Assembly (NCBI GenBank): GCA_002068015.1
Contig: MVRV01000139.1
Location: 1 to 42,909 of the forward strand
Length of the DNA stretch: 42,909 nucleotides
From: Smithella sp. PtaU1.Bin162
GTDB taxonomy: Bacteria; Desulfobacterota; Syntrophia; Syntrophales; Smithellaceae
Reading direction: 5' to 3'
Below the pieces are notes generated by a model, which worked only from the letters and a program-made list of their open reading frames with translations, made no database searches and was not told where the DNA came from. This document shows positions 1 through 42,909 of the stretch, one piece after another. Each line of letters opens with the position of its first letter. Within the stretch, counting starts at the first letter, position 1. A program made the position numbers and the translations under genes.

Positions 1-221
1 ACCGCCAAAGCTCGTTTTTCTCATCATTTTTTTTCAATGGAATGTTCAAGCGGTTTAACGAAATGTGAAAAAAAAGGAAAATAGGCTGAAGGCAGAAGAT
101 TTATGTGTAAGATGCCGGATTATAGGCAATTGAAGGCCAAAGAAAAGAAAGGTGGATATTGTTGCAAGTAAGAGTTTGTCGACAATCTTATGTAATTGGA
201 GATATTCAGGCGGCTGTATTA

Positions 222-250
222 TTGACACGGGGATGTCCAATGGATATAAT
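222..250 (+). promoter_or_regulatory. Perfect consensus sigma-70 promoter
   Basis: TTGACA at 222-227 and TATAAT at 245-250 are separated by exactly 17 bases, so both hexamers match the housekeeping consensus. Transcription would start near 257, leaving a leader of about 30 bases before the GTG start at 287. The rest of 1-286 holds no gene I can support. This is the strongest promoter by sequence in the window. Confidence 0.85.
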
Positions 251-286
251 ACCTCCGGAATTTAATAACATTCATAAGGTGTTTTT

Positions 287-823
287 GTGACTCGTTATTT
301 TAATACAATCCAGTTACCATTGGCCAGTAAGGCATTTAACGATGCCGAAAAACTGGTTTCGCGCCATTTTCGAATCAGCGAAGAACAGTTGAAAAAGAGC
401 AGGTATGATGTAAAAACGCTTGCTTATTTGGAGCAACATGAAATAAAAGAAGGCGCATTTGCCCACCTGTGTAAATACGCTTACGAGAAGCAGGATGATC
501 CGGCACAAGAGAATAAGGAAAGTTTTGATTTTTATCGAATCTGTTTGCAGGACAATATTATTCTGGATGCGGTAGAGAGGGCAAATCCGTTTATCAAGTT
601 CAACACCTTATTGCTTTATATCGCCGTGCATGAACTGATTCATGTTTTACGATTTGGCAGTGGAGAGGTTGATTTTGATTCATCCTGGGAGAAAAAAGAG
701 CAGGAAGAGGCGATAGTTCACACTTTAACCAAAAGCGCCCTGCAACCGGTAAAGTATCATGATTTGGATATTGTTTTAGATTGTTTCAGCAGCAGTTTTA
801 AAATTTGCGATATATATAATTAG
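287..823 (+). CDS. Uncharacterised HExxH protein, putative gluzincin-like metallopeptidase
   Basis: A 178-residue protein with no signal peptide or membrane segment, so probably cytoplasmic. Residues 115-119 read HELIH, a zinc-binding HExxH motif in a hydrophobic helix. About 20 residues later comes E140-E141-A-x-x-H145, which resembles the third-ligand helix of gluzincins such as the ImmA/IrrE type. That assignment is inference from motif spacing, and I do not recognise the family. The start is GTG at 287, with AAGG at 275-278 as ribosome binding site, directly behind the consensus promoter. The FmdB-like gene follows after 16 bases and is probably co-transcribed. A non-catalytic zinc protein is the main alternative. 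Confidence 0.7.
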   Translation: MTRYFNTIQLPLASKAFNDAEKLVSRHFRISEEQLKKSRYDVKTLAYLEQHEIKEGAFAHLCKYAYEKQDDPAQENKESFDFYRICLQDNIILDAVERANPFIKFNTLLLYIAVHELIHVLRFGSGEVDFDSSWEKKEQEEAIVHTLTKSALQPVKYHDLDIVLDCFSSSFKICDIYN

Positions 824-839
824 TCAGGAGGTTTTTATT

Positions 840-1127
840 ATGCCGATTTATGAATATAAATGCCGGAAATGTGGTAAACAATTTGAAGCATTTCAAGGCA
901 TTACCGATCCGGAATTGAAAAGCTGCAAATTCTGCAAAGGTAAAGTTTCGAAAATTGTTTCCCTTTCTTCTTTCAGCCTGAAGGGCTCAGGGTGGTACGC
1001 TACGGACTACGGCGGAAAGAAAATACCATCAGCATCAACACCGGCTAAAGAAGCAACTACCGAAACAACATCTGCCGCAAGTGAACCGGCGCCGACAAAT
1101 ACTAAAACAGACAGCAAAGCAGATTAG
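840..1127 (+). CDS. FmdB/regulatory zinc-ribbon family protein
   Basis: A 95-residue protein starting MPIYEYKCRKCG, the hallmark of the FmdB zinc-ribbon family. Two CxxC knuckles (C8/C11 and C29/C32) should bind one zinc. The core ends near residue 55. The rest is a low-complexity tail rich in Ala, Thr, Ser and Pro, common in this family. The family's role is not settled: a regulator of formamidase/amidase genes in one organism and unknown in most. AGGAGG at 826-831 lies about 8 bases before ATG. It shares the operon with the HExxH protein and is closed by the terminator at 1153-1187. Confidence 0.88.
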   Translation: MPIYEYKCRKCGKQFEAFQGITDPELKSCKFCKGKVSKIVSLSSFSLKGSGWYATDYGGKKIPSASTPAKEATTETTSAASEPAPTNTKTDSKAD

Positions 1128-1152
1128 TGCTTGAAGAACAACTTGAGTAAAT

Positions 1153-1187
1153 AAAAAGGCAACGTTCCCGGCGTTGCCTTTTTATTT
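1153..1187 (+). terminator. Rho-independent terminator
   Basis: AAAAAGGCAACG at 1153-1164 pairs perfectly with CGTTGCCTTTTT at 1172-1183 around a 7-base loop, followed by more T-rich sequence. The A-run and T-run are symmetric, so it can also serve the convergent GalT-like gene ending at 1246. Confidence 0.9.
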
Positions 1188-1245
1188 AACCTGACTTCTC
1201 TTTCCCCGATGAAAAAATTCAGTCCGGTAAAAGCTTTAACTCTGA

Positions 1246-2280
1246 TTATGAATTAAAATACGGCTGCAGTTCGCGGCATAATTCTTCCGGCACAACCGGA
1301 CAAATAATTTCATTGTGCAGTTTTTCAAAATAATTGATATCGCTGGTACCTAGCGGATTAACCACAAAGCGCGGCACTATTTTCCCCTGCACCCAAAAGT
1401 TATTATCATTAATCATCGGAGCATAGAGTGATATATTGAAACTTATAAAGTTATTCAAATGCAGGTAACTGAATATTCTGGAAAGTCCGCTCAGCAACTC
1501 AGCAATATTCGCTTCCGTCAATTCAAAAAAAGACGATTTTTCCTGAAAAATAAAATCTATTTCTCCCCCCATGCTTTTAGGTGCAAAGCTGGTAAGCCAG
1601 CTGATCGATCCTGTAGAGGTAATAAATCTTTCCTGCGCCTCCTTTTCCAGGACAATCAGATTGCGCCATAAATTACCATTGGCATTACCGGCATATTTTT
1701 GGGCGCTCTCCAGAAGCCGCTGTACATAATTCGTGGGTTTTAAACCAACTACCGTCTGTAAATGCGGATGAATCACTCCACCACCGGCCGGCGGCATATA
1801 ATTCCAGTTTATGGAACAATATTTATAGCCCAGATTCATCTGGGCCATCCGGTGGAAATAATCTCCGCAGACCTTGAATCCGTTTTGCATAAAACCCGGT
1901 GTCAATTCATTCATCGGAACAAAATGCCGCGGTGAAAATATTGCCACCGAGTGATTTTGATCGTACGGAAAAGCATTGGGAAAAAGATAAGACTGGCCCC
2001 GCTGAAACCTTCCTTCAGAAATGATATCCGGAGTAAACTTCGGTGTCAGCTTTTCAAAAAGACCGGGACAAAAAGGACATAAAGATTCCGGAGATTTTTC
2101 CAGATAGGAATCAACTTCGGGCTTGAGAGACATGCGCGAGCGGTAGAGTAAAATACGGCTGGAAACGCCGGTAATGTCATCATAACGCACTTCAAAAGAG
2201 ACCTGCTTTTCCTGAAAATTATTAAATGGATCAAGATAACGGCCGACAGTTGTTTCCTTTTTAAATCCCAGTTTTTTCAT
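1246..2280 (-). CDS. GalT-like nucleotidyltransferase of the HIT superfamily
   Basis: A 344-residue protein resembling galactose-1-phosphate uridylyltransferase. A CPFC pair near residue 70 could be a zinc knuckle. The active-site-like HPHLQ follows the segment INWNYMPPAGGGVI. GalT has HPHGQ, where the middle His becomes uridylylated, so a nucleotide transfer or phosphorolysis is likely but the sugar substrate is unclear. No other Leloir gene is nearby. The ATG at 2280 overlaps the stop of the DHH gene (TGATG) behind GGGAG, so translation is probably coupled. A TTG one codon upstream is less likely. This is the last gene of the selD-DHH-GalT operon. Confidence 0.75.
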   Translation of the reverse strand: MKKLGFKKETTVGRYLDPFNNFQEKQVSFEVRYDDITGVSSRILLYRSRMSLKPEVDSYLEKSPESLCPFCPGLFEKLTPKFTPDIISEGRFQRGQSYLFPNAFPYDQNHSVAIFSPRHFVPMNELTPGFMQNGFKVCGDYFHRMAQMNLGYKYCSINWNYMPPAGGGVIHPHLQTVVGLKPTNYVQRLLESAQKYAGNANGNLWRNLIVLEKEAQERFITSTGSISWLTSFAPKSMGGEIDFIFQEKSSFFELTEANIAELLSGLSRIFSYLHLNNFISFNISLYAPMINDNNFWVQGKIVPRFVVNPLGTSDINYFEKLHNEIICPVVPEELCRELQPYFNS

Positions 2281-3341
2281 CAATTCTCCCTTCCGGTATG
2301 CAATGATTCCGGTTTTGTCCTTTGGGCTTTCTTCAGGTTTTCAACAAGAAACCTATCAACATTTTGTTGGGACAGGTTAACATCCAGATGACGGTCCAAA
2401 ATCGCCAGAGGGATTTCCATCCTGGCTGCGCTTTTATGTCCTCCTCCGCTGCCGTACAAACCAAACGCTTTCTGGGCAAGCGCTCCGCAATCCTGTCTGT
2501 AGCCGTCGCCGCGAAAAGTAATAATGAGCCTGTCTTCAACAATGCCTGCTACCACAACATAATAAGTACCGATCAAACGCAGATAAAAATCAGCTACCTG
2601 AACGCAGACATCGGAGCTTTCTACTTTCCCCAGAAAACAAACACGCCTGCCGCGAAAATTTTTCATGTGATGGAAGGCATGGTCGAAATATTTTAAAAAC
2701 CGGCCCGGCGTCTGGTTAAGTTCAACCCGGCGGATCAACTGCATATTGGCATATTTCATATGGTAGGTGTAAGCGCTGATATCCTCGGCAATCGTGTCGC
2801 GGTCAAAGTTATCGGTATCCGTTTTGATCCCATAGAGGAGGGCTGTATGCAGACCGCGGGAAATCTTAACACCGGCGCACAACAGATATTCCGTCATTAC
2901 AGTGGATAAAGCCCCGTAGTCTGGGCGGATATCCTCCACCGGAGCGTGCCAGGCGCCTTCACGCGGATGGTGATCAAAAACGATGTGCGGCTGCAGAAAA
3001 CTTAACATGCCGCTTAAAAAAGAAGGCTGGGCATCGACAAGCGCAATTAAACGATAGGAAGCCAGATCGATATTATTAATCAGCTGAACGTTAATCCGCA
3101 TGGCAAAAATGAGATCGTTGTTTTGTTGCCTGCTCACAGGTTCCGTAGAGGCAATAACACTCCGGACAAGCCTGCGCCGCCGCTGCAAAAGTTCTCGCAG
3201 AGCCAGCGCACAAGCAATAGCATCGGGATCAGGACTGCCGCACATGAGCAGAAGCAATGAATCATCCGGCGCGACAATATCCAGGAGCTTTATCAGATTC
3301 AGCTCCGTCTCTTTCTTGATAAAAACCGCTCCTCTTCCCAT
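2280..3341 (-). CDS. DHH/DHHA1 family phosphoesterase (NrnA-like)
   Basis: A 353-residue cytoplasmic protein. The N-terminal DHH domain shows D38-P-D40 in the motif SPDPDAIACA, D103 in LVDAQ and D123-H124-H125 in FDHHPRE. These are the expected Mn-binding residues. The DHHA1 substrate domain shows GSGGGHKSAA near the C-terminus. Family members degrade short oligoribonucleotides (nanoRNase) or pAp, or hydrolyse cyclic dinucleotides. The exact substrate cannot be fixed here. The His that often precedes the first Asp pair appears to be replaced by Met or Cys (LLMCGSPD). It sits 25 bases after selD and overlaps the next gene by one base. Confidence 0.85.
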   Translation of the reverse strand: MGRGAVFIKKETELNLIKLLDIVAPDDSLLLLMCGSPDPDAIACALALRELLQRRRRLVRSVIASTEPVSRQQNNDLIFAMRINVQLINNIDLASYRLIALVDAQPSFLSGMLSFLQPHIVFDHHPREGAWHAPVEDIRPDYGALSTVMTEYLLCAGVKISRGLHTALLYGIKTDTDNFDRDTIAEDISAYTYHMKYANMQLIRRVELNQTPGRFLKYFDHAFHHMKNFRGRRVCFLGKVESSDVCVQVADFYLRLIGTYYVVVAGIVEDRLIITFRGDGYRQDCGALAQKAFGLYGSGGGHKSAARMEIPLAILDRHLDVNLSQQNVDRFLVENLKKAQRTKPESLHTGREN

Positions 3342-3366
3342 GAATTAAAGATACCCGTCAATCCGT

Positions 3367-4419
3367 TCAGTAAACAAATATTCTGCCGGGATGATCTGCA
3401 ACAACTTCACCGACAATAGCAGCATCATTGACTCCGGCACGATGCATTTTCTCGAGGAGAACCGGAGCCTGTGCAGCAGGCAGGCTGAAGAACAGTCCGC
3501 CTGCCGTCTGGGGATCAAAAAAAACATCGGCAAGCCATGCCGGACAGGTAGAGGCAAATTCAATCTGAGAAATACGAAAATCTTTATTGCGGTAGAGGCC
3601 GCCGGGAACAAAACCTTCCTCAACTAATTTTTTCAGGCCGCCAAATACGGGAACGGCAGCCGAATTTATGCTTAAACCAACAGTACTGCCTTCAATCATT
3701 TCAGCGGCGTGGCCTAAAAAACCAAAACCGGTTATATCGGTACAGGCATGAATACCGCCGTTTTCTACAATCAGTTCAGCAGCCTGTTTATTAAGCCGGG
3801 TCATGGAATCGACAGCCTTATTCAACAACTCAGAATCGGCCTCGCCGCCTTTCAGAGCTGTGCTTACAATCCCGGTACCCAGAGCCTTGGTTAAAATGAG
3901 ACTGTCTCCGGCAACAGCGCCTCGGTTAAACAAAACCTTGTCCGGATGAATCAAACCGGTTACCGCAAGTCCGTATTTGATTTCACTGTCCTCGACGCTA
4001 TGACCGCCGACGAGCAGTGTTCCCGATTCGCGCATTTTATCGAGGCCGCCTCGAAGGACGTTGTGCAATATGCCGATATCCATTTCCTTTACCGGAAAGC
4101 AGACAATATTCATCGCTGTGAGCGGTTTTCCGCCCATGGCATAAATATCATTGAGTGCATTTGTTGCCGCTATCTGGCCGAAAGTATAAGGATCGTCAAC
4201 AGTCGGAGTGAAAAAATCAACCGTTTGCACCAAAGCAAGTTCGGAGCTCAGTTTATACACTCCCGCGTCTTCCGCATGTTCTATCCCGGTAAGTAAATTC
4301 GGGTCAGTAACTAGCGGTAAATCGCGCAAAGCCTCCTGCAGGTCTCCCGGACCTATCTTACAGGCTCAACCGGCGCCGTGTACTGTTTCCGTAAGACGGA
4401 TAACCTTTTTTTCTTCCAT
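3367..4419 (-). CDS. selD: Selenide, water dikinase (selenophosphate synthetase), selenocysteine-containing
   Basis: SelD makes selenophosphate from selenide and ATP, the selenium donor for selenocysteine and selenouridine. Read from ATG at 4417-4419 (GGCAAGGGA just upstream), the frame gives MEEKKVIRLTETVHGAG, an in-frame TGA at 4366-4368, then ACKIGPGDLQEALRDLP. That is the conserved SelD N-terminus, with Sec at residue 18 where homologues have Cys or Sec, followed by the catalytic Lys. The protein is 350 residues if UGA is read as Sec. A plain ORF call starts falsely at TTG 4329 and loses the active site. It heads the operon with the DHH and GalT-like genes. No selA, selB or tRNA-Sec gene is in the window. 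Confidence 0.95.
4330..4368 (-). promoter_or_regulatory. Putative bacterial SECIS element of selD
   Basis: Directly after the UGA the transcript can fold: GCCTG near the UGA pairs roughly with CAGGAGGC, and an apical stem GGTC/GACC closes a 5-base loop CGGGA. Position and size fit a bSECIS hairpin bound by SelB. The structure was judged by eye, not by a folding program. Confidence 0.65.
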
Positions 4420-4448
4420 TTTTCCCTTGCCTGAAAGTTTGTTGATAA

Positions 4449-4461
4449 ACGTTGCCAACGT
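4449..4461. promoter_or_regulatory. 13-bp perfect palindrome in the selD/thrC divergent region
   Basis: ACGTTG-C-CAACGT lies 30 bases upstream of the selD start, in the 201-bp region shared with divergent thrC. It could be an operator or a leader hairpin. On the minus strand a possible selD promoter lies further upstream (TTGGAA, 17 bases, TAGAAA). No clear thrC promoter was found. Confidence 0.35.
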
Positions 4462-4620
4462 CCAACACCGTTTTGTTGTTTCTACCACATACAGCCATAT
4501 TTTCCAACGGGATTTGCCGGATTTTTTATATTGCTCTTTCCGGTTACGCCCTCTATTTTTTATTGATTTATTTCGGGCAATAAGCTTAAAAGAAGAAAAG
4601 ATTTTAACAAAAGGATGACT

Positions 4621-6006
4621 ATGTCCATTCACTATTACAGCACCAATCGCAACTTAATAAATGTCTCCGGAATTACTCCCTTCACCGGTCTTGTTTCCTT
4701 TAAAGAAGCATTGCTTACCGGACAGGCTTCCGATGAAGGATTATTCGTTCCCGATTCGATTCCGCAACTTTCTTTAGCAGATATTCATGCCTTGAAGGAT
4801 AAACCCTACCGGTCAACCGCATTGCTTGTGGCACAGGCATTTCTTGCCGATGAGTTTTCCGCCGATGTTCTGGATAGCGTAGTTCGTGACGCCTATAACT
4901 TTCCGGTTCCGCTCGAAGAAGTATATCCGCAAACATTCATCATGCGTCTGGATCAGGGACCGACGGCTTCTTTTAAGGATTTTGCTGCAAGGATGATGGC
5001 ACGGCTGATGAGTCACTGCCGTCCGCAAGGCGAAAGGCTGAACATTCTGGTTGCCACATCCGGCGATACCGGCAGTGCGGTAGGCGACGCTTTCCGGGGC
5101 GTGTCCGGAATTGATGTCACCATTCTTTATCCGGTTTTGGAAGTAAGTTTACGGCAAAAGAAGCAACTCGACACGATCGGTGGTAACGTTCAGGCGCTTT
5201 CTATCCACGGCAAATTCGATGATTGTCAGAATTTGGTCAAACAGGCTTTCTCCGATCCGGAACTTACGAAATTTAATCTGACCTCGGCCAACTCAATTAA
5301 TTTCGGCCGGATTCTGCCGCAGATCATTTATTACGTTTATGCTTATGCGCAACTTGCCTCAGCCGGTGAACAAATGGTTTTTTCCGTACCTTCGGGAAAT
5401 TTCGGTAACGCTTTGGGCTGCGAATACGCAAGACGCATGGGATTACCGGTAGCCAGACTCATAATGCCGACCAACGAAAATGATGAATTTCCCGATTATC
5501 TGAAAACAGGCATTTACCAAAAAGTTTCCCCGTCGCGAGCCTGTATATCGAACGCCATGAATGTGGGACATCCCAGCAATCTCGCGCGGTTTTTCGAATT
5601 ATACGGCGGCACAGTGGACCGCTCGGGCCTTGTACACCTTTATCCGGACCTCGCAGAGATGCGGCGGCATATTTTTTCAGTAAGCATCACGGATGAGAAA
5701 ACCAGGAAAACCATTAAAAACACGTATGAAAGCTACGGCGCGATTTTGGAACAGCACGGCGCCGTGGGCTGGGCCGGACTGGAAGTATATAAAAACCTAA
5801 CGGCGGATACTCATCTGGCCGTATCACTGGAAACGGCACATCCGGCTAAATTCCCGGAGGAGATCGAAAAACTGTTAGGTTTTATCCCGGAATTGCCCGC
5901 AAGTATGAAAGGTATTGACGGGCGCCAGGGTAGGGCCATAGTCATGGCCAACAATTTTCCGGATTTCAAAAATTACTTACAAAACAATCTAAAGATAAAA
6001 GAATAG
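4621..6006 (+). CDS. thrC: Threonine synthase
   Basis: Converts O-phospho-homoserine to threonine with pyridoxal phosphate, the last step of threonine synthesis. The PLP lysine is in GPTASFKDFAARMM (K119 from this start). TSGDTGSAV and VPSGNFGNALG are the phosphate-binding and substrate loops of the fold-type II family. At 461 residues it matches the longer bacterial/fungal threonine synthase class. I chose ATG 4621 because AAGGA at 4611-4615 is properly spaced for it, while it overlaps the alternative ATG at 4615. It is a single-gene unit divergent from selD. A weak stem-loop follows at 6008-6035. Confidence 0.93.
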   Translation: MSIHYYSTNRNLINVSGITPFTGLVSFKEALLTGQASDEGLFVPDSIPQLSLADIHALKDKPYRSTALLVAQAFLADEFSADVLDSVVRDAYNFPVPLEEVYPQTFIMRLDQGPTASFKDFAARMMARLMSHCRPQGERLNILVATSGDTGSAVGDAFRGVSGIDVTILYPVLEVSLRQKKQLDTIGGNVQALSIHGKFDDCQNLVKQAFSDPELTKFNLTSANSINFGRILPQIIYYVYAYAQLASAGEQMVFSVPSGNFGNALGCEYARRMGLPVARLIMPTNENDEFPDYLKTGIYQKVSPSRACISNAMNVGHPSNLARFFELYGGTVDRSGLVHLYPDLAEMRRHIFSVSITDEKTRKTIKNTYESYGAILEQHGAVGWAGLEVYKNLTADTHLAVSLETAHPAKFPEEIEKLLGFIPELPASMKGIDGRQGRAIVMANNFPDFKNYLQNNLKIKE

Positions 6007-6007
6007 C

Positions 6008-6035
6008 TTTTCCACAACAAACTTATTGTAGAAAA
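6008..6035 (+). terminator. Weak stem-loop after thrC
   Basis: TTTTC-c-ACAA (6008-6017) pairs with TTGT-a-GAAAA (6026-6035), with one mismatch and an 8-base loop. There is no T-run after it, so termination is uncertain. It may be an mRNA-end or processing hairpin. Confidence 0.35.
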
Positions 6036-6155
6036 AGACAACACGTGCAGTCGGTTGTGCACTTCTTCAAAATACTGAGGATGGTTACAGAAAGCGGAAA
6101 CAAATTCTGCAATCCGATTTTTCGGCCGGACCAATTCTAAGGTGGTATGCTATTA

Positions 6156-6635
6156 ATGAGCAACGCGTCTGATTTCCAGATCAGCGAATTTAAGGAAGAT
6201 GAGTTGGGTTTTGTTTGCCGGTTGATCGACCACATCATTGATGTCTGCTATACCGGTATATATCCTCCCCGTGCATTACAATACTTTAAAGAATTTCATT
6301 CTGCGGAAAAAATTATGGAGCGGCACCGGAAGGGAAATATAATCCTGGAGAAAATAAACGGAACGCTGATAGCTACAGGTTCAATCGTTGGAGCCGACAT
6401 CTTCGGCGTTTTTGTTCATCCTGCTTTCCAACGCTGCGGGTATGGCCGGACTTTGATGATTGAGCTGGAAAACAGAGCTAAGTTGAGGGGATGCACCGCG
6501 GTAGAATTGAGCGTTTCTCTTCCGGCAAAGAAGTTCTATGAAAACCTTGGCTATGAAATGCGGGAAGAACTCTCGATTGATGTGGGCGAAGAACAGTACC
6601 TTATCTACTGGAAAGCAAAAAAACCGCTGGTGTAA
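6156..6635 (+). CDS. GNAT family N-acetyltransferase
   Basis: A 159-residue acetyl-CoA-dependent acyltransferase of unknown acceptor. The acetyl-CoA-binding motif A is seen in the strand GADIFGVFVHPAFQ followed by RCGYGRTLMIELE (the Q/RxxGxG/A loop). Motif B is in SLPAKKFYENLGYEM, typical of the family. The AAGGTGG at 6139-6145 favours ATG 6156 over the ATG at 6147, which would lie only one base from it. It stands alone between thrC and the convergent tatA. A TGCCTG-TC-CAGGCA palindrome lies downstream near 6664 without a T-run. Confidence 0.85.
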   Translation: MSNASDFQISEFKEDELGFVCRLIDHIIDVCYTGIYPPRALQYFKEFHSAEKIMERHRKGNIILEKINGTLIATGSIVGADIFGVFVHPAFQRCGYGRTLMIELENRAKLRGCTAVELSVSLPAKKFYENLGYEMREELSIDVGEEQYLIYWKAKKPLV

Positions 6636-6784
6636 AAATCATCCGCAGTCTGATTACGCCATTGCCTGTCCAGGCATGATTCTCGCCATATAAGTTCCGC
6701 CTTTTAACTAACGGTTTGACTGAATAATGCAGTTCTGTTGTCAGCTCGCTTATTATGGGAAGCAATATTCCTGTTCTGTTCCGG

Positions 6785-6973
6785 CTATTTCTTTTCATCT
6801 TCTTTTTTGGCAGGTGTATTAGCTGCGTCGGTATCGCTACCATTCATGGCTTTCTTGAAACCTTTAATTCCCTTGCCCAAAGCCGATCCTATTTCCGGCA
6901 GTTTTCCAACTCCGAAAATAATTACTACTATTACCAATATTATCAAAAGTTCCGGTACGCCTATTCCAAACAT
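6785..6973 (-). CDS. tatA: Twin-arginine translocase subunit TatA/E
   Basis: A 62-residue membrane protein. Residues 1-20 ([20 protein letters not shown]) form the short N-terminal membrane helix. They are followed by the [10 protein letters not shown] hinge and an amphipathic helix to about residue 45 with the Gly- and Lys-rich pattern of TatA. The tail is charged (KKEDEKK). TatA forms the pore-like component that moves folded proteins across the inner membrane. AGAGGTG precedes ATG. The gene lies 27 bases after the RodZ-like gene and is probably co-transcribed. No tatB or tatC is in the window. Confidence 0.93.
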
Positions 6974-7000
6974 TTTTCACCTCTTTTAATGTATTTTTTA

Positions 7001-7873
7001 TTATGGCAGCCGCAAATGGATCACCTGACCAGATTTTCCCAATCCTTCTATGATTTTACCTTTAAATTGTATTTTAATTCCACCGGCATTTCCAACATCC
7101 ACTTCAAAATCACTTCCTTTGCGTTCAATTGTTTCTCCAGGTTTTAAAAGAACTTCAAAAGGCGGATTCCGATCAATGGTTATCCTCAGCCATGTATCTT
7201 CAACGGCTTTAATTACAAGGCTTTCCGTCTCTGTATCAACTACAACGGGTTTTGTTTTTTCAACTTCCGGTGGGGGTTGTTGTACCACCGGTTTTAACTG
7301 GGTCATACTTTTTTTTTGAACCGGTATTACCACCTGTTGAACTGGTTTCCCGGTTTCAGCGGTAACCGGTTCGCTTATTTCTTTTGCCGGTTCCGGCGTT
7401 TTTACATCCGGTTGGACAGCCACCGGGGGAATTACAGGCTGGTTGCCGGTAATTCCCGGACCTCTTTGGCACTGTTGAAAAATTATAAAAACGGCAATGA
7501 CAGCTATAATTACAACTGCTGTTATTATATATGTTTTACGATGGCTGATTTTACCGATCGGCTGGCCTTTTTCGCCTTTTTCCGGATTATCCACCCGCAC
7601 CTGCGGCACGTTTGTTTTCAATAAACTAATATATGCTTCGTAACCCTCCAGAATCGGCCCACTATCTACAGCAAGTATCCGGGCATATGTTTTAATAAAA
7701 TTCCTGGCATAAAGCGGAACTGGTAATGCGGAAAAGTTTCCGGTTTCAATTGCCTCCAGATTAACTACACTAATCCTGGTAAGGGCAAAAACATCTTTGA
7801 GCGTCAATCCTAACGCTTCTCTTTTTGCTCTTAATTCTAAAAAATCTTTTGGGGGGGTCGTTTCTTCCGTCAT
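7001..7873 (-). CDS. RodZ-like helix-turn-helix membrane protein
   Basis: A 290-residue bitopic inner-membrane protein. Residues about 10-80 form an Xre-type helix-turn-helix (LRAKREALGLTLKDVFALTRI ... EAIETGNFSALP), with the LPVPLYARNFIKTYARIL extension typical of RodZ/YfgA. One membrane segment follows (TYIITAVVIIAVIAVFIIF, about 113-131), then a Pro/Val/Lys-rich periplasmic linker. A C-terminal beta domain of the DUF4115 type (about 215-290) contains WLRITIDRNPPFEVLLKPGE. RodZ links MreB to the cell-wall elongation machinery. The low-complexity linker and conserved ends fit that family. No mreB is in the window. It heads an operon with tatA. Confidence 0.82.
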   Translation of the reverse strand: MTEETTPPKDFLELRAKREALGLTLKDVFALTRISVVNLEAIETGNFSALPVPLYARNFIKTYARILAVDSGPILEGYEAYISLLKTNVPQVRVDNPEKGEKGQPIGKISHRKTYIITAVVIIAVIAVFIIFQQCQRGPGITGNQPVIPPVAVQPDVKTPEPAKEISEPVTAETGKPVQQVVIPVQKKSMTQLKPVVQQPPPEVEKTKPVVVDTETESLVIKAVEDTWLRITIDRNPPFEVLLKPGETIERKGSDFEVDVGNAGGIKIQFKGKIIEGLGKSGQVIHLRLP

Positions 7874-8030
7874 ATTAAAGAATCACTAACAAAAATATTT
7901 GCTTGAGATTGTCTAGCATTAATTTCCGGTAAGCGCAACTTTTTAAACTTTCCATTTTAAGCCTTTATTTTCTTGGGGAATTTTATTACAAGTATCCGCA
8001 ACTCATTATGAAAACAGGAGTAATTATATA

Positions 8031-8813
8031 ATGCCGCCAGTGAAAAAGTTTGCCGTAAATTTAGCCTGGGAAGCAGGCGCCCTGCTCATGGAAAAATTAA
8101 ATAAGTTACTGGATATTCAATACAAAGGCGATATCAATTTGGTTACCGAAGCCGATAAAATGTCGGAAAAATTAATTATAAAAGCAATTAAACGGAACTA
8201 CCCCGACCATGGGATATTATCGGAAGAATCTCCGGCCATATCCGGCGAGTCGAAAATGCGCTGGATAATCGATCCTCTGGACGGAACTACCAATTATGCC
8301 CATGGCTATCCGGTTTTTTGCGTTTCCATTGCCCTGGAAAAAGATGGAGCAATAATATTGGGAGTGGTTTACGACCCAACGCGTCAGGATACCTTTGTTG
8401 CTGTGCGTGGCGAAGGAGCACAGCTCAACGGCAAAAAACTTGCCGTGTCCGAAACATCAGATCTCAACTACAGTCTTTTGGCCACAGGTTTTCCCTACGA
8501 TATCCGGGAAAGCGAAGAAAACAACCTCAATCACTTCCAGACAATGGCAAAAAAAGCTCAAGCCATACGGCGTGCCGGTGCAGCAGCACTCGATATCGCC
8601 TATGTCGCTGCAGGACGGTTCGACGGTTTCTGGGAATTGAAACTCAAGCCCTGGGACACGGCAGCCGCATCTCTTATTCTGGAAGAAGCGGGTGGAAAAG
8701 TAACCGACCTCGGCGGCCGGCCCTGGAATCTTCTTTCACCAAATGTTCTTATTTCCAACGGCCGGATTCATGAACAAATGGTGGCTGTTTTCAGAAAAGT
8801 CATCACCGGTTAA
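8031..8813 (+). CDS. suhB: Inositol monophosphatase family protein
   Basis: A 260-residue Mg-dependent phosphatase. Metal ligands are visible: E65-E66 in GILSEES, D81 and D84 in WIIDPLDGTTNYAHG, and the C-terminal WDTAAASLILEEAGG. These define the inositol monophosphatase/SuhB family. Substrates in the family include inositol-1-phosphate, fructose-1,6-bisphosphate and PAP, so the symbol is family-level. AGGAG lies about 9 bases before ATG 8031. The 157-bp divergent region with the RodZ-like gene contains no strong consensus promoter. The diguanylate cyclase gene follows after 117 bases. Confidence 0.88.
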   Translation: MPPVKKFAVNLAWEAGALLMEKLNKLLDIQYKGDINLVTEADKMSEKLIIKAIKRNYPDHGILSEESPAISGESKMRWIIDPLDGTTNYAHGYPVFCVSIALEKDGAIILGVVYDPTRQDTFVAVRGEGAQLNGKKLAVSETSDLNYSLLATGFPYDIRESEENNLNHFQTMAKKAQAIRRAGAAALDIAYVAAGRFDGFWELKLKPWDTAAASLILEEAGGKVTDLGGRPWNLLSPNVLISNGRIHEQMVAVFRKVITG

Positions 8814-8930
8814 AATCAACTTTAGTGCGACAATAATGAACTATTGTATTCGCAATGCTTTGCTAAATGAGATTGTTTTAATTCCGGAGATATTGTAATT
8901 TCTGTCAAATTTTGAGCGAGAGCAGAGTAT

Positions 8931-9956
8931 ATGAACGACCTGGAAAAAATCGTGGCAGCATTGGAAAAAAATCAGGAGATTGCTCAGAAATTTTTCGAGA
9001 TTGAAACGAGTGTTCTGTCCATTCTGAACTTCAGGGATTTTCTGGAAAAGCTGCTGACGGAAATTCAGAAGAAACGGAATATCCCCTATGTCTGGATTTC
9101 GCTCATCGAAGGCAGCGATATCGCCTGTATGATTCAAAAATCAGCGTCTTCGGAAATTCTTAATGGACGCACGAATTTCATAGCAAAAGGGGCATTTCTG
9201 GCACTCATCAATAATTCTATAGATCCTGTCCTGGTCAATGATAATCTAAAAGCTTTTCAGGCCTTGCTCCCTCAACAGTATAAAAATCGTCTGCAATCTC
9301 TGGCTGTCACTCCCCTTACCCTGGATGGAGAAATTATCGGAAGCCTTAATTCCGGCGACGATTCAGCATTCCGCTACAAACCGGGAATGGGTACGACTTT
9401 GCTCAAACAACTGGCAACAATTGTTTCCCTTTGCCTGTCCAATGTCATGGCCCATGAAAAACTGAATATCCTGGCCTCCAGAGACCCCCTCACACAATTA
9501 ATAAACCGCCGGGTGCTGGAACAGATATTATCCAGAGAATTTGAGAGGGCTTTGCGTTATAAAACCCAGCTTGCGGTAGTTTTCCTGGATGTCGATGACT
9601 TCAAAATAATCAACGACCGCTATGGCCATAAAGCAGGTGATTGCGTCCTTGCATACATAGCTCATAATTTGCTAAGCATGACTCGTGGAAGTGATGTCGT
9701 GGCGAGATTCGCGGGCGACGAATTCGTCATTGTTCTTCCCAGTACATCTCTGGATAAAGCATCCGAACTTGTCTACCGTCTGAAATCATTTTTTGCAGAT
9801 CGCCCCTTGGATTTCGAGGGTATACCCATTACTGTTTCCATAAGTTGTGGTTTGTCCTGCATGGAATATGGGGTAAGCGATGCCGGTACCCTGCTCAAAA
9901 AAGCGGACGCCATGCTGTATAAAGCAAAAAAACATAAGAGCACAAGGCGTTCCTGA
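8931..9956 (+). CDS. Diguanylate cyclase with N-terminal DUF484/GAF-like sensor domain
   Basis: A 341-residue soluble signalling protein. A short coiled coil (1-25) and a GAF-fold domain resembling DUF484 (about 25-175) precede a GGDEF domain (about 180-341). The catalytic motif is A261-G-D-E-F265. The first Gly is replaced by Ala, a variant often compatible with c-di-GMP synthesis. The inhibitory I-site RGSD sits five residues before it, and the substrate segment FLDVDDFKIINDRYGHKAGD is intact. It probably makes c-di-GMP from two GTP with product feedback. What the sensor domain binds is not visible. It is convergent with yjbQ at 10048. Confidence 0.88.
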   Translation: MNDLEKIVAALEKNQEIAQKFFEIETSVLSILNFRDFLEKLLTEIQKKRNIPYVWISLIEGSDIACMIQKSASSEILNGRTNFIAKGAFLALINNSIDPVLVNDNLKAFQALLPQQYKNRLQSLAVTPLTLDGEIIGSLNSGDDSAFRYKPGMGTTLLKQLATIVSLCLSNVMAHEKLNILASRDPLTQLINRRVLEQILSREFERALRYKTQLAVVFLDVDDFKIINDRYGHKAGDCVLAYIAHNLLSMTRGSDVVARFAGDEFVIVLPSTSLDKASELVYRLKSFFADRPLDFEGIPITVSISCGLSCMEYGVSDAGTLLKKADAMLYKAKKHKSTRRS

Positions 9957-10047
9957 GCAAAGTATATCAACAGAAGAACCCATTTGCCAACACAGGTGGT
10001 TGGAAAATTTAAGACACTAATTATTGGGGACTATCGGGGAAAAGCAA

Positions 10048-10443
10048 TTATCCTGCCACAGCCTTGATCATCACTTTGCGGAGGCGGGGACCGTCAAATT
10101 CGCAGAAAAAAACAGATTGCCAGGTACCCAAAACAATTCGGCCGTTTTCCACTAAAACCAGCTCGGAGGCGCCGATAAGAGATGACTTGACATGAGCGGG
10201 GGAATTCCCCTCGCTGTGCCGGTAAGAAGCATTTTGCGGAATCACCCTCTCCAGGGCGGCGATAATGTCGCGGGGCACATCAGGATCGGCATTTTCATTG
10301 ATGGTAACGGCTGCTGTTGTGTGAAGCGTGAAGACAATGCAATAACCGCTCTGGATTTTTTCTTCCTGCAGAGCTTTCTGAACGGCGGAGGTAATGTCAA
10401 TCATTTCCACCCGCGTATTTGTCCGTATGCTGATTTCCTTCAT
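10048..10443 (-). CDS. yjbQ: YjbQ/UPF0047 family protein
   Basis: A 131-residue single-domain protein with the UPF0047 signature: IVFTLHTTAAVTINENADPDVPRDI, then HSEGNSPAHVKSSLIGASELVLVENGRIVLGTWQSVFFCEFDGPR. The conserved His, Glu and Asp residues line a putative metal site. Some members show weak thiamine-phosphate synthase activity, but the physiological role is unknown. It is the last gene of the first Mla operon, 22 bases after the lipoprotein gene, so it may be a passenger. The start is ATG 10443. A TTG one codon upstream is possible. Confidence 0.9.
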   Translation of the reverse strand: MKEISIRTNTRVEMIDITSAVQKALQEEKIQSGYCIVFTLHTTAAVTINENADPDVPRDIIAALERVIPQNASYRHSEGNSPAHVKSSLIGASELVLVENGRIVLGTWQSVFFCEFDGPRLRKVMIKAVAG

Positions 10444-10465
10444 CAATTTTTCGCCGCGAAAATAT

Positions 10466-11131
10466 TTACTTATTTCCCGTTTTGTTTACGGCCTGATAAA
10501 CGTCTGCAATAATCTGCCGGGAAAGTTTCTGCATCGTCTGACTCATCGCCCGGCAGTATCCTTTGGGCGACTGTTCATCAAGCGGTTCTTCCCCGCGGTA
10601 TTTCTTCTGGAAAAGAATTCTTTTGACCGGTTCCCGCTGCTTTACATCCTTAACCGTTATATCGAGACTGAGAACAGCCTTGTTACCGCTTTTATCCGTC
10701 CGCAGAAAAAATTCTTCTATGCCTCCCTGCAGAAGATATCTGCCTTCATCCACGGCATAGCGGGAAAAAGCGGCACGGAACAATCCGCTTGTCTGCAGAT
10801 CACGCAGCAGATTGTCGCCCACCATATCGGCAGGATTCACCGCCCAGCGGTTATAGTTGAAAGAATCCACGGCATAACTGTTCCCGCGGAAAATCATGTT
10901 GGTATTGTTGTAGGCGGAAGCAATGGTAAAACGGCTGATGCGGATGGTATCCTCGATCCGGGAGCGCGGCTCCCAAACCGGTGCCGGATAATCAAGCAGA
11001 TAACTTTCCGTCTGCAACTGCGGTTTTCCGGTGCTGACACAGCCGAAAACCAGCGCAAAACAAAAGAGCGCAAAAAAAGTGTTTCCGGTAGTCCGGCAAT
11101 GTTGTTTTATGAACAAGAAAAAGGTTTTCAT
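10466..11131 (-). CDS. ABC transport auxiliary lipoprotein (PqiC/DUF330-like)
   Basis: A 221-residue predicted outer-membrane lipoprotein. After an N-terminal hydrophobic stretch, VFGC places the lipidated Cys at residue 31. The mature part begins VSTGKPQLQTESYLLDYPAP, the opening of ABC-type auxiliary lipoproteins. Further on FRGNSYAVDSFNYNRWAVNPADMVGDNLLRDL is typical of this family (tyrosine/arginine strand before the helix). Such proteins anchor the tip of long MCE tunnels at the outer membrane. Its place directly after the mlaD-like gene fits this. It overlaps nothing, with 14 bases between the genes. Confidence 0.82.
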   Translation of the reverse strand: MKTFFLFIKQHCRTTGNTFFALFCFALVFGCVSTGKPQLQTESYLLDYPAPVWEPRSRIEDTIRISRFTIASAYNNTNMIFRGNSYAVDSFNYNRWAVNPADMVGDNLLRDLQTSGLFRAAFSRYAVDEGRYLLQGGIEEFFLRTDKSGNKAVLSLDITVKDVKQREPVKRILFQKKYRGEEPLDEQSPKGYCRAMSQTMQKLSRQIIADVYQAVNKTGNK

Positions 11132-11145
11132 TTGACTTCTCCCGT

Positions 11146-12078
11146 TTATTCCATGGGTTTTTTAGGCGGCGCAGGCCTGCTGAAAATCAGTTCCGAAGGA
11201 TCATTATTTAAGCTTTCGGAAAGTTTCTGCAGATATTCGGATGTAATGCGGAGATTTTCCGCCGTATCCTGCAAATCAAGAGAAATGGACTTGGTTCTTT
11301 TATCAACAGTCTCCAGAATTTCTCCGGTTTTAACCGTCTGAGCAGCGAGGTCTATGGATTCGATTTTCTTTCTGGTGCTTTCGATCAGCTTACGGGCATC
11401 GATCAGAGCCTCTGAGGTTTCTTTTAAAACGCCTTCGATTTTTCCTTCTTCAATAATCTTATTTATCCGGGCGACCGATTTATCAAGGTTTACAGACATG
11501 GATTCCAGATTTTTCATTGTGCGGTTGACACGATCTCCGGCTATGAATGTTTCAATGGCTTTAGTCGTATTTTTCAACTGATTGGCTATACCCTGAAAAT
11601 CAATACCCTTGATGTTTTGCATTATTATGTTGGTATCGTCCAGAAACCGGCTGATTTCCGAACGGCGGGAAGGAATGACCGGATAAGGGGCATCAAATTT
11701 ATAGGTCAGCGAATCAATAATTTCCCCCGAACGATAGCGGTCGAGTTCGACAAAAACAATACCGGTAATACCGGCGGTTTTCAACTGGGCATAGGTGTGC
11801 GTCCGCAAATCGCCGGACAAATTAATTTTCATAACCACTTCGATTAAACGCTCGTCCGGCGCAACCTTGATGCTGTCCACCTTACCTATTTCCACTCCGC
11901 GATATTTAACGGCGGAATCGGTTTGCAGACCCTGGACCGATTCATCAAAATAAGCAACATATGTCAAGCCCTTGAGGAAGAAATCGGATGCACTGACCCA
12001 GATAATTGCAAAAGCGCCTATCAGCAAACCGGTTATGACAAATAAACCTATTAAAAATCTGGAACTTCTAACGGACAT
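11146..12078 (-). CDS. MlaD-like MCE domain protein, long form
   Basis: A 310-residue protein with one N-terminal membrane helix (about 8-28) and an MCE domain (about 38-120: YFDESVQGLQTDSAVKYRGVEIGKVDSI). A long helical region to about 295 with heptad-like repeats follows. MCE rings bind phospholipids, and long C-terminal helices form a tunnel in PqiB/LetB/Mce proteins. At 310 residues it is much longer than E. coli MlaD (about 183), so a needle-like bridge toward the outer-membrane lipoprotein is plausible. It overlaps the ATPase gene by 11 bases, indicating tight coupling. Confidence 0.88.
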   Translation of the reverse strand: MSVRSSRFLIGLFVITGLLIGAFAIIWVSASDFFLKGLTYVAYFDESVQGLQTDSAVKYRGVEIGKVDSIKVAPDERLIEVVMKINLSGDLRTHTYAQLKTAGITGIVFVELDRYRSGEIIDSLTYKFDAPYPVIPSRRSEISRFLDDTNIIMQNIKGIDFQGIANQLKNTTKAIETFIAGDRVNRTMKNLESMSVNLDKSVARINKIIEEGKIEGVLKETSEALIDARKLIESTRKKIESIDLAAQTVKTGEILETVDKRTKSISLDLQDTAENLRITSEYLQKLSESLNNDPSELIFSRPAPPKKPME

Positions 12079-12862
12079 AAGACCTATCCTGATTACTGTT
12101 TTCCGGTGCCTGCCTCAAGAAGAAACTCTTCACCCGGGGATCAGTTGATTTTTCTCGTAAATCTTCCGGGGTTCCTTCTGCTATTATTCCCTTGGATTTT
12201 TTATCCAGCATGATAACTCTGTCGGCAATTTTGCAAATGGATTGCAATTCATGAGATACGACCACCATTGTTGTCCCCAGCGCTTCGTTGGTTTTGATGA
12301 TTAAATCATCCAGCTCGACCGCCGTAATGGGATCAAGGCCTGCGGATAATTCATCAAAAAAAAGAACGAGCGGATCAAGAGCCATTGCGCGGGCGATGCC
12401 TGCCCGTTTTTTCATTCCGCCGGAAAGTTCCGAAGGATTATGATTTTCATAACCGGCAAGATTCACCATGCCCAATTTCATCTTAACAATCAAGTCAATT
12501 GTCGCGGCATCAAGGTTTGTGTATTCCGTGAGCGGCAGGGCAATATTTTCCCGGATTGTCATTGAACTGAAAAGTGCGCTGGATTGGAAAAGCACCCCGA
12601 TATTCTGCCGGAAATCGTTTAATTCCCTCTCCTCCGCCGCCATTATGTCCATTCCACCAAAAAGTACTCTGCCGGATGTGGTTTTCTGCAAACCGATCAT
12701 AACTTTGAGCAGCGTCGTTTTGCCGCAACCGCTTTCACCTACAATAACAAGAATTTCTCCTTTTCGCACCTGAAAACTGACATCTTGCAATACCGTATTA
12801 CTGCCAAAGCGAACAGTGGCCTTTTCCACAACTATTATCGGTTCGTTTTGAGTTGAACGCAA
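12068..12862 (-). CDS. MlaF-like ABC transporter ATPase
   Basis: A 264-residue nucleotide-binding subunit. Walker A is GESGCGKTT, the signature is LSGGMKKRAGIARAM, Walker B is LVLFFDELSAGLDP and the switch His is in VVSHEL. The LSGGMKKR signature is characteristic of MlaF/Ttg2A lipid transporters. It energises phospholipid movement through the MlaE-MlaD complex at the inner membrane. It lies 13 bases after mlaE and overlaps mlaD. In contrast to the second copy at 34952 it has no extra C-terminal domain. Confidence 0.92.
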   Translation of the reverse strand: MRSTQNEPIIVVEKATVRFGSNTVLQDVSFQVRKGEILVIVGESGCGKTTLLKVMIGLQKTTSGRVLFGGMDIMAAEERELNDFRQNIGVLFQSSALFSSMTIRENIALPLTEYTNLDAATIDLIVKMKLGMVNLAGYENHNPSELSGGMKKRAGIARAMALDPLVLFFDELSAGLDPITAVELDDLIIKTNEALGTTMVVVSHELQSICKIADRVIMLDKKSKGIIAEGTPEDLREKSTDPRVKSFFLRQAPENSNQDRSYVR

Positions 12863-12875
12863 AGCCTGCTGCTCC

Positions 12876-14021
12876 TTATCGCATATAATAAAACATTATG
12901 GCAAATATAGAATCCGCTACTACTATCAGAAAAATCGCCGAAACAACGGCGGAAGTCGTATATTTACCGACATCCTGCGCACCCGAACGCACCTGAAATC
13001 CTTTCTGGCAACCGACTCCGGCAATCAGCACGGCAAAGAAGGCCGCTTTAATGAGGCTTGTCACCACATCAAAAACCTGGATGGTTTTTAATGACTGGAT
13101 AATATAGGTATTGGCGGTCAGATCAAGACCGGTTACTCCGACTATCAAGCCGCCGATAATACCAAAAAAATCTGCATAAAGCGTCAGAACCGGCACAACT
13201 ATTACTGCAGCGATAACTTTAGGTATGGTCAGAAACCGGACTGCATTAAAGCCCATCGTGTTTAAGGCGTCGACCTCTTCATTAACAACCATGGTTCCAA
13301 TTTCCGCGGCAAAAGCCGAACCGGAACGGCCGGCGACCAGAATGGCAGTCATGATCGGCCCCAGTTCTTTCACCATGGCAAAACAGACCAATGATGGAAC
13401 ATAAATATTAGCACCAAGCGTGCGCAGTTGCAGGTAAGACATAAACGCAAGGATGAGTCCGATGAGCACGCTGATCAATCCGACAATCGGCAGACCGTCC
13501 ACACCCGCTCTTTTCATATAAAACAGAACGTCCCTGATCCGCAGCGACCGGGGATGCAAAACGGTATAAGCAATTGCAAACAGCAGTTCACCGGTAAAAG
13601 TTATGAAATTCAATACATCCCGCATAATACTGATGGAGGCTTCTCCAACCTGGGTCACGAGTCCTGTGCGTGTGTGACTGGCCTTAAAGGGCAATTGAGT
13701 CAGTGCTTTTTCGTAAATGACGCTGAAAATTCCCTTTGTTTCATCACTCAGGTTAATGAGAGAACAATCAACATTTTCACTTGCTGCGTTTTTTTGGATT
13801 TGCAGTATGGCGAGTGCGGCGGCACTGTCGATATAAGAAATACCGGAAAAATCAATATCTGCCGCTGAGACCTTCCGTTCCCGGAATAAATTTCTGATCT
13901 CCGCGGCAAAAGAAGTAAGATTTTTCAAGCCAAGGTCTCCTGTAAGGTAAATGATCAGTTTGGAATCCTGTCTTTTACAGGAAATCTTATAGCGTTTTTG
14001 CCAGTCTTGTTTAACATCCAT
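12876..14021 (-). CDS. MlaE-like permease with N-terminal STAS domain
   Basis: A 381-residue fusion. Residues about 15-105 form a STAS domain (LIIYLTGDLGL ... DIDFSGISYIDSAAALAIL) equivalent to E. coli MlaB. Residues about 130-381 are the MlaE permease with about five membrane helices and the conserved ELGPIMTAILVAGRSGSAFAAE segment. In E. coli MlaB binds MlaF as a separate regulator, and here it is built into the permease. This fused form is common outside enterics. It is the first gene of the minus-strand operon, with a candidate promoter at 14082-14110. Confidence 0.92.
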   Translation of the reverse strand: MDVKQDWQKRYKISCKRQDSKLIIYLTGDLGLKNLTSFAAEIRNLFRERKVSAADIDFSGISYIDSAAALAILQIQKNAASENVDCSLINLSDETKGIFSVIYEKALTQLPFKASHTRTGLVTQVGEASISIMRDVLNFITFTGELLFAIAYTVLHPRSLRIRDVLFYMKRAGVDGLPIVGLISVLIGLILAFMSYLQLRTLGANIYVPSLVCFAMVKELGPIMTAILVAGRSGSAFAAEIGTMVVNEEVDALNTMGFNAVRFLTIPKVIAAVIVVPVLTLYADFFGIIGGLIVGVTGLDLTANTYIIQSLKTIQVFDVVTSLIKAAFFAVLIAGVGCQKGFQVRSGAQDVGKYTTSAVVSAIFLIVVADSIFAIMFYYMR

Positions 14022-14081
14022 AATAATGAATAGATAATGCCGACCAGAACAAGATAAATAATTTCTAAAAGGTTTTTGAGT

Positions 14082-14110
14082 AGTTAATGCTTTTGCTGCC
14101 GGTTTGTCAA
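14082..14110 (-). promoter_or_regulatory. Candidate promoter of the first Mla operon
   Basis: On the minus strand, TTGACA (14110-14105) is followed after 17 bases by TTAACT (14087-14082). The -35 is perfect and the -10 matches only 3 of 6. It lies about 60 bases upstream of the STAS-MlaE start. Confidence 0.4.
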
Positions 14111-14254
14111 TCTCAAATTACAGACTGCCTGATATCGGGTAAATACGGATAAAATCAATAATGATAATCTGGGAGAAAGATATAACAATAATCAGTTAAA
14201 TCAATGACACTCGCTGAAAACGAATGCAATGAAGTTTGAAGCGAAAGTGGAATT

Positions 14255-14380
14255 GATCCCGAAAGCGAGCGAGTTTGGGCGAAGCTATTCGGGATCCCGG
14301 GGTCGTATTCCCCGCAGTTTACTGCGATTGGAGAAGAACCGTACACTTTATGATACCCACTGCTTGCGGCGGGGTTGCTC
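14255..14380. repeat. Decayed composite palindromic intergenic element
   Basis: The 468-bp gap 14022-14489 holds no gene. Its middle carries three inverted repeats in a row. The first is GATCCCGAA (14255-14263) with TTCGGGATC (14288-14296). The second is CGCAG (14313-14317) with CTGCG (14322-14326) inside TTCCCCGCAG. The third is ACCCACTGCTTGCGGCGGGGT (about 14355-14375), an imperfect copy of a CCCCGCCGC-TTGCGGCGGGG hairpin. Such GC-rich palindrome sets recur as dispersed intergenic repeats in related genomes from general memory. Only one copy is in this window. The 75-codon minus-strand frame across it looks like repeat sequence, not a gene. Confidence 0.5.
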
Positions 14381-14421
14381 ATTAATATTCAGACGGTGAG
14401 TGGTTAGCCGGTGGATTTTTC

Positions 14422-14450
14422 TTGACAAAAAAAATCAATTCTTTTATTTT
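14422..14450 (+). promoter_or_regulatory. Promoter of the tetR/RND efflux operon
   Basis: TTGACA at 14422-14427, a 17-base AT-rich spacer and TATTTT at 14445-14450. Transcription would start near 14457, just inside the inverted repeat at 14454-14474. Confidence 0.75.
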
Positions 14451-14453
14451 ACT

Positions 14454-14474
14454 AATTGAACATTTCGTTAAATT
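14454..14474. promoter_or_regulatory. Candidate TetR operator
   Basis: AATTGAAC (14454-14461) and GTTAAATT (14467-14474) are inverted with one mismatch around ATTTC. The site covers the expected transcription start of the tetR gene, which suits autorepression. Assignment is by position and symmetry only. Confidence 0.5.
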
Positions 14475-14489
14475 GTTAAGGAGGTTCTG

Positions 14490-15077
14490 ATGTCTATAAT
14501 ATTGGATCGTAATAAAATACTCGATGCCAGTGTTGCAGTTATTGCCAAACATGGTTTCCGCAAAGCTTCTCTAACTGACATCGCCCGTCTTCTCGGAGTG
14601 GCTAAAACGGCACTTTATTATCATTTTCCCGGTGGTAAACAGGAGTTACTGCATGCGGTGATTCAGCGGGAAGAAGATATTATCTTGGAAGAAATGCGCA
14701 GAGCCGTAGTTTCTCAGGAAGATCCAAGAAAGCAACTGCGCAGCCTGATTTTAGCAAAGTTGATCCATTTCCACCGCCTGCGCGAGCTTTTTGATGTTAT
14801 CATTGATGTTGGCGAAGAACTGTTCAAAATTTATTCCGAGCATAAAACAGCCTTTCAAACTGCGGAACGCGAGATGATTCAAGATATTTTCCAGACGGGG
14901 CAAAAGCTGAATATGTTCAAGCCGTCCTCTAATATAATGCGTTTGGCCTCCAGTATTCAGTCGGTATTGCATCATCTGGAATTGCCACTGGTTTTTAACA
15001 GCCGCGAAGATATGGAAAAAGAAATTGATGAACTTTTAGAAATTCTTTTTTACGGGATTGCCGTCAAGCAGAATTAA
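14490..15077 (+). CDS. TetR family transcriptional regulator of the efflux operon
   Basis: A 195-residue DNA-binding protein. Residues about 8-55 form the TetR helix-turn-helix (ILDASVAVIAKHGFRKASL ... DIARLLGVAKTALYYHFPGGKQELL). The rest is the alpha-helical ligand-binding and dimer domain, which does not reveal the ligand. AAGGAGG lies 5-6 bases before ATG. It heads the operon with the membrane-fusion protein and the RND-TolC fusion, so it most likely represses the pump and is relieved by a pump substrate. A candidate operator overlaps its start point at 14454-14474. Confidence 0.9.
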   Translation: MSIILDRNKILDASVAVIAKHGFRKASLTDIARLLGVAKTALYYHFPGGKQELLHAVIQREEDIILEEMRRAVVSQEDPRKQLRSLILAKLIHFHRLRELFDVIIDVGEELFKIYSEHKTAFQTAEREMIQDIFQTGQKLNMFKPSSNIMRLASSIQSVLHHLELPLVFNSREDMEKEIDELLEILFYGIAVKQN

Positions 15078-15122
15078 AACACATAATCGGCGAAGATTTT
15101 TTTGAAAATTTGAGGTTATCTT

Positions 15123-16154
15123 ATGAAAATTTGTCATTTAGGAGGTGCCTGCCTTTTTTTAACTTTCCTTATGATTTTGGGCTGCAACAGCGATAAGACA
15201 GTAAATGAGCAGGCAGGTGTTCCTGTTGTAGCAAAGCAAATAGCGAAGATCAGTATTGATAAAGAAATTTCGGTCAGTGGAAACATCGAAGGCCGTAAAA
15301 CAGTCAAATTGGGTTTTCTGGTAGCCGGAAAAGTCAATTACATCGCAGCAAATGAGGGAGAGCCGCTTGCCGCCGGTCAATTGCTGGCCGGCCTTGATCC
15401 GGAAAATTATAAAATCGCCAAAGAGATGGCCGATGCCAACCTCGATCAGGTGCAGGACGAGTATAACCGGTTGAGCATTATGCATGAAAGAAAAAGCGTT
15501 GCAGATGGCGACTTTTCCAAAATCTCCAACGCTTTAAAGCTTGCCGGGGCACAACAAAGGCTGCACAACAAGAATCTGTCGGATACTAAGTTATATTCCC
15601 CGCTGAAAGGCGTGTTGCTGAAGAAAGGTACGGAAGTAGGCGAAATCGTCGGTGCCGGGTTACCGCTTTTCATTGTTGCAGATATTAGTGTTGTCAAGGT
15701 CAATGCCGCTGTTCCCGAAGCTGATTTGCAACAGATGAAAATCGGCAGTGACGCTGCTGTTTATATATCCCCCATCAATTCAACATTTTCCGGCAAGGTT
15801 GTAGAAATCGGTTCCGTGGCCGAACCGACGACGCGATCATTTACCGTTAAGATAGAAGTGAAAAATCCCCGGCTAATCATCCGGCCCGGCATGACGGCGG
15901 AAATAAAAGTGATGTCGGGACGAAAAACGGACATTATAGCTGTCTCGGTAGAGGCTGTGCTGCGCGAGCTGGACAATACCGCCTATGTGTTTATTGCCGA
16001 TAAAACCAGGAATCAGGCCTTTAAACGAAAAATATCTTTGGGCCGGATGGCGGGAAACAATATCGAGATTACCTCCGGTGTTGTACCAAACGAATGGGTG
16101 GTTACCGGTGGTCAGCATAAATTAAACAACGGCTCTTCCATAATGTTAAAGTAA
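15123..16154 (+). CDS. RND efflux periplasmic adaptor (membrane-fusion) lipoprotein
   Basis: A 343-residue adaptor. The signal peptide ends in LILGC, with the lipidated Cys near residue 21. It has the usual lipoyl/barrel-sandwich halves (KVNYIAANEGEPLAAGQLLAGLD and LYSPLKGVLLKKGTEVGEIVGAG), a short helical hairpin between them, and the beta-barrel and membrane-proximal domains to the end. It joins the inner-membrane RND pump to the outer-membrane channel across the periplasm. The fusion pump gene starts only 5 bases after its stop. The short hairpin (about 55 residues) resembles adaptors of the HAE/MexA type. Confidence 0.92.
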   Translation: MKICHLGGACLFLTFLMILGCNSDKTVNEQAGVPVVAKQIAKISIDKEISVSGNIEGRKTVKLGFLVAGKVNYIAANEGEPLAAGQLLAGLDPENYKIAKEMADANLDQVQDEYNRLSIMHERKSVADGDFSKISNALKLAGAQQRLHNKNLSDTKLYSPLKGVLLKKGTEVGEIVGAGLPLFIVADISVVKVNAAVPEADLQQMKIGSDAAVYISPINSTFSGKVVEIGSVAEPTTRSFTVKIEVKNPRLIIRPGMTAEIKVMSGRKTDIIAVSVEAVLRELDNTAYVFIADKTRNQAFKRKISLGRMAGNNIEITSGVVPNEWVVTGGQHKLNNGSSIMLK

Positions 16155-16159
16155 ACGTC

Positions 16160-19100
16160 ATGAATTTTATAAAAAAATCCCTCAAATATCCGCAAGTGAC
16201 CATATCCATTATGCTCCTGACTTTCCTGGTCGGCTTATATTCTTTAATTTACATGCCGCGGCGTGAAGACGCCAAAATTCTTATGCGCATCGGACAGGTC
16301 ATCGCTTACTACCCTGGAGCGAATTCACTGCAGGTTGAAGAGCAGGTGACCAGGAAACTCGAGCAGTATCTTTTTCAATATGAAGAAGTCAGGAAAGAGA
16401 AAACGATCTCTACTACCCGTGACGGTGCCGTCGTTATTAATGTATGGTTGAATGATGATGTGGAAAATGTGGATATTTTCTGGAGCAAGCTCAACCATCA
16501 GATGCTCGTACTGAAAGCCGTCAATCTGCCGCCGGGGGTGCAGGGCCCCTTTGTCAATTACGAATTCGGAGATACGGAGGCGCTGCTTGTCGGCATTGAA
16601 ATGGATCACCCCGATTACGCTCAACTGAGAGATTATGTCCAAAAGCTGGAGGACAGTCTCAAAACCATCAAAGCGGTTTCGAAAATAAAACGTATCGGCG
16701 AGCAGAAAGAGCAGCTTGTCATTTCATCCAGCAGTGCCAAATTAAATCAGTACGGGACCTCGTTTGCAAAAGTCATGCAGGTGTTGCAGTCACAAAACGC
16801 CATCGGGCCCACGGGTGATATCAAAACGTCCGATACCAAAATTACTCTTTACAGTCAGGGGTATTACAAAACAGAAACGGATATTGCCGATCAGATCATC
16901 GGTGTTGCCAAAACCGGCCAGGTGGTTCGCCTGAAAGACGTGGCTCATCTTCAAAGACAGTATCAGGAACCGGTATCCAAGGTTATGGTCAACGGGTGCA
17001 ACACCATGCTGCTGGCCGTTCAAATGCGGGAGGGCAACAATATCGTTGAATTCGGTAAAGAGGTGGACAGGAAACTGGCCGAAGCAAAAAAACTGCTTCC
17101 TGCCAACGTCAAGCTGACCACGATTGTAAATCAATCCAAAATCGTCGATAGAAATGTCAGCCAGTTTATGCGGGAATTTATTATGGCGATTGTTGCAGTT
17201 ATTGTGATCATCGTATTACTGCTGCCGTTCCGCGTTGCCGCTGTTGCCGCTATGGCTATTCCCATGACCATTGCGGTGACGTTTGCTCTAATGCATGCCA
17301 CTGGTATCGAACTGCATCAGGTTTCCCTGGCATCCTTAATTGTAGTATTGGGCATGGTGGTGGATGATGCCGTGGTTGTTGCCGATAATTATGTGGAGCT
17401 GCTCGACAAAGGTGTGAACAGGAGTCTCGCCGCCTGGAAGAGCGCAACCGAGCTTGTCGTACCCATTCTAACGGCCACACTGACCATAATTGCGGCCTTT
17501 TTACCGCTGGTGACTTTAACGGGGATGGTTCAGGAGTTCATTATTGCCTTGCCGCTGACCGTCTCCATCGCTCTGGCGTCTTCATTCATCGTAGCCATGC
17601 TTTTAACGCCTGCTTTGTGTTTCATCTTTATTAAAAAAGGTCTTCACAATTCTTTCACCGAATCAGCGCAAAATAAAAAAAAGGTATCGCTGCTCTCTCT
17701 GATGCAACTGGGATACGACAAAACGATCACTTGGTGTATGCTCCACTCCAAACTGACGATAGTCGTTTGTCTGTCTAGTATCCTCATGGCGGCTTTTTTA
17801 TATCAGGTTATTCCGCAGAAATTTTTTCCGGCTGCCGAACGAAACCAGTTTGTGGTCGATCTATGGATGCCTACGGGCACAAAATTGGAAAAAACCGAGC
17901 AGGTTGTTTTGAAAATCCGGAACATGATTAAAACCGACAAGAGAGTCGTTTCCTATGCAACATTTATCGGCGCCAGTTCGCCCCGCTTTTATTATAATTT
18001 TATGCCTGAACCACCGGTTGATAATTTTGCCCAGATACTTGTCAATACGTATACAGACAAAGAAGCGTATCAACTTTGCCTGGAATTAAATGCCAAAGCC
18101 GTAAGAGAAGTTCCGGAAGGAAATGTTCAGGCCAGGCTCATGCAGCAGGGAAAGCCTTCGATCACCTCTGTGGAAATCAGAATCGTCGGCGATGATATTG
18201 TAACACTGAAAAGCATTGGCAATCGGATTCAGGATATTATTCGCAAGACCCATGCTGCAGCCTTTGTTCGTACTGATTTCAAAGAGGATTATTATGGTGT
18301 TGCCGTTCGGCTTAAGGACAGTGCCGAACACTTGGGATTCACGACAAGCGGTATTGCGAAATCAATATACGGAGGCTTCACAGGTGTTTCGGTGTCAACC
18401 CTGTACGAAGGCAATACGCCCGTGGATATTCTCCTGCGGCTGGAGGAACAAAGCCGCAGGAATTTTGATGATTTGCAGAATATGTATCTTACATCACCTG
18501 CCACCGGAGCCGCCGTCCCGCTGCGTCAAATAGCATTATTAGAACCCGAGTGGCACAATGGCCGGATTATTCACCGCAACGGTCTGAGAACTCTGACGGT
18601 TCAATGTGAACCGGTGGAAGGAATGCTCGCCTCCCAAATCCTCAAAAAAATAATGCCGGACATATCCGGACTTGCTCTTCCTGTGGGCTACAGAATTGAA
18701 TATGGAGGCGAATACGAAAACCGGCGGGAAACATTCTCCGAAATGAGTCTGGCTTTGGGAATCAGTTTGCTCTTGATTTTCCTGGTTCTCCTGTTCCAGT
18801 TCCGCAACCTGAAAGAAACATCCATTGTGATGCTGACGATTCCCCTGAGCATGTTCGGAGCTTTACTGGGTTTATTAATAACCCGTAACTCCTTCGGGTT
18901 CACGGCCTTTGTCGGTTTGATCAGTTTGTCGGGTCTTGTGGTCAGAAATGCCATTATCCTGCTTGACCATGCCAACGAGCTTGTCCATAATGGCGTTGCC
19001 ATACCAACTGCCGCCCTCGAAGCCGGTAAAAGGCGGTTGCGGCCTATTTTTTTGACAGCCAGCGCGGCGGCGATCGGCGTCATTCCCATGATTATTTCCG

Positions 19101-20617
19101 GCTCGCCGATGTGGAGCCCCTTAGCCAGTGTGATCGCGGTTGGTATTATGTTCGCCATGGTCATATCCTTGTTGCTTGTACCGGTTCTTTATGCCCGGGT
19201 GATCAAACCATCAGATAAAAAACAAGAATTGGACACAGCGGAGAGCAAAGCTAAGGGGCTTGTTAAACCGGGAGCAATGACGGTGCTTTCCTGTATGATA
19301 TTGTTTTTGTTGGCGACGAACGTCAATGCCCAACAGAATACGGAAACATTAAATTTACAAAAAGTAATGGACCTGGCCGTTCAAAACAATCGCTTGCTTA
19401 ACATTAAGAAAATGCAGTTGGATGAAAAACAACAAAAAGTAAACGAAGACAGGGTAAAATATTTTCCATCCGTTACTCTTGGCGGTAATTATCAATATAA
19501 TGATCATTTGTCCGCTCTTACTATTCCGCAAGGTGCATTCGGTGAGCTTCCCCTGGGCGGAACCAGAATCCCAATGCCGGCGACGGGAAAAACTTTCATT
19601 TTAGGTGATCATAATACATACAGTTCTGCCGCCACATTATACCAGCCGATTTCCCAAATTCCGAAAATTAAAGCCGGGGTTGATGTTTCCAAAACGGAAC
19701 TGCAAATCGTAAAAATTGAACAGGATAAAGCAACCATGCAGGTCAAGCAAACCGCCGAAAAACTGTATTTCAGTTTGTTGATCTTGCAGAAGCAAAAAGA
19801 AGAGGCGGAAATCAAGCTATTACTGGCGAAGAAGAAACTGCACGATGCGGAAAGTGCAGTTCTCGCCGGCAAAGCCACCTTATCCAATGAAATAGGGCTG
19901 CGTGCCAATGTTGCTGATGAAGAACAAAATCTGCTGAAGATAAATATCCAAATTGACGATTATTCCGCCGACATGAAGCGTTTTATCGGATTACCTTCTG
20001 CAAGTATGTGTGTATTCACGCCGGTTTTTTTCGATGACACTCCTGTTCGTCTGCTGCCGATGGAGTCCCTTGTTCGGGAGGCGCAGGAGGGCAACACGGA
20101 TCTGAAAATTGCAGCTCTCTATAAGAAGAAAGCCGAGTATGCTGTTCGGGCAAGCCAATACAGCTATCTGCCTGATTTCGGTCTCATGGGCGGTTATACT
20201 TATCAGGAAGGCAATGCGCTCTACCCGGAAAATAATACATTTATCGGCATTTCCCTGAAATGGAATATTCAGGAAGCTTTTTCGAATACTTATGTGAAGA
20301 GGCAGCGCCTTTCCCTGAAAAAACAAGCTGAAGAAAATCTGGTAAATACATGCGAACAGGTCAACGCGGATATTGAAAAGGCATATCGGAAATTGGCACA
20401 ATCGGTCGAACTGATAGCAGTGGTTAATAAAGTATTGGCTTTTCGTCGGGAAGATTTAAAGATTCAAGCCGACCGTTACCATGCGGGGCTGAATCTGGAA
20501 GCGGACCTGCTGGCGGGTCGAGCTGCCCTGGCGAAGGCAGAAGCGGATTTATTTGCCGCGCAACTCAATTACAGGATTGCTTTGACGGAGCTGCAGATTC
20601 TTACCGGTAAATTCTGA
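16160..20617 (+). CDS. RND efflux permease fused to a TolC-type outer-membrane factor
   Basis: A 1485-residue protein. Residues 1-1018 are a full RND permease of the hydrophobe/amphiphile (HAE-1) type: a first membrane helix, periplasmic porter domains, and the TM4 proton-relay motif G398-M-V-V-D402-D403-A, ending after TM12 at VLYARVIKPSDKK. A basic linker (1019-1039) follows. Next is a signal-peptide-like segment MTVLSCMILFLLATNVNAQQ at 1040-1059 with an AxA-like site after A1057. A complete TolC-family factor occupies 1060-1485, with two repeats of helices and ending NYRIALTELQILTGKF. No stop or frameshift separates them. GGGAG lies only 2 bases before the internal ATG at 19277, too close for good re-initiation. 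Topology (C-terminus of RND inside, basic linker, hydrophobic segment) would let signal peptidase release the channel. RND-TolC fusions are known among some Bacteroidota CzcA-type pumps, but for an HAE-type pump this looks rare. Confidence 0.92.
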   Translation: MNFIKKSLKYPQVTISIMLLTFLVGLYSLIYMPRREDAKILMRIGQVIAYYPGANSLQVEEQVTRKLEQYLFQYEEVRKEKTISTTRDGAVVINVWLNDDVENVDIFWSKLNHQMLVLKAVNLPPGVQGPFVNYEFGDTEALLVGIEMDHPDYAQLRDYVQKLEDSLKTIKAVSKIKRIGEQKEQLVISSSSAKLNQYGTSFAKVMQVLQSQNAIGPTGDIKTSDTKITLYSQGYYKTETDIADQIIGVAKTGQVVRLKDVAHLQRQYQEPVSKVMVNGCNTMLLAVQMREGNNIVEFGKEVDRKLAEAKKLLPANVKLTTIVNQSKIVDRNVSQFMREFIMAIVAVIVIIVLLLPFRVAAVAAMAIPMTIAVTFALMHATGIELHQVSLASLIVVLGMVVDDAVVVADNYVELLDKGVNRSLAAWKSATELVVPILTATLTIIAAFLPLVTLTGMVQEFIIALPLTVSIALASSFIVAMLLTPALCFIFIKKGLHNSFTESAQNKKKVSLLSLMQLGYDKTITWCMLHSKLTIVVCLSSILMAAFLYQVIPQKFFPAAERNQFVVDLWMPTGTKLEKTEQVVLKIRNMIKTDKRVVSYATFIGASSPRFYYNFMPEPPVDNFAQILVNTYTDKEAYQLCLELNAKAVREVPEGNVQARLMQQGKPSITSVEIRIVGDDIVTLKSIGNRIQDIIRKTHAAAFVRTDFKEDYYGVAVRLKDSAEHLGFTTSGIAKSIYGGFTGVSVSTLYEGNTPVDILLRLEEQSRRNFDDLQNMYLTSPATGAAVPLRQIALLEPEWHNGRIIHRNGLRTLTVQCEPVEGMLASQILKKIMPDISGLALPVGYRIEYGGEYENRRETFSEMSLALGISLLLIFLVLLFQFRNLKETSIVMLTIPLSMFGALLGLLITRNSFGFTAFVGLISLSGLVVRNAIILLDHANELVHNGVAIPTAALEAGKRRLRPIFLTASAAAIGVIPMIISGSPMWSPLASVIAVGIMFAMVISLLLVPVLYARVIKPSDKKQELDTAESKAKGLVKPGAMTVLSCMILFLLATNVNAQQNTETLNLQKVMDLAVQNNRLLNIKKMQLDEKQQKVNEDRVKYFPSVTLGGNYQYNDHLSALTIPQGAFGELPLGGTRIPMPATGKTFILGDHNTYSSAATLYQPISQIPKIKAGVDVSKTELQIVKIEQDKATMQVKQTAEKLYFSLLILQKQKEEAEIKLLLAKKKLHDAESAVLAGKATLSNEIGLRANVADEEQNLLKINIQIDDYSADMKRFIGLPSASMCVFTPVFFDDTPVRLLPMESLVREAQEGNTDLKIAALYKKKAEYAVRASQYSYLPDFGLMGGYTYQEGNALYPENNTFIGISLKWNIQEAFSNTYVKRQRLSLKKQAEENLVNTCEQVNADIEKAYRKLAQSVELIAVVNKVLAFRREDLKIQADRYHAGLNLEADLLAGRAALAKAEADLFAAQLNYRIALTELQILTGKF

Positions 20618-20729
20618 TGAATTTGCTCAGGAACAACTTTTTATCTGCGGAAACCGGAAAATTTCACCAATGCCTTTTCCACACAGAAGCTCAGCATATT
20701 GCTCCGCCGTTTTAGTTGCCAAAATTAAT

Positions 20730-20759
20730 TTGACATCCTGCTTTGCGTCGGCGTATATC
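20730..20759 (+). promoter_or_regulatory. Promoter of ddl
   Basis: TTGACA at 20730-20735, an 18-base spacer and TATATC at 20754-20759. Transcription would start near 20766, about 30 bases before the ATG at 20796. Confidence 0.65.
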
Positions 20760-20795
20760 TTTTCTGAACTTATAAAAACTTTCCGGGGATAAAAT

Positions 20796-21920
20796 ATGAT
20801 GCAGTCTTCAGCTAAAATGAAAATTGGTGTTTTATACGGCGGAAGATCGGGTGAGCACGACGTTTCGCTTTGTTCGGCGGCGTCGGTAATTTCAGCGCTG
20901 GACGGCAACAAATACGAAATCACAGCCATAGGCATAGACCGGGACGGCAAATGGTATGTTCAGGATAAACCGGAAATAATTCCCCATAAGGATTTTGGCA
21001 GGATCCTTTCCCTGAAAAAAAGAGGGAACTGGTTGGTCAATCATTTCGAAAATGAAAACAGGATATATCTGTATAATTTAGAAAACAAAGACGAAATCGT
21101 TATCGTTGACATCGTATTTCCTGTTTTACACGGGACATTTTGCGAAGACGGAACTTTGCAGGGGCTCCTGGAGCTTGCTATGGTGCCTTACGTCGGGGCG
21201 GATGTTATCGGTTCGGCAATCGGTATGGATAAGGATGTTGCCAAAAGGCTGCTCGGTGCAGCCGGTATTCCGACAGTGCCTTCCCTGACGGTAAACAAGC
21301 AGCACTGGTATGATCATCAGGAATCGATTGTGCAAAAAGCCATTTCCGAACTGGGTTTGCCGCTTTTTGTCAAGCCGGTATGTGCCGGTTCTTCCGTCGG
21401 CGTAAAAAAAATAAAAGACAAAGTATCCTTCCCGGAAGCGGTAAATTTTGCTCTGCAGTTTGATACGCGGGCGATAATTGAAAAAGCCGTCGACTGCCGG
21501 GAAATCGAATGCGCGGTGCTCGGCAACGAAAACCCTGAAGCCTCAATCCTGGGAGAAATCGTTTCCAGTCATGAGTTTTATTCCTATGAGGCCAAATATA
21601 TTGATCCGAACGGAGCCGTGACAAAAATTCCCGCACAGGTCGAACCTTCGCTTGCTGCTTTGATCAGGCAAACAGCCGTTGCCGGATACAGAGCTCTGGG
21701 GTGCAGTTCCATGGCCCGGGTTGATTTCTTTCTCGATAAAAAAACCGGCGAGTTCTACCTCAACGAAATAAATACGCTTCCCGGTTTTACGAGCATCAGC
21801 ATGTATCCCAAACTCTGGGAGGCTACCGGAATTAAATATGGCGATCTTCTCGACAAGCTGATTCAATTCGCGCTGGACAGACATCGAAAGAAGCAAGCAG
21901 TTAAAACAGAGTACAGGTAA
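20796..21920 (+). CDS. ddl: D-alanine-D-alanine ligase
   Basis: A 374-residue ATP-grasp enzyme that makes the D-Ala-D-Ala dipeptide for peptidoglycan. The N-terminal motif is GGRSGEHDVSLCSAASV. The ATP-binding segment is GLPLFVKPVCAGSSVGVKK. The omega-loop FYSYEAKY keeps the Tyr that marks D-Ala rather than D-lactate specificity. The metal and phosphate end is NEINTLPGFTSISMYP. It is slightly longer than usual (about 305-365), as in the DdlA-type subgroup. GGGGAT precedes ATG 20796, with a second ATG at 20799. It is a single-gene unit with its own promoter. Confidence 0.94.
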   Translation: MMQSSAKMKIGVLYGGRSGEHDVSLCSAASVISALDGNKYEITAIGIDRDGKWYVQDKPEIIPHKDFGRILSLKKRGNWLVNHFENENRIYLYNLENKDEIVIVDIVFPVLHGTFCEDGTLQGLLELAMVPYVGADVIGSAIGMDKDVAKRLLGAAGIPTVPSLTVNKQHWYDHQESIVQKAISELGLPLFVKPVCAGSSVGVKKIKDKVSFPEAVNFALQFDTRAIIEKAVDCREIECAVLGNENPEASILGEIVSSHEFYSYEAKYIDPNGAVTKIPAQVEPSLAALIRQTAVAGYRALGCSSMARVDFFLDKKTGEFYLNEINTLPGFTSISMYPKLWEATGIKYGDLLDKLIQFALDRHRKKQAVKTEYR

Positions 21921-21955
21921 CAGCAATAATTAAAGCAAAAATATTTTTACAAAAC

Positions 21956-21984
21956 TTGACTGTCATTCGAAAAAAGATTAATTG
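21956..21984 (+). promoter_or_regulatory. Weak candidate promoter of the double TetR gene
   Basis: TTGACT at 21956-21961, a 17-base spacer and TAATTG at 21979-21984. The -10 is poor. The 166-bp gap has no obvious copy of the dyads seen at 23760-23805, so autoregulation through that motif is not supported. Confidence 0.3.
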
Positions 21985-22086
21985 TAACCAGCTTATAAAA
22001 ATTTTAAAATTAATAGAAGTTGCCGAAAAAAACACTGATGGCTGCCTTAAACAGGCAATGCATTCGAGAGGTATAATAATTTTATA

Positions 22087-23388
22087 ATGTCTGATATTCC
22101 CCTATCTCATCCTGCATCATACTGGAAAAAATCTTCCAAAGATCCTCGTGTGACGAAAGGAGAACTTTCCCGCGCAACAATATTGGATACCGCCCATGAT
22201 GTGTTCAAAGCGATGGGCTACTACAATGCTTCCATTTCGGAAATTACCCGCAGATGTAATGTTTCCGCCGCTACTTTTTACCGGTATTTCAAAAATAAGG
22301 AGCAGATATTTCTCCAGCTGACCGGTATGGTTATATCCCGTTTTAAGGTAATGGCGGCTTCCTTGAAGCTGGAAGGACTTGATTTTCCCGGAAGATTACG
22401 GGAGGTTATAAAACTTCTTTATATTCACAGCCGTGACAATTTTGCTTTTCACAGGATGCTGGGTGAATCGGAGCTTATCGACCATGTTGCCATTGATTAT
22501 TATGAATCCATCGCCGAGTTTTTCCGGAATTATCTCAAGCGCGAAGCACGGGCAGGAAATATCCGGACGGTGAATCCGGACATTGTCGCTTATGCACTCA
22601 TGGGTATTTGTTATTTTCAATTTTTAAGAAAAGACAAAACGAATGATGAGTTTTCCGAGGATAAAACCGTAGATTTGCTTACCGAGTTGGTTATTAACGG
22701 CATCAGCGGACCGGCCCGGTGGAATAAAGCGAAAAATTGGGACATCCTGAACAAGCCAGTCCCTGTTCCGATAAATGCCGTAAAAGGTGAACCGATAACA
22801 AAAGGTGAAAAAACAAGAGAGACGATTCTGCTGTCGGCAGAAAAAATATTCGGCCAGTTGGGGGTTAATCGCACCAATATTGCGGATATTACCCGTGACG
22901 CCGGTGTTGCCCATGGTACTTTTTATGTTCATTTTGAGAGTAAGGGCGAATTACTGGAAGGGCTTGTAAAATATGCCAATCATCTGATTCGCAGAGATTT
23001 GCAACGATCGGTTGTTAATGTCCGTGACAGAAGAGATATTGAGCGCATCGCAATTCTAGTAAGCTTCGAATTCATTCAGCGCCATAAATGGATCTACAGA
23101 ATCGTGCCCGAATTTGAAATGATCGATAAGACGGTTACCTTCTGGTACTATAACAAAATATCCGAAGGTTATATTCGAGGGCTGGAACAGGGAATAAATA
23201 AAGGTCAGATACGCAGTATCCCTCCGACATTTCTGGCCTGGTATCTGATGGGCTATACTCATTTCATTTCTCTGAAGTGGATTGTTTGGCCCGTTGATTC
23301 TCAGACAAGAATGACCGATAAAATGGTGAAAGAAATAATTGAATTTATGCTGTTCGGTATAAAACCGGTAAAAAAAATAAAAAAATAA
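22087..23388 (+). CDS. Regulator with two TetR units in one chain
   Basis: A 433-residue protein made of two TetR halves. The first helix-turn-helix is at about 28-78 (ATILDTAHDVFKAMGYYNAS ... CNVSAATFYRYFKNKEQIF), with a helical domain to about 215. The second helix-turn-helix is at about 243-293 (ETILLSAEKIFGQLGVNRTN ... AGVAHGTFYVHFESKGELL), with its own helical domain to the end. Both recognition helices look intact, so one chain may act as a covalent pseudo-dimer or bridge two sites. It lies 458 bp upstream of the transporter/CoA-ligase cluster on the same strand and is the natural regulator of it (inference). The two halves are clearly diverged, not a recent duplication. Confidence 0.88.
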   Translation: MSDIPLSHPASYWKKSSKDPRVTKGELSRATILDTAHDVFKAMGYYNASISEITRRCNVSAATFYRYFKNKEQIFLQLTGMVISRFKVMAASLKLEGLDFPGRLREVIKLLYIHSRDNFAFHRMLGESELIDHVAIDYYESIAEFFRNYLKREARAGNIRTVNPDIVAYALMGICYFQFLRKDKTNDEFSEDKTVDLLTELVINGISGPARWNKAKNWDILNKPVPVPINAVKGEPITKGEKTRETILLSAEKIFGQLGVNRTNIADITRDAGVAHGTFYVHFESKGELLEGLVKYANHLIRRDLQRSVVNVRDRRDIERIAILVSFEFIQRHKWIYRIVPEFEMIDKTVTFWYYNKISEGYIRGLEQGINKGQIRSIPPTFLAWYLMGYTHFISLKWIVWPVDSQTRMTDKMVKEIIEFMLFGIKPVKKIKK

Positions 23389-23727
23389 AATTTTCTGCCG
23401 CAGTATCAAAACTATTTTCCATATGGTTTCCGGATAACGCATGATTATATTGCTTTTTTCTCCTATTGGAGCTAATACCGCCGACACCCGTCTCGGCAAA
23501 TCTTTTTTCCATCTCTGGTTTTCGGAAAGTTACAATGCAAAAAATTATCTCTTCCTCCACTACTCCTTCATGAGTGAAGTGGCTAATCTTTTTTTTCAGA
23601 CAAGCTTTGCTTTTTTACAGAGATTTTTCCTTACAAATTTACATCGTCTTACATTAATTGTTCCCGGGAGCGGTTATCCGGGTACAGTGTCGTTATAGAG
23701 CATTAAAAATAATTTATACATTTTTTC
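23389..23727. other. Long non-coding region upstream of the acid-import cluster
   Basis: No reading frame here looks like a real protein. The 85-codon plus-strand frame at 23441-23698 has a composition unlike its neighbours and no ribosome binding site that I trust. A weak hairpin CCACT...AGTGG followed at a few bases by eight T residues (about 23560-23600) might end the regulator transcript. CCCGG/CCGGG near 23660 is another small inverted repeat. Confidence 0.4.
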
Positions 23728-23756
23728 TTGACAATCAATATTTATTCTGGAATAAA
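23728..23756 (+). promoter_or_regulatory. Candidate promoter of the acid-import cluster
   Basis: TTGACA at 23728-23733 and, after 17 bases, AATAAA at 23751-23756. The -35 is perfect and the -10 weak. The 20-bp palindrome at 23739-23758 fills the spacer and -10, so a bound regulator would block it. Confidence 0.55.
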
Positions 23757-23758
23757 TA
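23739..23758. promoter_or_regulatory. 20-bp palindrome over the -10 region, candidate operator
   Basis: TATTTATTC-TG-GAATAAATA is a perfect inverted repeat of nine bases per arm around TG. It lies between the -35 and the solute-binding protein gene, a classic repressor position. The double TetR protein encoded upstream is the leading candidate ligand. Confidence 0.55.
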
Positions 23759-23759
23759 A

Positions 23760-23805
23760 ATGAAAGGTGAGTCATGTTTCATATGAAAGGTGAGTCATAT
23801 TTCAT
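23760..23805. repeat. Two tandem 23-bp dyad repeats, candidate operators
   Basis: The 23-mers at 23760-23782 and 23783-23805 are head-to-tail and differ at one base (G/A at 23776/23799). Each is itself a dyad: ATGAAA and TTTCAT at the ends and TGAGTCA at the exact centre, with 9 of 11 base pairs symmetric. They sit just downstream of the promoter in the leader, 40 bases before the solute-binding protein start. Spacing of 23 bp is about two helical turns, which suits co-operative binding. Confidence 0.75.
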
Positions 23806-23846
23806 TTCACCTCGAACCTCAACAATAAAAAAAGGAGGGTGTATTT

Positions 23847-25061
23847 ATGGTAGAAAAAGTAAAAATCGTTTTGGCAGTTCTGTTGACGGCTTTCCTGGCA
23901 ATGATCATGAGCCAGTCGGCCGTCGCGTCCGGTGAACCGATAAAAATAGGGGTAGTTACATCCAGATCCGGAGTTTTCCAGGAATGGGGTACGGAGGAAC
24001 TTCGGGGTTTGGAATTGGGATTGGAATACGCCACAAACGGCACCAACAAAGTACTGGGTCGGGAAATAAAGCTGATCGTCGAAGATGATACCAGCAAGCC
24101 GGATGTCGGTGCACAAAAGGCAGTCAAGCTGTTAACCGAGGGTAAGGTCGACATTCTCACCGGTGCCATAAGCAGTGCCGTAGCAATGGCAATTCAGGCG
24201 AAAGTAGTTGAATATAAGAAACCCTATATTGTGAGCGCTGCTTCTGCTGATCAAATAACCGGCGAGAACTTTAACAGATATACCTTCCGCATCGGCAGAT
24301 CATTGCGTCAGGGTTCCCTCTCCGGTGCCAAATACATTGTGGACAAAATGGGCAAAAACATAGCTATTTTGGCTGCTGACTACGCGGGCGGGAGATCATT
24401 TGTCGCTGCATACAAGCAAGACTTTATAGCCAACGGCGGGAAGATAGTTGTAGAACTTTATGCTCCTCTTACGACCGGCGATTTTACTCCCTATTTGCAG
24501 AAAATTAAGGCCTCTGGAGCCAACACACTGATGGTGTTCGTGACGGGCGCAAATTTTACCACTCTGCTGCCCAAGCAAATCGGGGAGATTGGTATTTACG
24601 AGAAAATGAAGGTTGCAACTGATTTCGCCGACATCACATTTTTCAAGTCGTTAGGCATGGCAGCTGTGGGCATGGTGGGCACCTGCATGTATTATTATGA
24701 ACTTTTTGACAATCCCTTGAACAAGTGGTTAGTCGAGCATCATCAGAAGAAATTCAATGCTCCTCCGGAACTGTGGGCCGGCCATAGTTTTGCAACCGGT
24801 ATCGCTTTGATTGCAGCCATTAAAAAGGCCGGATCAGTTGAAACCGAAGCCCTGATTAAGGCGCTCGAAGGTCTTGAGTTTTACGGGCCTAAAACAACAA
24901 CCGAGAAAATTCGTATCCGTCCGGAAGACCATCAGGCCATGCAGGGAGTTCCTTTTGTTGAGTTGGTAAAAGTTGAGGGTAGGGACTATCCGGTGCCTAA
25001 ACTGGTGTTTCTGCCTACTGCCGAACAAGCCACGCCCCCGATTACTGTACCTAAGAAATAA
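23847..25061 (+). CDS. Periplasmic solute-binding protein of a branched-chain-type ABC importer
   Basis: A 404-residue LivK-type binding protein. The signal peptide is at 1-29 (VLAVLLTAFLAMIM ... AVAS). The mature part starts EPIKIGVVTSRSGVFQEWGTEEL, the usual opening of this family, and spans both lobes to the end. Family ligands include branched-chain amino acids, amides and aromatic or aliphatic acids. The neighbouring acyl-CoA ligases favour a carboxylic acid (inference). GGAGG lies 8-9 bases before ATG. The gene follows the palindrome and tandem dyads and is followed by a stem-loop at 25077-25111 that may limit transcription of the rest. Confidence 0.92.
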   Translation: MVEKVKIVLAVLLTAFLAMIMSQSAVASGEPIKIGVVTSRSGVFQEWGTEELRGLELGLEYATNGTNKVLGREIKLIVEDDTSKPDVGAQKAVKLLTEGKVDILTGAISSAVAMAIQAKVVEYKKPYIVSAASADQITGENFNRYTFRIGRSLRQGSLSGAKYIVDKMGKNIAILAADYAGGRSFVAAYKQDFIANGGKIVVELYAPLTTGDFTPYLQKIKASGANTLMVFVTGANFTTLLPKQIGEIGIYEKMKVATDFADITFFKSLGMAAVGMVGTCMYYYELFDNPLNKWLVEHHQKKFNAPPELWAGHSFATGIALIAAIKKAGSVETEALIKALEGLEFYGPKTTTEKIRIRPEDHQAMQGVPFVELVKVEGRDYPVPKLVFLPTAEQATPPITVPKK

Positions 25062-25076
25062 ACAATCCGCCGGAAG

Positions 25077-25117
25077 GTGCCCGGTCTGGCGGCAGTATAA
25101 TTACCGGGCACTCTTTC
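25077..25117 (+). terminator. Stem-loop after the binding-protein gene, possible attenuator
   Basis: GTGCCCGGT (25077-25085) pairs perfectly with ACCGGGCAC (25103-25111) around a 17-base loop, followed by TCTTTCC. The tail is poor in T, so it may only partly terminate or may protect the upstream mRNA. That would give more binding protein than enzymes, a common arrangement. Confidence 0.55.
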
Positions 25118-25220
25118 CGCTTTAAGGAGCGTGAGCACATAATAATTGTGAGGAAATGATATGTTGTCGGACTCATTTGCAGGAGAAAAGCTGCATGTCT
25201 TCAGGATCTGAATAATCTTG

Positions 25221-25251
25221 ATCTAAGTGAAAATAAAAATATGTCTTAGAT
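25221..25251. promoter_or_regulatory. Inverted repeat before the first acyl-CoA ligase
   Basis: ATCTAAG (25221-25227) and CTTAGAT (25245-25251) are inverted around a 17-base AT-rich spacer, 45 bases before the ligase ATG. It may be an operator or a leader hairpin. I see no convincing promoter with it. Confidence 0.35.
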
Positions 25252-25295
25252 ACGTGCGTTGTGGCTGATTACAGGCTTAGGCAGGAGGTGAAAAA

Positions 25296-26819
25296 ATGAA
25301 TTTAGCGGAATGTGTCGAGATACATGCTCTCAAATATGGAAATTCGAAAGCGGCGTTAATATCTGATGATAGCGGCGAGCGCTGGACTTATGCAGATGTA
25401 AACAAACAAATTAATCGCATTGCCAATGGTCTGCAAAGCCTCGGAATTGCTCCAGGCTCACGTGTAGCAGTTATGCTGAGGAGCCGACCGGAACTTATCT
25501 TCTCCAGTTTTGCCGTCTTTAAAACCGGTTGTATTTATGTATCTATTAATTCCCGGCTTAAAGAAAAAGAAATCAAGCATATTTTGATTAATTCCGGAGC
25601 GGAAATTCTGATTTGTGATTCATCGGTGGTACCGCTGATCAAAGAAGTCAGAAATGATTGTAAAGAACTGAAGCATATTGTCGTCTATGGAGACATTCAG
25701 GAAGAAGGGTTGATTAAATTTTCCGAATGGATTGAAGGGAAATCTGATAATTACAAGGTTGATCCAGATATCAATGAAGTTGCGGCAATCATGTATACCG
25801 GGGGTACGACAGGTGTTCCCAAAGGCGTTGTATTGACCCATGCCGGTATAATCGGCAACAGCCTGGCGGGAAGCAAAAGACTCTTGTTTGACGAAAATAC
25901 GATTATTGTAATTGCCATGCCGATGTTTCATATCGGAGGATTGGCGGCTGGCGCCTTCTATTGCTTTTTAAACGGTGCTACAATTATCCAGCAGGAATTT
26001 TTTAATGCAGTAAAATATGCAGCAGCTTTTAAAAAGTATAAAGCGACCGTAATCTATGGAGTACCGACATTCTATTATTCCTTTAACAGCCTTCCCGAGT
26101 CCCATACAAAAGATTTCAGCTCGGCAGTACTTGGATTCAGCGGGGCCGGTGTCTTTGCTACTTCTGTCCGCAAGGCTTTTGAAGAACGGTTTGGAGTTAA
26201 AGTATATCAATACTATGGCCTTACGGAGAACTCTCCCGGTGTAACCGTTGAAGATCCTCTTTCTCCGGAGCGAAACTATGAGTCGGTGGGTACTGCTCTT
26301 CCGGGTGTGGAAATAAAAATAGTCGATGAAAATGATAGTAAGTTACTTCCGGGCGAGCATGGAGAACTGTGTGTAAGGGGCCCCTATCTGATGACGGAAT
26401 ACTGGAAGAATCCCGATGCCACAAGCGTGGCAATGCGGGGCGGATGGCTTCATACGGGGGATCAGGGTGTCATTGATGAAAAAGGGCACTTCTACATAAT
26501 GGGACGTAAACATGACATGATTCTTGTAGGAGGAGCCAATGTTTATCCGGCGGAGGTGGAAGGGCTCCTTTTAGAAGCCGATAAACGCATACAACAGATC
26601 GCCGTGGTCGGAGTCGCCGATGAAAGACTGGGTGAAATTCCCCGTGCCTTTGTAGTTATGAAAGAAGGGTTTAAAAGTACGGAAAAAGATATTATTGAAC
26701 TGGCCCGCGCCAACATGGCCCCTTACAAGACGCCGCGCAGCGTAGTGTTCCTGGATGCACTTCCTACGACTTCGATAGGCAAAATAGATAAGAGGGCACT
26801 CCAGAATAGAAGCGTCTGA
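25296..26819 (+). CDS. AMP-forming acyl-CoA ligase, copy 1
   Basis: A 507-residue member of the adenylate-forming (ANL) superfamily that activates a carboxylic acid to acyl-AMP and then acyl-CoA. Core motifs are present: P-loop YTGGTTGVPKGV, QYYGLTENSPG, the LHTGDQG motif, the hinge GRKHDMILVGGANVYP and the catalytic Lys in TTSIGKIDKRAL. Size and motifs fit the medium/long-chain or alicyclic/aromatic acid ligases. The substrate is not readable. AGGAGGTG lies 6-7 bases before ATG. It is strongly similar along its whole length to the second ligase at 32262 (I estimate about 70 percent identity by eye). Confidence 0.92.
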   Translation: MNLAECVEIHALKYGNSKAALISDDSGERWTYADVNKQINRIANGLQSLGIAPGSRVAVMLRSRPELIFSSFAVFKTGCIYVSINSRLKEKEIKHILINSGAEILICDSSVVPLIKEVRNDCKELKHIVVYGDIQEEGLIKFSEWIEGKSDNYKVDPDINEVAAIMYTGGTTGVPKGVVLTHAGIIGNSLAGSKRLLFDENTIIVIAMPMFHIGGLAAGAFYCFLNGATIIQQEFFNAVKYAAAFKKYKATVIYGVPTFYYSFNSLPESHTKDFSSAVLGFSGAGVFATSVRKAFEERFGVKVYQYYGLTENSPGVTVEDPLSPERNYESVGTALPGVEIKIVDENDSKLLPGEHGELCVRGPYLMTEYWKNPDATSVAMRGGWLHTGDQGVIDEKGHFYIMGRKHDMILVGGANVYPAEVEGLLLEADKRIQQIAVVGVADERLGEIPRAFVVMKEGFKSTEKDIIELARANMAPYKTPRSVVFLDALPTTSIGKIDKRALQNRSV

Positions 26820-26880
26820 CAGCGGATATGGTATTTCCACGGTAGATATAAATATTAAGCAGGAGGGGTTAATTATAAAT

Positions 26881-27684
26881 ATGTCTAAAATAAACTCTCT
26901 TATAAACGTAGAAGTTCAACAAAATATTTACTCTGTTGTCATCAACAGGCCGGGTGACCGGAATTCGATTAACACACCACTCATGGAAGAAATCGAGCGG
27001 ATTCTGACAGAGGCGGAAAAATCATCGGCCAGGGCTGTTGTTTTTAGCGGAGCGGGAAATACCTTTTTCATCGGCGGAGCGGATGCTTTGGAAATGATGC
27101 GATATGCTCCGGAAGAAGCACGTGCCTTTTCCGGACGTATTCAACAATTCTTCAATCGGATGGAAGAAAGCCCGCTCATTCTGGTTGCCGCCATTAATGG
27201 TCTTTGTTACGGCGGAGGATATGAATTTGCATTGGCCTGTGATTTCCGCGTTGCCAGCGAAACCGCCCGCATGGGACTTCCCGAGGTGCGGGTTGGTATT
27301 ATTCCGGGTGGCGGTGGTACACAGCGTCTCCCCAGACTTGTGGGGAAAGGGAAAGCCCTTGATATTATTCTCCGGGGCCGGTTGTATAGTGCAAAAGAGG
27401 CACTGGAAATGGGACTGATTCATCAGGTGTTTCCTCCGGACGAACTTAATGCCGAAACTGTTAAATTCCTCGAACCTTTTTTTAAAAATCCTCAACATGC
27501 CCTGTCCCATGCAAAAAAAGCAATACAAGCCTTTCAAAACGATTCTTTTGCCGGTGGTCTGGATAAGGAAAGCCGGGAATTTAAAGAGTGTTTTAAAAAC
27601 GATTTCTTCGTTAATGAAATTTGTTCTCAGGTTAAAACCGGTGTAATGCCTACTACCCAAAAGCTGCCGGAGTGGATTAAATAA
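26881..27684 (+). CDS. Enoyl-CoA hydratase/isomerase family protein
   Basis: A 267-residue crotonase-fold enzyme. The CoA and oxyanion-hole segments are FSGAGNTFFIGGADALEM and AAINGLCYGGGYEFALACDFRVAS. The catalytic-acid region is GLPEVRVGIIPGGGGTQRLPRLVGKGKA, which keeps the second Glu (E in LPEV). The first hydratase Glu (usually in the NGxALGGGxE segment) corresponds to the GGGYEFALACD Glu. It likely hydrates or isomerises an enoyl-CoA made from the acid activated by the neighbouring ligases. It lies 61 bases after ligase 1, behind GGAGGGG. Confidence 0.88.
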   Translation: MSKINSLINVEVQQNIYSVVINRPGDRNSINTPLMEEIERILTEAEKSSARAVVFSGAGNTFFIGGADALEMMRYAPEEARAFSGRIQQFFNRMEESPLILVAAINGLCYGGGYEFALACDFRVASETARMGLPEVRVGIIPGGGGTQRLPRLVGKGKALDIILRGRLYSAKEALEMGLIHQVFPPDELNAETVKFLEPFFKNPQHALSHAKKAIQAFQNDSFAGGLDKESREFKECFKNDFFVNEICSQVKTGVMPTTQKLPEWIK

Positions 27685-27760
27685 AAAATATATCTTCAAG
27701 AAGAATGATCTTGTTTTGCGCTTGAAAAGGTTGAGAGACTTCCGTGGAGGAATCTAATTG

Positions 27761-28534
27761 ATGTCGGAGACGCAGCAAAAATTCATATTACGGACCGTAG
27801 ATTTAAAAAAGAGCTTCGGTAAGCAGATAGCCGTAAATAATGTGAGTCTGGATATTTGTACCGGCGAATTCGTATCCATAATCGGTCCGAACGGAGCCGG
27901 GAAAACAACTTTTTTCAATCTGATCACGGGTGCTTTCCGGCCGGATAGTGGTTCCATCTATTTTAAAGACCAGGATATAACCCGCGTCAAAGAGTTCAAT
28001 CGCGTGCAGATGGGGATGGCCCGTTGTTTTCAGATAACGAATGTCTTTCCGCATATCTCGGTTCTGGAAAATGTGCGACTTGCAGTTCAGGCCAAATCAA
28101 AACACAGGTACAGATTGTTTATCAATACCGATAAGCTTAAAGAGCTTACCGAATATGCATATTATTGTCTGGAAGTCGTTCAATTGAAAAATCTTGCCTC
28201 CCATTTGGCTGTAAGCTTAACCCATGCCAATCAGCGGAAACTGGAGATAGCCATACAACTTGCTTCCCAGGGAGAACTCATGCTGCTTGACGAACCTACA
28301 GCCGGAATGTCGGCCGAAGAAGTTCCCGGAATTATAGAAGTTGTTAAAGACATAAGAAAGAAAGAACAAAAAACCATTGTTATGGTCGAGCATAAACTGA
28401 ATATGGTGCTTAGCTTATCCGATCATATTGCAGTTATGAATTATGGTGCACTGATCGCCTATGGCTCGCCCCATGAAATACAAGAAAATAAGGATGTGCA
28501 AAGTGCATATCTGGGAAGGAAGGTGAACCCATGA
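27761..28534 (+). CDS. livG: Branched-chain-type ABC importer ATPase LivG
   Basis: A 257-residue nucleotide-binding subunit. Walker A is GPNGAGKTTFFNLITG, the family signature region is SLTHANQRKLEIAIQLAS (a changed LSGGQ, with LTHAN), Walker B is LMLLDEPTAGMSAEE and the switch is MVEHKL. The deviation from LSGGE/LSYGQ is notable but LivG proteins often vary here. GGAGG is at 27746-27750. ATG 27761 is preferred over the TTG at 27758. The gene overlaps livF by four bases (ATGA). Call rests on family pattern and gene order. Confidence 0.92.
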   Translation: MSETQQKFILRTVDLKKSFGKQIAVNNVSLDICTGEFVSIIGPNGAGKTTFFNLITGAFRPDSGSIYFKDQDITRVKEFNRVQMGMARCFQITNVFPHISVLENVRLAVQAKSKHRYRLFINTDKLKELTEYAYYCLEVVQLKNLASHLAVSLTHANQRKLEIAIQLASQGELMLLDEPTAGMSAEEVPGIIEVVKDIRKKEQKTIVMVEHKLNMVLSLSDHIAVMNYGALIAYGSPHEIQENKDVQSAYLGRKVNP

Positions 28535-29232
28535 ATATCCTGGAAATGCATGAGGTTCACACATTTATAGCGGGATTTCATATTTTGGAAGGAGTTACTC
28601 TGACGGCTGAACATGGCAAGTTGACGATTCTTTTGGGCCGAAACGGTTCCGGTAAGACAACAACGATAAAAACTATTATGGGACTGACTCCGGCTGGATC
28701 TGGTGAAATTCTGTTTCAGGGTAAGGCCATTCAGAAAATGCATGATTTTGAAATACCATGGCTGGGCATTTCCTTGGTACCGGAAGGTCGTGATGTTTTT
28801 TCCCAGCTGACGGTTGAAGAAAATCTTCTCATTGCCGTGCGGAAAGGTAAAAATATTACAAAACAAAGATTGGATTACATTGTCAATATATTTCCACCGA
28901 TGAAAGATCTTTTTAAGAAGAAAGGCAGGAATCTAAGCGGAGGTGAAAAGCAGATGGTCGCCGTGGCCCGGGCGCTGGTAAATGATGATGAGCTTCTGCT
29001 TATCGATGAACCGACCAAGGGTTTGGCCCCCATCATGGTGGAAAGCATGCGTTTGGCCCTGGCCGAAATAAAAAAGAACGCAACAATCATTCTTGTGGAA
29101 CAGAATTTTGAATTTGCGAGCAGCATTGCCGATGATTTTTTAATCATGGAACATGGGAAGATAGCTTGCGGTGGGAAGATAGGAGATTTGATAAATAACG
29201 AAGAAATGCAACATCGGTATTTGGGGGTTTAA
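28531..29232 (+). CDS. livF: Branched-chain-type ABC importer ATPase LivF
   Basis: A 233-residue nucleotide-binding subunit. Walker A is GRNGSGKTTTIKTIMG, the signature is LSGGEKQMVAVARAL and Walker B is LLLIDEPTKGLAPIM, the usual LivF wording. The switch region is ILVEQNFEFA. It pairs with LivG at the LivH-LivM permease and hydrolyses ATP to drive uptake. Translation is coupled to livG by the 4-base overlap. livH starts 3 bases after its stop. Confidence 0.94.
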   Translation: MNILEMHEVHTFIAGFHILEGVTLTAEHGKLTILLGRNGSGKTTTIKTIMGLTPAGSGEILFQGKAIQKMHDFEIPWLGISLVPEGRDVFSQLTVEENLLIAVRKGKNITKQRLDYIVNIFPPMKDLFKKKGRNLSGGEKQMVAVARALVNDDELLLIDEPTKGLAPIMVESMRLALAEIKKNATIILVEQNFEFASSIADDFLIMEHGKIACGGKIGDLINNEEMQHRYLGV

Positions 29233-29235
29233 CAA

Positions 29236-30099
29236 ATGACTTCACAATTGTTTGTCAACATACTGCTCAGCGCACTGTCGCTGGGAGTAATATATTTTTT
29301 GCTGAGTTCGGGGTTTGCCTTAGTTTTCAGCCTGTTGCGGGTATCGAATTTTTCTCACGGATCCCTGATTATGTGGGGAGCCTATCTTGGCGTGTATCTG
29401 GTGAAAGCGTTATCAAATTTTACTTTGGGACTCGTTGTCAGTGCCGTGGTTATAGGAATTATTCTGGCGCTTGTTGAGTTTTTTCTTTTCCGCAGGCTCT
29501 ACGGAGGAAATCCACTCTTTGAATTACTTCTCACTTTCGGGCTCATATACATTCTGGATGAAGCCGTTAAACTCATTTGGGGTGCCGCCATGATTACGGT
29601 GGATAAGCCTTTGTTTCTGCAGGGAACGGTAATGATTTATGGTGAGCCTTTTGCCATACTGAGACTTTATATCTTTGGGCTGGGAGCTTTTATCTGTGCC
29701 GCATTGTATTTCCTGCTGAATAAAACAAAGCTGGGCCTGATCATTACCGCCGGGATAGAAAATAAAGAAATGGTCAGAGCTCTGGGTATAAATATTAATA
29801 AAGTATTTACCTTTGTTTGCTGGCTCGGTGGCTTTCTGGCAGGCATTGCCGGTTTTGTCCTGGCTTTCTTCACCGGTCTCAGTCCGGAAATGGGAACAAA
29901 CCAGTTGCTGAATGTCCTGGTTATTGTGGTTGTGGGCGGATTGGGCAGTTTCATGGGGGCGGCTATTGCGGCGATTATAATGGGTTTGGCCGAGGCGTTC
30001 TTGGGCTTTTACCTGCCGGAACTGGCTATTTTGAGTTCGTTTATTGTGATGTTTATTGTACTCGGTATCAAGCCGTCAGGATTACTGGGGGAGGAATAG
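29236..30099 (+). CDS. livH: Branched-chain-type ABC importer permease LivH
   Basis: A 287-residue inner-membrane protein with about eight hydrophobic segments. It contains the LivH segments LRVSNFSHGSLIMWGAYLGVY and NQLLNVLVIVVVGGLGSFMGAAIAAIIMGLAE. It forms the transmembrane channel with LivM. The gene sits in a tight livGFHM run, so the importer is complete together with the upstream binding protein. No sign of truncation. Confidence 0.93.
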   Translation: MTSQLFVNILLSALSLGVIYFLLSSGFALVFSLLRVSNFSHGSLIMWGAYLGVYLVKALSNFTLGLVVSAVVIGIILALVEFFLFRRLYGGNPLFELLLTFGLIYILDEAVKLIWGAAMITVDKPLFLQGTVMIYGEPFAILRLYIFGLGAFICAALYFLLNKTKLGLIITAGIENKEMVRALGININKVFTFVCWLGGFLAGIAGFVLAFFTGLSPEMGTNQLLNVLVIVVVGGLGSFMGAAIAAIIMGLAEAFLGFYLPELAILSSFIVMFIVLGIKPSGLLGEE

Positions 30100-30103
30100 C
30101 GCG

Positions 30104-31060
30104 ATGTTCCAAAGTATTTATCTGCGAAAATACTGTCCTGTGTGTATTTTGATAATCATACTGATTTTATTGCCGCTGTTCTCTTCGGAGTATGTTAAAG
30201 TTGTGGCAATGCAGATATTTATCTTCGGGGTATTTGCAATAAGTTACGATATCCTCCTTGGTTATACCGGTATTGCTTCGTTCGGTCATGCGATCTTTTT
30301 CGGCACAGGTGCATACGTCACTGCCTTGCTGATGCTCAAATCCGGGTTTAGCTTCTGGGCAACGCTTCCTTTTGTGGTTATCGGTTGCGCAGTTATCGGG
30401 TTGTTAATCGGTCTATTGACTCTGAGATTTGCCACCATCTATTTTACGATAGTTACGTTGGCTTTGGGGCAGTTCTGCTATTTTTTATTAACCAATGCCT
30501 TGACCTATCAGTATACCGGAGGCGATGACGGACTGCACGGATTGCCCATGATTCTGCAAACAAAAAATCAAATGTATTATCTGGCTTTTGCCTTTTTACT
30601 GGTAATATTTTTCCTTGCCAAAAAAATTGTTTCATCACCTTTGGGAACAACACTGGTGGCGATAAGAGAAAATGAATTCCGGGCTAAAATGATCGGTTAC
30701 AATGTTCTGAACTACCGGCTTATTGCGCTGGTTATATCCGGGATTATGGCCGGTTTGGCCGGATCCATGAACGCGGCGATTTTAAGATCGGTCTTTCCCG
30801 GGTTTATGGGAGCAGGTACCACAATAGATGTAATATTAATGACCATTCTCGGCGGTATGGGATCGCTTCTGGGGCCGGTGATCGGTGCCGCTCTGGTAAT
30901 CATTTGTCAACAATATTTAAGCTCTTATTTCGAGTGGTGGCTTATGATCTTCGGCATTATTTTTGTCCTGGTGGTTTTATTTCTGCCGCAGGGTTTAATT
31001 AGTATTTTCTATCGGTTCAGGGTGAAAAAGATACTATCACGGTATGAAATAAAAGACTGA
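30104..31060 (+). CDS. livM: Branched-chain-type ABC importer permease LivM
   Basis: A 318-residue inner-membrane protein with about ten hydrophobic segments. It has the LivM segments GYTGIASFGHAIFFGTGAYVTALL and VILMTILGGMGSLLGPVIGAAL. I chose ATG 30104 because GGAGGA lies at 30090-30095. An upstream in-frame start at 30056 would overlap livH and lacks this site. It partners LivH in the channel. A gap of 88 bases precedes the KASIII-like gene. Confidence 0.92.
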   Translation: MFQSIYLRKYCPVCILIIILILLPLFSSEYVKVVAMQIFIFGVFAISYDILLGYTGIASFGHAIFFGTGAYVTALLMLKSGFSFWATLPFVVIGCAVIGLLIGLLTLRFATIYFTIVTLALGQFCYFLLTNALTYQYTGGDDGLHGLPMILQTKNQMYYLAFAFLLVIFFLAKKIVSSPLGTTLVAIRENEFRAKMIGYNVLNYRLIALVISGIMAGLAGSMNAAILRSVFPGFMGAGTTIDVILMTILGGMGSLLGPVIGAALVIICQQYLSSYFEWWLMIFGIIFVLVVLFLPQGLISIFYRFRVKKILSRYEIKD

Positions 31061-31148
31061 GATTAAAATATTCTGATCCCACGAGGCAGCCGGCCGGTAA
31101 ATGAAGAGGCAAGTGCAATTAATGATGCGATAGAGGTGAGATGATACG

Positions 31149-32168
31149 ATGAATAAGGAAGAAGTTACCTGTGGAATTGTGGGTATCGGACTTTATTTTC
31201 CCGAAAATGTCCGTACATATAAGGATATAGCCAGATTGTCGGGAATACCGGAAGATGTTGTGTTGAATAAATTTGGAATAAATCATATTTATTATCCCGG
31301 AGAAAAAGATCAAACATCGGATATGGCCGTCTGGGCTGCGGAGGATTGCCTTGCGAAAACCGGTATTGATCCTAAGGAAATAGATTTAATTATTTATTTC
31401 GGTGAAAATTTTTCCGATTACCGGTTTTTTTCTATAGCACCTAAGGTGCAGGGGTTGATCGGAGCGGTGAACGCTTGGTGTTATGATATGGAGTGTAAAT
31501 GCGGTTCTGCTGTTGTATCCATGGATCAGGCCAAAAAATATATGACATGTGATGACAGTATTAATACGGTCATGATTGTCGGCGGTTACAGAAATGTCGA
31601 TATAATAGATTATAAGGACAGCGGGGTCTCATTTTTGTTTGATGTGTCCTGTGGCGGTGCCGCGGCTATTATGAGAAGAGATTGTAACAGGCGTCTGATT
31701 CTCGGGAATGCCAATATAGCCAATGGAGAATTTGCCGAATCGATAGTCCTGCCCGGTGGAGGAACACACATACCGTTTACTCCGGAAAATATTAATGATG
31801 ATTATTTGAAATATATCCGTGTTAAAGATCCGAAGGGTTTCCGGGAAAAATTAGGGCCGATCACGATGAAGAACCTGGCTAAAGTAACTGAAAATGCCTG
31901 CAAGCAAAGCGGATTGTCATTATCAGATATAGATTTTGCCTGTCCTCTGCACATGAAAAAGTCGGCGCATCGGGAATTGCTGGGGTATCTTAATCTCCCG
32001 GAAGAAAAAAGTTTTTATTTGGCGGATTACGGCCACTGCGGACAACTCGATCCATTGATTTCGATGAGAAATATTGAAGAGAAGAAATTAGTTAAGGAAG
32101 GAGATGTGGTGGCTCTTATTGCCATGGGTTTCGGATACGTCTGGAATGCCAGTATCGTAAAATGGTGA
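31149..32168 (+). CDS. KASIII-like thiolase-fold enzyme with altered catalytic triad
   Basis: A 339-residue protein of the 3-oxoacyl-ACP synthase III / HMG-CoA synthase-like group. The nucleophile is C118 in DMECKCGSAV, aligned to the AAC of FabH. The first catalytic His is H268 in CPLHMKKSAH (FabH VPHQAN). The third residue, Asn in FabH (YGNTSA), is His here: H296 in ADYGHCGQLD. FabH-like enzymes without the Asn, such as PqsBC-type transferases, do acyl transfer without malonyl decarboxylation. A transferase or condensing step on the acyl-CoA made by the nearby ligases is a reasonable guess. GAGGTGAG precedes ATG. It lies between livM and ligase 2. Confidence 0.82.
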   Translation: MNKEEVTCGIVGIGLYFPENVRTYKDIARLSGIPEDVVLNKFGINHIYYPGEKDQTSDMAVWAAEDCLAKTGIDPKEIDLIIYFGENFSDYRFFSIAPKVQGLIGAVNAWCYDMECKCGSAVVSMDQAKKYMTCDDSINTVMIVGGYRNVDIIDYKDSGVSFLFDVSCGGAAAIMRRDCNRRLILGNANIANGEFAESIVLPGGGTHIPFTPENINDDYLKYIRVKDPKGFREKLGPITMKNLAKVTENACKQSGLSLSDIDFACPLHMKKSAHRELLGYLNLPEEKSFYLADYGHCGQLDPLISMRNIEEKKLVKEGDVVALIAMGFGYVWNASIVKW

Positions 32169-32261
32169 ATGAAAAGTCGGACGGACAGAATGTGCAGTAT
32201 AACGGGGATTATACTTTTGATATTCTGGAGGAATATTATTTGTTGATTTTAGGAGGCAAAA

Positions 32262-33797
32262 ATGAATTTAGCAGAATATGTGGAGAAATACGCCTGCAAA
32301 TTCGGTGATGCGAAACCGGCGCTCATATTTGATGATACCGCGGAACAGTGGTCATACGCAGAGTTGAATAAACTAATCAACCGTGTTGCTAATGGTTTTC
32401 AAAGCCTCGGACTTTTCCCGGGGGCGCGAGTTGCTCTTATGCTCCGCAGCAGACCGGAGTTGATTTATACGAGCTTTGCCCTTTACAAGATGGGCTGTAT
32501 TTATGTCTCCATTAATTCCAGACTGAAAGAAAAAGAAACAAAGTTTATTATCATTAATTCAGGTGCGGAGGCCGTTGTTTGTGATTCTTCAGTGATTCCC
32601 CTGGTTAACCAGATTAAAAATGAATGCGCAGGGCTGAAACATATCATCGTTTATGGAAACAACAGGGAAGAAGGGTGTATAAAATTTTCCGAATTGATTG
32701 CGGGAAAATCGGATATCTATCCTCTTGATCCGGGTATTAATGATATTGCGGCAATTATGTATACGGGGGGAACCACGGGGACACCTAAAGGCGTCGTCTT
32801 AACCCATGCCGGCATAATCGGCAACAGTCTGGCGGGAAGCAAGAGATTTTTGTTCAGCGAAAAAACAATTGTCCTGAATGCCAATCCGGTTTTTCATATC
32901 GGTGGAATGGCGGCCGGTCCTTATTATTGCTTTCTCAATGGGTCTACTCTTGTGCATCAGGAAATCTTTGACGCAAAGAAATATATAATTGCGGTTAAAA
33001 AATACAAGGCGACTAAAATCTGGGGCGTGCCTACATTTTTTTATTCCTTCAATAAACTTTCCGAATCCGAAGCCTCAGCGAAGGATTTTGCTTCAGTTGA
33101 AATGGGGTGGAGCGGAGCCGGTGTATTTCCCGTGATGGTGAGAAAAGAATTCGAGAAACGCTTTGGTGTCAATATTTATCAGTATTATGGACTTACGGAA
33201 AATTCTCCCGGTGTCACGACGGAAGATCCGCTGTCACCGGAGGAGAGAAATTATGAATGTGTGGGGAAAGCACTGCCTGGGGTGGAGATAAAAATTGTTG
33301 ATGATGAAGACAACGAACTTCCGAGGGGCAGGCACGGCGAACTGTGTGTAAGAAGCCCGTATTTAATGAAGGAATACTGGAAGAATCCGGAAGCTACAGC
33401 GGCGGCGATGCGGGGAGGATGGCTCCATACCGGAGATCAGGGTATCATTGATGAAAGGGACAACTTTTATATCATGGGACGCAAGCATGATATGATTCTT
33501 GTCGGAGGATCCAATGTTTATCCGGCGGAGATAGAAGGGCTTCTTTTGGAAGCCGACAGCCGCATCCAGGAAATTGCCGTAGTAGGTATCCCTGATGAAA
33601 GAATGGGCGAAGTACCCAAGGCATTTGTTGTTTTGAAGGAAGGGGCCAGCTTGACCGAACAGGAATTTGTTGAGCTTGCCCGCGCTAAAATGGCTCACTA
33701 TAAAGCGCCGCGCTTTGTGCAGTTTATTGATGCAATACCCAGAACTTCGGTGGGTAAAGTGGACAAAAAGCCGCTTCGCGGCACTGAAGTCCTGTGA
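32262..33797 (+). CDS. AMP-forming acyl-CoA ligase, copy 2
   Basis: A 511-residue paralogue of the ligase at 25296, colinear over the full length. Motifs: YTGGTTGTPKGV, QYYGLTENSPG, LHTGDQG, GRKHDMILVGGSNVYP and the catalytic Lys in RTSVGKVDKKPL. The substrate-pocket region differs (NPVFHIGGMAAGPYYCF against MPMFHIGGLAAGAFYCF, and WGVPTFFYSF against YGVPTFYYSF), so the two copies may prefer different acids or pathway intermediates. AGGAGG lies 6 bases before ATG. It ends the cluster. The 308-bp gap after it holds only the next promoter and an imperfect inverted repeat near 33892-33920. Confidence 0.92.
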   Translation: MNLAEYVEKYACKFGDAKPALIFDDTAEQWSYAELNKLINRVANGFQSLGLFPGARVALMLRSRPELIYTSFALYKMGCIYVSINSRLKEKETKFIIINSGAEAVVCDSSVIPLVNQIKNECAGLKHIIVYGNNREEGCIKFSELIAGKSDIYPLDPGINDIAAIMYTGGTTGTPKGVVLTHAGIIGNSLAGSKRFLFSEKTIVLNANPVFHIGGMAAGPYYCFLNGSTLVHQEIFDAKKYIIAVKKYKATKIWGVPTFFYSFNKLSESEASAKDFASVEMGWSGAGVFPVMVRKEFEKRFGVNIYQYYGLTENSPGVTTEDPLSPEERNYECVGKALPGVEIKIVDDEDNELPRGRHGELCVRSPYLMKEYWKNPEATAAAMRGGWLHTGDQGIIDERDNFYIMGRKHDMILVGGSNVYPAEIEGLLLEADSRIQEIAVVGIPDERMGEVPKAFVVLKEGASLTEQEFVELARAKMAHYKAPRFVQFIDAIPRTSVGKVDKKPLRGTEVL

Positions 33798-33979
33798 CAC
33801 GGGTAAATATAGTGTATAACGAAGCCGTTCCGGAATAAATATAATTATTTTGCTCCATAGTGTTCCCTCTTTTGAGTCGTAGGAAAATCGCTAAAGGCAT
33901 TGCCTGAAGCGGCTTTCTTATGATTGATGTCAGCTGGATTTCAATGTTTTTTCATAAAAACCGCAGGGTTAATATTTAA

Positions 33980-34008
33980 TTGACTTAAAGAGAGCTTCTT
34001 TTTATACT
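33980..34008 (+). promoter_or_regulatory. Promoter of the second Mla operon
   Basis: TTGACT at 33980-33985, a 17-base spacer and TATACT at 34003-34008. Each hexamer matches consensus at 5 of 6. Transcription would start near 34015, giving a leader of about 90 bases before mlaE. Confidence 0.75.
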
Positions 34009-34105
34009 CGCTGCCGACCAAAGGAAATCCTTGTCAAATAAATCCATCAAGGTTAGTATCTAAGCGAATTTTATAATTGCGAATAGAAAAGGAATCCCGG
34101 TTAAA

Positions 34106-34942
34106 ATGGCGCTAACTGCAAATAGTCAAGGCAGCTCGGATAATAATAAGGTCTATATGCTGTTGAAACCGTTCTCCCTTATCGGAAGAACGGTAATCGA
34201 CTGGGTCAACAATTTAGGTGCGGCGGTGATTTTTCTTTCGCTGGCGCTTGGGCAGTCTTTTCGGCGCAAGCAATTTGTCAAGACGGTTCGACAGATTTAC
34301 TATATCGGCGCCAGATCCATAACAATCATCATGCTGGTAAGCTTGTTTACCGGAATGGTTCTGGGGTTGCAGTCTCATCATGCTCTGGTTCAATTCGGCG
34401 CTGAAGGTGCGGTGGGGTCCCTCGTGGCGCTTTCTTTGATTATGGAACTGGGACCGGTGCTCACGGCCATAATGATTACCGCCCGGGCCGGTTCCGCTAT
34501 AGCCGCAGAGTTGGGTATCCAGCGCATTTCCGAACAGATTGACGCTCTGCACACAATGCAGATCAATCCGATCAGGTATCTGATCAGTCCGAAGGTTATT
34601 GCGGCGATCATCAGTTTTCCACTGCTCACCGCTGTATTTGACCTCATTGGCATTTTGGGCGGTTATATTTCCGGTGTGCTGCTTTTGGGATTGAACGCCG
34701 GAGTTTATTGGCACAGTACGGAGGTTTACGTGGTGATGAGCGATATAACCAACGGGTTCATCAAAGCGGTTGTTTTTGCTATTATTGTCGCCACTGTTTG
34801 TTGCTATCAGGGTTATTTCGCGCACATGCGCAAGGACAGCCATGGTGCCCAGGCCGTGGGTCTTGCCACTACATCGGCTGTTGTTATTTCCTGTGTGCTG
34901 ATTCTGATTTCCGATTATGTCGTGACTTCACTGTTGATATAG
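34106..34942 (+). CDS. mlaE: MlaE-like lipid ABC permease, second copy
   Basis: A 278-residue inner-membrane permease with about five to six membrane helices. The conserved MlaE segment is LIMELGPVLTAIMITARAGSAIAAELG, followed by RISEQIDALHTMQINPIRYL. It has no STAS domain, unlike the copy at 12876. It moves phospholipid between the inner-membrane bilayer and the MlaD ring. AAGGA is about 12 bases from ATG, a little far. It heads a complete mlaE-F-D-C-A operon on the plus strand. Confidence 0.94.
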   Translation: MALTANSQGSSDNNKVYMLLKPFSLIGRTVIDWVNNLGAAVIFLSLALGQSFRRKQFVKTVRQIYYIGARSITIIMLVSLFTGMVLGLQSHHALVQFGAEGAVGSLVALSLIMELGPVLTAIMITARAGSAIAAELGIQRISEQIDALHTMQINPIRYLISPKVIAAIISFPLLTAVFDLIGILGGYISGVLLLGLNAGVYWHSTEVYVVMSDITNGFIKAVVFAIIVATVCCYQGYFAHMRKDSHGAQAVGLATTSAVVISCVLILISDYVVTSLLI

Positions 34943-34951
34943 AGAGAGCTG

Positions 34952-36247
34952 ATGGATACACCACTCATTGAATTTAAAGATGTAACCAAACGCTTCGGCA
35001 GTAGGACCATCCTTGATCATGTAAATTTGCAGATTTATGAAGGAGAAGTGACGACGATTATCGGGCTTTCCGGTTCCGGCAAAAGCGTACTGCTCAAACA
35101 CATCATCGGACTTTTGCAACCGGACGAAGGGACCATTTTATTCCGCGGCAGACCGATAGCGGGAATAAAAAAATCCGCAATGGCTGCGCTTTTCTCACAG
35201 ATCAGTTACATGTTTCAGGGCAATGCGCTGTTTGACTCAATGAATGTTTATGACAATGTCGCCCTGCCGCTTCGGGAAACAACGACTCTGGCCAAAGAGG
35301 AAATCAGTCGCCGGGTGATGGCCCGTATTGAACAGACTGAATTATCCGAAGCCATCTTCAAATATCCGTCTGAACTCTCCGGTGGAATGCAAAAAAGAGT
35401 TGCCCTGGCCCGGGCGCTTATTACCGATCCCCGTATAGTGCTCTTTGATGAACCGACTACCGGACAGGATCCCGTAAGAAAAAACGCTATTTTGAGCATG
35501 ATTGCTCAATACCAGCGAAAATTGAATTTTACCGCAATCCTCGTGAGTCATGAAATACCGGACGTGTATTTTATTTCCAACCGTATTCTGGCCTTATACG
35601 ACAGCCGGATTGTTTTTCAAGGGACGCCCGAGGAACTGGAGAATTTCGATCACCCGTTCATGAATGAAGTCATCAGCTCTCTGGAAGCGCTGCAAAAAGA
35701 ATTGTCGGGTCTTTATTCCCAAAGGCAATTTCAGATGCTCAATCATGTTCAATTAAAAAGAAGAGATACCGCGGAAAATTATTGTGTGGTGGTTTTTAAC
35801 CTGGAAAATCTGGATGACATCGTTAATAAAATGGGGCATGATGCGGCCCAGGCGGCCATCCGTTCCATGGGGTTATATGTAGATAAACATTTCGGCTCCA
35901 TAGGTGGATTTTCCACGCGCCTGCGGACGAACGAAATTGTTACGGTGCTTCCCTATTCGAATATCGCCGATGCCGAGGTCATTTTGCAGCGCTTTATCGG
36001 TGATTTTCAGAAACAGGGCATTCGTGATATATGGGCGGCAACACATAAAGAGATAATTCCCGGGGACTGCGTGGAATTTGCCGTCAGGGCGGGGATTGCC
36101 CAGGGGCAACCAATTGCTGAAATAGAGCCGGTTGTGGAATCGGCTAAACTGCAACAAAAGGAAATAGGGCGGCTGCGCTGCGAGGAGAGAAGGCTGGCTC
36201 CCAGCGGCATAATGATTGAAGGAGATCGCCGGGGAGTGAAAAAATGA
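34952..36247 (+). CDS. mlaF: MlaF-like ABC ATPase with C-terminal degenerate GGDEF-like domain
   Basis: A 431-residue protein, far longer than MlaF (about 255-270). Residues 1-245 are a full ATPase: Walker A GLSGSGKSVLLKH, signature LSGGMQKRVALARAL, Walker B IVLFDEPTTGQDP and the switch SHEI. Residues about 265-415 look like a diguanylate-cyclase fold: VVVFNLENLDDIVNKMGHDAA matches the DLDNFKxINDxxGHxxG strand-helix. R325-T-N-E-I329 stands where GGDEF should be, followed by VTVLPYSNIADAEVILQRF, and FAVRAGIAQG matches the VTVSIGIA strand. Metal and GTP residues are lost, so catalysis is unlikely. It may sense a nucleotide or hold the complex, possibly replacing the missing STAS regulator. It overlaps mlaD by four bases. 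Confidence 0.85.
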   Translation: MDTPLIEFKDVTKRFGSRTILDHVNLQIYEGEVTTIIGLSGSGKSVLLKHIIGLLQPDEGTILFRGRPIAGIKKSAMAALFSQISYMFQGNALFDSMNVYDNVALPLRETTTLAKEEISRRVMARIEQTELSEAIFKYPSELSGGMQKRVALARALITDPRIVLFDEPTTGQDPVRKNAILSMIAQYQRKLNFTAILVSHEIPDVYFISNRILALYDSRIVFQGTPEELENFDHPFMNEVISSLEALQKELSGLYSQRQFQMLNHVQLKRRDTAENYCVVVFNLENLDDIVNKMGHDAAQAAIRSMGLYVDKHFGSIGGFSTRLRTNEIVTVLPYSNIADAEVILQRFIGDFQKQGIRDIWAATHKEIIPGDCVEFAVRAGIAQGQPIAEIEPVVESAKLQQKEIGRLRCEERRLAPSGIMIEGDRRGVKK

Positions 36248-36723
36248 AAAAGTACACGATGGAAACCATTGTTGGCATATTTGTTGTTGTCGGGCTTATC
36301 TGCATCGGATATATGACGGTGAAACTCGGCAAACTTAATCTGTTCAGCAGCGATTACTATCCGCTTGTGGCCAAGTTTACAACGGTCAGCGGTCTGCGAA
36401 CAGGCAGTCCCGTTAATATTCTGGGTATTGATGTGGGACGCGTGGAGCGTATCACCATGGATCAGGAAAACCAGAAGGCGGTGGTGGAGCTTCGGGTAAA
36501 GAAAGACATCAAAATCTATGATAACGCCATTGCCTCAATTAAAACGGAAGGATTGATCGGTGACAAGTACTTAAGCATTGATCCGGGAGGCGGGAGCGAT
36601 CTGTTAAAGCCCCACGGTGTTATTACCGAAACGCAGGCTGCCGTTGATCTTACGGAGCTGGTTGGTAAATACGCTTTTGGCGAGGTAAAAGGAAAAGGAA
36701 AGGATCAGGAAGATTTGAAATGA
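36244..36723 (+). CDS. mlaD: MlaD, MCE-domain lipid-binding protein
   Basis: A 159-residue protein with one N-terminal membrane helix (about 7-25) and one MCE domain (YYPLVAKFTTVSGLRTGSPVNILGIDVGRVERI ... IKTEGLIGDKYLSIDPGG). This is the compact MlaD type, which forms a hexameric ring over MlaE and passes phospholipid to MlaC. It overlaps the fused mlaF gene by ATGA and mlaC by four bases, so the three are translationally coupled. It is half the length of the MCE protein in the first operon. Confidence 0.93.
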   Translation: MKKYTMETIVGIFVVVGLICIGYMTVKLGKLNLFSSDYYPLVAKFTTVSGLRTGSPVNILGIDVGRVERITMDQENQKAVVELRVKKDIKIYDNAIASIKTEGLIGDKYLSIDPGGGSDLLKPHGVITETQAAVDLTELVGKYAFGEVKGKGKDQEDLK

Positions 36724-37313
36724 AGAAGCGACTGGCAAAATTACTTCTATTGTTGTTTTTATTATTACCTCTTCCGGTACATGCCGGAATTCCTCTGGAT
36801 GCGGTTCAGGCCAGTGTCAATAAGGTGCTGGATGTGCTGCGTGATCCCAAGCTTAAAGCGGACTCGGCAAAAGAGATTAAGAAAAACAAACTGCGGGTTA
36901 TTTACAAAGAAATGTTTGATGAAATTGAATTTTCGAAGCGGACTCTGGCCCGGAATTGGGCTAAATTCAGTCCTGCTCAACAAAAAGAATTTGTCGATCT
37001 CTTTGAACAGGTTCTGGAAAAAAATTATATGGAAAGAATTCTTGCCTATTCCGACGAGAAGATTGAGTTCTATAAAGAAAGCATGCTTTCGGACAACCAG
37101 GCGGAAATTCAAACTCGAGTTATTACGTCTTCCAAGGAAATCCCCATTTTTTACAGAATGATCAGGAAAGACAACTCCTGGAAAGTGTACGATGTCATTG
37201 TGGAGAATATAAGCTTGGTACAAAATTACCGTACCCAGTTCAATGCTATCCTGAATAAAAATACTCCGGAGCAGTTGCTGGATATTCTGCGGAAAAAGGT
37301 TAAAGAACAATAA
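36720..37313 (+). CDS. mlaC: MlaC, periplasmic phospholipid carrier
   Basis: A 197-residue protein with a signal peptide at 1-22 (KLLLLLFLLLPLPVHA). The mature region follows the Ttg2D/MlaC pattern, with LARNWAKFSPAQQKEFVDLFEQVLEKNYMERIL, then strands with IPIFYRMIRKDNSWKVYDVIVENISLVQNYRTQF. MlaC shuttles single phospholipids between the outer-membrane MlaA complex and the inner-membrane MlaFED complex. It lies within the coupled operon, followed after an 84-bp hairpin-rich gap by mlaA. Confidence 0.94.
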   Translation: MKKRLAKLLLLLFLLLPLPVHAGIPLDAVQASVNKVLDVLRDPKLKADSAKEIKKNKLRVIYKEMFDEIEFSKRTLARNWAKFSPAQQKEFVDLFEQVLEKNYMERILAYSDEKIEFYKESMLSDNQAEIQTRVITSSKEIPIFYRMIRKDNSWKVYDVIVENISLVQNYRTQFNAILNKNTPEQLLDILRKKVKEQ

Positions 37314-37315
37314 TT

Positions 37316-37396
37316 CTTGGTCCGCCAAGCGGGGTACGGGCGTTTAAGGTCTTTTAACCGGAAACGCTTCAATACTTGGGTATCTGATAAAATACC
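37316..37396 (+). other. Hairpin-rich gap between mlaC and mlaA
   Basis: CTTGG-TCCG-CCAAG (37316-37329) and GGTAT-CTGATAAA-ATACC (37379-37396) are two perfect small hairpins, with CGTTT...AAACG between them. The second ends one base before the chosen mlaA ATG and leaves no visible Shine-Dalgarno, so it could modulate translation or mRNA processing. Confidence 0.4.
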
Positions 37397-37397
37397 G

Positions 37398-38318
37398 ATG
37401 AAAATTATTTTTGTCATGAAATCTTTTGTTTGCCTTGCCGTGTTGTTTATTTTTCTGGTTGCAGGCTGTGCACACAGCCCTGCGCGCACTGATTCTGAAA
37501 CGCAATCAGGAAGTGCATCCTCAACTTCCAAGGCAAAGACAACCACAGAAACATCTGCGGATTTATCCGGAACGCCTGCTTCTCCGGGGAATAAAAGCGC
37601 AAACACGGATGAATATGATGACGAGATGGAGGAAGAAGGGGAGGCAACGACAATAGCCGATCCCCTGGAGCCTTTCAACCGGGCTATGTATCACTTCAAT
37701 GATAAATTGTATTTCTGGATGTTGAAGCCGGTGGCGAAAGGCTACGGCGAGGTTGTTCCGGAAAAAGCGCGGATAAGCATCAAAAGTTTTTTTTCCAATC
37801 TGGGCTTTCCGATCCGTTTTTTAAGTTGTCTTCTGCAGGCTGATTTTACCGGTGCCGCGACCGAAGCCGGGCGTTTCAGCGTAAATACTCTCTGGGGAAT
37901 CGGAGGCCTGATGGATCCCGCGGCCGGCAAAGAGCTGGATCTCCAAAAACAGGATACTGATTTCGGACTTACCCTCGCGTCGTACGGAGTTGGGCATGGT
38001 TTTTACATTGTCTGGCCGGTATTAGGCCCGTCGAGCCCCCGGGATTCGGTTGATATAGCCGGGGTATATTTTTTGGATCCGGCATCTTACATTACTCCCT
38101 GGTATTACGATGCTGTAACCAAAAGCATGAAAATAGTAAACAATACGTCTTTGAGTATCGGAGAGTATGAGGCTCTTCAGAAAGCGGCCATCGATCCCTA
38201 TGTGGCTATGCGGGATGCATATATCCAATACAGGCTGAATAAAGTTAAAGGAAAAAGCGGCAAGACGGAAAAAGTGAAATTGCAGCAGCCGGGGAAAAAA
38301 GAAGAGAAAGGAAAATAA
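37398..38318 (+). CDS. mlaA: MlaA (VacJ) outer-membrane lipoprotein
   Basis: A 306-residue lipoprotein. The signal peptide ends in LVAGC, with lipidated Cys near residue 24. A low-complexity Ser/Thr/Asp/Glu linker of about 65 residues precedes the conserved core: DPLEPFNRAMYHFNDKLYFWMLKPVAKGY, then SNLGFPIRFLSCLLQ and DFGLTLASYGVGHGFYIVWPVLGPSSPRDSVD. MlaA sits as a ring in the outer membrane and removes mislocalised phospholipid. The linker between lipid anchor and core is longer than in E. coli. Start uncertain: ATG 37398 is chosen to open the signal peptide, ATG 37416 is possible, and a TTG at 37317 only adds a basic extension. Confidence 0.9.
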   Translation: MKIIFVMKSFVCLAVLFIFLVAGCAHSPARTDSETQSGSASSTSKAKTTTETSADLSGTPASPGNKSANTDEYDDEMEEEGEATTIADPLEPFNRAMYHFNDKLYFWMLKPVAKGYGEVVPEKARISIKSFFSNLGFPIRFLSCLLQADFTGAATEAGRFSVNTLWGIGGLMDPAAGKELDLQKQDTDFGLTLASYGVGHGFYIVWPVLGPSSPRDSVDIAGVYFLDPASYITPWYYDAVTKSMKIVNNTSLSIGEYEALQKAAIDPYVAMRDAYIQYRLNKVKGKSGKTEKVKLQQPGKKEEKGK

Positions 38319-38320
38319 CT

Positions 38321-39100
38321 ACGAAAAAATTATTTATCATCATATCAGCGTCCTTGCTGATTTTTGCCGTTGCCGGAATCTCCACTGCCGGAATATTCGG
38401 ACCGCCGCAGACTGTTTCCCGGGAGGCCGGAGGATTAAATACGGCCATAGGTTACTGGCATCAGCAGGGCAATTTAACAAGTGTATCCGAATATACGTTC
38501 CGGCGAAATGAAATATATTCCCAGGTGTCCTACGGCGGCCACAACATCTGGGAAGTATATGGACGAATCGGAGTTTCGGATTTAAAAATCTCCGATGCTT
38601 TTCGTTCCGTAAACAGCGCAACAGTAACTTCCGGCAGTGATTTTACTGAAAACTGGAAGCTTTTCGGTACTCTGGGAGCCAAAGGTTTTTTGCCGGTCAA
38701 TGAAATATTCGGCCTCGGAGCTTTTCTTCAGGTAAATTATTATTTTAACAATTTTACGGGTGATGTTACGGGAACAGACGCCGGTGTTCCCTTTGCGGCT
38801 GACCTCAAAATACAAAATATGTGGGATGTGAATTTCGGTATCGGCATGCAGTTTACTCTTCCTCATAAAATCAAGTTATATACCGGACCTTATATTTATT
38901 ATGCGGAAGCCAAAGCGAACCTTTCCGCAAATATTCCGGGGCTGGAATTTGGAACGGGAGGCGTCTTGCTTAAAAATAAGGCTTTTGCCGGAGGATTCAT
39001 CGGCGCAGACATACCGCTTGCCAAAGGTTTTCATCTGAATATTGAAGGGCGATATTCCGAAAGACTCTCTCTGGGCGCTGCAGTTAGCTATACCTATTAA
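38321..39100 (+). CDS. Outer-membrane beta-barrel protein, apparent ACG start
   Basis: About 259 residues. From ACG at 38321 the frame reads KKLFIIISASLLIFAVAGISTAG, a complete signal peptide, preceded at 8 bases by AAAGGA. There is no ATG, GTG or TTG at the right place. The first TTG (38354) would cut away the charged n-region. So this is either a genuine ACG start or an ATG-to-ACG change or sequence error. The mature protein alternates polar and aromatic residues in strands (YGRIGVSDLKI, FGLGAFLQVNYYF, KLYTGPYIYYAEAKA) and ends AVSYTY with a terminal Tyr, an outer-membrane sorting signature. It is probably an 8- or 10-strand barrel of unknown role in the Mla operon. Confidence 0.78.
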   Translation, partial: TKKLFIIISASLLIFAVAGISTAGIFGPPQTVSREAGGLNTAIGYWHQQGNLTSVSEYTFRRNEIYSQVSYGGHNIWEVYGRIGVSDLKISDAFRSVNSATVTSGSDFTENWKLFGTLGAKGFLPVNEIFGLGAFLQVNYYFNNFTGDVTGTDAGVPFAADLKIQNMWDVNFGIGMQFTLPHKIKLYTGPYIYYAEAKANLSANIPGLEFGTGGVLLKNKAFAGGFIGADIPLAKGFHLNIEGRYSERLSLGAAVSYTY

Positions 39101-39113
39101 CGAGCGTTTCCGC

Positions 39114-39145
39114 CTTATTTTATCTTCTTCCGGTGAGAAAATAAG
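39114..39145. terminator. Bidirectional terminator-like hairpin
   Basis: CTTATTTT (39114-39121) pairs with AAAATAAG (39138-39145) between the convergent barrel and cupin genes. The stem is AT-rich with a 16-base loop, so termination strength is uncertain. Confidence 0.45.
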
Positions 39146-39153
39146 CTGTGTGC

Positions 39154-39504
39154 TTAATCGAGAGTGATAAAAACCGATTTCCGCGGTTTGTTGTTTAATG
39201 CTTTACTGACATGACCACGGCCCTTGGTATCTTCAACTAACAAAACTTCCCCGGCCTTTACTATCCGCGTTTCGCCTGAAGATACTGTTATTTCAACTCC
39301 CGCATCAAGCATAATAATAAATTGGCGTTGCGGCGCATTGTGCCAGTCGTAATCATAATCTGCCGGTGTCTCTCTGAAGATAATACCTGTGGCCTTAATT
39401 TTTTTTGAAAGCTTTCCTATAGGTCCGCCATCTTCAAGTTCAATCTCAATATCTGCAAAATGAGACTCCCCATCTTCTCCCGTATAAAGTCTTAGTACCT
39501 TCAT
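39154..39504 (-). CDS. Small cupin-domain protein
   Basis: A 116-residue protein, nearly all one beta-sandwich. DYDWHNAPQRQFIIMLDAGVEITVSSGETRIVKAGEVLLVEDTKGRGHVSK corresponds to the two cupin motifs. One His (H in WHNAP) and a late GRGHVS His are visible, so a metal site is possible but incomplete. Similar small proteins are annotated only as cupin-fold. The function is unknown. It is transcribed on the minus strand, 66 bases after the cyclase gene, and could share its transcript. Confidence 0.72.
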   Translation of the reverse strand: MKVLRLYTGEDGESHFADIEIELEDGGPIGKLSKKIKATGIIFRETPADYDYDWHNAPQRQFIIMLDAGVEITVSSGETRIVKAGEVLLVEDTKGRGHVSKALNNKPRKSVFITLD

Positions 39505-39570
39505 ATTACTCCGTTTTTTTATTTTGGCCGGACATTTGTATGTTCAATGAACAAACAAGCATTATATAAA

Positions 39571-40632
39571 TCAAAGATTGCGCGTACCGGTTAGAAAAAA
39601 TGTCTTCATTTCTCCCATGCCGCGGATATCGATCCGGCCGCGCTCTGCACAGAGAAATTCGTTTTTAATAAGCAGAAATGTAGCCTCCGAGATCTGAATT
39701 TTACCCGGCAGACTGTATGTCTCCATACGGCTTGCTATGTTTACCGTTGCTCCCCACAAGTCATAGGATAATTTCTGTGAACCGATTACACCGGCGACAA
39801 TCGGGCCGGAATGAATACCGGTACGCAGTTCCAGAGGCAGATTATCGAGCAGGGAGAATTTACCGATCTCCTGTTGCAGTCGCAAAGCCAACCGGGCCAT
39901 GATGCAGGCATGATTTTCATTGGACGGGGACAGGCCGCTCACGAACATGACACCGTCGCCGATGGTTTTAATTTTTTCAACACCGAATTTGGAAGCCAGC
40001 TCATCGTATCGGCAGACGATTAAATTCAAACGCCGAACCAGATCTTGGGCGGTGATTTGATTGGAGAGATCGGTAAAGCTGACAATGTCTGCAAACATTA
40101 CCGTTACCGCCTGATGTGTATCGGCAATGAGTCGTTCACCGGTTTTAAGGCGCTGGGCGATGGATTCCGGCATGATATTCAGCAGCAGATTATCGGCTTT
40201 TTGTCTTTCCAGCTCAATTTCCTGCATCAATGTCTGTTCCTGATCGCGCAGGTGTTTACGTTCCAGACTGGCTTCAATGCGTGCTTTGAGCAAAGTGGGA
40301 TTGAACGGTTTGGGTAAGTAGTCTTCGGCGCCCAACTGGATGCAGCGGATTACGCTTTCCATTTCATCAACTGCGGAAATAACGATTACCGGAATATGGC
40401 GGAAGCGAATATCCGATTTAATTGCCGAAAGTACCTGATAACCGTCCATTTCGGGCATCACAATATCGAGCAACACCAGATCAAAGGGCTTCTCGGCAAG
40501 TTTTTGCATGGCCTGCCTGCCGTTTTCCGCCTGCTCGGAAGAGAGCCCCAGATTACTCAGACGCTTGGACAGCAGCGCACGTAATTCTATTGTATCATCG
40601 ACAATCAGAATATGGTTTTTTTTGCTTTCCAT
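39571..40632 (-). CDS. Response regulator with class III adenylate cyclase output
   Basis: A 353-residue protein. The receiver domain (about 1-125) has D12/D13 and phospho-acceptor D56. A coiled coil follows (about 126-155: LRDQEQTLMQEIELERQKADNLL), then a class III cyclase domain (about 170-353). Metal-binding Asp D182 (MFADIVSF) and D226 (TIGDGV) are present. The substrate residues K222 and D291 (YDLWG) are those of adenylate, not guanylate, cyclases. N298 and R302 complete the transition-state pair. So phosphorylation should control cAMP formation. It is the output of the phosphorelay formed by the three upstream genes (inference). Confidence 0.9.
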   Translation of the reverse strand: MESKKNHILIVDDTIELRALLSKRLSNLGLSSEQAENGRQAMQKLAEKPFDLVLLDIVMPEMDGYQVLSAIKSDIRFRHIPVIVISAVDEMESVIRCIQLGAEDYLPKPFNPTLLKARIEASLERKHLRDQEQTLMQEIELERQKADNLLLNIMPESIAQRLKTGERLIADTHQAVTVMFADIVSFTDLSNQITAQDLVRRLNLIVCRYDELASKFGVEKIKTIGDGVMFVSGLSPSNENHACIMARLALRLQQEIGKFSLLDNLPLELRTGIHSGPIVAGVIGSQKLSYDLWGATVNIASRMETYSLPGKIQISEATFLLIKNEFLCAERGRIDIRGMGEMKTFFLTGTRNL

Positions 40633-40687
40633 AAAAATATGATACCAGGCGGGTGATCTTTAATTGGTGGAACAACATTGCCGGAGT

Positions 40688-41053
40688 TTATGCCGAGAGG
40701 AGTTTTTTTATCGTTTCGCTCAATACCGGATAATCGAGGGGCTTTTGCATATAGGCCTCAACACCCTCCGCTTCTATTTTCTTTTTTAGTTCGGGATCCT
40801 GCATCCCGGTCAAAACAACGATTGGAATTTGCGAACCATGTGATGTCAACCGAATGTTTTTGAGCGTGTGGTATCCGCCTCCGGCGGGCATCATAATATC
40901 AAGAATGATCAAATCGGGCTTTTCCCGGTTAGCAGTCTGGATTCCATTATAAGCATCAACGGCGACAATAACTTTATAACCTTCCTGAGAAAGTTTAAAA
41001 CGTAATAGCTTCAGTATGTCGTGGTCATCATCAACAACCAGAATTTTGCTCAT
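40688..41053 (-). CDS. Single-domain response regulator
   Basis: A 121-residue stand-alone receiver domain. The acidic pocket is D8-D9-D10, the phospho-acceptor is D52 (IILDIMMP), the switch Thr is T82 (VLTG) and the conserved Lys is K104 (MQKP). There is no output domain, so it may act as a CheY-like partner or a phosphate intermediate between the hybrid kinase, the HPt protein and the cyclase. It lies between the HPt gene and the response regulator-cyclase on the minus strand. Confidence 0.93.
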   Translation of the reverse strand: MSKILVVDDDHDILKLLRFKLSQEGYKVIVAVDAYNGIQTANREKPDLIILDIMMPAGGGYHTLKNIRLTSHGSQIPIVVLTGMQDPELKKKIEAEGVEAYMQKPLDYPVLSETIKKLLSA

Positions 41054-41187
41054 TTATACTATCTCACTAATATTAATTGTCAGCTGCAACATTCCCTTAT
41101 GATTTACAAGTATATCGAAGAAGAATGTGATAAGTCAATGAAATAATAAATACAATTTACGGGAATCAAGCAAATTACCCGAAACCG

Positions 41188-41502
41188 TCATCCGTAAACT
41201 ATCTCTATCCGGTGTAAATAATCTTCCAATCTTTTGGTCTGAACGCGGACATCCTCGCTTCTTCCTTCCTTTGCCGCCTTTTCCATCATCATTCCGATGT
41301 CGGTGATGTCGTCAAAGCCGTAACCGCCGCCGGAACCTTTCATGCTGTGGCCAATGATCCGGATTTTATCCAGATCGTTTTTTCCTAAAGAGTCATAAAT
41401 AGTGGCGATGTCTTTTTTCCGGTTGGTTAAATAACCGGGGATAAGGGATTCCAAATCCGGGTCAATATGCACAACGATTTTTGAAGTCTGCTGTTCCTCC
41501 AT
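41188..41502 (-). CDS. HPt (histidine phosphotransfer) domain protein
   Basis: A 104-residue helical protein. The phospho-accepting His is H52 in RIIGHSMKGSGGGYGF, the HPt consensus (xHxxKGSxxxxG). HPt proteins carry phosphate from a hybrid kinase receiver to another response regulator. It lies directly downstream of the hybrid kinase (54 bases), with the response regulators following, so a His-Asp-His-Asp relay is the natural reading. ATG is at 41502, behind AGGAG. Confidence 0.93.
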   Translation of the reverse strand: MEEQQTSKIVVHIDPDLESLIPGYLTNRKKDIATIYDSLGKNDLDKIRIIGHSMKGSGGGYGFDDITDIGMMMEKAAKEGRSEDVRVQTKRLEDYLHRIEIVYG

Positions 41503-41556
41503 ATTTTGCCCATCTCCTTTATGTTTTTATTTTCATAAGGAGTATTAATGCGTCCG

Positions 41557-42909
41557 TCAAGAACTTTTTCCCGGAACAATGCTGGCAGCGGCATATTTTT
41601 GTATTGCTTCCAGGAGCAATTGCTTTTTAATGGGTTTGGTCAGGTGGGCATCGCAGCCGGCAGAGAGACTTTTTTGGAGCTCTTCCTTAAGGGCATAGGC
41701 TGTAAGCGCAATAATGGGAGTGCTTTTACGCCCTTCGTTCTGCTCGTGACGGCGGATCTCCCGGGTGGCGGTGTAGCCGTCCATCACAGGCATCTGCATG
41801 TCCATAAGAATCAAGTCATAAATATTTGCCAGGAATTTTTCGAGGGCAACCGCGCCGTTTTCCGCCGTATCAACCCGATAGGGAGTGTTTTTCAGATAAG
41901 CCAGAATAAGAAAACGGTTATCCTCGGTATCTTCGACCAGCAGTATGTTTAGAGGGTGTATTTCCGGTAATGGTTTTCCAGCAGACGGTGTTTGCTGTTG
42001 GAGGGGGACTCTCTTTTTCCCGGCAATTGCTTGGAGGCTTTCCTTTAAGGCCTGCCTCTTTACCGGTTTGATCAGGTACGCTTCGAAGTTCATATCTTTA
42101 GCCCGGGCTAGGTCACTGCTGCGGTTCTCCGACGTAAGCATGACTATACTCAAAAAGGAAAGATCAGGATTATTGCGGATTTCCTGGGCAAGGGTGAAAC
42201 CATCCATTTCCGGCATCCGGCTGTCCAGAATGGCAATTTGAAAAGGAGTACCCTCGCTTTTCGCCCTGATGAGCTCGGCAAGTCCTTCCGCGCCGCCGGC
42301 TGCTTCGGTGACTTTACATCCCCACTGCGTCAATGTCTCCCGTAAAATCAGGCGGTTGGTGGTGTTATCGTCAACAACGAGAATTTTCCATCCCTGCAGA
42401 CTGATTTCCGGCTCGGCTACAGCGGTTTCTGGTTTTTCCTCCGGAGTCGTTTCTTCCAGGGGGATGGTGAAAAAGAAAGTACTGCCTTCCTGCGGTTTGC
42501 TTTCCACCCAGATTTTTCCTCCCATCAGTTCCACGAGTTGCCTGGAGATGGCAAGTCCCAGACCCGTGCCGGCATATTTTCTGGTGATGGAGGAATCGGC
42601 CTGTGTAAACTTTTCAAAGATGGTGCTGAGTTTTTCCGCGGGAATGCCAATCCCCGTATCCCGGACGGAAAATTGCAGATATTGCGGCGATTGTGACGAA
42701 ATTTCCTTACCCGTGGGCAATACCATCAAAACAATTTCGCCTTTTTCCGTAAATTTGATGGCATTGCCGAGGAGATTTGTAATCACTTGTCTCAGCCGTG
42801 TCGGATCACCTTTTATATATTGGGGAGTATCGGGGCTGATACGGCAGGCAAGCTCGAGATTCCGGCTGTGGGTGCGAACTGCCATGACCTCACAGGTTTT
42901 TTCGATGAT
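41557..42909 (-). CDS. Hybrid sensor histidine kinase, C-terminal part (cut by window end)
   Basis: At least 450 residues are visible, and the frame continues beyond 42909, so the sensor, HAMP and phospho-acceptor domains are not seen. The visible part begins in the HATPase domain: N-box GNAIKFTEKGE, G1 DTGIGIP, F-box FEKFTQADSS, G2 GTGLGLAI. Two receiver domains follow: one with KILVVDDN and DSRMPEMDGF (about 165-285), one with ILLVEDTEDN and LMDMQMPVMDGY (about 310-430). The ATG at 42885 is internal, since IIEKTCEV upstream is also in frame and typical of these kinases. It is the input of the signalling cluster. Confidence 0.93.
   Translation of the reverse strand: MIEKTCEVMAVRTHSRNLELACRISPDTPQYIKGDPTRLRQVITNLLGNAIKFTEKGEIVLMVLPTGKEISSQSPQYLQFSVRDTGIGIPAEKLSTIFEKFTQADSSITRKYAGTGLGLAISRQLVELMGGKIWVESKPQEGSTFFFTIPLEETTPEEKPETAVAEPEISLQGWKILVVDDNTTNRLILRETLTQWGCKVTEAAGGAEGLAELIRAKSEGTPFQIAILDSRMPEMDGFTLAQEIRNNPDLSFLSIVMLTSENRSSDLARAKDMNFEAYLIKPVKRQALKESLQAIAGKKRVPLQQQTPSAGKPLPEIHPLNILLVEDTEDNRFLILAYLKNTPYRVDTAENGAVALEKFLANIYDLILMDMQMPVMDGYTATREIRRHEQNEGRKSTPIIALTAYALKEELQKSLSAGCDAHLTKPIKKQLLLEAIQKYAAASIVPGKSS

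Follow-up and report, generated by a model that had tools for sequence, protein, structure and literature searches.

An RND permease fused in frame to a TolC-type outer membrane channel in Smithellaceae, a putative drug-type pump precursor with an apparent signal peptide at its joint

In the 42,909-nucleotide stretch of Smithella sp. PtaU1.Bin162 DNA that was analysed here (the window), a single gene (16160-20617, plus strand) was found to encode both an RND permease and a TolC-type outer membrane channel, in one open frame of 1485 residues that begins with ATG and contains no internal stops. Pfam searches placed ACR_tran (PF00873) on residues 4-1012, with an E-value of 1e-172 and model positions 2-1018 of 1021 covered, and two OEP repeats (PF02321) in the C-terminal part of the protein, the best of them at 1302-1483 (E 2.5e-41). 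The dN/dS ratio is about 0.1 in each half and higher in the linker that joins them; both the permease half and the channel half are under purifying selection. The initial annotation of this DNA had described a complete RND permease running in frame into a complete TolC-type channel, and it was mostly right: the fusion is confirmed as real. Judged from its sequence, the product is quite likely a precursor polyprotein, to be cut by signal peptidase I into a permease and a channel.

The permease half (residues 1-1012, 16160-19195, plus strand) is by its motifs and sequence matches of the HAE (drug) type and MexK/TriC-like, which agrees with the class first assigned to it. AcrB D407/D408 are the two acidic TM4 residues of the HAE class, as opposed to the DG pattern of metal pumps. 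In the window TM4 reads VVDDAVVVADN, with VDDAVV in place of the VDGAVI or IDGAVI of the 11 CusA/CzcA-type proteins sampled, and VDN is found in TM4 of many split members of this permease family. Against the HME family model TIGR00914 the fused protein scored 346.5 bits, the cut-off being 701, and this score together with the VDD of TM4 rules out a metal-type (CusA/CzcA, HME) pump. At the TM10 position of AcrB K940 (VVRNAIIL in the window) an Arg, and not the Lys looked for in HAE permeases, is present here and in nearly all family members; MexK also has R there in the alignment, and this is a known variation that excludes nothing from the HAE class. The top sequence matches to solved structures were MexK (492 bits) and TriC (418 bits), followed by the next PDB entry at 241 bits, a nearness that comes from comparison with PDB sequences only and not from a tree containing MexK and TriC. 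These closest HAE-1 permeases, which belong to the MexJK and TriABC systems of Pseudomonas aeruginosa, are permease-only chains, whereas the window gene has the channel built in; MexJK borrows OprM or OpmH for this purpose (PMC9323910). The tripartite plan and the TolC fold are shared with AcrAB-TolC, which is however encoded by three separate genes.

The channel half, whose predicted mature part comprises residues 1058-1485 (19331-20614, plus strand), is modelled as a complete TolC-type fold. The AlphaFold model, which spans residues 1006-1485 only, has a pLDDT of 82 and contains, in the channel, four long strands and long paired helices; a Foldseek search with it returned TolC first (9tg4/1ek9) with E-values of 7e-20 to 3e-18 and a TM-score of about 0.7, at a sequence identity to TolC of about 17%. 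In the same model a short helix (1038-1052) gives way, where the cut is predicted, to a break of low confidence, and the folded channel begins only about 8-10 residues beyond the hydrophobic segment.

Between the two halves lies what is, on sequence grounds, the old signal peptide of the channel. A variable polar linker follows TM12 (residues 1013-1039, 19196-19276, plus strand), appears as low-confidence coil in the AlphaFold model and carries a basic stretch ahead of the hydrophobic core, so placed that it serves as the putative n-region of an internal signal peptide. The predicted h- and c-region (residues 1040-1057, MTVLSCMILFLLATNVNA; 19277-19330, plus strand) are recognised from conservation and from the model. 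The junction reads VLYARVIKPSDKKQELDTAESKAKGLVKPGAMTVLSCMILFLLATNVNA and then, past the predicted cut, QQNTETLNLQ, with an AxA-like site (VNA before QQ) after residue 1057 (nt 19330). A basic linker, a hydrophobic stretch and this same site had been noted initially as a signal-peptide junction, and this description stands, as does its resemblance to the N-termini of separately encoded channels. Among 11 Smithellaceae orthologues the mean pairwise identity is 28% in the linker (1015-1035) and 32% in the hydrophobic part, while the permease reaches 77% and the channel 66%; Ala at -1 and a hydrophobic core are nevertheless present in all 11, with a basic residue ahead of the core in each. Signal peptides were judged here by simple hydrophobicity and -3/-1 rules rather than by a trained predictor, and by these rules every fused junction examined, whether from Smithellaceae, other Desulfobacterota, Persicobacter, Gemmatirosa or G258 (a genome from the Bacteroidia search), shows an h-region, with Ala or Gly as the -1 residue, immediately ahead of the mature channel, as the separate channels do at their N-termini.

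Within Smithellaceae, 51 genomes were covered, and all of the 11 copies that reach the junction, including two cut by contig ends, are fused; they come from three genera, and relatives are found at 74-79% identity. The gene is absent from many members of the family. One genome retains, at 3349-3741 of L111 (G041:C199), 130 codons from the channel end of the fused gene and nothing more of it. Two separate genes in all close relatives had been named at the outset as an observation that would speak against the fusion; no close relative proved to be split, separate genes being confined to more distant Bacteroidota. Outside the family, the nearest relative comes from Breznakibacter (Bacteroidota); its permease is 64% identical and stops after 1023 residues, and a channel gene with its own signal peptide starts 23 bases further on. 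Three further Bacteroidota relatives (permease 58-62%) likewise have two genes, as do more remote ones at about 34-43%. These split Bacteroidota relatives (Breznakibacter L044/L103, L080, L081 and L147) have adaptor, permease and channel in the order of the window, the permease being 58-64% and the channel 37-43% identical to it, but their permease has its own stop and their channel its own start and signal peptide. In two Bacteroidota a gene resembling patatin-type lipases lies between the permease and channel genes (L089, 5063-5845; L097, 5062-5841).

Permease and channel of these two families are also fused at full length, at 38-43% identity, in other Desulfobacterota families (G644, G727, G685 and G809), where G728 holds a fragment of such a fusion, as well as in G258, on plasmids of Persicobacter and on two of Gemmatirosa; the replicons that carry fused homologues include complete circular plasmids and contigs of whole-chromosome size (G727:C1 and G809:C1). 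One fused member is in RefSeq (WP_338399011.1), under the name 'efflux RND transporter permease subunit' alone. It had been stated that no described case was known for this pump class: no description of a drug-type RND-channel fusion was found in the open-licence literature, which is weak evidence of absence, and in this respect the statement holds, but such fusions are already present in databases, as this entry illustrates. Where fused chains are named only as permeases the channel then seems to be missing, which is a warning to annotators.

A precedent among the CzcA-type pumps of Bacteroidota had been noted initially, and it was borne out by the genomes: among 63 strong RND hits in 15 Bacteroidia genomes, about a fifth have open frames of at least 1400 residues, and 11 of the 12 such frames that were read encode a CusA/CzcA-type permease fused to TolC by the same kind of junction. 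These proteins are like the window fusion in order, in length (1445-1474 residues) and in their signal-peptide junction, but their permease is of the metal type (VDG in TM4, compared with VDD in the window) and belongs to another RND branch. The remaining frame (L192, G058:C56:173100-178100, 158-4402) joins a drug-type permease to a lipoprotein adaptor; the periplasmic adaptor follows the permease C-terminus, and an internal lipoprotein-type signal, LVMLLASC, is present. This is another kind of pump polyprotein. In 14 Desulfobacterota genomes two of the 49 matches listed are of at least 1400 residues, that of the window and L193 (G446:C98:2700-8000, 96-4763). In the latter, which belongs to a different RND branch, an MdtB-like permease is joined to a TolC-type channel, likewise by a signal-peptide-like junction. 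Taken together, the counts from Bacteroidia and Desulfobacterota indicate that the permease-channel fusion is a known architecture, common in the metal pumps of Bacteroidota but rare among pumps of the drug type.

The permease tree and the channel tree agree in outline, and in both the Smithellaceae fusions branch within a series of split Bacteroidota genes, while the other fused homologues form fused clades separate from them. The fusions of Persicobacter, Gemmatirosa and other Desulfobacterota belong to the same families, whereas that of Smithellaceae lies inside the split Bacteroidota grade. One ancient fusion, with all fused permeases forced into a single clade, gave a tree worse by 197 log units (p-AU 4e-95). 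Since a single clade of all fused proteins is rejected, the split or fused state must have changed at least three times. The simplest reading is that of transfer between Bacteroidota and an ancestor of Smithellaceae, with fusion there and other fusions elsewhere, the direction and the number of events being inferred; a single fusion in the ancestor, followed by splits and a renewed fusion, may also account for the trees.

The fused gene belongs to a tripartite pump operon. Five bp upstream of it ends the gene of a 343-residue RND periplasmic adaptor, or membrane fusion protein (15123-16154, plus strand), which scores 176.9 bits with TIGR01730 against a cut-off of 94.9, and an adaptor gene lies directly upstream of the permease, fused or split, at every locus with a readable flank. 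Ahead of the adaptor a TetR-family regulator is encoded (14490-15077, plus strand; PF00440, E 5e-14), which probably represses the pump operon locally; in a congener (G006) the equivalent place is taken by a TetR gene of 71% identity. Promoter and terminator scans gave sites no more numerous than in shuffled sequence. Directly downstream of the pump is a D-Ala-D-Ala ligase gene (20796-21920, plus strand), as is likewise the case in a congener (L104, 12105-13223, 79% identity), and further on a 433-residue chain carries two TetR DNA-binding domains (22087-23388, plus strand). Divergent from the pump operon is an Mla-type lipid transport operon (10466-14021, minus strand), comprising MlaE with a STAS domain, an ABC ATPase, MlaD and an ABC auxiliary lipoprotein.

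On the precursor reading, the ribosome would translate the MexK/TriC-like permease straight on into the TolC-type channel, and the permease would enter the inner membrane, leaving its C-terminus on the cytoplasmic side. The signal peptide kept at the joint would then act as a 13th hydrophobic segment, its N-side cytoplasmic, and start a second export event, after which signal peptidase I would cut after A1057 on the periplasmic side. The freed channel would pass to the outer membrane and rejoin the permease through the adaptor encoded upstream, to form what would presumably work as a drug-type pump, and the net effect would be that permease and channel are synthesised equally from one reading frame. 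The likeness of the trees of the two halves supports this reading, whereas the fact that cleavable signal peptides within polytopic proteins are uncommon counts against it.

Cleavage and an uncut tether had initially been presented as alternatives, but they do not carry equal weight and cleavage is much likelier. An uncut chain would act as a tether between the permease trimer of the inner membrane and the channel trimer of the outer membrane and fix a 3:3 stoichiometry, which is attractive insofar as both halves are trimeric in known pumps, so that a fusion would match their copy number. In known pumps, however, the channel N-terminus is far above the inner membrane. The N-terminal part of known channels lies in the equatorial belt, at mid-height of the periplasmic alpha-barrel (PMC8277102, and as known for TolC), and about 8-10 residues are too few to reach it from the inner membrane; with so short a spacing, it is difficult to see how an uncut chain would assemble in the normal manner. 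Selection for a tether would moreover predict a long conserved linker, whereas it is the linker that drifts and the cleavage-site Ala that is kept, and we regard a lasting tether as highly unlikely. It is also unlikely, if somewhat less so, that the channel arises mostly by internal initiation near its old start codon, the system acting as two overlapping genes. The window does have an in-frame ATG roughly where the old start would have been (19277-19279), with GGGAG a few bases before it, and an ATG is found at the equivalent place in two other copies (L017 and L018), so some separate channel could be made there as well. No conserved internal start codon was found across the Smithellaceae copies, and L013 and L015 lack any start codon upstream of the h-region, from which it follows that their channel and its signal must be translated within the chain. 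Initiation at the window ATG would also drop the basic n-region, and internal initiation alone would not require a stop-free fused frame, yet every copy keeps one.

There is little to suggest that the fused protein is a relic that is in decay or no longer functions: G041 indeed keeps just the 130-codon tail of the channel, but the low dN/dS of both halves and the intact frames of all the other copies make this a very slight chance. In a draft genome of 191 contigs one might suspect that a stop separating two genes was lost through misassembly or faulty sequencing. Such an error is practically precluded, and is rejected here, because the eleven fused copies come from separate draft genomes and homologous fusions are found on closed plasmids and on whole-chromosome-size contigs. 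The reading thus preferred for the window gene is that of a precursor with a predicted cut at the channel's own signal peptide.

In a wider perspective, we consider it rather probable that RND pump operons repeatedly become precursor polyproteins, in which the permease and an outer-membrane partner (or a lipoprotein adaptor) emerge as a single chain that signal peptidase then divides, with fixed stoichiometry and coupled assembly as the outcome, a route that we did not find described for drug-type pumps. The fusion bears on the questions of how Gram-negative cells match the numbers of inner-membrane pumps and outer-membrane channels, and of whether the parts are assembled jointly or come together by chance. 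A naturally occurring precursor of permease and channel that has arisen several times, and whose predicted cleavage site is kept while the linker drifts, would offer a direct test of how pump and channel are matched.
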